The notes beneath the pieces are model-generated. The model had not been told where the DNA came from. It did no database searches and was given only the letters and a program-made list of their open reading frames with translations. Positions 1 to 39,361 of a stretch of 39,361 nucleotides of DNA are shown here, in pieces. Made by a program: the position numbers and the translations under genes. Every line of letters begins with the position of its first letter. The stretch's first letter is position 1. This DNA is from Aquimarina litoralis. GTDB taxonomy: Bacteria > Bacteroidota > Bacteroidia > Flavobacteriales > Flavobacteriaceae. The stretch spans positions 13,272-52,632 of the forward strand of contig NZ_WEKL01000004.1 of the NCBI RefSeq assembly GCF_019295435.1, in the 5' to 3' direction.

Positions 1-38
1 ATTTTATTCAAAATACTGTTAAAAACCAATAATTCTCA

Positions 39-125
39 CAACTTATTAACACTACAACGTTGTAGTAAAATTTCTTATAGTAACATTCCCTACTCTTTTT
101 ACACTGGATAGTAGTAGTATACTAT
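39..125 (+). promoter_or_regulatory. Duplicated upstream region of the first peptide gene (copy A)
   Basis: This stretch aligns with 747-833 upstream of the second peptide gene. The first 23 bases (CAACTTATTAACACTACAAC followed by GTT) are identical in both copies, and GTAACATT and TAGTATACTA are also shared. It holds a perfect 16-bp palindrome at 51-66 and a second palindrome, TAGTATACTA, at 115-124. The distance to the start codon is similar in the two copies, so a shared promoter/operator is the simplest reading. No clean TAnnTTTG element was found. Confidence 0.6.
51..66. promoter_or_regulatory. 16-bp perfect palindrome, candidate operator
   Basis: ACTACAACGTTGTAGT is its own reverse complement. 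The equivalent site at 759-774 keeps it with one change (ACTACAACGTTTTAGT). A dimeric regulator site is plausible. The regulator is unknown. Confidence 0.5.
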
Positions 126-159
126 GATCAATAATTATTAATTTTTAACAAGTAAAATC

Positions 160-393
160 ATGAAAAAAAAGTTTTTATCTAAAATTAAAGATGCTAGATT
201 ATTAAACAAAGAAGAAAGTAAAACAATTTCTGGAGGATATGGCAATGGAAATGGCGTTGGTCCATTATGTGGTTTACCTTTATGTAAAAACACCTATTAT
301 AATGTATCACTTCCTAATTGTTCTTATGCAAATGGCAAAGTATTTTTTGGGCAAACTCATTTCAATTCGACAGAATATTGTGAGATCTTATGA
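160..393 (+). CDS. Double-glycine-leader peptide precursor 1 (four-cysteine core)
   Basis: This is a 77-residue precursor. Residues 1-26 are a leader ending ...ESKTISGG, the type cleaved after Gly-Gly by C39 peptidases, and it resembles the Bacteroidota GG-leader natural-product precursor family (TIGR04149-like). The predicted 51-residue core begins YGNGNGVG and has Cys37, Cys42, Cys54 and Cys74. It shares the C-x-L-P-x-C element and the x4/x11 spacing with the second precursor at 865. Matching leader and core spacing support a real gene despite the small size. The neighbouring C39 ABC transporter and HlyD adaptor are the likely maturation and export machinery. A terminator at 468-500 makes it a separate transcript. 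Activity (bacteriocin, signal or other) cannot be read from the sequence, and no immunity gene is recognised. Confidence 0.85.
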   Translation: MKKKFLSKIKDARLLNKEESKTISGGYGNGNGVGPLCGLPLCKNTYYNVSLPNCSYANGKVFFGQTHFNSTEYCEIL

Positions 394-467
394 TCTAGGA
401 AATAATTCTAAGTTTTTGCTTCTAAGTTTTTTTTATGGGAAACAATGAAACAAGTACTGGATTTAAA

Positions 468-500
468 GTAGGTTAGTATCTCACTAACCTGCTTTTTTTT
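468..500 (+). terminator. Rho-independent terminator after peptide gene 1
   Basis: A 10-bp stem (GTAGGTTAGT / ACTAACCTGC, one G-T pair) with a 5-base loop is followed by eight T residues. It lies 75 bases after the stop codon and separates peptide gene 1 from the peptide 2 operon. Confidence 0.85.
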
Positions 501-746
501 AGAAATCATAGTTGAGCTACTTATTTTAAAGAACATAAAAGATTCATTATCAAATTAAATAGCGGAATATAATCATAACACAAAGGCTTCAATTCATAAA
601 AATCTTAAACTAATTATAAATTATAGAGACTCATAATTTCCCTTTTTCTCAAATTTTGAGCGGACATCAGAATCTCAATCTAACAAAATACTACCCCAAA
701 ACCTTATTTCTTGATTGAAATTATGTTAAAACAACAACATATTTCG
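501..746. other. AT-rich spacer between the two peptide genes
   Basis: No reading frame with a recognisable start, leader or domain is seen here. It separates the terminator of peptide gene 1 from the duplicated promoter of peptide gene 2. I see nothing else in it. Confidence 0.6.
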
Positions 747-833
747 CAACTTATTAACACTACAACGTTTTAGTAAATTTTCTCCCCGTAACATTTTTCT
801 CTTTACACGTATTATATAAGTATAGTATACTAT
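747..833 (+). promoter_or_regulatory. Duplicated upstream region of the second peptide gene (copy B)
   Basis: This is the second copy of the region at 39-125. The near-palindrome ACTACAACGTTTTAGT is at 759-774 and the perfect palindrome ATAGTATACTAT is at 822-833, 31 bases before the ATG. Conservation of both elements while the intervening bases drift suggests function. It would drive peptide 2 plus the glycosyltransferase gene, and perhaps the export genes. Confidence 0.6.
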
Positions 834-864
834 CAAATCATTATTAATTTAAAATCATTTAAAA

Positions 865-1089
865 ATGAAAAAATCGGAAATTTTAGGAAAAATCAAAGAT
901 GTTCGACTTCTTAGCAGAGTTGAAAGCAAATCAATCTCTGGAGGATATGGCGGATATGACCTTCCTACTTGTAATTTACCTAGATGTGTACATGGATGGT
1001 ATCCTTTACCTGACTTAACTTGCGACTTTGCTCCTGCTTATATGGGATCAATTGGCGGAGGTAGATATGGGAAATGTCTTTCATATTAA
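865..1089 (+). CDS. Double-glycine-leader peptide precursor 2 (four-cysteine core)
   Basis: This is a 74-residue precursor and paralogue of the one at 160. Its leader (residues 1-27) shares KIKD-[AV]-RLL...ESK-[ST]-ISGG with peptide 1. The 47-residue core begins YGGY and has Cys36, Cys41, Cys53 and Cys71, giving C-x4-C-x11-C-x17-C. The first three cysteines have exactly the spacing of peptide 1. An aromatic pair (WY here, YY in peptide 1) sits four and five residues after the second cysteine. The glycosyltransferase-like gene starts 19 bases after the stop, so the two are almost certainly co-transcribed. This makes peptide 2 the likelier substrate if modification occurs. Disulfides, glycosylation or both are possible; none is proven. 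Confidence 0.87.
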   Translation: MKKSEILGKIKDVRLLSRVESKSISGGYGGYDLPTCNLPRCVHGWYPLPDLTCDFAPAYMGSIGGGRYGKCLSY

Positions 1090-1108
1090 GTCAATATCTT
1101 AAGCACTT

Positions 1109-2398
1109 ATGAGTATAAAAATCATTCAAAGTTTTTGGACTAAACCTTTTTTAGAACAAAACGATGACGAAAGTGCAAGGTTTAAGGCAGGTTGGTCTAG
1201 CACCAACCTGTTCTTTTACAGCGCTTTATTGAGTTGTTTAACTTTCAAAAAACATTATGGAAATGTAATTATGTATACGGATAAATATGGAAATGAATTA
1301 TTAAAAGAAAAATTAGGCATACCATATACAGCAGTTTATAAAGATTTAGAGCAATTGCATGATTACCCTTCAGGCCTATGGGCTTTAGGTAAGATCTTAT
1401 CATATTCCTTACAAGATAAACCCTTTATCCATGCTGATACTGATGTTTTTATATGGAAACGTTTTCCTGAATCATTCATTAGCAAAGATTTATTTTTCCA
1501 AAATGTAGAGTTTAATTTTCCGAGATACAAAGAAGTCTTAGAAGTGATTTTACGTGAGTTTATAAATGTTCCTGAAACATTAATCAAAGAATATCTAAAA
1601 AATGGAAATATTAATGCATTTAATGCAGGTGTGATTGGTGGAAATAACACTTCTTTTTTTAAAGAACTGGCAAAACAAGTATTCCCATTCGTGAATGATA
1701 ATCTTCTTCATTTAAGCAAGGTAGATCAAGGAATCTTTAATATGATATATGAGCAAATGTTGGGCATGAACCTAGCTCTTGAAAACAACTTAAGTACGAA
1801 TGCTCTTTATAAAGAGATGAGTCCTTCTTTCTCTAAAGTAATGCGCTTTCAACTAATTCCAGAAAAAGAATATTATATTCATACCGTAGGACATGGAAAA
1901 AAATCTCCTGTAGTTCAGGAACAAATTGAAGCAAGACTACGGTACGAATTTCATGACGAATATTATAACTTGAAAGAATCATTAGATAAGAATGGATTAT
2001 CCGATAATGATTTTAAAGGTGTAACTGAAAAACGTTTCCAATATCTAAAAAAACATTTTGATTGGTTAAAAAATACTTCCTGGAATGAAAAAATGAACAC
2101 TAAATTCATCCTAAACCCAAATATAACTTGTCGGGAAAATGAAAATAATGAGGTAGTGCTGTATTATAATTCTCCACAAGAGTTAAAAGACACATCTTTC
2201 ATTGTAGAAGATTGGGACTTTTTTCTTTTCTATTTTGAAGAAGCAAATTCGATAAAAAATGCTGCATCCGAAGCATATGCTAATGAATCTATATCCTCTC
2301 AAATGAGCAAAGAACAATTAGAAGAACGTTTATTTTCAATGGTAATGGATCGATGTATGTTTAATGAAATTTTGCTATTCTACGAGTCCGTGAAATAA
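1109..2398 (+). CDS. GT-A-like glycosyltransferase family protein (DUF6734-like)
   Basis: This 429-residue cytoplasmic protein has no signal or membrane segment. Residues 107-115 (IHADTDVFI) contain an acidic DxD motif at D110-T111-D112, as in metal-dependent GT-A glycosyltransferases. Residues 171-178 (FNAGVIGG) match the NAG-x-x-G element seen in GT8/GT77-like folds. It resembles Bacteroidota proteins annotated as DUF6734, a family assignment made from memory. It starts 19 bases after precursor 2 and precedes the export genes, so modification of the precursor peptide with a sugar is the attractive inference. A role on a surface glycan is the alternative. Donor, acceptor and activity are unknown. 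The C-terminal third (about 300-429) is helical and charged with no motif I can name. Confidence 0.75.
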   Translation: MSIKIIQSFWTKPFLEQNDDESARFKAGWSSTNLFFYSALLSCLTFKKHYGNVIMYTDKYGNELLKEKLGIPYTAVYKDLEQLHDYPSGLWALGKILSYSLQDKPFIHADTDVFIWKRFPESFISKDLFFQNVEFNFPRYKEVLEVILREFINVPETLIKEYLKNGNINAFNAGVIGGNNTSFFKELAKQVFPFVNDNLLHLSKVDQGIFNMIYEQMLGMNLALENNLSTNALYKEMSPSFSKVMRFQLIPEKEYYIHTVGHGKKSPVVQEQIEARLRYEFHDEYYNLKESLDKNGLSDNDFKGVTEKRFQYLKKHFDWLKNTSWNEKMNTKFILNPNITCRENENNEVVLYYNSPQELKDTSFIVEDWDFFLFYFEEANSIKNAASEAYANESISSQMSKEQLEERLFSMVMDRCMFNEILLFYESVK

Positions 2399-2755
2399 GT
2401 AAATACCTTTTAAAGGCACATAACATATCTATAATATTTGAATATCTTCATTTTTAGGATTTACATTATGAAAAACATCAGAATAAAGATTTCAGAATAA
2501 TAAAACTTTTTACACCTAAAACCTCATCTTTTGTAAACAACTTAATTACAAATATTTACGACCTAAAAATCGTTTAAAGAACCATTTTTAGATAGATCTG
2601 ATGATACAAAAAGTAATTTTTAAAGGGTAACAAAACACCTACTAAATAAACTAATATATATAGACAATTAAGCAACAAGGATGAGTTTGATAGTAAAATC
2701 GAAAAGATTTACTTTTCTTTGTAGAACAACTCATCACTCATAATTAAGACTTTTA
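2399..2755. other. Non-coding gap between glycosyltransferase and ABC transporter genes
   Basis: This 357-base AT-rich gap has no credible gene; the longest ATG-initiated frames I noticed are about 10-20 codons and lack features. Its end holds the nested inverted repeat at 2680-2735. A promoter for the export genes may lie here, but I could not identify one confidently. Confidence 0.55.
2680..2735 (+). promoter_or_regulatory. Nested inverted repeat ahead of the ABC transporter gene
   Basis: The outer arms GATGAGTT (2680-2687) and AACTCATC (2728-2735) enclose inner arms AGTAAAATC (2692-2700) and GATTTACT (2706-2713). No T-run follows, so it is not a classic terminator. It ends 20 bases before the transporter ATG, where it could act as an RNA leader hairpin. 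Confidence 0.4.
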
Positions 2756-4960
2756 ATGCCAAAATTTCCTTTTTACAAACAAGCCGAATCTAAAGATTGT
2801 GGACCTACTTGTATAAAAATTATCGCCAAACATTACGGAAAAGTATTGAACACTCAAAAACTAAGATCTCTTAGTGAAACTACTAGAGAAGGAAGTTCAT
2901 TATTGGGTTTAAGCGAAGCCGTAGAGAGCATAGGATTTAGGTCTTTGGGTGTAAAGCTATCTTTGAATCAATTATTAGAGGTTCCTTTACCTTGTATAGT
3001 ACATTGGAACAAAGTACATTATGTAGTAGTTTATAAAGTAAAAACGACTAAAAAGAAAGGCATGAAAATTTATGTGTCAGATCCTGCACATGGACTGATT
3101 ACATATACACAAGAAGAATTTATTAAAGCTTGGATTGGTAACAATGCAAATGAAACTACAGAAGAAGGTGTTGCATTATTAGTAGAACCTACTCCTAAGT
3201 TTTATAGTGATAATGTGGATGAGGAAGACGAAGAATTTGGATTCAAATTTATTTCAAAGTATCTCTTTAAATACAAAAAGTTCATTTTTCAACTTATTTT
3301 AGGACTAACAGCAGGAAGTTTACTGCAATTGATAACTCCTTTCCTTACACAGAGTATTGTTGATGTAGGTATTAAAAATGAAGATATTAATTTCGTATAC
3401 TTGGTTCTAATAGCACAACTATCCTTATTTATAGGGCGTACATTAATTGATGTACTAAGAAGTTGGATTTTATTGCATTTAAGTACCAGAATTAATATCT
3501 CGCTTATATCTGATTTCTTTATCAAATTAATGAATCTTCCTATCTCCTATTTTGATGTAAAAATGACTGGAGATTTATTACAAAGAATAAATGATCATAA
3601 AAGAATAGAACAAATACTTACCATGTCATCATTAAATGTGTTGTTCTCCATGGTAAATTTAATCGTTTTTAGTATTGTTCTTATCTACTATAGCTTTTCT
3701 ATATTCTCCGTTTTTGCAGTTGGTAGTGCCATCTATTTTGCCTGGATACTTATTTTCTTTAAAAAACGTAAAAAATTAGACTACAAGCGTTTCTCTCAGA
3801 TCAGTGAAGAACAAAGTAAGGTTATTGAATTGGTAAATGGGATGCAGGAAATAAAATTGCATAATGCTGAGAAAAGAAAGCGATGGAATTGGGAATTTGT
3901 GCAAGCCAAGCTTTTCAAAATATCTATTGAGAACTTAGCGCTAGAACAATATCAAAGTGTCGGTTCTGCTTTTATTAATGAACTAAAAAATATACTAATC
4001 ACTATTCTTTCGGCGGTACTAGTTATTGATGGAGATATTACATTGGGTATGATGCTTGCCATCACCTCGATCGTTGGGCAATTAAATGCTCCTATTACTC
4101 AATTAATTAATTTCTTAAGAGAGTTGCAAGACGCTCAAATTTCCTTAGAACGTTTAGGAGAAATTCATAACAAAGAAGATGAAGAGAAATCAGGAGATGA
4201 AAAAATAAGAGAAGTACCTCAAAATTCAGGGTTTGAAATCAATAATCTTAGTTTTAGATATGTAGGATCAGACAAACCGGTATTACAAAACTTAAATCTT
4301 TCTATTCCAGCAAATAAAATTACGGCAGTTGTAGGTGTCAGTGGTAGTGGTAAAACTACGCTAATGAAGCTACTTTTGAAGTTTTACGATCCCGATGAAG
4401 GTCAAATTTTTATCGGTTCTCATGATTTACAACACGTATCTCAAAAGGCATGGAGAGATCAGTTTGGAGTTGTAATGCAAGAAGGATATATCTTTAATGA
4501 CACTATTGCTAATAATATTGCGGTTGGCGAAGACTATGTGGATAAGAAAAAATTAGCACATGCAGTGGATGTGGCGAATATTAAGGAATTTGTAGAGTCC
4601 TTACCATTATCTTACAACACAAAAATAGGAATGGAAGGTGTTGGTCTTAGTACTGGTCAAAAACAAAGATTATTCATCGCTCGTGCAGTTTATAAGAATC
4701 CAAAATTCCTGTTCTTTGATGAAGCTACTTCTGCATTAGATGCCAACAATGAAAAGGTAATCATGGAAAAACTAGACACCTTTTTTAAAGACAAAACAGT
4801 TATGGTTATCGCACATCGATTAAGCACCGTTAAAAATGCTGATCAAATTGTAGTATTGGATAAAGGAGAAATAATTGAAGTTGGAAATCATGAATCTTTA
4901 ATTAAAGAAAAAGGAAGCTATTATAATTTGGTTAAGAATCAATTAGAACTCGGTAAATAA
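2756..4960 (+). CDS. Peptidase-domain-containing (C39) ABC exporter
   Basis: This is a 734-residue inner-membrane exporter of the PCAT/LagD type, which cuts double-glycine leaders and exports the core. Residues 1-150 are the C39 peptidase: Cys15 in QAESKDCGPTC, His88 in VHYVVVY and Asp109 in SDPA form the expected catalytic triad. Residues about 165-460 are the transmembrane domain. The C-terminal ATPase has Walker A GVSGSGKT (527-534, K533), signature LSTGQ (631-635), Walker B with D655-E656 and the H-loop His687. Length and domain order are normal and all key residues are present. The two upstream GG-leader precursors are its obvious substrates, and the HlyD-type protein at 5398 is its likely adaptor. 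Confidence 0.95.
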   Translation: MPKFPFYKQAESKDCGPTCIKIIAKHYGKVLNTQKLRSLSETTREGSSLLGLSEAVESIGFRSLGVKLSLNQLLEVPLPCIVHWNKVHYVVVYKVKTTKKKGMKIYVSDPAHGLITYTQEEFIKAWIGNNANETTEEGVALLVEPTPKFYSDNVDEEDEEFGFKFISKYLFKYKKFIFQLILGLTAGSLLQLITPFLTQSIVDVGIKNEDINFVYLVLIAQLSLFIGRTLIDVLRSWILLHLSTRINISLISDFFIKLMNLPISYFDVKMTGDLLQRINDHKRIEQILTMSSLNVLFSMVNLIVFSIVLIYYSFSIFSVFAVGSAIYFAWILIFFKKRKKLDYKRFSQISEEQSKVIELVNGMQEIKLHNAEKRKRWNWEFVQAKLFKISIENLALEQYQSVGSAFINELKNILITILSAVLVIDGDITLGMMLAITSIVGQLNAPITQLINFLRELQDAQISLERLGEIHNKEDEEKSGDEKIREVPQNSGFEINNLSFRYVGSDKPVLQNLNLSIPANKITAVVGVSGSGKTTLMKLLLKFYDPDEGQIFIGSHDLQHVSQKAWRDQFGVVMQEGYIFNDTIANNIAVGEDYVDKKKLAHAVDVANIKEFVESLPLSYNTKIGMEGVGLSTGQKQRLFIARAVYKNPKFLFFDEATSALDANNEKVIMEKLDTFFKDKTVMVIAHRLSTVKNADQIVVLDKGEIIEVGNHESLIKEKGSYYNLVKNQLELGK

Positions 4961-4962
4961 TT

Positions 4963-4987
4963 TTGAATTAAGAATTACGAATTATAA
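4963..4987. repeat. Left inverted-repeat flank of the four-helix gene
   Basis: The AT-rich sequence around AATTACGAATTATAA is, in reverse complement, nearly identical to the right flank at about 5342-5362 (shared core AATTCGTAATTC-N-TAATT). It begins two bases after the stop codon of the ABC gene. Confidence 0.6.
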
Positions 4988-4992
4988 TCTAA

Positions 4993-5358
4993 ATGAAAAA
5001 AGACAATATTGTTCAAAAAAAGAGTTATGAATTTGCCTTATTATGTATTCGCTTATTTCAAAAATTAACAAAAGAACAACATGAATATATTTTATCAAAA
5101 CAGGTTTTACGAAGTGGAACTTCTATAGGAGCAAATATTGAAGAGGCAATTGGAGGTCAAAGTGCTAAAGATTTTTTATCCAAATTGTCTATTTCTTACA
5201 AAGAAGCTCGAGAAACCCATTATTGGTTAAGACTACTTAGAGATAGTCATTACATTAGTAATGATGAAAGTAAAAGTTTAATCGAAAAATGTGAAGAATT
5301 ACTTAGAATTATTGGTTCTATTCAAAAAACCACCAAATTAAAAATTCGTAATTCGTAA
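4993..5358 (+). CDS. Four-helix bundle protein (TIGR02436 / 23S rRNA intervening-sequence family)
   Basis: This 121-residue, all-helical soluble protein carries the family hallmark motif SGTSIGANIEEA (residues 43-54) and an acidic helix containing YKEARETHYWL. Members occur in 23S rRNA intervening sequences and as free-standing genes in Bacteroidota; their cellular role is not established. It sits in the same orientation between exporter and adaptor genes. AT-rich inverted repeats flank it, and the right one includes its own last codons, so it looks like a cassette inserted into the export operon. A helical bundle of about 100 residues also recalls class II bacteriocin immunity proteins, but the sequence motif points to the intervening-sequence family, so immunity is only speculation. 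Confidence 0.85.
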   Translation: MKKDNIVQKKSYEFALLCIRLFQKLTKEQHEYILSKQVLRSGTSIGANIEEAIGGQSAKDFLSKLSISYKEARETHYWLRLLRDSHYISNDESKSLIEKCEELLRIIGSIQKTTKLKIRNS

Positions 5359-5382
5359 TTGATAATTTGCAATTTATAATTA
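5339..5382. repeat. Right inverted/direct-repeat flank of the four-helix gene
   Basis: It contains tandem AATTCGT units (AAATTCGTAATTCGTAATTG) and then diverged AATTTGCAATTTATAATT. It overlaps the stop codon of the four-helix gene and mirrors the left flank at 4963-4987. Confidence 0.6.
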
Positions 5383-5397
5383 CATAGTTATAAAAAA

Positions 5398-6693
5398 ATG
5401 CCAGATAATTTAGACGACATACAGTTAAGGAGTGAAGAAGTTCAGGAAATTTTAACTCGTGTACCACATTGGATGATTCGATGGGGTAACTTATTAATTT
5501 TAGTATTAATATTACTTTTATTGTTTCTTTCTTGGATGCTAAAATATCCTGATACGATTCCTGCACAAGCTATTATCACAACAGATGTACCTTTGCAAAA
5601 GGAACAAGCTAATGTAAGCGAAAAAATACAAGCTATCTTTGTAAAAGAAGGAGATACAGTACCAGAGGGAACTCCTTTAGCTATTCTTAGAAACACTGCC
5701 AATTATCTTGATGTCTTTAGTCTGAAACGAGTGATTGACACTATTACCATTAATAATCGTCAGATTGAATTTCCTTATGAAAAAATGCCAATATTAGAAT
5801 TAGGAGATATCCAAACAAGCTACGCAACATTTGAAAATAGTTACATCGAATATATTTTAAATAAAAAATTACAACCTTTTTCTGATGAAAATTTAGCCAA
5901 TCAAGTGTCTTTAACAGAACTTACCAGAAGACGAGAAAGTATATTAAGTCAAAAAAGATTAGAAGGTGGCGCCCTAAATTTTAGAAAGAAGGATTTTGAT
6001 AGGCAACAAGAGTTATTTGATAAAGGAAGAATTTCTCAACAAGAATATGAACAAGCAAAGATTGAATATTCTCAATTCGAAAATAATTATAAAAATTACG
6101 ACACTCAACTTTCTCAAATAAAAGAGCAAATTAGTAATGCACAAAAAACATCTAAAGGGACAGAATTTAATCAACAGCGTGAAGAAATAAGTCTTCGTAA
6201 TAAAGTAATTCAATCCTTTGATCAATTGAAAAAGAGTATCAAAGATTGGGAACTTCGTTATTTACTACAATCGGATATAGAAGGACGAGTTTCATTTTCA
6301 AACTATCAATTTGAAAATGAAAATGTTACTGCTGGAGATGTTGTTTTTATTGTGATTCCTATACAGGAGTCTTTATCTTATGTTGCTAGAATTAAAGCAC
6401 CGACTCAAAATTCTGGAAAAATAAAAATTGGTCAAAAAGCGAATATTAAGCTTGAAAATTTTCCTGATGATGAATTTGGAATGTTACAAGGTGAAGTAAG
6501 TTATATTTCTATGTTACCTGATAAAGATGGATTATACCTTATACGTGTAAAACTGCCTAAGAAATTAATTACTACCTACAACAAAGTGATACCTTTCCAA
6601 CAGGAAATGAGAGGTTCGGTTGAAATCATTACAGAAGATTTACGTCTTATAGAACGTTTCTTCTATCAGTTTAGAAGTTTAATGGATAAATAA
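5398..6693 (+). CDS. HlyD-family secretion adaptor (membrane fusion protein)
   Basis: This 431-residue adaptor has an N-terminal cytoplasmic segment, one membrane helix at about residues 31-50 (LLILVLILLLLFLSW) and a periplasmic remainder. A lipoyl-like half follows the helix (AIFVKEGDTVPEGTPLAIL), then a long coiled coil (about 160-290, rich in Q, E and K). A second barrel half (about 295-400) leads to the C-terminus. This is the usual layout for the periplasmic partner of C39 ABC peptide exporters. It would link the transporter at 2756 to an outer-membrane channel encoded elsewhere. The gene ends 2 bases from the end of the convergent kinase gene, leaving no space for a terminator between them. 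Confidence 0.92.
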   Translation: MPDNLDDIQLRSEEVQEILTRVPHWMIRWGNLLILVLILLLLFLSWMLKYPDTIPAQAIITTDVPLQKEQANVSEKIQAIFVKEGDTVPEGTPLAILRNTANYLDVFSLKRVIDTITINNRQIEFPYEKMPILELGDIQTSYATFENSYIEYILNKKLQPFSDENLANQVSLTELTRRRESILSQKRLEGGALNFRKKDFDRQQELFDKGRISQQEYEQAKIEYSQFENNYKNYDTQLSQIKEQISNAQKTSKGTEFNQQREEISLRNKVIQSFDQLKKSIKDWELRYLLQSDIEGRVSFSNYQFENENVTAGDVVFIVIPIQESLSYVARIKAPTQNSGKIKIGQKANIKLENFPDDEFGMLQGEVSYISMLPDKDGLYLIRVKLPKKLITTYNKVIPFQQEMRGSVEIITEDLRLIERFFYQFRSLMDK

Positions 6694-6695
6694 GT

Positions 6696-8699
6696 TTAGG
6701 CTGCTTTAGGTAGCGTAATACAAAATACACTTCCTTTACCCAAGATACTTTCAACTTGAATTTTACCTTGATTCAATTCTATAAGTTCTTTGCATATTTT
6801 AAGTCCAAGACCTGTACCCGTTTCATTTTCTGTTCCTTTTGTTGTAAAGGTATCTTCGGCAAATAATTTATTGAGATTGGCTGGATCGATACCTACTCCT
6901 GTATCCTCGAAACATATCTCATAATAATCTTCTTTTTCTTTAGCTACTAAAGCTATGGAATCGCCAGGATTACAAAATTTAATTGCATTTGCGATCAGAT
7001 TCTGTGCTACAATCCCAAACATATCTTTATCGGCAAAGATAATTGTGGGAGCTAATTTATTTATTAATTGAATGTCTTTCTTTTCAGCTTTTGGCTCAAA
7101 AAAGGAGAATTTATCAGTTATCACCTCATTGATATCAAAACTTACCGGTTTTGCATTCAGCTCTTTCATTTGGGACTTAGACCAATTCAAAAGGTTATTC
7201 AGAAGAATTGAGGTTTGGTGGGTTCTATTAGCTAATAGTGGAATTATTTCTTTAAATTCTTGATTAGAAATTGCATTATCTTTTAAAAGGTTCAGACTAC
7301 CATCCAACCCTAAAATTTCATTTTTTAGATCATGAGAAATAATAGAGAATAACTTATTTTTTGTCTCATTTGATTGATTCAGTTCTAAAATTAGATTTTT
7401 CCGATCTTTTCTAGTTTTAAAAATCATCATCAAAAACGCCAAAACTGCAATTAAAATAGCAATAGAAGCTACGGTAAACGTTTTATATCTAAATAATTTT
7501 ACTTCACTCTCTCTTTCTTTTCTTTCATTTTCATCTATCATTTTTAGGTGCTCAATTTCTGCTTGATGCCTCTTCTCTGCTCTTTGAATTTTTTCTGCCG
7601 AAATTTTCACCCTTTTCTTCTCCGAAAGTTCTTGAGATCTTTTCTGCCAGGCAAGTACCTTGTAGATATTGCCTTGTACGGAATCTAACTTAGCTGCGAT
7701 TTTATAATTTGCAATTAAATGCTCTGTAGGATCTATATCCTTTAAAGCTAAAAACTCTTCTCTGGCATGCTGTAAGAGGTCTGCTGATTTTTGATATTGT
7801 TTAGTTTCTAAAGCTATTTTTGCCATTTGCTGTTTAGAAATTATCAAGGGAATTGTGAGGGCAAAATTTTTAGTTTTAGCTCCTATATTCAATACTGTAT
7901 CGTAATATTTTTCCGAAATTCTATATTCTTTTTGATGCAATGCAATTTTAGCAAGGATATAATACGAATAGATCGTATATACGGGTAAACTATCATTTCT
8001 ATTTATATCTAAAGCAACATCAACAATTTCTTTTGCTTTTCGAGGCATTTTATGATTAATATACAGATAGGATAAATTGTTCATAAAAAGACCAATTCCT
8101 TTTTCGCCTTTTATATTTTTCATTTGTTCTATAGCCTTCTTGTAGTATTGTTCTGCTAATTCAAAATCTTCTAATTTAGAATATAGATCTCCCAAATAAT
8201 TATTCACTCGCGCAATACCATTTTTATCACTAATCTCTTTATAATATGTTTGAGATTCTAATAAATACTCTGCAGCTGCGGTTAAATTATCGCTATAATA
8301 TTCCAGAAAATAAAGGTTTTTGTAGGCAACGGCAAGACGCTTTTTATCTTTTAACTTTTTTAAAATCTTTATTGCCTCTTTATAACTTTGGCCAGCATAG
8401 AAATATTCATTTTGTTCACTGTAAGCTTCTCCTTGACTTATAAAAGCATCACTTAATATTAATGAATCTTTATATTTTCTAGCAGCTACAATAATTTTTT
8501 TTGAAAGAAAAAGCGCACTATCATTTTTTTTAGCAGCGATTAAATGATCCAGAAACTGTTGTGCTTTCAGCAATTGTTCGGTTCCTTCTATAGTTTCTTG
8601 AGCCCATATGTTATTAACACTATTTTGACCGTAAATAACAGATAGGCAACTACTTAAAAAGATAGCTAAGTAAATAATATGTCGGCAAAATGTATTCAA
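6696..8699 (-). CDS. TPR-sensor histidine kinase 1
   Basis: This 667-residue kinase starts with a signal peptide (about 1-24, ending YGQ). A periplasmic helical TPR array follows (about 60-350), then a coiled coil, one membrane helix at about 405-427 and a cytoplasmic kinase core. The phospho-acceptor is His456 in SHDLKNE. The ATPase domain has the N-box NLIANAIKF, the G1 box EDTGVGI and the G2 box GTGLGL. All catalytic motifs are intact. It is the first of three tandem paralogues (next at 8773 and 10967) with kinase cores far more alike than their TPR sensors. No receiver or DNA-binding domain is fused and no response regulator lies in the window, so its partner is unknown. Input is probably a periplasmic ligand or protein. 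Confidence 0.9.
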   Translation of the reverse strand: MNTFCRHIIYLAIFLSSCLSVIYGQNSVNNIWAQETIEGTEQLLKAQQFLDHLIAAKKNDSALFLSKKIIVAARKYKDSLILSDAFISQGEAYSEQNEYFYAGQSYKEAIKILKKLKDKKRLAVAYKNLYFLEYYSDNLTAAAEYLLESQTYYKEISDKNGIARVNNYLGDLYSKLEDFELAEQYYKKAIEQMKNIKGEKGIGLFMNNLSYLYINHKMPRKAKEIVDVALDINRNDSLPVYTIYSYYILAKIALHQKEYRISEKYYDTVLNIGAKTKNFALTIPLIISKQQMAKIALETKQYQKSADLLQHAREEFLALKDIDPTEHLIANYKIAAKLDSVQGNIYKVLAWQKRSQELSEKKRVKISAEKIQRAEKRHQAEIEHLKMIDENERKERESEVKLFRYKTFTVASIAILIAVLAFLMMIFKTRKDRKNLILELNQSNETKNKLFSIISHDLKNEILGLDGSLNLLKDNAISNQEFKEIIPLLANRTHQTSILLNNLLNWSKSQMKELNAKPVSFDINEVITDKFSFFEPKAEKKDIQLINKLAPTIIFADKDMFGIVAQNLIANAIKFCNPGDSIALVAKEKEDYYEICFEDTGVGIDPANLNKLFAEDTFTTKGTENETGTGLGLKICKELIELNQGKIQVESILGKGSVFCITLPKAA

Positions 8700-8772
8700 T
8701 ATAGTATTCTAAATATTGTGTAAACATATCAGCCCCTTTTAGATTATCCCTCTAACCTTAAATAATTTTTGA

Positions 8773-10749
8773 CTATGCTGCTTTTGGTAATTGCACGCAG
8801 AATGTACTTCCTTTTCCTAAAATACTTTCTACCTGTATTCTCCCTTTATTAAGTTCTATAAGTTCCTTACATATTCTTAAACCAAGACCGGTTCCTGTTT
8901 CATTCTCTGTTCCATTAGTAGTAAATGTATCTTCGGCAAATAATTTATTGAGATTAGCTGGATCTATTCCTACTCCAGTATCTTCAAAACAAATCTCATA
9001 ATGGTCTTCTTTCTCCCTAGAAACCAAGGCAATAGAATCACCAGGATTGCAAAATTTAATAGCATTCGCGATCAAATTTTGTGCTACGATTCCAAACATA
9101 TCCTTATCGGCAAATATCATAGTCTGATCTAATTTATTAATCAGTTGAATATCCTTTTTCTCCGCTTTTGGTCTAAAAAAGGTGAATTTATTACTTATCA
9201 CCTCTGTTATATCAAATTTTACTGGTTTAGGGTTCAACTCTTTCATTTGAGATTTAGACCAGTTTAAAAGGTTGTTTAAAAGAATTGAAGTTTGATGGGT
9301 TCTATTAGCTAACAAGGGTACTATCTCTTTAAATTCTTCTGCAGAAATTATATCTTCTTTCATCAAATTCAAACTACTTTCTAAACCATGGATTTCATTT
9401 TTCAAATCGTGCGAAATAATAGAAAAAAGCTTGTTCTTAACCTGATTTGATTCATTAAGTTCCTGAATATATCTTTTTCTTTCTTTTCTAGTTTTTATAA
9501 TTAAAAACATAAACACTAAAATCACAGCAATTACGGCTAAACTGATAAATGCCAGAAGTCGATACCTAAATAATTCTTCTTTTGTTTTTTGTTCTCTTTT
9601 TTCCTTTTCGTCTATTAATTTAAGTTGTTCTAGCTGTGCTTCGTATCTTGATTTAGTATTTTCAACTTTCTTTGTTGTTAAATCATTCATACGCTTATCA
9701 GAAAGCTCTTGATATTTTTTTTGCCATCCAATTGCTCCCAGCAAATTACCTCTTGTAGAATCAAGCTTAAATGAATACTTATAGTTTTTAAGTATTAATG
9801 AAGTAACATTTGACTTGATAAGATCTTCTCTTGCCACTTTCAAGTATTCTTCTGCTTTTTTATACTCATTTTGCTCCAAAGCAATGATTCCTAATTGTTG
9901 CTTGGCATTCATCACGATGATCTTAAAATTAGCTTGCGTACCTACACATTGGGTAGTATCGTAAAATCTTTTAGCTTTTTCATATTCTTTATTATACATG
10001 GCCACTTTTGCCATGATACTATAGGATTGCGCCGTATGTCGTGTATCATTTTCCGCCTTATTGACCACGATAGCTTCTTCTAATAGCTTCTGAGCTTCTT
10101 TTAACTTTCCTCCTTCTGTATACAACAAGGCCAAATTATTAATTGTTAAACCAACACCTTTAGTTTTCAGTCTTTTACTCAGATGCATTGATTTCAGATA
10201 AAATTTCTCGGCATTTGGAATATCATTCAATTCCTTATAAATAATCGCTAGGTTATTATAAGCAGCGGCAAGTCCAATACTATCTTTTAATTGCTCTCTA
10301 AGCAATTTAGCATCCAACAAGTGATCTGCTGCCAGTTCTATATTACCCTTGTTACGCTCTATAATATATCTATCATTACAGACCATAGCCAATCCATTTT
10401 TATCTTCTACTTTTTTAAAATAACGTGTAGCTTTTTCAAAGTTTTCATCAGACTCTAGATACTTATTCAGGTCATTATCTATGACTCCTTTTAATCTGTA
10501 TACAAAGCCTAATCCTTGGGTATATTCGATGTCATTTGCTATTTCGATTAATTGATCAGCTAAAGGTTCCGCTATATCAAAGCGATCCTCGTCTACAAAT
10601 TGCTGTAGCTTATTTACTTTACTATTAAATAACAAAGAATCTTTTAGTGTCTTAATTTGGGTAAGATCAATTCCAGTGAGTTCGGTTTGCGAATAGCAAA
10701 AAGAACTCATGACTGAGAAAATTAATACGGTGACGATTGCTTTATTCAT
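8773..10749 (-). CDS. TPR-sensor histidine kinase 2
   Basis: This 658-residue paralogue has the same architecture: signal peptide MNKAIVTVLIFSVMSSFCYS, TPR array, membrane helix, dimerisation helix with His447 in SHDLKNE, and ATPase domain. The frame is open to 10827, but I chose the ATG at 10749. That start begins directly with a good signal peptide and gives the same length as its paralogues; the longer form would add 26 residues ahead of it. Its last 110 residues are nearly identical to kinase 3 (VSREKEDHYEICFEDTGVGI is shared). It ends 73 bases before kinase 1, without a visible terminator, so the two may be co-transcribed. Confidence 0.9.
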   Translation of the reverse strand: MNKAIVTVLIFSVMSSFCYSQTELTGIDLTQIKTLKDSLLFNSKVNKLQQFVDEDRFDIAEPLADQLIEIANDIEYTQGLGFVYRLKGVIDNDLNKYLESDENFEKATRYFKKVEDKNGLAMVCNDRYIIERNKGNIELAADHLLDAKLLREQLKDSIGLAAAYNNLAIIYKELNDIPNAEKFYLKSMHLSKRLKTKGVGLTINNLALLYTEGGKLKEAQKLLEEAIVVNKAENDTRHTAQSYSIMAKVAMYNKEYEKAKRFYDTTQCVGTQANFKIIVMNAKQQLGIIALEQNEYKKAEEYLKVAREDLIKSNVTSLILKNYKYSFKLDSTRGNLLGAIGWQKKYQELSDKRMNDLTTKKVENTKSRYEAQLEQLKLIDEKEKREQKTKEELFRYRLLAFISLAVIAVILVFMFLIIKTRKERKRYIQELNESNQVKNKLFSIISHDLKNEIHGLESSLNLMKEDIISAEEFKEIVPLLANRTHQTSILLNNLLNWSKSQMKELNPKPVKFDITEVISNKFTFFRPKAEKKDIQLINKLDQTMIFADKDMFGIVAQNLIANAIKFCNPGDSIALVSREKEDHYEICFEDTGVGIDPANLNKLFAEDTFTTNGTENETGTGLGLRICKELIELNKGRIQVESILGKGSTFCVQLPKAA

Positions 10750-10797
10750 ACTATTTACTTTGGGGCTTAAATCAGATGAAATGCGTATTATTTTCAA

Positions 10798-10860
10798 CAA
10801 AATACACAAAAATATATCAAAATACAAAATATAGTAATCCTATTCTTACATTTATTTTAT
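10798..10860 (-). promoter_or_regulatory. Upstream region of kinase 2, duplicated ahead of kinase 3
   Basis: The block is alignable with 12987-13049 upstream of kinase 3; both have ACACAAAAA and TATTCTTACA in the same order and spacing. Read on the - strand it contains TATTTTTG (10814-10807), a match to the Bacteroidota TAnnTTTG -7 element 58 bases before the start. No well-spaced -33 element was found. Confidence 0.45.
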
Positions 10861-10966
10861 TAAAATTAACATCTATATATAAATCAGCCAATATTTATAA
10901 TCAACTGATGTACAAAAGGTTTAAAAAAAGGCATGTGATTTCTGTATTTTCTTAGTTTATTGCATA

Positions 10967-12940
10967 TTATGCAACTTTGGGAAGCGATATGGAAAACGTA
11001 CTTCCTTTTCCTAAAGTACTTTCTACTTTAATATTTCCTTTATTAAGTTCTATAAGTTCTTTGCAAATTCTAAGTCCAAGACCAGTTCCTGTTTCATTCT
11101 GAGTACCATTTGTTGTAAATGTATCTTCAGAAAACAATTTTTTAAGGTTATCTGGATCTATTCCAACTCCGGTATCTTCAAAACATATCTCGTAATGATC
11201 CTCTTTTTCTCTTGAAACTAATGCTATAGAATCGCCAGGATTACAAAACTTTATCGCATTTGCAATAAGGTTTTGAGCTACTATACTTACCATATCCTTA
11301 TCTGCAAAAATCTTAGTAGTATCTAAGTTATTAATAAGTTTAATATTTTTCTTCGCAGCTTTAGGTCTAAAGAATGCAAATTTATTAGATATGACTTCCG
11401 TAATATCAAAAGATATTGGTTTTGCATTTAGCGCCTTCATTTGTGATTTTGACCAATTTAACAAGTTATTCAGCATAATCGATGTTTGATGCGTACGATT
11501 GGCAAGTAAAGGAAGTATCTCGTCAAACTCAATCTTAGAAATTGTATTTTCATTTAGTAATTTTAAAATATTATCTAAACCAGAAACTTCATTCTTTAAA
11601 TCATGAGAGATTATGGAGAATAACTTATTTTTCACCTGATTAGATTCATTTAATTTTTTAATAAGTCTTTTTCTTTCTCTTCTATTTCTTATTATAATTA
11701 CTAAAATAATCGATATTCCTATCAAAACACCAAGTGTAAGAAAAGTAAACATCCTATACTTAAATAATTCTGTTTTAGTCTGTTGTTCTCTTTTTTCTTG
11801 GGCATCAATCATTCTTAAATTTTCAAGTTCGGCTTTATACCTTGTCTCTGCTCTTTCCATCTTCTTTGTGGACAGTTCTATCATTCTCTTATTCGAGAGT
11901 TTTTGGTGTTCTTTTTGCCAAGCCAAAGCTCCTGCGAGATTTCCTCGTGCAGAATCTAATTTTGAAGAAAATTGATAATTTTTCATTAACAACTGTACCA
12001 TTCCATGGTCTTTAGATTCCTTTCTAGCTGCTGTCAATAACTTTTCTGCTTCTTTATAATTCTTCAACAACATTGCTAGGTATCCGAGTTGCTGTTTATT
12101 ATCTACGGTAAGAAGATCAAAATTCGTATCCTTTGAGATTGATAATGATGTTTCATAATATTCTTTCGATTTTTCATAATCTTTCTCATATAGTTCTACT
12201 TCTGCCATAATACTATATGTATGCGCGATAGAAGCATTAATACTGTCTTTCATATTAATTGCTAATGCCTCTGGCAGCATGGCTCTAGCTTTTTTAGGTT
12301 TACCATTTTGCAAATAAATGAATGCAAGATTATTCATAACCATTCCAATATTATGAAGCATCCCTATTTTTTTTCTGGTCATAATCGCTTTATCAAAATA
12401 CCTTTCAGACTCCTCTAGATTATCTAAACCAGCATAATGACTTGCTAGATTATTATATATAATAGCCAAACCAGCACTATCTCTTAATTTTTCATTATAC
12501 ATTTTTGCCTCTAACAAGTAGTCTACACTTTTTTCAACATTACCACGATGACTTTCTAGCACAGATCTAGTATTGAAAACATCTGCCAAGCCTTTTATAT
12601 TATTGCTTTTTCTAAAACTATTTTCTGCATTTTCATAGCTTCTTATAGCTTTTAGATATTTTTTAGTTCTTTTGAATAACCGACCTTGAATTAAAAATAA
12701 TTCCCCAAGACCATTATCATAATTTAATTCTTTACCTTTTTCAATTAGACCTTGAGAAAACTTTACCGCCTCATCAATCTTCTTATCTTTAATCAGCTTA
12801 TTAAGAGAATCAATTTCTTCTCTAAATTGTAACGTATCGATTATATGCTCAAAATTGTGAGAGGGAACATAACCATTCTCTTGGGCAAAAGTGTACCCTT
12901 GGAGAAGTATTATAACGATGGATAAACGAATTTTCTGCAT
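10967..12940 (-). CDS. TPR-sensor histidine kinase 3
   Basis: This is a 657-residue kinase with signal peptide MQKIRLSIVIILLQGYTFAQ, several TPR units (about 60-330), one membrane helix (about 394-418) and His446 in SHDLKNE. A complete ATPase domain follows (NLIANAIKF, EDTGVGI, GTGLGL). It is the most diverged of the trio in the dimerisation helix (NEVSGLDNILKLLNEN), while its ATP-binding half is almost that of kinase 2. It is separated from kinase 2 by 217 bases that carry the kinase 2 promoter region, so it is probably its own transcript. No cognate regulator is encoded nearby. Confidence 0.9.
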   Translation of the reverse strand: MQKIRLSIVIILLQGYTFAQENGYVPSHNFEHIIDTLQFREEIDSLNKLIKDKKIDEAVKFSQGLIEKGKELNYDNGLGELFLIQGRLFKRTKKYLKAIRSYENAENSFRKSNNIKGLADVFNTRSVLESHRGNVEKSVDYLLEAKMYNEKLRDSAGLAIIYNNLASHYAGLDNLEESERYFDKAIMTRKKIGMLHNIGMVMNNLAFIYLQNGKPKKARAMLPEALAINMKDSINASIAHTYSIMAEVELYEKDYEKSKEYYETSLSISKDTNFDLLTVDNKQQLGYLAMLLKNYKEAEKLLTAARKESKDHGMVQLLMKNYQFSSKLDSARGNLAGALAWQKEHQKLSNKRMIELSTKKMERAETRYKAELENLRMIDAQEKREQQTKTELFKYRMFTFLTLGVLIGISIILVIIIRNRRERKRLIKKLNESNQVKNKLFSIISHDLKNEVSGLDNILKLLNENTISKIEFDEILPLLANRTHQTSIMLNNLLNWSKSQMKALNAKPISFDITEVISNKFAFFRPKAAKKNIKLINNLDTTKIFADKDMVSIVAQNLIANAIKFCNPGDSIALVSREKEDHYEICFEDTGVGIDPDNLKKLFSEDTFTTNGTQNETGTGLGLRICKELIELNKGNIKVESTLGKGSTFSISLPKVA

Positions 12941-12986
12941 AGTCTTGAATTTTGGACGAATCAGACAAAAAATATAATTTAATCCT

Positions 12987-13049
12987 CAAAGTACACAAAA
13001 AAGCATATAAAATCAAAATATTGTAGTTTTATTCTTACAAATTTTTATT
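12987..13049 (-). promoter_or_regulatory. Upstream region of kinase 3 (copy of that ahead of kinase 2)
   Basis: It shares ordered blocks with 10798-10860 (TACACAAAAA, ATATTGTAG-like, TATTCTTACA). The paralogous genes therefore duplicated together with their control region, or the region is kept for co-regulation. No exact TAnnTTTG element is seen in this copy. Confidence 0.4.
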
Positions 13050-13080
13050 GTTTTACCGTAAAATATGATTTATTCTATAC

Positions 13081-13115
13081 AAAAACAGCCTTTCAACTTA
13101 CGAAAGGCTGTTTTT
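13081..13115 (-). terminator. Terminator of the DUF885 gene
   Basis: A 14-base perfect stem (AAAAACAGCCTTTC / GAAAGGCTGTTTTT) has a 7-base loop and five T residues on the - strand side. It lies 24 bases after the stop codon of the gene at 13139. Confidence 0.85.
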
Positions 13116-13138
13116 ATCTTATTATTAATATACGCGTC

Positions 13139-15019
13139 TTATTGTAAACTTTCTGGGAGTTTCTGAACATCCGTCTTAGACTCTATCCATTCATCCACTA
13201 ATTCTTCTAATATTGTAAGTGGTACAGCTCCATTAGTTAAAATAATATCATGAAACTCTCTAATATCAAATACTTCATTTCCTAATTTAGTTCTAGCTTT
13301 TTCTCGTAATTCTAGAATTTTATTCATTCCTATCTTGTAGGCAGTAGCTTGTCCAGGCATTACAATATGACGTTCCACCATTTTCACAGCATCGCTTTCT
13401 GCATTTGGTGTATTATCGGTATAATACTTTATTCCTTCTTCTCGTGTCCATTTTTTCGCGTGTATTCCTGTATCCACAACCAATCGACAAGCTCTCCATA
13501 ATTCCATAGCCAATCTACCGAAATCAGAATACGGATCATTATATAAGCCTATTTCTTTTGGCAAAAACTCATTATACAAGCCCCAACCTTCAATATAAGC
13601 AGTATATCCTCCAAATTTTCTAAACTTAGGGATATCCTCTAATTCTTGGGCAATAGAAATTTGCATATGGTGCCCTGGAATACCTTCATGATAGGCAAGC
13701 GCTTCCATTTGATATATTGGCATCGCTTCCATATCATACAAATTAGCGTAATAAGTACCTGGCCTAGATCCGTCAGGAGTTCCTTGTTGGTAAAAAGCTT
13801 TTCCTGCACTTTTTTCTCTAAAGGGTTCTACAGCTTTCACAACAATATCAGCTTTAGGTTTTGTAATAAAAAGCTCATCCAATCTTGATTTCATATTATT
13901 GATTAAACCTGTTGCTCTTTTTAAATATTTAGCTCTTCCTTCTTTATCATTTGGATAATAAAATTTTTCATCCTCTTTCATGAACTTAAAAAAGTCTTGT
14001 AAAGAACCTTCATATTTGAGCTCTGTCATAATATCTTTCATTTCCTTATGGATTCTTGCTACTTCATCTAATCCCAATTGATGAATTTCATCTGCTGACA
14101 TATCTGTAGTGGTAGTTCTCATTAGGGCGTTATTATAGAATGCGGTTCCTTTTGGAAATTTCCAGGCACCATCATCAACAGTAGCTCTTTGCTGCTGATC
14201 TTCTAACAAGTGGATCAATTTATCATAAGCAGTTTTTACATCTTCCCTTAATGCATTTTCAGCTTGAGTAATTAAAGCAATTTTGTCTTCTTCAGAAATC
14301 TCAATTTTTTCTATTTTTTCTTTAAAATCAGCCAATAACGTGCTCTCATTATTTGATTCATCAAATGGTTTACCTGTAATCAAATTACGACAATCATTCA
14401 ATACCTTAGGAAAAACAAACTTTGGAGGAACAATACCATTCTTTTCTCTAATCTTGATATTCTCTATTTGCTGCGTAAACAACTCATCTATTCCTTTCAA
14501 TCTGGAAATGTAAGCTTCTGCATCACTTTTGTTTTCTATTTGATGCATATTGATCAAAAATGCAGGTATTTCAGCCTGCATTCCATACATTTGATTCACT
14601 GGATAATCATAAAACCTGTACTGAAAATCTTGTATGCTATTTTCGAGATCCTGTATCATTAAACGATAACTCAAACTAGTTGCCTTATTCAAATACTCTA
14701 TATCTACAGAGTCCTTCAAATATCGTAACCTCTTTTTTGACTTGTCCATATCATGCACAAGTTTTTTAGAGGAGATATCATCCCATTTTCCATAATCATC
14801 AGTTTTTACTCCTAAATATGTCTGCATCATAGGAGAGTCATCAATTTCTTCTTGAAATTGTGTTTCAAACCAATCATTTAGTTTTTTAGAATGTTTTTCT
14901 ATCTTTTGTTCATCTGAAATTTCTGGTATGATCTCTTTACTTTTATTTTTACAACCAACAATTACAAATAAGAAGGAAAAAAATATCGAAGTGATCGAGG
15001 TGATTTTTGTTCTACTCAT
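13139..15019 (-). CDS. DUF885-family lipoprotein, putative zinc peptidase
   Basis: This 626-residue protein has a lipoprotein signal (ITSIFFSFLFVIVGCKNKS, lipidated Cys about residue 23). The DUF885 hallmark HEGIPGHH lies at residues 444-451, and EGWGLYNE follows about 35 residues later. That pair gives the His and Glu ligands expected of a gluzincin-like metallopeptidase. Family members are full-length at about 550-620 residues, so this looks complete. It probably acts at the cell envelope on peptides. The CocE/NonD hydrolase lies 29 bases upstream on the same strand with no terminator between, suggesting a two-gene unit for extracytoplasmic peptide or ester hydrolysis. Substrate is unknown. 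Confidence 0.88.
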   Translation of the reverse strand: MSRTKITSITSIFFSFLFVIVGCKNKSKEIIPEISDEQKIEKHSKKLNDWFETQFQEEIDDSPMMQTYLGVKTDDYGKWDDISSKKLVHDMDKSKKRLRYLKDSVDIEYLNKATSLSYRLMIQDLENSIQDFQYRFYDYPVNQMYGMQAEIPAFLINMHQIENKSDAEAYISRLKGIDELFTQQIENIKIREKNGIVPPKFVFPKVLNDCRNLITGKPFDESNNESTLLADFKEKIEKIEISEEDKIALITQAENALREDVKTAYDKLIHLLEDQQQRATVDDGAWKFPKGTAFYNNALMRTTTTDMSADEIHQLGLDEVARIHKEMKDIMTELKYEGSLQDFFKFMKEDEKFYYPNDKEGRAKYLKRATGLINNMKSRLDELFITKPKADIVVKAVEPFREKSAGKAFYQQGTPDGSRPGTYYANLYDMEAMPIYQMEALAYHEGIPGHHMQISIAQELEDIPKFRKFGGYTAYIEGWGLYNEFLPKEIGLYNDPYSDFGRLAMELWRACRLVVDTGIHAKKWTREEGIKYYTDNTPNAESDAVKMVERHIVMPGQATAYKIGMNKILELREKARTKLGNEVFDIREFHDIILTNGAVPLTILEELVDEWIESKTDVQKLPESLQ

Positions 15020-15048
15020 TTTCTTGGGGATTTAAATGGTTTGGTAGT

Positions 15049-16947
15049 TTATTTTAACACAGAAAATTCTATCTCAGAATCATTGTAAACCGTATGCGTC
15101 TGCTTTTTAAAATCTGATGATTTTGCCTTAAATATATTAGGTACAAATGTTTGAGGGTTTAAATCGATAAATGGAAACCAAGTGCTTTGAATTTGGATCT
15201 GCACTTTGTGTCCTTTCAAAAATGTGTGATGTACATCTTGTAATTTAATCGTTACATCCGTCTTTGTATTAGGAGTAAAAGCTTCAGGTTTACTAAAACT
15301 GTTTCTAAATCTTCCACGTAATACTTCACTTCTCACCATCATATGATAGTTAGACATTTTCAGATACGCTTGGGTTTCTTCAGTATCCTCAGCATCTGGA
15401 GGATATACATCTACTAATTTTACCACCCAATCAGCTGATGTTCCTGTTGTTGCAACTTTTAATTTAGCCAAGATTTCACCTGATAATGTCATATCTTCTG
15501 TAAGCACAGGCGTTTCATATACTAATACATCTGGTCTTCTTGCAGCAAAACGCTGATCATCTGTCATATATTTCCTAGGAGTAAAAACCATCTTTATATC
15601 CTCTGTGTATGGAACTGGTTTTTTAGGATCACTTACAAATGCCAAATCACCATCTCCCTTATCTGCTGTTAAAGCATTATTATTTAGGTAAAAAGTTTTC
15701 TTTTCTGCATTTTTAGGTGGCCAGCTATCGAATGTATTCCATTCTTTTTTTCCAGTATCAAAAATCTGAATTTCTGCTAAGCCTGATTTAGCATCTCCTG
15801 CTCCTTTAAGAAAATGATTAAAGAATTTTGTTTCTACATTTTGTTGAAAATTTAAAGATAAGTCATCACCAAAATATACGTTTCCTATTGCTTGGCGCTT
15901 TTTATTTCTGGCCCAATCTCCATGACTCCAAGGACCAAATACCATAATGTTATAATTATCACTGTTATTTTCGATTTTTTCATACGTTTCGAAAGGACCA
16001 TACAAATCTTCAGCGTCAAATAATCCTCCTACCACCATCACGGCTGGTTTTATATCTTTTAGATGTTGGATGATTCCTCTTTTTTGCCAGAACTCATCAT
16101 AATTTGGATGTTCTTTAAGCTGTGTCCAGAAAACATTATCTTCTTTATAATATTGATCCAGTGTGCTCAAAGGTCCAGCATCTAGAAAAAATTGATACTG
16201 ATCTTTTGAATTAAGTTCTGGAAACGTATACCAACTTTCCTTTACTGGTTCTGTTTTTTCATATCCAAAAACTGCTGTTGCTCTCCAATAACTTAATAAA
16301 TATGCTCCATTATGATGAAAATCGTCAAAAAAGAAATCTCCAATACACGCCTGTGGAGATACTGCTTTTAGTGCTGGATGGGCATCCAATAACGAATAAG
16401 TAGCGTAAAAACCAGGATACGAAATTCCCCATATACCTACTTTTCCATTATTATTTTCGACGTTATTGACTAGCCATTCGATAGTATCATAAGTATCGCT
16501 AGCTTCATCAAATTCTTTATCTTTTTTATTTGGGATATAAGCTCTCATATTATCATAAACTCCTTCACTCATCCACCTTCCTCGAACATCCTGGTAAACA
16601 ATAATATTACCTTCTTTCATTAAAAACTCATTAGGACCTATTTTAGATCTAAATCCATCTTCTCCATAAGGTCTAGAACTATAAGGAGTTCTTTGCATTA
16701 AAATTGGATATTTCTTACTAGTATCTTTCGGAGAATAGATGGTAGTATGAAGTTTGGTACCATCTCTCATCACAATATCTACTTCTTTTTTAGTGTAATT
16801 ATCTTTTACTTGATATTGATCTTCTTTTTTAGTGACAGTTTCGTCCTTATTACTTTTATCAGCTTTTGAATCTGTTTGTTGTGTACAAGATGTGACAAAA
16901 AATAAAACGCTTAGAAGAAATAAAAATGGTATTCTAGTTGACCGCAT
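15049..16947 (-). CDS. CocE/NonD-family hydrolase, lipoprotein
   Basis: This 632-residue protein has a lipoprotein signal (FLLSVLFFVTSC, Cys21). An alpha/beta-hydrolase domain follows with nucleophile Ser176 in GISYPG, preceded by the family segment PILMQRTPYSSRPYG and QDVRGRWMSEG. The Asp in GGLFDAED and the His in GPWSHGDW complete the triad. The C-terminal third is the jelly-roll domain of the X-Pro dipeptidyl-peptidase/cocaine-esterase group (ending with SSTWFPFIDLNPQT). Known relatives hydrolyse X-Pro peptides, cocaine ester or glutaryl-7-ACA; this sequence alone does not say which. It would be anchored facing the periplasm or surface, and it sits upstream of the DUF885 gene. Confidence 0.9.
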   Translation of the reverse strand: MRSTRIPFLFLLSVLFFVTSCTQQTDSKADKSNKDETVTKKEDQYQVKDNYTKKEVDIVMRDGTKLHTTIYSPKDTSKKYPILMQRTPYSSRPYGEDGFRSKIGPNEFLMKEGNIIVYQDVRGRWMSEGVYDNMRAYIPNKKDKEFDEASDTYDTIEWLVNNVENNNGKVGIWGISYPGFYATYSLLDAHPALKAVSPQACIGDFFFDDFHHNGAYLLSYWRATAVFGYEKTEPVKESWYTFPELNSKDQYQFFLDAGPLSTLDQYYKEDNVFWTQLKEHPNYDEFWQKRGIIQHLKDIKPAVMVVGGLFDAEDLYGPFETYEKIENNSDNYNIMVFGPWSHGDWARNKKRQAIGNVYFGDDLSLNFQQNVETKFFNHFLKGAGDAKSGLAEIQIFDTGKKEWNTFDSWPPKNAEKKTFYLNNNALTADKGDGDLAFVSDPKKPVPYTEDIKMVFTPRKYMTDDQRFAARRPDVLVYETPVLTEDMTLSGEILAKLKVATTGTSADWVVKLVDVYPPDAEDTEETQAYLKMSNYHMMVRSEVLRGRFRNSFSKPEAFTPNTKTDVTIKLQDVHHTFLKGHKVQIQIQSTWFPFIDLNPQTFVPNIFKAKSSDFKKQTHTVYNDSEIEFSVLK

Positions 16948-17044
16948 ATGCTTGAGTTTAGTTGAAGGTGGAAGATAAAAAATTGGAATGCTGGCAAACT
17001 CCTTTTTAAGGAGATTTTAACAATCAATTTATTCATATAAACCA

Positions 17045-17074
17045 ATGAGCCTCCAGTTATTACTGAAGGCTCAT
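17045..17074 (-). terminator. Hairpin after the spondin-domain gene
   Basis: ATGAGCCTCCAGT pairs with ACTGAAGGCTCAT (one mismatch on one strand, a G-T pair on the other) around the loop TATT. It lies 46 bases after the stop of the gene at 17120. The T-run is weak, so this is a likely but not classic terminator. Confidence 0.55.
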
Positions 17075-17119
17075 CTACTAAGAACTTACTTTATCCCCAA
17101 ATACAGTGTTCTTAGTTTT

Positions 17120-19492
17120 TTATTGTGGCTGGATATTAATCTCTATGATATTATATCCTCCTCGCGAATCTCCTAACCATGTTACTCCTGGAGGGCTACT
17201 AATCACCCCTTTTCCAAATTGTACATCTTCCAAATCAGATACTCTTCTAACAATAGTATTTGCATCTTCATTACCAGTATTAGGTCCAGATTGATTCATT
17301 ACTTGATCCATTCCAAAACCTACAGGTTGATCTTCTTCTGTACCCGCATCATATAAATAGGTTTTAGTACTTAAATCTGTTCCCGAATATGGTGTCACTC
17401 CATCTTCTAAGAATAATGGCAATCCTGCGTTGTTATAACTTACTACCCAATCATTTGACTTTACAAACATAGTCCCGAAACCAAATTTATAATCTTGTCC
17501 TCTTGGCACTTCTATTGTAAAAGTTTGTGATCCACCTGGCATAATTGGTCCCATTTCATTACTTAATGCTACTGGAATTCCAAAATCTTTCATGTAATTG
17601 TAAGCAATTGATCTATCTCCATCTTCTGCGATCTCTTCTAAACCATTTTCCGCATTTGTCGCCTCTCCTTGTACAAACCAAGGATCTCTATCTGTATTAA
17701 ATGCATATATAAAAGCTGGTGAAAATGGAGTTAACGATGAAGAAAGTCGTAAAGGTGTTCCTTGAGAACCTGTCTCTGTAAACCAGTTGTACAGTGCACC
17801 TGGCATACCATCTTCAGCAATTCCTTCTAACCCAACTCCTCTATCTTCTTCTCCGATAGTAAATAATGGTTCTGGTTGTGCATGCAAAACAACTATTCCT
17901 GGTGTTATCACAAAACCGTTATCCGAACTTGGATCCATAGCAGGATTTGGTGTATTAATAGCGGTAATAGTTAATGTAAAGGTTCCAGCAGAATTACCAT
18001 CTCCATTTGTATAATCCAGAATGGCTGTCATATAAATATCTCCAGTATCTCTACCGTCAACCAATCGAACTAATGGATTTGCATCAGCTGGCCCTACATT
18101 AGCTCCTGCTGGAGGAAAAGTTGCTGGATCATTATCCGCTTCAGTTCCCAAATCATATAAAGATAATTGACTAGCAATATCAACACCATTTAAGGCTTGT
18201 CCATTCGGGAATAAATCTATTCCATTAAGATCTGTTGGTGCCAAGAACCAATCATTACTATTCCCCATCATGGTAACAGGTGTAAACTTTGTTCCAGGAA
18301 CTGCCTGGAATGACACCTGATATTGCGCTCCATTAGTAGTTAAAGGTCCTGGAGTAGATGATCCTACAGGAGTTGTAAAGGTATGTACATTCAAATAATT
18401 AATTGTATTCGTAATTGTTACTGAAAATGTAGTTGTTTCAATAACGGTAGCATTTCCCAACCCAAATGTAGGATTTACTCTTTCTTCCCAATCACTCGCT
18501 GCATCTCCTTCTCCATCATAAGCAATACTATAACTAGGTAATCTCACTTCTGGTACAAAATCTCCAGCTGTCCAGATACCAGCAGTTACTGCAACATTTT
18601 CTCTAGCACTTCCTGCTGCTCCCCATTGCACAAAATCCATAATCGCATCAGGATTTGTGAAAGAATTATTAGCGTATAAACCTAATCCTTCACTATTTGT
18701 TAATTCGTCCCAATTTACGACAACAAATTCTCCTGGATCTAGGTTTGTATCTCCACTAGTGATTGTAGCATTTTGCATCTGAAGATATTGTCCTGGTCCT
18801 AAACATAGCCAATAGGAAGAGATATCTACGGCTACTGTTCCATTATTCCACAACTCTATCAATTTGTCTTCTGCATAATTCACTTCATTAATCACTATGG
18901 AGCGTACACCATTATCTGGCATTGTTAATACATTTTCTGCTCCAAAAGTTACAGTAGAAGTTTCCGCCCAATTTGCAGAACCATTACCTTCTCCATCAAA
19001 TACAATACTATTATCAGCATTAGAGATTGTAGGTATAAAGTCTCCTGCTGTCCAAATACCCGCTGCTACAGCGACATTTTCTCTGGCTGTTCCTCCTTCA
19101 CCGTATTGTACAAAGTCTACCAATGCATCTGCTTCTGTGAATTCATTAGAAGAATACAATCCTAAACCTCCTGAATTATCTGGAAGATCATACGATAAAA
19201 CCAAATATCCGCCAGCAGGAATAGTAATAGAACCGCTTTCCGGAGTTAGAGCTCCAATTCTTTCATAAGTTCCAGGGCCAAGACATAACCAATAGTCACT
19301 TAAATCCGCTTCTTGACTGCCTTGATTAAAGATTTCGATCAAGTCTGTACCCTGATAACTAATCTCATTAAAAACCACCTGAATGTTCTCGTCATCAGTT
19401 CCTCCATCTGGAGGAAGAATAATATCATCGTCTTCACTACAAGAGATGAAAGTAAATAAACCAATAATTAAATAGATAAAATTTCTTTTCAT
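17120..19492 (-). CDS. Lipoprotein with two lamin-tail-like and two spondin-like domains
   Basis: This is 790 residues when started at the ATG at 19492. The frame opens 24 bases earlier, but this start begins directly with a lipoprotein signal (MKRNFIYLIIGLFTFISCS, Cys18). Two lamin-tail-domain-like repeats follow at about 38-180 and 200-345; both contain VVFNEI/IVINEV, YWLCLGPG, GLGLY and ARENVAV-AGIWTAGDF. Two spondin_N-like domains follow at about 360-500 and 660-785; both carry SNDW and LYDLGTE/LYDAGTE, with a bridging stretch between them. These are extracellular binding modules, so surface adhesion or ligand binding is likely. No enzyme motif is present. The gene lies downstream of the crp-like gene but behind a strong hairpin, so it has its own promoter. 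Confidence 0.82.
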   Translation of the reverse strand: MKRNFIYLIIGLFTFISCSEDDDIILPPDGGTDDENIQVVFNEISYQGTDLIEIFNQGSQEADLSDYWLCLGPGTYERIGALTPESGSITIPAGGYLVLSYDLPDNSGGLGLYSSNEFTEADALVDFVQYGEGGTARENVAVAAGIWTAGDFIPTISNADNSIVFDGEGNGSANWAETSTVTFGAENVLTMPDNGVRSIVINEVNYAEDKLIELWNNGTVAVDISSYWLCLGPGQYLQMQNATITSGDTNLDPGEFVVVNWDELTNSEGLGLYANNSFTNPDAIMDFVQWGAAGSARENVAVTAGIWTAGDFVPEVRLPSYSIAYDGEGDAASDWEERVNPTFGLGNATVIETTTFSVTITNTINYLNVHTFTTPVGSSTPGPLTTNGAQYQVSFQAVPGTKFTPVTMMGNSNDWFLAPTDLNGIDLFPNGQALNGVDIASQLSLYDLGTEADNDPATFPPAGANVGPADANPLVRLVDGRDTGDIYMTAILDYTNGDGNSAGTFTLTITAINTPNPAMDPSSDNGFVITPGIVVLHAQPEPLFTIGEEDRGVGLEGIAEDGMPGALYNWFTETGSQGTPLRLSSSLTPFSPAFIYAFNTDRDPWFVQGEATNAENGLEEIAEDGDRSIAYNYMKDFGIPVALSNEMGPIMPGGSQTFTIEVPRGQDYKFGFGTMFVKSNDWVVSYNNAGLPLFLEDGVTPYSGTDLSTKTYLYDAGTEEDQPVGFGMDQVMNQSGPNTGNEDANTIVRRVSDLEDVQFGKGVISSPPGVTWLGDSRGGYNIIEINIQPQ

Positions 19493-19523
19493 GATATAAA
19501 TTTTTTTGTTCATCATTCTGAAG

Positions 19524-19553
19524 CAAATATATAATCACACCAAAGTCGATAAC
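19524..19553 (-). promoter_or_regulatory. Candidate promoter of the spondin-domain gene
   Basis: Read on the - strand, TATATTTG (19531-19524) matches the Bacteroidota -7 consensus TAnnTTTG 32 bases before the start codon. Just upstream lies GTTATCGACTTT (19553-19542), a 12-mer found again ahead of the crp-like gene. No correctly spaced TTTG -33 element is seen. Confidence 0.5.
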
Positions 19554-19622
19554 GGTGATAAAAGTCACTGTTAACTGTTAAATAAATGTTATTTAAATAA
19601 TTGAAAATCAAATGATTACAAA

Positions 19623-19680
19623 ACAAAATGCCAGCACTAAAACATCGCTTAATAGCGATGTTTTAGTGCTGGCATTTTGT
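19623..19680 (-). terminator. Very long perfect hairpin after the crp-like gene
   Basis: Two perfect 26-base arms (ACAAAATGCCAGCACTAAAA plus CATCGC, and its reverse complement) enclose the loop TTAATA. The hairpin lies 11 bases after the stop of the regulator gene. It probably ends that transcript and protects its 3' end. The arms are much longer than in ordinary terminators and no strong T-run follows. Confidence 0.7.
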
Positions 19681-19691
19681 AGGACTATCTT

Positions 19692-20336
19692 TTAGTTTTG
19701 ACAATAAATCCCTTTTGTCAATTCTATATGTCGTTTATGTTGAACTAACATATTTTGAGCCTGCAATTTTTTTGTTATTCTAGAGACTACTTCTCTCGAA
19801 GTTCCTAAATCAGCAGCAATTTCTTTATGAGACATTAGTATCATATTACAATTCTGAAACTTTGCTTTTTCGTTTAGATAGTTTATCAGGCGTTCTTCTA
19901 TCTTATAACATACTACCTGTTTTGTTGTATGTAAGAGATCTTCATAATTACGTTGAAAATCTTTTAAAATAATTTGCGTAAATGAAGGGTACTGTACAAA
20001 CCATTCTTTTACCTTATTCATAGGAATACAAAGAACGGTAGTATCTTCTTCTGTTTTTGCAGAAAAACGAACTGCTTCTTGTTTAAACAAATGATTAAAA
20101 CTTAAAATACAACAGTGATTAGGATGTATATAATATAACAGAAATTCAACTTCATCTTCTTCCGCGTACATCTTTATCAAACCATCTAAGATGATGGGCA
20201 AAAAATTAAGATAACTTCCCTGCCGAACAACATACTCTCCTTTTGGGATACTTTTAAAATGTCCATAGGACATGATTTGCTCTTCAAGCTCTTTTTCAAT
20301 AAAAGGGAAACACTGAGATAAGTTGATATTTTCCAT
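19692..20336 (-). CDS. Crp/Fnr-family transcriptional regulator
   Basis: This 214-residue protein has an N-terminal cyclic-nucleotide-binding-like beta-barrel (about 20-130, with IPKGEYVVRQGS). A dimerisation helix follows, then a C-terminal winged helix-turn-helix (about 165-210, MSHKEIAADLGTSREVVSRI) of the HTH_Crp type. No cysteine cluster for an Fe-S sensor is evident and the cAMP-contacting residues are not clearly conserved, so the ligand is unknown. A 10-bp inverted repeat lies immediately upstream of the start, and a 12-mer within it recurs ahead of the spondin-domain gene. Autoregulation and control of that neighbour are therefore reasonable inferences. The DsbD-type gene lies 96 bases upstream. 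Confidence 0.9.
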   Translation of the reverse strand: MENINLSQCFPFIEKELEEQIMSYGHFKSIPKGEYVVRQGSYLNFLPIILDGLIKMYAEEDEVEFLLYYIHPNHCCILSFNHLFKQEAVRFSAKTEEDTTVLCIPMNKVKEWFVQYPSFTQIILKDFQRNYEDLLHTTKQVVCYKIEERLINYLNEKAKFQNCNMILMSHKEIAADLGTSREVVSRITKKLQAQNMLVQHKRHIELTKGIYCQN

Positions 20337-20340
20337 AGAC

Positions 20341-20384
20341 CTGTTAGTTACACTTTGTTCTACAATAAAGTCGATAACTAACAG
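20341..20384 (-). promoter_or_regulatory. 10-bp inverted repeat upstream of the crp-like gene
   Basis: CTGTTAGTTA (20341-20350) and TAACTAACAG (20375-20384) are exact reverse complements 24 bases apart, starting four bases before the ATG. The right arm overlaps AAAGTCGATAAC (20367-20378), which recurs at 19542-19553. It may be an operator or a leader hairpin. Confidence 0.5.
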
Positions 20385-20432
20385 TATCCTTACAATCTTC
20401 CTATAATAATTATTTATAACACTATAAGAAAT

Positions 20433-22418
20433 CTATTTTTTTGCAAAATTAGCAATGCCATCTTTTAACCATTTTAAGTATTCATTTTCATCGGGAGTGT
20501 ATCCAATTGGCTTTGCTAGATTTTCTTCACTTTTGTTGACTAAAACATAATAAGGTTGGGCATTCGCCTTATATCTTGTAATTTGGAAATCACTCCATTT
20601 ATTTCCTACAGTCTTAATTTTTTTGCCTGTAGTTTCAGAAACATATTGTTCTGATTTTGGAAGTTCTTTCTTATAGTCCACGTATAAGGAAATCAATACG
20701 ACATCGTTCTTTAACGTTTTTAAAACTGATGGTTTTGACCAAACATACTCTTCCATTTTTCTACAATTTACACAAGCATATCCTGTAAAATCAATTAGTA
20801 CAGGTTTGTTCACTTTTTTAGCATACGCTAAACCTTTTTCGTAATCAGTAAATGAAATAATATCATGCTCTCCATACTTTGCTCCTTCCGGCAATTCAGA
20901 AGTGGATACTCCTGCATTGGTAGTACCTCCAAAACCTCTTGGAGATTCACTATATGTTTGCGGTGGCGGAAACCCACTAACTATTTTCAGTGGAGCTCCC
21001 CATAATCCAGGAATTAAATATATAGTAAATGCCAATGTTAAAAGTGCAATTGATAGTCGGCCAACGGAAATATGTTCTGTAGGCGAATCATGAGGAAGTT
21101 TAATTTTTCCTAATAGATATAATGCTAATGTACCAAAAACCGCAATCCAAATGGCTAAAAAGACTTCTCTTTGTAATAGTTCTAATTGTAATACCAAATC
21201 TACATTTGATAAAAACTTAAAGGCAAAAGCTATTTCTAAGAAACCAAGAAAAACCTTTACTGTATTTAGCCAACCACCACTTTTAGGAAGTGAATTTAAC
21301 CAGCCTGGAAACATAGCAAAAAGAGCAAAAGGCAGCGCAATTGCTAATGAAAATCCTAGCATTCCAATGATTGGAGCCATTCCACCTTGTGATGCTGCTT
21401 GCACTAATAAAGTTCCTACAATTGGACCTGTACAACTAAATGAAACTATAGCTAAGGCTAAAGCCATAAAAAATATACCTAAAAATCCTCCTTTATCAGC
21501 TTGTCGATCTACTTTATTAGCCCATGAATTTGGTAACATTATCTCGAAAGCTCCTAAAAAGGATAAACCAAAAACAATCAATAATACAAAGAAGATCAGA
21601 TTAAACCAGACATTTGTAGATAATGCATTTAAAGCATCTGCTCCAAAAATTGCAGTAACTACCGATCCCAATCCTACATAGATTACGATAATAAAAATTC
21701 CGTAAAAAACAGCATTTCTAATTCCAGTAGCTCTAGTTTTACTTTGTTTTGTAAAAAAACTTACTGTCATAGGAATCATTGGAAATACACATGGTGTTAG
21801 AAGTGCTGCAAAACCTGACAAAAAGGCTAAAATAAATGTTGCCCATAATCCTTTTTGTTCTTCTGTTCCTTCTATAGTATTAGTACTTGCTACTATACTA
21901 GATACTTCAGAACTATTTTCAGTATTTCTTGTTTCCGTTTTTGTATCTGTAGTTTGTCCTGATAAACTCAAATTAAACTCTACCACATCAGGTGCTAAAC
22001 ATCTTTCATCATCACATATACCAAAAAACACCTCAGCTTTGACTGTTTCTAATGAAGGATCCAAGCGTTTTATTTTTTGAGTAAACAATACTTTTTCTTC
22101 AAAGTATTTGATCTCCATCTCAAACACTTTATCATATTTCTGTATACCTTCTGGTTCTGTAGTTTCTCCTATTAATTCATATTTCTTTTCTTCATTATAA
22201 AATGTAAACTCTGTAGCAGTTGGAGCTATATCATCAGTTTCCACCTCTTTTTGTGAGTAGATATGCCATCCTTTATCTAAAGTAGCTTCAAACTGTAATA
22301 CATAAACATTTTCAGATTCTTCTTCTACACTACTTTTCCACTTGATAGGTTCAAAAATCTGAGAAAATAGTGTTGTTGAAAATAATAGTGTCGTAAATAG
22401 TAATAGAATATTCCTCAT
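20433..22418 (-). CDS. dsbD: DsbD-type protein-disulfide reductase
   Basis: This 661-residue inner-membrane protein moves reducing power from cytoplasmic thioredoxin to periplasmic thiols. A signal peptide (about 1-20) leads into an N-terminal DsbC/D-like domain with Cys pair CDDERC. Eight membrane helices follow (about 185-480) with the two conserved cysteines Cys210 in TPCVFP and Cys329 in SCTGP. A C-terminal thioredoxin-like domain carries Cys549 and Cys552 (ACVNC). All electron-relay cysteines are present and length is normal. It follows tilS with a one-base overlap (stop TAA shares its last A with the ATG), implying translational coupling. It could also support disulfide handling or cytochrome c maturation. 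Confidence 0.92.
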   Translation of the reverse strand: MRNILLLFTTLLFSTTLFSQIFEPIKWKSSVEEESENVYVLQFEATLDKGWHIYSQKEVETDDIAPTATEFTFYNEEKKYELIGETTEPEGIQKYDKVFEMEIKYFEEKVLFTQKIKRLDPSLETVKAEVFFGICDDERCLAPDVVEFNLSLSGQTTDTKTETRNTENSSEVSSIVASTNTIEGTEEQKGLWATFILAFLSGFAALLTPCVFPMIPMTVSFFTKQSKTRATGIRNAVFYGIFIIVIYVGLGSVVTAIFGADALNALSTNVWFNLIFFVLLIVFGLSFLGAFEIMLPNSWANKVDRQADKGGFLGIFFMALALAIVSFSCTGPIVGTLLVQAASQGGMAPIIGMLGFSLAIALPFALFAMFPGWLNSLPKSGGWLNTVKVFLGFLEIAFAFKFLSNVDLVLQLELLQREVFLAIWIAVFGTLALYLLGKIKLPHDSPTEHISVGRLSIALLTLAFTIYLIPGLWGAPLKIVSGFPPPQTYSESPRGFGGTTNAGVSTSELPEGAKYGEHDIISFTDYEKGLAYAKKVNKPVLIDFTGYACVNCRKMEEYVWSKPSVLKTLKNDVVLISLYVDYKKELPKSEQYVSETTGKKIKTVGNKWSDFQITRYKANAQPYYVLVNKSEENLAKPIGYTPDENEYLKWLKDGIANFAKK

Positions 22419-23731
22419 TAGGTAATCGTTACTTTTAGTAATTGTTTCGTTTTAGGGCTTATCTTAAATCTGTTATCTGCTCTATAGTTGATAATCCATA
22501 TAATATCTTCTCCAGAACATAATAACCAGACTCTTTCTTTGGCTAGTAAAGATAATTTTTCGTCTTTAAAATACTTACTCAACTTCTTTTTACCTTTCAT
22601 ACCCAAAGGGTAAAAATAGTCGCCTTCTTTCCATTTTCTTACAATCAAAGGGTACTTTAACGTTTCTTTATCTACATAAATCGTTTTAAAATCAGTGTTC
22701 GAAAGATCGGAAACTTCTTTTAAATGTATCATTCCTGAAGGAATCATTATCATATTTTCTTCTTCTGGTATGTGATAGATACGATCAGGAACATCTTCTA
22801 CAATAGGACAAAGCAATAGGTACTCTCGATTTTTAACCAATCGATGTGTAGACGAAAAAATCTGCTTCCCTGATTGCGCATTTAACATTTTAACAATATC
22901 GTCCCAGGCGGTAAAACCATATTCTTTTAGTAGGAAGTATAAATATTTTTTAGGATCATTATACTTTTGAAGCTTATGTATGGCAATTTTTATCGTATCC
23001 AATTCTCCATATTCAAACACTTCTTTTCGAATAAGATAAACTTGACTTCTGATAAAAGCTTGTGCATGTTTTAAATAATCCAAAGTATTCTCGAAATTGT
23101 TCAAAAAATTTGGATTTATAGAAGTTAACTCTGGAATAACCTGATGTCGTAATTTATTTCGTAGGTATTTTGTATCACTATTACTACTATCTTCTCTCCA
23201 ATCGATATTATTTTTAATAGCAAATTCATGAATTTGATTTCGAGAAAATGGTAGTAATGGTCTCATGTAAATACCATTGATTTCTGGAATACCTGTAAGT
23301 CCGTCAATTCCTGTTCCTCTGGAAAGATTTATCAAAAAAGTCTCAAGATTATCATCTTTATGATGAGCTGTTAATACGTAATCATATTTTTGGTTTATCA
23401 ATATTTCTTCAAACCATTTGTATCTCAAACCTCTCGCCGCCATCTGGATGGAAAGCTTATTTTCTTTTGCATATGAGTTTGTCTCAAAATTGGTTACAAA
23501 GAAAGGGACGTCCAATTCTTCTGCTACTTTAGAGACAAAAATCTCATCCTTATCACTTTCGGTGCCTCTTAATTTAAAATTGCAATGTGCAATCCCTATT
23601 TCATAATTATTTAAATAGCATAAATGGGTTAGTACCATACTATCTAGTCCTCCACTACTGGCAATAAGCAATTTCTTTTTTTGTAGAAAAGGTAATCGAT
23701 TTTTGATATGATCTTTGAATTTTTGCTTCAA
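22418..23731 (-). CDS. tilS: tRNA(Ile)-lysidine synthetase
   Basis: This 437-residue protein ligates lysine to C34 of the tRNA-Ile CAU anticodon, an essential step in decoding AUA. The PP-loop SGGLDS is at residues 26-31, with HCNFKLRG and the TAHHKDDNLET segment of the N-type ATP pyrophosphatase fold. The C-terminal domain contains RKWKEGDYFYPLGMKGKKKL, typical of the TilS tail. It overlaps dsbD by one base. The start ATG at 23731 gives the normal N-terminus just ahead of the PP-loop. Orthology is secure. Confidence 0.95.
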   Translation of the reverse strand: MKQKFKDHIKNRLPFLQKKKLLIASSGGLDSMVLTHLCYLNNYEIGIAHCNFKLRGTESDKDEIFVSKVAEELDVPFFVTNFETNSYAKENKLSIQMAARGLRYKWFEEILINQKYDYVLTAHHKDDNLETFLINLSRGTGIDGLTGIPEINGIYMRPLLPFSRNQIHEFAIKNNIDWREDSSNSDTKYLRNKLRHQVIPELTSINPNFLNNFENTLDYLKHAQAFIRSQVYLIRKEVFEYGELDTIKIAIHKLQKYNDPKKYLYFLLKEYGFTAWDDIVKMLNAQSGKQIFSSTHRLVKNREYLLLCPIVEDVPDRIYHIPEEENMIMIPSGMIHLKEVSDLSNTDFKTIYVDKETLKYPLIVRKWKEGDYFYPLGMKGKKKLSKYFKDEKLSLLAKERVWLLCSGEDIIWIINYRADNRFKISPKTKQLLKVTIT

Positions 23732-23948
23732 GAATTTATTGGGTTATTGTTGACCTTAGATAGTGTATTTTAAAAGAAATGTTTTAGAGATTTCAAAAAA
23801 ACTCATCTTTTAACTCATATCAAATATACGATTTTGAAAATGTTAAGCAACCATTCAAAAACACTTCTTTAACTACTGAAATTCAGAGTTTTAACATATT
23901 TTACCATTACTTTTTACTATTTTTAAGGAACTCTTAAATACACAAATC

Positions 23949-24653
23949 ATGAATAGGATAGATGAAATACCCGAATATTATGAAGATGCTCAATCGAAGG
24001 AGTTTGGTAAAAAAATATTATCTGTGGTACCTCATCTTCATCCATATGTAAAACATCGCATATATATTGCAGAAAGTACTGGCATCCTGCCCAGAAATAT
24101 GTATTGTTCTAATGGACTCATCGATGATGCTATTGTAAAGCTTTACAATGATGATCATCTGGACATTGCCATGGATAAGCTTTCTTTAGAGTTAAAATTA
24201 TTCAGAATTGCCGATCATCTAATTGATGAGTTATATAGTAAAGAAGGTTGGCATCAACGCTGTATTAGTACCAACTCTTTTTTAAAAGAAGAATTAAGCA
24301 AATTAGAAGAGCATTATACTTCTGAAGGTGATAGTGGACTGATCATGAATGAGGATTTAAACGATATTTCATATCATCAAAATCCTGAAAACAAGCAACT
24401 ATTTATTTATGATGATGCAGATTCTGCCATTTTAAAACTAATTGAATCTGAGGAATCATCTGATAACAAAAAACAAAAATTGTTAGGTAAATTTTATAGT
24501 TGGTTACCTTTAGAAACTTCTAAGATTATTGATTTGTTTGTTTTTGGGAAACTTAATTTTGAAGAAATCGCAAAAATTAAGGATATTAGTGCTAACGAAG
24601 TGAAAGAAATCATTATTGATGTAAGAAAGAGTTTTAGAAAAAATCTTATTTAA
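23949..24653 (+). CDS. Degenerate sigma-70-like protein, flavobacterial type
   Basis: This 234-residue cytoplasmic protein has no signal. The N-terminal half contains NMYCSNGLIDDAIVKLY, a segment I associate with flavobacterial proteins annotated as sigma-like, and an acidic stretch (about 125-170). The C-terminal 60 residues (SKIIDLFVFGKLNFEEIAKI onward, then a second basic helix ending RKSFRKNLI) look like the helix-turn-helix of sigma region 4. A canonical region 2 with -10 recognition residues is not obvious, so it may be an atypical ECF sigma factor or a sigma-derived regulator. It stands alone between tilS (divergent) and pabB (convergent, 18 bases away), with no anti-sigma gene. Confidence 0.6.
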   Translation: MNRIDEIPEYYEDAQSKEFGKKILSVVPHLHPYVKHRIYIAESTGILPRNMYCSNGLIDDAIVKLYNDDHLDIAMDKLSLELKLFRIADHLIDELYSKEGWHQRCISTNSFLKEELSKLEEHYTSEGDSGLIMNEDLNDISYHQNPENKQLFIYDDADSAILKLIESEESSDNKKQKLLGKFYSWLPLETSKIIDLFVFGKLNFEEIAKIKDISANEVKEIIIDVRKSFRKNLI

Positions 24654-24671
24654 TTATCCAGAAACCACTTA

Positions 24672-25979
24672 CTACACACCTTCTAATACTTCACGCATTG
24701 CTTTCGCTTTTAGTAAGCATTCTTCATATTCTTTATCTGGATCAGATTTTGCTGTAATTGCACCACCCACAGTATAAGAAATATACTGATTCTCTTCATT
24801 ATACAGAATACTTCGTATGACTACATTAAAATCAAAATCATTTTCTGGTGTAAAGTACCCAACCGCACCACTATAGAGTCCTCTTTTGGATTCTTCTAAC
24901 TCTTCAATAATTTTCATCGCAGAGATCTTTGGCGCACCTGTCATGCTTCCCATTGGAAATGTTGTTCTAATCACATCCACTGGAGAAGTATTAACTTCAA
25001 CATTAGAAACTACAGTAGATATCATTTGATGTACCTGCGGAAATGTATAAATTTTACACAACTCTTCGACTTTTACCGAACCTTTTAGTGCAGTTCTGGA
25101 AAGGTCATTCCTAACTAGATCGACAATCATAACATTCTCTGAACGCTCTTTTGGGTCATTCTCTAATGTCTTAATCAATCGCCTGTCTTTTTCGATATCT
25201 TTTGCTCTTTTTGCAGTACCCTTGATGGGTTGCGAAATGATTCTATTTCCTTCTTTTTTCAGATACCTTTCTGGAGAGGCAGAAAGCAAATATTGCTGAT
25301 TTCTTCTAAAAAATGTTGCAAAGGGCGGTTCAGAAATTTGATTCAAATGATGATATGTTTCTAAGGGAGCAATACAACTATTTTCTGCAAAAAATTCCTG
25401 ACAAAAGTTTGCTTCATAAATATCTCCTCGATGTATATGCTGAAGCATCTGTTCTATCTTTTGGCGATATACATCCTTAGTAATTCTTAAACTAATTTTG
25501 ATCTTTCCGCATGGATTATCCTCATCAGAAACTTTAATTGTAGTAGAAAATGTGTCTATTAGTTTTTGATCCTCTTCTATTTCATCATCTACCATCCTCA
25601 AATACTCAATCCTTAAAACATTACCTTTTAAGAAAAATATTTTTTTAGGTTGAAAAAAATATAAGTCAGGAAAGTCCAACCTGTCAAAATTCTTGGATAC
25701 TAAATTCTCAGTATCATTTTTCAGATCATAAGATAAATAACCAAAGATCCAATCCTTAGTTTGCTCTTGATATTCTTTTAATTTATCAAAACAAGAATAA
25801 TAATCGGTTTGTATTGAAGTAAAGGCATCTACTGCTAAAATAGCATCATAACTAGCATATTTCTGCTTATAATCATTGGAATCTAACCAGATAATTTCAT
25901 CAAACTGCTGAGCCCATTGTAATAGTTTAACCTTAAACTGAGATGGATTATCTAAAATATATGTTTTGGTAGTTCGCAC
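24672..25979 (-). CDS. pabB: Aminodeoxychorismate synthase component I
   Basis: This 435-residue chorismate-binding enzyme makes 4-amino-4-deoxychorismate for folate synthesis, using ammonia from a glutaminase subunit encoded elsewhere. The motif PIKGT marks PabB rather than anthranilate synthase (PIAGT). Also present are IVDLVRNDLSR and GSMTGAPK. The start is GTG at 25979, overlapping by one base the TAG stop of the FMN reductase gene upstream; there is no nearer ATG that keeps the N-terminal domain. The coupled arrangement suggests the two genes are co-translated, though a functional link is not evident. Confidence 0.9.
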   Translation of the reverse strand: MRTTKTYILDNPSQFKVKLLQWAQQFDEIIWLDSNDYKQKYASYDAILAVDAFTSIQTDYYSCFDKLKEYQEQTKDWIFGYLSYDLKNDTENLVSKNFDRLDFPDLYFFQPKKIFFLKGNVLRIEYLRMVDDEIEEDQKLIDTFSTTIKVSDEDNPCGKIKISLRITKDVYRQKIEQMLQHIHRGDIYEANFCQEFFAENSCIAPLETYHHLNQISEPPFATFFRRNQQYLLSASPERYLKKEGNRIISQPIKGTAKRAKDIEKDRRLIKTLENDPKERSENVMIVDLVRNDLSRTALKGSVKVEELCKIYTFPQVHQMISTVVSNVEVNTSPVDVIRTTFPMGSMTGAPKISAMKIIEELEESKRGLYSGAVGYFTPENDFDFNVVIRSILYNEENQYISYTVGGAITAKSDPDKEYEECLLKAKAMREVLEGV

Positions 25980-26521
25980 TAATTATTAATCTGATGCGCA
26001 AAAGTACTCAGAACTTCTTTCAATCCCAACAAAAGTGTTTCATCCTTAACAGTATTATCTTCTGCAGAAAAATTAGCATGGAATGAAGGAAAACTAAAAC
26101 TTTCTACAATCTCACCACCAAATCTGGGAAATACATTTTTCGCATATTCTAAAGCGGTTAAACCACCTCGTTGTCCTGGTGATGTACTCATTAATAATAT
26201 CTTTTTTCCTGCTAAAAAATTACGATCTATTCTAGATAGCCAATCGACAGTATTTTTAAAAAAAGCACTTAAGCTACCATTATGTTCATTGACGGATATA
26301 ATCAATGCGTCTGCTTCAGAAATCTCTTGTTTTAGACCAAGCGCCATTCCAGGAAATCCATTCTCTTTTTCTTCATCTTCGCTATACATAGGTACAGGAT
26401 AATTAACCAATTTTAATATTTTAATTTTGTGTTCCGTAATTTCGGAAGATACATACTCTATAAGCTTTTGATTAATAGAAGTACTGCTGTTAGAACCAGC
26501 AAATGCGAGAATATTTTTCAT
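25979..26521 (-). CDS. NAD(P)H-dependent FMN reductase
   Basis: This 180-residue flavodoxin-fold oxidoreductase has an N-terminal phosphate-binding loop GSNSSTSINQKL (residues 9-20), the segment SVNEHNGSLSAFFKNTVDWL that contacts flavin, and SPGQRGG. Family members reduce FMN or quinones using NAD(P)H in the cytoplasm. It is upstream of pabB with a one-base overlap. Length is normal. The exact electron acceptor cannot be told. Confidence 0.88.
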   Translation of the reverse strand: MKNILAFAGSNSSTSINQKLIEYVSSEITEHKIKILKLVNYPVPMYSEDEEKENGFPGMALGLKQEISEADALIISVNEHNGSLSAFFKNTVDWLSRIDRNFLAGKKILLMSTSPGQRGGLTALEYAKNVFPRFGGEIVESFSFPSFHANFSAEDNTVKDETLLLGLKEVLSTFAHQINN

Positions 26522-26737
26522 CTGTTATATTTTACTATTTCTTTAATTATCAGATGGAATCACTATATAATTACATTGGTAGATATCAATCTAATCGATA
26601 TAGCTTATTTCATTGATGATTTATGTTTTGGTTCAAAAATAGTCAAAAACAATAGGGTTACAAAACCTAGAAAACACAAGTCTTTTTACTACTTCTACAT
26701 AATAAAACTGAAGGCTATTTCTAATAAAGATGATCAT

Positions 26738-27454
26738 TTAAAATTTAATTTCTTCAAATAATAAATTTAAAATTTCTTCATCACCTTCGAACTGTTTTTT
26801 AAAATTATAAGATACTCTCTTGTAAGGATTATAGCCTAATTCAACTAACTTTCTATTACGAAATTCATTTACAAATCTATAGATCATAAATTGACGCTTT
26901 CCTTGAGTATCTTTAAGGTATTCTTGTATTTGAGAAGACAGTGGTTTTCTCCATTGCATGGCGGTTAATAGATCTGCTCTTTTTAACTCATCTAATCCTG
27001 GTGAGTTTTTAAGTTGTTTGATATATTTTTCAGAATACCAATCTTTTTCAAATAAACCTATCCATGCGGGCAATTTATTACCTTGAAAATCTTTTTCTAA
27101 AGATTCGATTGAATCTCCTTTCAAAACTGTGGTTATTTTCAAAACATTAGCATTGGATTGTGCGATATGTAGGATCGCATATTGTGGTTTCCTAAGTTTA
27201 TTATATACGACAAAATGATCTTTATCAAGTTTTTTCCGAATCCATAAGGTAGAAACATTTTTAGCATCATCTGAATTGAACGGTGATCTATAAACTATTT
27301 TATCTTCTAAGAGTTCACAACTTATCATTTCTCCTTCTGTAGTATATGAATACCATATGCTACTATCATTAGTATTGTTTCCTTCTTGCGCGTTTATGAA
27401 TAGGGAGAAACAAATCAAAACTGCAACCATTAAAAATTTAATTTTACTCATCAT
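26738..27454 (-). CDS. Secreted protein of unknown function
   Basis: This 238-residue protein has a clear signal peptide (about 1-22, FLMVAVLICFSLFINAQ). A second ATG three bases downstream (27451) is equally possible. The mature part is charged and contains GELVxx-like strands early (MISCELLEDKIVYRSPFNSD) and a helical C-terminus (FMIYRFVNEFRNRKLVELGY). I recognise no domain. It is a single gene between the FMN reductase (216 bases on) and the large T9SS protein; the hairpin at 27579-27623 isolates it from the latter. It is probably periplasmic or outer-membrane associated. Confidence 0.75.
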   Translation of the reverse strand: MMSKIKFLMVAVLICFSLFINAQEGNNTNDSSIWYSYTTEGEMISCELLEDKIVYRSPFNSDDAKNVSTLWIRKKLDKDHFVVYNKLRKPQYAILHIAQSNANVLKITTVLKGDSIESLEKDFQGNKLPAWIGLFEKDWYSEKYIKQLKNSPGLDELKRADLLTAMQWRKPLSSQIQEYLKDTQGKRQFMIYRFVNEFRNRKLVELGYNPYKRVSYNFKKQFEGDEEILNLLFEEIKF

Positions 27455-27578
27455 TTCTATTTTTGAATGTATTCATGATATATCTCAATTGTTAGTTAAC
27501 ATAGGAACGCTATAGTAAACATTTTATATTACTTTTTCGTCCTTGCGTAGTAATGGAACTATTTTTATACATCAAAAA

Positions 27579-27623
27579 AGATTACCCATTCTAAGTTTAT
27601 GGCAACTTAAAACAGGTAATCTT
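27579..27623 (-). terminator. Terminator of the large T9SS protein gene
   Basis: AAGATTACC (27579-27587) pairs with GGTAATCTT (27615-27623) around an inner pair TAAGTT/AACTTA. On the - strand it is followed by TTTTTTGAT. It begins 34 bases after the stop codon at 27657. Confidence 0.65.
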
Positions 27624-27656
27624 CGCGGTAAAAAAATACGATGAATATAATTTTTA

Positions 27657-30600
27657 TCAGTAAATCATAAAACTGCCGACATATCTAGTTGATTGGTCTC
27701 CGATAATAATATATCTATATACTCCTGGACTTAAATTCTTAGGTCTAAAAGTTATCGTGTTGCCTGCATTTACCTGAACTTCTTGTTCTTCTTGCACTAC
27801 TTTTCCAAGTACATCTATAACTGATATTTTAACTTTACCTGTTAATGTCTCAGGAAGTTTAATCGATGTTGTTGTGCGGAATGGATTTGGATAGTTCATA
27901 ACGCTATTAGCTACTTCAACTTCTTCCTGAATCTCATGTTCTTCAACACCTAATACTTCTGCATTCGTAAAGGCTACATTTGTAATATTTATCTCAAACG
28001 ACTCGAAGTTTTGATAATTTCCTTGTACGGAGAACACTACACTTCTTAAATCTGTTACCTCTACACTATTTCCTTGTCCATTTACAAAATCAGAGAAAGC
28101 AATAGTATGTGTACCGTTTGCATCGCCTGCATTGATTGTATATCTCAATCTATCATTCCAATCAATAAGATCCTTAGTTACTAAAACTACTTCAATATTG
28201 TTATCGACATTCATCTCAAATTGTAATGCATTATAAGATGTTACATTTAGTGTGCGATCTCCACCTAGAATATTTCTGAAGATATTCATGGTCTCTTTCA
28301 CTTCTCCTGTAACTGAAATACCTCTTTCTACAGCGTAGTTTTCAGTATCTTCTGTACTATCAGCTTGAGCAATGTTAAATTGGCTAACACTAGCTCCATT
28401 TGGATCATAGTCTAATCCCCAAGGACCATCTGCTAAGTATAAAGCATCTGATTTATCATTTACAGTAATTTCAAATCCAATATCAAACAAATGTCCGGTA
28501 TCTATGGTTACTCTTTCATTATAAGCTCCTGATAAGGATACTGAAGTTATCATTAATTCTTCTTCAGACAATTCTGTTGCTCTTCTATTTCCTCTGAAAT
28601 CAAACGTGGTAACCTGATTTTTGTTGATAATATCTAATACTATTTTTCCATCTTTATAAGATCCTTGTTGAACAAATACCTCAGGAATATCTGCAGAAAT
28701 GAATGTTTTTCCTAAGCCCTTCTCTTCTCTTAGTCTATCTATAATAGTATTTGCAATATTCACTACTTGTGGGATTGAACCTCCCCAGATTTGGAAGTTT
28801 AAATAATCTCCTGAAGGGTATTGATCTATATTCCAAAGGCTATATAACTCATTCTGAAATTCATCCAAACGAACTGAAAAATGTAATGCTTGTTCTAATT
28901 CACCAGTAGCTCTTCGTATTTTAGTATTCACTAATTCAAAGTCTCGAACACTTATCGTTCTGATATCTTCTAAAATTGAACCATTAAGTCGATCACAAAT
29001 TATTTTAGAATGGTCATAGATAGAACCTTTTGTAGCTGTTGCTAAACCTACTCCTACTCTACTTTCATCAATATAGTAATCAATAGAAAATACTGAAGAT
29101 GCATTTGTAATCCCAATTAAATCATCTGGAGTAGACACATAAGAACTTTCAACACCTGTTGCTCCTGTTTCAGGAAAATAAACACTTAAGTCTACATCAC
29201 TTTTAGCTATCTTATAAGAACGTCCTTTCTTAAACTTTTTCTGTAATTCCTTTTTATTGTAAACTCTGTTCGTTTTTGATCTTGTAAAATTTCTTTTGGC
29301 TATTAAACTGGCTAGATCTCCATTACTTTCAAGACCTCCATCATTCCCTGAAGAAACTTCTCCTTCTTCTTCTAAGTCAGGAATATTATTTGTTCTGATT
29401 GATGAATATTGACCTACTGTAATACAGAATAACAAATCATTAAAGTCATTATCTGATGCTGGATAGTCTCTTCTTACGTCTTCAAAGCCTAGGATTACAA
29501 CCTCTTTTTCGTCATCTTTTAATAGTACATTTTGTGGTCTTAATGACTCGTCACATGAAGGATTAAACTCTGATTGAGAATACAATTGCCATAATCCTTC
29601 ATTTACTACATCTGTATTCCAAGCATCTGCTAATATCACCCATCCAATACCTGTATTGGCTGAAAAAGTTCCTAAATCCACAGTATTTCCACTAGCTAAT
29701 CCACCACCACTTCCGGTTGCAGAAGTATTAGGTACGATCACCGTAATATCTTCTGGATCAGGCGCTTCTGTTAAAGGGCTATTAATATCATACGTATAAT
29801 ATCCTAAAACGTTATTATAGCCTGTATTTTCGCTTATGAAAGTTATAGCTACATTGGTTGATTGCTCTACAATGATATCAGTGTCATACCCTCCATAAAT
29901 ATAATTTGGATTTCTCTCAGCTACTGAATTCCCCTCTGGTAAGGCATTATCTATTTTGGTTAAAATATCAGCATCTACATTAATATCTGCTACTAAATAG
30001 TCTGGAACTCCAAACACATCGTAAGTACCTTGGTATTGATATCTTTCTACGATACTAGCGATTGGGAAACTACTAGAATTTTGGCCTCCGTTTGAAGAAT
30101 CAAAAACTGTATCTGTAATATCGAAATTATCATCTAATCCATCCTGATCCGTATCACTATTCGCAGGTAGTGTATTAGCTATTCCATCATTGTTTGTATC
30201 ATAAGCGTCAACCGTATCTAATATTCCATCATTGTTAGAATCTGTATCTAGGAAATCAGGAGTATCCGTATTATCTGTATTCTGGTATCCTTGAGGAGTT
30301 CCTCCCTGATCAGGATCAAACGCATCATCAATACCGTCTCTATCCTGATCCAAACCTGATAAACTTATAAAGTTTTGACTATCCTGACCTTCTATAAGAT
30401 CAATAATCCCATCTTGATCAGAGTCTATATCAAATGGATCATAAATTAAGTCTCCATCTGCATCATCTGGATAAAAAATAACGCCAGTTTGATCTACATC
30501 TACGATATCTGCAATTCCATCTAAATCAGAATCTTGAAAACCTGTATCTTCATTATTAAATAATCCATCACCATTTGTATCATAACTTCCTAAACCTGCT

Positions 30601-31628
30601 TCAACAATATCATAGATCCCGTCATTGTCACTATCCAAATCCAATACATTTGGAATACCATCTCTGTCTATATCAAATGCTACCGAAACACCACCGTTAC
30701 AAGTACTACCAAAATCTTCATCTAAGTAATTAAAAATACCATCTCCGTCATCATCTCCATAAGGATCAATTCCTCCACCTTCTACTAAATCAGGGATACC
30801 ATCACCATCAGTATCCTTATCAAATGGATCTAGTACTTCGTCACCATCCGCATCAATTGGAGAAACTCCAGCAGCACATTTAAATCCATCATTTTGATTG
30901 GTTACATCTGTATTATTAAGTAAAGTTGCATATGGTGCTGCTCCTTCATAGTCATTCACCAAATGTAAACCTCCTTTATTACTAGACACGTATAATCTAT
31001 TGCTTGTATCTGTATAACAAGCTCCAAATGTATCATTAGGTAAATCAGTTACATCTTTAGAACTAAAAACAGGTGTTGAAGTAGATAAGTCCCATTTATA
31101 TACATCACCTCTACTACCTCCATATAGGTTTCCATTGATAAAAACGATATCTGCACATGTATTAGGTGATGCCTGATTTGCTACTACAATCTCGAAAGTT
31201 GGTGCAGAAGATCCATCATAACTTTGAAGATTTACGATTTTATGGAAAGATTGTCTTCCTTGATTATTCTGAAAAACCCACAAATTACCTTGGTCATCGA
31301 CATCTGCTGCATAACCACCTCCAAAATCAACTCCTCCATTAGGTGCTACTGCTCCAAGATCAACAACTTGATCTGTTCCAATTCTTAATAGATGCCTATC
31401 GCTACTTCGTATAGCATATAAGAAATCATCTACAGTATTATATCCTCCAGCGTTATAGCTTGGAGTAGTATGTAAAGGATCCGAATAGGTTCCTGTAACA
31501 GGATCATATGATCTCAGAGATCCTGAGATTACTTGGTAAAATTTTGCTTCATTACAGTCAAAAGGTTGCTGACCATAAGCGAAGTTCATCGCAACAAATG
31601 ATAATATAAATAGTAATATTTTTTTCAT
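27657..31628 (-). CDS. T9SS-exported multi-domain surface protein (TSP3, DUF4114)
   Basis: This 1323-residue protein has a signal peptide (about 1-19, ending AYGQ). Residues about 20-250 form propeller-like repeats ([23 protein letters not shown]). About 257-510 is a run of Asp-rich calcium-binding thrombospondin type 3-like repeats ([27 protein letters not shown]). A DUF4114-like domain at about 600-735 ends with the hallmark [14 protein letters not shown] long region that I do not recognise follows. The C-terminal 80 residues (from about 1243, NYPNPF...[11 protein letters not shown]...SPGVYRYII) are a type IX secretion sorting tail. It is therefore exported to the cell surface or medium, probably as an adhesin or calcium-stabilised surface protein. 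It is monocistronic. Confidence 0.88.
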
Positions 31629-31646
31629 GGAAAATAGGGGATTATA

Positions 31647-31695
31647 TCATCGATTTCTTAGTATATCGTACATACTATGTACCAACTTCATCGAT
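31647..31695 (-). promoter_or_regulatory. Nested palindromes upstream of the T9SS protein gene
   Basis: GTACAT-ACT-ATGTAC (31668-31682) is a perfect inverted repeat. It is flanked by two direct copies of TCATCGAT (31647-31654 and 31688-31695). The block ends 19 bases upstream of the start codon. It may be an operator; no promoter consensus was recognised. Confidence 0.4.
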
Positions 31696-31788
31696 GGATA
31701 AAATATTTATTAGTTTATAAGAATATATTGTTATTGGTTTACTAAAGGTTTATTCCAAACCCATCAGTAATTTTTGGAAATAAAGTAG

Positions 31789-32607
31789 TTATTTAGCCAT
31801 AGACATTTGAGGTTGAGGGATAAATGTTGGTTCTGTAACAGCCTCCATTGGCTTTTTGGTTGTCTTAAGGCTGAAGTAATTCATCCATATCAACATTAAG
31901 TTCATTGGGATTAAAATAGAATCTTTTAAGGTTATCTTAGATCCTTCAACTTCTACCCAATTATCAAGAGGTTCTTCACTAATCGAATTTAAAAGGTTTT
32001 TAACACCGACTTGTTTTTTTAACCTTAGAAAGATCTCGATATCAAATAACCATCTGCTAATAAATTTTTTGTTGTAGATATTCCCAATGATTTCCTTCTT
32101 AAAAACTTTAGCACCACATTGGGTATCTTTAATAGGTAATTGTAGAATAAACTGTATGAAAAAACCCACAAAATTAGATAATAAATTTCTAACAAAACTT
32201 CTTTCAATTCCGTCTGATTTTTCGGCCTTTCTAGAGCCGAAAACCATTGTTAAATTATTATGTTTATTCAATTTTTGGGTTAAATTGTCTAATTCTTCTA
32301 ATGAAGTAGATAAATCTGCATCTAAAAATGCTACATTATCGATAAATGATAAAGAATTTAAAAAGTTCGCTCCTGTTTGAACTGCCGTAGCTTTTCCCTG
32401 ATTTTCTTCTAAATCAATTACGTAAATTTTCTCTTCGTTTGTTTCTTTAAGTTGATGTAGCATCTCTGAAGTCTTGTCTGTGCTACCATCGTTCACAAAG
32501 CATAAATAATAGTTGTTGTTTTTGTTTAAAAAGTTGCTAAATTTTTCTGTTTCCAGCCTGTTGTACTCATTGTAAGCTGGGATAATAATTCCAGTTCTTT
32601 TAATCAT
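31789..32607 (-). CDS. Glycosyltransferase family 2 (dolichyl-phosphate glucosyltransferase-like)
   Basis: This 272-residue cytoplasmic enzyme has a GT-A fold. N-terminal IIIPAYNEYNRL, nucleotide-binding VNDGSTDKT and the metal-binding FLDADLS (DxD) are followed by CGAKVFKK and SRWLFDIEIFLRL. This pattern is typical of polyprenyl-phosphate glycosyltransferases related to ALG5. One or two weakly hydrophobic segments near 140-165 and 230-250 may contact the membrane. It probably charges undecaprenyl phosphate with a sugar for surface glycan or protein glycosylation. It is monocistronic. The sugar is unknown. Confidence 0.88.
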   Translation of the reverse strand: MIKRTGIIIPAYNEYNRLETEKFSNFLNKNNNYYLCFVNDGSTDKTSEMLHQLKETNEEKIYVIDLEENQGKATAVQTGANFLNSLSFIDNVAFLDADLSTSLEELDNLTQKLNKHNNLTMVFGSRKAEKSDGIERSFVRNLLSNFVGFFIQFILQLPIKDTQCGAKVFKKEIIGNIYNKKFISRWLFDIEIFLRLKKQVGVKNLLNSISEEPLDNWVEVEGSKITLKDSILIPMNLMLIWMNYFSLKTTKKPMEAVTEPTFIPQPQMSMAK

Positions 32608-33290
32608 CGTATTTTAGTTTTGATATACTCTATAAATCTTTGTTTAAATAAGATTCATAAAGCTAAGAGAACAGTTGTTGTTTATATTGATATAAAGTTC
32701 TCTGTGGTTCATAATTTCTTCTGGGGCTTTCCTGAAGATTAAATCACTTTTTTGCTAGTATTGAGCTCTGATTACCAGCACATTGTAAAAGTACTTCAAA
32801 CTTAAGTTAGTAGAATACGGTAAAACCGCAATTGTTTTACGCTATGTTAAAAAAATGTGCATTTCATCGGATTTTTATGCATTTAACGGTTTTTTTAACA
32901 CGCTTTAACACGAAAAAAAAGTTTTCACATCACAACGATATTGAAATATACTAGTAATAAAATTTATAATTTTTAAAAATTAAGGGGAAAAAGCCCCATT
33001 AAAACACAATTTAATTGAGGGAAAAATCCACTTTTTTACTTTTTTCTACTCACAAAAGGAAAAAATCATACTATTTCTGAAAATTATTACCTAATAATGA
33101 CCTTCTAATTCATACGTTTTTGAATAAATAAAAACCTGCATAACACATTAAGGGTTTTTATACCAGAACATTAAAGCTTCAGATACGAAAAAAGGAATAT
33201 AAAAAAATGACTATACAGTATTTATTTATTGAAGATGATATCTTTTTAAAGATAGATTACCAAATACATTTACTTATATCGTAGCATAAA
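32608..33290. other. Long AT-rich intergenic region
   Basis: Nearly 700 bases without a credible gene lie here between the GT2 start and tRNA-Pro. It includes GTAAAAC/GTTTTAC (32820-32840) and a loose inverted repeat with outer arms GTTAAAAAAA (32846-32855) and TTTTTTTAAC (32890-32899). It may hold the GT2 promoter or a small RNA. I cannot support either from sequence alone. Confidence 0.5.
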
Positions 33291-33321
33291 AAAATCCAAC
33301 TACATGCTGTAGTTGGATTTT
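33291..33321 (-). terminator. Terminator of tRNA-Pro
   Basis: A perfect 14-bp stem (AAAATCCAACTACA / TGTAGTTGGATTTT) has the loop TGC, and a run of T follows on the - strand. It starts two bases after the tRNA 3' end. Confidence 0.85.
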
Positions 33322-33323
33322 GT

Positions 33324-33397
33324 CGGGGTGGCAGGATTCGAACCTGCGACCTCCGCGTCCCAAACGCGGCGCGATAACCGGGCTACGCTACACCCCG
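33324..33397 (-). tRNA. tRNA-Pro (anticodon UGG)
   Basis: The reverse complement starts CGGGGTGTAGCG and folds as a full cloverleaf. The acceptor stem is CGGGGTG/CACCCCG, the D-arm is GCCCGGTTATCGCGC-like, and the anticodon stem CCGCG/CGCGG encloses the loop TTTGGGA (anticodon TGG). The T-arm is GCAGGTTCGAATCCTGC. It is 74 nt without encoded CCA. Confidence 0.97.
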
Positions 33398-33466
33398 ATA
33401 AGGTTACCCTTTTGCGGGTGCAAATATAAATAAACTCTTTTATTAAAACCTACTATTTTTTTAGTT

Positions 33467-34084
33467 TTATTTCAATAATCGCTTTAACTGTAGTGATAGT
33501 AGATACCCAAGCTTATTATAGCATTCTCTTATTCGTTCGATATCTCCAAATTCTCCATAAGCATAATTCCCTATAACCTTTGGAGCTTGAGTCGCGTATA
33601 TTTCAGTGTTCTGATCTGACGTTTTTACAAATCGCAATGTCGTTTCGAGTTTCCCTTCTTCTCGTCCTACACTCGCAGACCCTCCATATCCTGTATATAT
33701 CCAATCGGCTTCAACAATTAATGTATAGTCTGTTTCTTCCTCAGTGGCTACAAACTTCAAATCACTATATTTTTCAACTCTTTCATTTAATCCTGTAAGA
33801 AAGGCATCTCTCCAAGTTTCTTTTTTGGCTATTTGATATGTTTGGTACCACTTATCGCCATTACCATTATCTTTTCGATCATATTTCTTTTTCATATTCT
33901 CTATAAACTCTTTTTCAGGATGTAAACTATATATAATAAGGTCTTCAGGAAATGTAAGTTTTACGGCCACCTTAGTTTCTTCTTTTAAAAAAGCAAGTTT
34001 CTTTTTATCTATTTTAATTCGCTGTCCAAATGAAGTTGTTGTTGATATTACTATTAGTAATAGGAATAATACTTTTCTGTGCAT
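33467..34084 (-). CDS. Secreted protein of unknown function
   Basis: This 205-residue protein has a signal peptide (about 1-20, KVLFLLLIVISTTTSFGQ). The mature part alternates charged strands (EETDYTLIVEADWIYTGYGG, ETTLRFVKTSD), which suggests a beta-rich periplasmic domain, and ends in a basic helix. I do not recognise a family. It is divergent from the TonB receptor gene (108 bases between starts), so a shared control region is possible. tRNA-Pro lies downstream. Confidence 0.75.
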   Translation of the reverse strand: MHRKVLFLLLIVISTTTSFGQRIKIDKKKLAFLKEETKVAVKLTFPEDLIIYSLHPEKEFIENMKKKYDRKDNGNGDKWYQTYQIAKKETWRDAFLTGLNERVEKYSDLKFVATEEETDYTLIVEADWIYTGYGGSASVGREEGKLETTLRFVKTSDQNTEIYATQAPKVIGNYAYGEFGDIERIRECYNKLGYLLSLQLKRLLK

Positions 34085-34192
34085 TTAATAATCTGTTTTT
34101 TGATTTACGTTTTTTGATTCTCGTGCAATTATAAGTTATTTTTAAGAACCCCTACATAATTTGTTTCCGATATTTGATCAAAACTTTGTCTT

Positions 34193-36472
34193 TTGAAAAA
34201 CATACTTGTACCGCTTCTTATTCTATTTACTGGTTTCCTTCAAGCTCAATTTAACATTTCAGGTATAATTAGAGATGAAACATCACTAACTCCAATTAGT
34301 AATACTACAATTTTGGATCTAAAAACAGGAGAAACTTTTAGATCTGATGACCAAGGTAAATTCGATATAACTTGTCATAGAATTATCGAATTCTCACATG
34401 CTGGTTATAAGAATAAACAAATTACAATTACCAAAAATGAAATAATTACAGTACTGCTTTCTTCTGAAATCAATCAATTACAAGAGGTACTTATTAATAG
34501 TCTCTCCATCCCTACAGAGCAAAGAGCTGCAACAGATGCTGTAGCTATTATAACTAAACAAAACATTAATCGAGCTAATACAATTGAACTACATCCTGTA
34601 CTTAACAAAGTGCCTGGAGTATTCATGCAACATGCAACCTTAAATACAAATAGAATTACAATTAGAGGAATTGGTGCCAGAAATCTATTTGGTACTGCTA
34701 ATATTAGAACCTATTTTGGTGATATTCCATTAACTGACGGTAATGGAGAATCATCTATCGAAGATTTAGAGTTAGGAGCTATTTCTAGAATCGATATTCA
34801 TAAAGGTCCGTCATCCAGTAGTTATGGAGTGGGATTGGGAGGTACCATTTTATTGCGTCCCGATTTTTCTTTAAATTCTCCTTTAGAATCCTCTATTTCT
34901 TCTTCAGTAGGAAGTTATGGATTAATAAGGAATGTGGCCAAAGTTAAATTTGGCGGAAAAACTACTAATACTAATATTATATATAGTAACAATAATTCCG
35001 ATGGATATCGTGATAACAATACTTATAACCGGAATACGCTAACAGTTACATCAACATTACAAGCAGGAAAAAATAATAGCTTTTCTCTAATTGCAAGTTA
35101 TATTGATTTAAAAGCAGGTATCCCAAGCTCATTGAATCAAGAAGATTTTAACAATACCCCAAGACAAGCAGCCTTTACATGGGGAAGATCAGAAGCTTTT
35201 GAAGATGTTGCTTATGGAATTTTTGGAGCAACATGGACACATGATTACAATAACTCTATTTCTCATCACACGAGTATTTTCACTTCGTTTAGGAACAATT
35301 TTGAACCAAGACCTTTTAATATATTAAAGGAAAGATCAAATACATTTGGGCTTCGAACACGAATTATAGGTAATTCTGACATTGCTAACAAACAATGGAA
35401 CTGGAACATTGGTGGTGAGTTATTTTTGGATTATTACAATAGTAAAACATTTGATAACCTATACGAAGACTTTCCAGTTGGTACAGGTAGTGTATTCGGA
35501 GAGCAACTTTCAGACCTAGATGAAAGAAGAAATTATTACAATCTATTTATAGAATCTAATCTTCAACTAACGAATCGACTAAAAATCAATCTTGGTGTTC
35601 ATTTAAATCAAACCTTTTTCGATATAGATGACAATTTTTTACAAAATGGAGATAGTTCGGGAAAATTTGATTTCGATCCCATTATATCACCAAAATTGGG
35701 AGCCAACTATACTTTAAATAATAGCTTCATTCTTTTTGGAAATATTGCTCATGGATTTTCTACACCTACAAGTGCTGAAACCCTATTACCAGATGGTGAC
35801 TTTAATCCCGATATAAAACCAGAAGTAGGTTGGAATTATGAAATAGGAACTCGTTACCAATTGCTAAATAACAAATTATATGGATCATTTTCAATCTATT
35901 CGTTGCGTGTTAAAGACTTATTAGTTTCCAGAAGAACAGAAGAAGATAATTTCTTTGCTATTAATGCTGGTAGAACAGAACATAACGGAATAGAAGGAAT
36001 ACTGAATTATCAATTACTTACATCAGAAAACAAACAGCTGCTTCTAATACTAAATGGAACACTAAATGACTACAAATTCGATGATTTTGTAGATCTCGAT
36101 AATGATTTTTCAGGAAATGATCTAACCGGAGTACCATCACATATAATTAATGTAGGGCTAGATTACGTAACTCAAAAAGGACTGTACGGAAACCTTAATT
36201 TCCAACAAGTAGGCACCATGCCAGCAAATGATGATAATACCGTCTATAGCGATAGCTACGAATTACTTCATGGCAAAATTGGATATAGAAATGAGATTGG
36301 TGCTCATATAGTTTACGATATCTTTTTAGGAGCTAATAATATATTTGATACTAATTACATTGCTCAATTACAAATCAATGCCCGTGGATTTGGAGGTACT
36401 GCTCCGAGATATTTTTATCCAGGATTACCATTTAATATGTATGGTGGCATTAACATAAAATATAGATTATAG
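34193..36472 (+). CDS. TonB-dependent outer-membrane receptor
   Basis: This 759-residue protein uses a TTG start: TTG at 34193 is followed directly by a good signal peptide (KNILVPLLILFTGFLQAQ), and no nearby ATG keeps it. A carboxypeptidase-regulatory-like domain (about 20-95) precedes the plug (about 100-220, with VPGVFMQHATLNTNRITIRG and IDIHKGPSSSSYG). The 22-strand-type barrel then runs to the C-terminus, which ends in an aromatic/Arg-Leu strand (NIKYRL). It is not part of a SusC/SusD pair because no SusD follows. The next two genes are a sugar dehydrogenase and a cytochrome c, so the cargo could be a sugar, a cofactor such as PQQ, or a metal. Confidence 0.92.
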   Translation: MKNILVPLLILFTGFLQAQFNISGIIRDETSLTPISNTTILDLKTGETFRSDDQGKFDITCHRIIEFSHAGYKNKQITITKNEIITVLLSSEINQLQEVLINSLSIPTEQRAATDAVAIITKQNINRANTIELHPVLNKVPGVFMQHATLNTNRITIRGIGARNLFGTANIRTYFGDIPLTDGNGESSIEDLELGAISRIDIHKGPSSSSYGVGLGGTILLRPDFSLNSPLESSISSSVGSYGLIRNVAKVKFGGKTTNTNIIYSNNNSDGYRDNNTYNRNTLTVTSTLQAGKNNSFSLIASYIDLKAGIPSSLNQEDFNNTPRQAAFTWGRSEAFEDVAYGIFGATWTHDYNNSISHHTSIFTSFRNNFEPRPFNILKERSNTFGLRTRIIGNSDIANKQWNWNIGGELFLDYYNSKTFDNLYEDFPVGTGSVFGEQLSDLDERRNYYNLFIESNLQLTNRLKINLGVHLNQTFFDIDDNFLQNGDSSGKFDFDPIISPKLGANYTLNNSFILFGNIAHGFSTPTSAETLLPDGDFNPDIKPEVGWNYEIGTRYQLLNNKLYGSFSIYSLRVKDLLVSRRTEEDNFFAINAGRTEHNGIEGILNYQLLTSENKQLLLILNGTLNDYKFDDFVDLDNDFSGNDLTGVPSHIINVGLDYVTQKGLYGNLNFQQVGTMPANDDNTVYSDSYELLHGKIGYRNEIGAHIVYDIFLGANNIFDTNYIAQLQINARGFGGTAPRYFYPGLPFNMYGGINIKYRL

Positions 36473-36517
36473 CAAAAAATTATTTGTACTTTTCTAATGT
36501 AAACGCAACTCATTCTA

Positions 36518-37636
36518 ATGAAACATTTTCTTTTATTTAAAACAGTAATATTATCGGCTCTTCTCTCCTGCGCTCAGGAAAAGAAAAACGATATTCCAAT
36601 TGATTCTGATCCTAAAAATTATACTACCGAAGTTGTGGTTCCTGACTTACAAATTCCTTGGGGTATGGTTTGGTTACCAGATGGTAGCATGCTAATTACA
36701 GAAAAAAAAGGTGAGCTAATTCATTATAAAGATGGGGTAAAAACAAATGTTGAAAATGTACCCGCAGTATATAATCGAAACCAAGGAGGATTATTGGATA
36801 TAGAATTACATCCTAAATACAGTGAAAACGGATGGTTGTACATCACATATTCCTCAAAAGAAGGATCGGAAAAAGGTGGTCATACAGCACTAATTAGGGC
36901 TCAACTGAAAAATAACCAATTGACCTCTATAGAACCTTTATATAAAGGATCTCCCAATACCACACGAGGACATCATTTTGGTTCCAGAATAGAGTTCGAT
37001 AATGATGGTTATGTTTACTTTAGTATTGGAGATAGAGGAAATCGAGATGGGAATCCTCAGGATATCACTAAAGATGGTGGAAAAATCTACAGACTACAAG
37101 ATGACGGAAGTATTCCGAAAGACAATCCTTTTATAAATGACACTTCATCAAAAAAAGCAATATTTTCTTATGGACATAGAAATCCTCAGGGAATGGCAAT
37201 TCATCCTTCTACAGGAAAAATATGGGTACACGAACATGGACCTCGCGGAGGTGATGAAATCAATATCATTAAAAAAGGTATTAATTACGGATGGCCAGTC
37301 ATTACCTACGGGATTAACTATAGTGGTTCTTCTATTACAGATATGACACATAAAGAAGGTATGGAACAACCCATATATTATTGGGTTCCATCCATTGCAC
37401 CAAGCGGTATGGATTTTGTAACAAGTGATAAATATCCAGATTGGAAAAATGATCTATTAGTTGGATCCCTTAAATTTCAGTACTTAGAACTTGTTGAATT
37501 AGATAATAATAAAGTAATCGGAAGAAAAAAAATAGTAGATGGTATCGGCCGTGTTCGAAATGTACGCCAAGGTCCTGATGGTTATATATATGTGGCTGTA
37601 GAAAACAAAGGAATCATAAAAATTATACCTAATTAA
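36518..37636 (+). CDS. Glucose/sorbosone dehydrogenase-family lipoprotein (PQQ-type)
   Basis: This 372-residue protein has a lipoprotein signal (FKTVILSALLSCAQ, Cys about 18). A six-bladed propeller of the soluble aldose sugar dehydrogenase (Asd/GSDH) family follows: IPWGMVWLPDGSMLITEKKG, GLLDIELHPKY, SIGDRGNRDGNPQD, YGHRNPQGMAIHP and HEHGPRGGDEINI...NYGWP. These carry the expected His, Arg, Asp and calcium/PQQ-binding residues. Family members oxidise sugars in the periplasm, passing electrons to a cytochrome or quinone. It lies 45 bases after the TonB receptor and 29 before the cytochrome c gene, supporting that electron route. Substrate is not known, and some homologues have no shown activity. 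Confidence 0.9.
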   Translation: MKHFLLFKTVILSALLSCAQEKKNDIPIDSDPKNYTTEVVVPDLQIPWGMVWLPDGSMLITEKKGELIHYKDGVKTNVENVPAVYNRNQGGLLDIELHPKYSENGWLYITYSSKEGSEKGGHTALIRAQLKNNQLTSIEPLYKGSPNTTRGHHFGSRIEFDNDGYVYFSIGDRGNRDGNPQDITKDGGKIYRLQDDGSIPKDNPFINDTSSKKAIFSYGHRNPQGMAIHPSTGKIWVHEHGPRGGDEINIIKKGINYGWPVITYGINYSGSSITDMTHKEGMEQPIYYWVPSIAPSGMDFVTSDKYPDWKNDLLVGSLKFQYLELVELDNNKVIGRKKIVDGIGRVRNVRQGPDGYIYVAVENKGIIKIIPN

Positions 37637-37665
37637 TCTAATTTTATAAGATATATATTAGTAAA

Positions 37666-38124
37666 ATGAAAAAACGAATCAAACAAATCATAATTCTAGA
37701 AATAATCGCATTGGTATGTTGCATCTCAATTTTTGCAAAACAACATAGAAATACTGGAAACTATGATTTAATTATAGCTGATCAAGAAACAGATCTTTCA
37801 AAGAGTATTACTAGAGGTGAAGAAATTTATACCGACTTCTGCATGCAATGCCATCTTCCTGATGGAAAAGGTACTCCAAAAGTATTTCCACCTCTTGCGG
37901 GATCTGATTGGTTAATAAACAAAAGGACAGAGAGCATCCATTCTATAAAATATGGTTTAAATGGACCTATTAAAGTAAATGGTGAGTCCTATAATAGTGC
38001 CATGACATCCTTAGGATTAGAAGATGAAGAAATTGCTGATGTAATGAACTATATCATGAATAGCTGGGGAAACAAACAGAATAAAATGGTTACCGTACAG
38101 GAAGTTGCAGCTATCAAAAAATAA
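37666..38124 (+). CDS. Cytochrome c, probable acceptor of the sugar dehydrogenase
   Basis: This 152-residue class I cytochrome c has an N-terminal signal/anchor (about 8-24). A single heme site C59-M-Q-C62-H63 follows, with GKGTPKVFPPLAGSDWL and a likely axial Met112 in YNSAMTSLG. It is periplasmic or membrane-tethered. The gene follows the dehydrogenase by 29 bases and is the last of the three-gene unit, ended by the hairpin at 38124. Carrying electrons from the dehydrogenase to the respiratory chain is the natural inference. Confidence 0.92.
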   Translation: MKKRIKQIIILEIIALVCCISIFAKQHRNTGNYDLIIADQETDLSKSITRGEEIYTDFCMQCHLPDGKGTPKVFPPLAGSDWLINKRTESIHSIKYGLNGPIKVNGESYNSAMTSLGLEDEEIADVMNYIMNSWGNKQNKMVTVQEVAAIKK

Positions 38125-38152
38125 TCCGAAATTATTTATTCGGATCCTTTTC
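38124..38152 (+). terminator. Terminator after the cytochrome c gene
   Basis: ATCCGAA (38124-38130) pairs with TTCGGAT (38139-38145) around an 8-base AT loop, followed by CCTTTTCTT. The hairpin begins at the last base of the stop codon. Confidence 0.7.
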
Positions 38153-38200
38153 TTCTATTTCAATATAAAAAGATAACAAACTTAATTAAGTTAACGTTAC

Positions 38201-38208
38201 TATCTTTG
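38201..38208 (+). promoter_or_regulatory. Candidate -7 element
   Basis: TATCTTTG is an exact match to the Bacteroidota consensus TAnnTTTG. It lies 122 bases before the ATG at 38330, so a leader would be long. An inverted repeat ATAAAAGC/GCTTTTAT (38215-38240) follows just downstream. A -33 element is not clear. Confidence 0.45.
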
Positions 38209-38329
38209 TAATATATAAAAGCATTAAATTAAGCTTTTATACATTGAAATGATGAATCACTAAATAAGATTGATAACAAATATTACTTTAGATATTCATC
38301 TCTGAAAGAAAATGATTAAAAAAGATTAG

Positions 38330-39082
38330 ATGAGACCTTCTTTATTTTTTATAATACTTTTTATAAGCATGACCGCTTATAATCAGGATTTAGAAGATCT
38401 TTCTCCAAATCGATATCGGTTTAAATACAAATCACAAGTATTTAAAGGAACTCGTTTACAAATCACAGAACAACTTCGAACTATTAAAAATGGCCCCAAA
38501 TTCTCAGGAATACCTGAAGAAATACAAACAGGGCTTAACGAACTTTTTAAAGAAGCTAAAAGTCAAGCATTTCCAAGAGTGTATAAAAAAAAGGCTATCA
38601 TATTTCTTGATGCCTTATATGACTATGAAGAGTTCGTTATCATGTATAACGGAGCTCTGTATGATGTAGCCGAAAAACTTAAAAGAGATATGAAACGAAT
38701 TGACTTTAAACTAGAAAGGCAATTCATCAAAGCTAAAACCTCAGTAGATAAAGTCAAAAAAGCAGACGCTGATAATACGGAAGAAATAGAATATCTAAGT
38801 GGTGAACGTCAAAAAAGTCTCATCAGATTAGCCTGCCACAGATGGATGAAAGAAAAATTTGATGCTTATAAAGGAATTAATGTGGTAGAGAATCCCGATG
38901 ATCTCATCACAGAATTTAAGAAAACAGAAGCTGGATATATATTTTCTATTTTTAGAAAAAAAAGTGTAGATGAAATCAAAAGATATTTAGAAAGTGAAAT
39001 AATTGATTTCTATTATCAAAAGGCTATTTTAGAAATCAACACAGAAGAATTAAATCTTCAATATGTAAATAAATACAACTAA
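38330..39082 (+). CDS. Secreted protein of unknown function
   Basis: This 250-residue protein has a signal peptide (about 1-18, SLFFIILFISMTAYNQ). The mature part is lysine- and glutamate-rich and mostly helical; it includes FDAYKGINVVENPDDLITEF and a tail ending in LQYVNKYN. I do not recognise a domain. It is followed after 44 bases by anmK, with no terminator between, so the two may be co-transcribed. It may be a periplasmic or envelope protein. Confidence 0.75.
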   Translation: MRPSLFFIILFISMTAYNQDLEDLSPNRYRFKYKSQVFKGTRLQITEQLRTIKNGPKFSGIPEEIQTGLNELFKEAKSQAFPRVYKKKAIIFLDALYDYEEFVIMYNGALYDVAEKLKRDMKRIDFKLERQFIKAKTSVDKVKKADADNTEEIEYLSGERQKSLIRLACHRWMKEKFDAYKGINVVENPDDLITEFKKTEAGYIFSIFRKKSVDEIKRYLESEIIDFYYQKAILEINTEELNLQYVNKYN

Positions 39083-39126
39083 GTAAAATAAAATATTACC
39101 ATAAATATTCTATTTTGCATTCTTAA

Positions 39127-39361
39127 ATGTCTTCGATTCCTAAAAAATATAAAGTAATTGGGTTAATGTCTGGAACCTCATTAGATGGTCTTGATATAGC
39201 ATATTGCCATTTCAAACTAGATAAAAATGGATGGACTTTTTCTATTGAAAAAACTTTGGATATCTCTTATACTAAAGAACTAAAACAAAAACTTAAAAAC
39301 TCAATAAATTTAAATCCCGTAGAACTTTTAGCTTTTCATAATGAATATGGTACTTGGTTAG
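39127..39361 (+). CDS. anmK: Anhydro-N-acetylmuramic acid kinase (5' part, cut by window end)
   Basis: The first 78 residues are present. The N-terminus KYKVIGLMSGTSLDGLDIAY is the diagnostic ATP-binding segment of AnmK, which phosphorylates 1,6-anhydro-MurNAc recovered from peptidoglycan so that it can be recycled. The frame is open to the last base of the window with no stop, so truncation is due to the window only. The ATG at 39127 gives the usual short lead-in. Confidence 0.93.
   Translation, partial: MSSIPKKYKVIGLMSGTSLDGLDIAYCHFKLDKNGWTFSIEKTLDISYTKELKQKLKNSINLNPVELLAFHNEYGTWL

Follow-up and report, generated by a model that had tools for sequence, protein, structure and literature searches.

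Organization of the locus

The window, by which we mean the whole 39,361-nucleotide stretch of Aquimarina litoralis DNA that was analysed, carries near its beginning two genes for short peptide precursors, A and B, followed by a DUF6734 gene, an ABC exporter with a C39 peptidase domain and an HlyD-type adaptor (Table 1). The leader of precursor A is MKKKFLSKIKDARLLNKEESKTISGG and that of precursor B is MKKSEILGKIKDVRLLSRVESKSISGG. The core of A is spaced C-x4-C-x11-C-x19-C and that of B C-x4-C-x11-C-x17-C; both contain CxLPxC, and the positions +4/+5 after Cys2 are YY in A and WY in B. An earlier note on this DNA had reported two GG-leader reading frames with these spacings and motifs, and its coordinates and patterns are exact. 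The two precursors are 47% identical over residues 2-58 of A (E 1.5e-9), and the DNA upstream of them is homologous, 121 of 160 positions being alike (76%). Judged by these resemblances, A and B are tandem paralogues, and the x4 and x11 spacings that they have in common can be put down mostly to common descent. An AlphaFold model of the precursor is of low confidence (pLDDT 58.5).

Table 1. Features of the window and, in the last line, of three related loci.
Feature	Position	Strand	Remarks
Upstream element AACTTATTAACACTACAACGTTGTAGTAAA of precursor A	40..69	+	16-bp palindrome inside
Precursor A	160..393	+	77 aa: 26-aa GG leader, 51-aa core, 4 Cys
DUF6734 5' remnant behind precursor A	399..500	+	41% over 34 codons, in-frame stops; DNA alike at 95/140 positions
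Same upstream element, before precursor B	748..777	+	one base different
Precursor B	865..1089	+	74 aa: 27-aa GG leader, 47-aa core, 4 Cys
DUF6734 (PF20508) protein	1109..2398	+	429 aa, Pfam E 6.3e-88; proposed peptide-tailoring enzyme
3' tail of VKOR-type oxidase gene	2697..2744	+	16 codons, 81% identity
C39 peptidase-ABC exporter	2756..4960	+	734 aa; Peptidase_C39 E 5.8e-33
Four-helix-bundle / 23S rRNA intervening sequence protein	4993..5358	+	after the exporter, before HlyD; L085 and L092 have it too
HlyD-type periplasmic adaptor	5398..6693	+	
Hexapeptide-repeat protein	L039:11115-11762, L040:10450-11097, L045:7950-8597		

A gap of 19 bp separates precursor B from the DUF6734 gene. As its DNA reads, the window's cluster is eroded: the DUF6734 gene of precursor A is a remnant and the oxidase gene is reduced to its 3' tail. 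Comparable DUF6734 remnants lie behind a related precursor in two other loci (L060 and L076), and the oxidase gene is intact at the corresponding place in several relatives, while two (L092 and L093) keep the same tail as the window. The fullest clusters among the relatives contain precursor, DUF6734, oxidase, C39-ABC and HlyD genes in that order; across the 23 named family loci, C39-ABC and HlyD genes occur in 14 each. The two features of a C39-exported GG peptide, the GG leader and the C39-ABC exporter, are both present in the window's cluster. In a Peptidase_C39 search this exporter was the only C39-ABC found in the window's genome, the other four matches lying in VKOR-type frames. Three proteins compared with PHROGs had no match there.

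Beyond the HlyD gene, five large reading frames follow on the minus strand (6696-16947); the two that were scanned are TPR-histidine kinases, whose best NCBIfam match, to FimS, is far below cut-off. Upstream of some other Aquimarina precursors there is a hexapeptide-repeat transferase-like protein (215 aa in the one scanned), possibly an extra tailoring enzyme.

The peptide family among relatives

A profile, A3, was built from 24 sequences of precursors neighbouring DUF6734 and run over all collected loci. Its own members and some additional sequences scored E 2e-15 or better, the next match coming only at 6e-6. The family set, taken from reading frames of 40-160 aa at E ≤ 1e-12, comprises 34 distinct precursors, including A and B, from Aquimarina, Flavobacterium, Tenacibaculum, Flavobacteriaceae bacterium RhTr2 and one Cytophagales metagenome-assembled genome (MAG). 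Two of 32 other Aquimarina genomes have homologues of precursor B (82% and 79% identity); a third genome of the genus (G057) carries one that is almost a copy.

Seen against these relatives, the motif of the earlier note was drawn too narrowly. The scaffold C-x4-C-x11-C-x(17 or 19)-C, true of A and B, is exact in only 4 of the 34 members; CxLPxC is found in six, a sub-branch, and the aromatic pair after Cys2 is not general. What is kept is a tyrosine immediately after GG (34/34), C-x4-C (32/34, the six-cysteine members reading C-x3-C-C), an even number of cysteines (34/34, with four in 23, six in nine and two in two) and a second tyrosine in the C-terminal half of the core (33/34, the exception being precursor A, which has Phe there). 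No hydroxyl residue but Tyr1 is kept in every one of the 34 cores, the inner tyrosine coming next. The family motif, as these sequences define it, is GG/Y...C-x4-C...C...C, where the slash marks the end of the leader; this is the pattern that recurs, while the exact C-x-L-P-x-C-x11-C is local. The latter was rejected as a family signature, since it is confined to one sub-branch. Mean pairwise identity is 0.38 for the cores and 0.62 for the leaders. The earlier note took strong divergence of the cores to suggest selection on the scaffold; cores do vary more than leaders, but the spacing common to A and B reflects their descent.

It might be objected that the pattern is trivial, a tandem duplication whose copies have not yet diverged at the cysteines. 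A and B are indeed paralogues with duplicated upstream DNA; the relatives, however, refute this reading, since the cysteine framework and GG/Y are kept in 34 sequences from several genera and the Cytophagales MAG, and we consider it scarcely credible.

The family is sparsely distributed. A precursor is present in 12 of 52 Aquimarina genomes, and in 299 Flavobacteriaceae genomes (mostly one per genus) the precursor profile matched at least one, the window's own, a lower bound given that in many of these genomes no more than 19 candidates were scored at first. At E ≤ 0.1 none of the Pfam families was matched by the 24 members, and at E ≤ 10 the same members drew five unrelated weak models, none of them credible. 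NCBIfam returned TIGR04149 for three of the 24 (best E 0.0043), NF047798 for two and TIGR01847 for one, all weak and of leader type. Searches of Pfam, NCBIfam and the open literature turned up no such family; in the titles and abstract openings of the glycocin, RiPP and bacteriocin literature for Bacteroidetes, Flavobacterium, Aquimarina and Tenacibaculum it is not described. The earlier note had not recognised the scaffold. A correction is due here, for the N-terminal C-x4-C resembles the known class IIa box, even if neither a core-only profile nor Pfam ties it to that class. The suggestion made there of a new secreted family, stabilised by disulfides or modification, fits the adjoining C39 exporter and the want of a credible Pfam match, once the motif is widened.

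Cysteines and the VKOR-type oxidase

The cysteines come and go in pairs. C1 and C3 are missing together in two of the 34 members, and in nine an extra pair has been gained together, its first cysteine just ahead of C2 and its second not far behind C4; on the DUF6734 tree, which holds the seven of these nine with an adjacent DUF6734, the six-cysteine type takes two changes. This paired loss and gain favours the pairing C1-C3, C2-C4 and extra with extra, and we infer that disulfides C1-C3 and C2-C4 are the most likely. It also argues against a free, S-glycosylated cysteine, and the even number of cysteines throughout makes a sugar likelier on oxygen than on cysteine sulfur.

The cluster oxidase (about 520-530 aa) matches VKOR (E 5e-14), Peptidase_C39 (2e-6) and Thioredoxin_4 (0.0024, below its cut-off). 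Its link with the family is loose: it occurs in 11 of the 23 named family loci, and it is gone from the window though the peptides there keep four cysteines. The proposition that four cysteines require the cluster's own oxidase is weakened by the same observation. Four other VKOR matches were found in the window's genome (G000), where four frames of 533-554 aa, on C59, C60, C1 and C85, match both VKOR and Peptidase_C39, one of the latter matches being below cut-off.

Pairing of the precursors with DUF6734

Downstream of all 34 precursors, on the same strand, there is a DUF6734 gene within 1.5 kb, and for 29 of them it is less than 150 bp away, a pairing that is partly by construction because the 80 named loci were collected with DUF6734 as bait and the profile was made from precursors neighbouring it. 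Five precursors, A among them, have no close DUF6734 copy of their own. Aquimarina offers a less biased check: 24 of 52 genomes have any DUF6734 and 15 have one at E ≤ 1e-80, and all 12 genomes with a precursor fall within these 15. Where DUF6734 at this level occurs with no family precursor, two loci (L048 and L059) have, close by on the opposite strand, a GG-type reading frame of a different kind, and in one Aquimarina locus (L047) no GG-type reading frame was found nearby. The pairing was overlooked in the earlier note; it turns the 'modification' mentioned there into a concrete proposal, glycosylation.

Five loci (L077, L078, L079, L080 and L083) carry two tandem precursor-DUF6734 pairs each. 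The flanks of the Tenacibaculum loci, of which L081, L083 and L102 had their reading frames listed individually, gave no phmmer match (E ≤ 1e-6) to the window's exporter, HlyD or oxidase. The smallest unit observed is a precursor plus DUF6734.

Core distances follow DUF6734 distances (Mantel r = 0.81, permutation p = 0.001), with r = 0.64 for the leaders (29 pairs). Mapped on the DUF6734 tree, the core types take 5 changes where shuffles take 15.3; the F type, which takes 3 by itself, is not one clade. Such covariation supports a stable pair and not a mechanism, since neighbours inherited together look alike. It is also to be expected of a matched immunity gene, and the peptides might accordingly be unmodified, disulfide-bonded bacteriocins resembling class II, with DUF6734 shielding the producer, for instance through glycosylation of a receptor on its surface. 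The bacteroidetocins lend this some plausibility since, in the part of the source available, they are described as having a GG leader and four cysteines, as active without modification and as lacking an obvious immunity gene (PMC6671954). The smallest unit of precursor plus DUF6734, and the presence of one DUF6734 per core type in the tandem pairs, speak against it, as does the distribution of GG-leader reading frames outside the family with at least two cysteines: 18 in the 434 kb within 2 kb of DUF6734 and 4 in the 795 kb beyond, a density that suits a peptide-acting enzyme. We hold a protective DUF6734 to be unlikely, yet still the alternative to be reckoned with.

A same-strand GG-leader reading frame of that kind was present in 11 of 57 DUF6734 loci outside the family, so that the link to GG peptides is either not universal for the domain or escapes the pattern in many cases. 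Five Mucilaginibacter loci (L122, L125, L135, L140 and L149) have DUF6734 proteins of about 550 aa just upstream of another type of GG peptide, with cores in TTQQTYC/TLQQTYC or TSYTCC that are similar among species. A rumen Bacteroidales locus (L123:3985-5712) combines a GG peptide with a DUF805b-like pattern; a protein there has, as read by eye, a radical-SAM-like CxxxCxxC motif, and DUF6734 and a C39-ABC lie near.

The nature of DUF6734

An AlphaFold2 model of DUF6734, made with 45 sequences, has pLDDT 95.1 and pTM 0.93. Compared with the PDB it gave 71 structural matches at E ≤ 0.001, the top ones including LARGE1, XXYLT1 (xyloside xylosyltransferase 1), UGGT and glycogenin; alpha-1,3-galactosyltransferase and others stand lower among the best 50 of these 71. 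TM-scores to single glycosyltransferase chains are modest (0.26-0.35 by query and 0.13-0.54 by target, in the best 50 of 71), perhaps owing to an extra C-terminal domain. From the model, a GT-A glycosyltransferase fold is predicted with high confidence. Invariant in all 45 sequences are D110 and D112 (DxD), N172, H258 and K264, and also D58 and G174; we take these to represent three motifs of metal-dependent GT8 enzymes, namely DxD, N-x-G and H-x2-G-x2-K. At the level of sequence, DUF6734 and its C-terminal part gave nothing significant against PDB entries, and Pfam assigned the window's protein to PF20508, with two weak unrelated models and no GT2.

Might DUF6734 modify the peptide by some reaction other than glycosylation? 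A phosphotransferase, CpsY, is among the structural matches, and neither donor nor product can be read from a fold. Glycosyltransferases nevertheless make up 49 of the best 50 of the 71 matches, CpsY being the remaining one, and DxD and H-x2-G-x2-K resemble those of metal-dependent GT8 enzymes; we therefore think another reaction very improbable.

The predicted topology of the C-terminal part had suggested a RiPP recognition element (RRE), but neither Pfam nor a comparison of profiles supported one: hhalign of this part against a single PqqD sequence, a weak test, gave a probability of 2.4, and seven C-terminal parts had no credible match in Pfam. PqqD is present in one of 100 family genomes. 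The long forms of DUF6734 have about 130 further residues. DUF6734 is named in no paper of the open literature searched.

Upstream elements and the DUF805b RNA

The palindromic element upstream of A and B was not found elsewhere in the window's genome at up to three mismatches. Most of the relatives (L010, L076-L105) have a GGTTGCGCAACC-like palindrome, further upstream of the precursor than the DUF805b-like motif described next. A motif resembling the orphan cis-regulatory RNA DUF805b (RF02914) precedes the start of 17 of the 34 precursors, mostly by about 50 nt, and two further ones have a compensated variant of it. In L078 and L079 the compensated change, upstream of the precursors, is GUC/GAC, which, as read from these sequences, suggests a pseudoknot. 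Seven distinct DUF805b sites are above the Rfam cut-off in the 17 loci searched; positions 1-7000 of the window had no Rfam match at E ≤ 1, DUF805b being absent there.

Elsewhere in the window's genome there are 13 copies of DUF805b above cut-off (L191-L203). By eye, a GG-leader peptide reading frame lies close behind six of them (L191, L197, L198, L199, L202 and L203), a similar leader with no GG behind two (L195 and L196) and a lipoprotein or signal-peptide protein behind three (L193, L200 and L201), with nothing clear after the other two. DUF805b may accordingly regulate genes for secreted peptides. Among the titles that a search of the open literature for DUF805 listed, none concerns this RNA, and its position upstream of about half of the relatives gives it a plausible gene class.

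A proposed pathway

On balance we think it probable that the family consists of disulfide-bonded, probably glycosylated, C39-exported peptides resembling bacteriocins; the sugar, the disulfides and the killing are what we infer. A and B may exemplify a novel type of antibacterial peptide that carries sugar. The DUF6734 protein would glycosylate the core, with one sugar or several, ahead of export, as its predicted GT-A fold and tight pairing suggest; precursor A, its own DUF6734 lost, probably shares that of B. By analogy with its family, the C39 domain of the exporter would recognise the GG leader and cut it, and the core would leave through the exporter with HlyD. All cysteines would pair, most likely as proposed above, helped in many relatives by the VKOR-type oxidase of the cluster; for the window, oxidation would have to come from elsewhere in the genome. 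The product would most likely be a bacteriocin against related bacteria, like the bacteroidetocins, given the type of cluster and the divergent cores.

The peptide, glycosylated or plain, could instead be a signal or a surface-acting factor. No immunity gene stood out in the clusters, the window's genome has several other GG-type peptide reading frames, and TPR-type histidine kinase genes flank the Aquimarina clusters, all of which would suit a signal. The cores diverge strongly while the leaders are kept, however, as expected of arms-race peptides, and the Flavobacterium and Tenacibaculum loci collected have no TPR-kinase matches save weak ones in L082. A signalling role seems to us doubtful, a shade more so than a protective DUF6734.

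Returning to glycosylated bacteriocins, in a bolder version Bacteroidota would have a class of glycosylated ribosomal peptides of its own, with DUF6734, a glycogenin-like transferase, as its founding enzyme; the sugar would go on tyrosine of a disulfide-locked bacteriocin. We regard this version as speculative and rather unlikely in its entirety. Within it, the site would most likely be the tyrosine after GG (34/34) or the inner tyrosine (33/34). In other GG-type reading frames of the window's genome, GG is followed in some cases by Asn, Ile, Ser, Thr, Glu or Leu, and since a single C39-ABC was found in the genome, cleavage alone may not demand tyrosine. Two of these other frames (L003 and L197), however, also have tyrosine there, which would count against Tyr1 as the modified residue. 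Among 21 GG reading frames outside the family in DUF6734 loci, none has tyrosine after GG (eight have Thr, six Ser, three Ala, two His, one Phe and one Arg).

A family tied to a GT-A-like DUF6734 would give this domain a substrate and a testable function, and the tandem precursor-enzyme pairs are natural tests of specificity.

Comparison with known systems

In leader style the precursors resemble TIGR04149 and other GG precursors known from Bacteroidota, the matches being weak. With class IIa (pediocin-like) bacteriocins they share the GG leader, a tyrosine near the core start and C-x4-C. Precarnobacteriocin B2 is matched weakly by the profile (E 0.016) across the leader end and C-x4-C, a match that is gone with a core-only family profile; none of the Pfam class II bacteriocin models was matched by 24 members. 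By eye, the YGNGVxCxxxxC box as written is absent from the 34 cores, precursor A having the near form YGNGNGVGPLC. In class IIa the disulfides pair C1-C2/C3-C4, whereas the paired loss of cysteines here suggests C1-C3/C2-C4.

Glycocins (sublancin, glycocin F and enterocin F4-9) are described, in the portions of the literature consulted, as ribosomal peptides with O-linked sugars, S-linked sugars or both, a dedicated transferase and disulfides. Their operons encode a GG-type leader, a C39-ABC and a thiol oxidase, and their transferases (SunS/GccA) are of GT2 type; sublancin has an odd cysteine, and this one is S-glycosylated. To our knowledge, the few glycosylated bacteriocins come from Gram-positive bacteria and are made with GT2-type enzymes. 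The present clusters would follow the same logic, with DUF6734, a putative transferase of predicted GT-A fold, beside the precursor. They differ in phylum, in the enzyme, which is PF20508 and not GT2 and has its nearest PDB folds in LARGE1, XXYLT1, UGGT and glycogenin, and in the cysteines, odd in sublancin and even in 34 of 34 members here.

Within Bacteroidota, glycosylation of peptides has been proposed before: the available text of one paper describes Bacteroidales RiPP clusters in which S-glycosyltransferase domains accompany radical SAM and LanC genes, and assigns glycosyltransferases to the putative clusters BGC3 and BGC9 (PMC10352776). In that text these enzymes occur together with other RiPP enzymes, and the term 'DUF' does not occur.

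The bacteroidetocins (class IIf, Bacteroidales) belong to the same phylum. In the available part of the source, their unit consists of a five-TM protein, the four-cysteine peptide, a thiol oxidoreductase and an ABC exporter with a double-glycine peptidase; the peptides are active in synthetic, unmodified form, and the word stem 'glycosyl' is absent from the text of the paper (PMC6671954). Phylum, GG leader, four cysteines and the lack of an obvious immunity gene are common to both, and the present family has an oxidase in 11 and a GG-peptidase exporter in 14 of its 23 named loci. Their leaders, as given there, are 15-16 aa, as opposed to 25-27 aa here (counted from an MK start), and no counterpart of their five-TM protein stood out here. 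The peptides described here are closest to two known systems, the glycocins and the bacteroidetocins.
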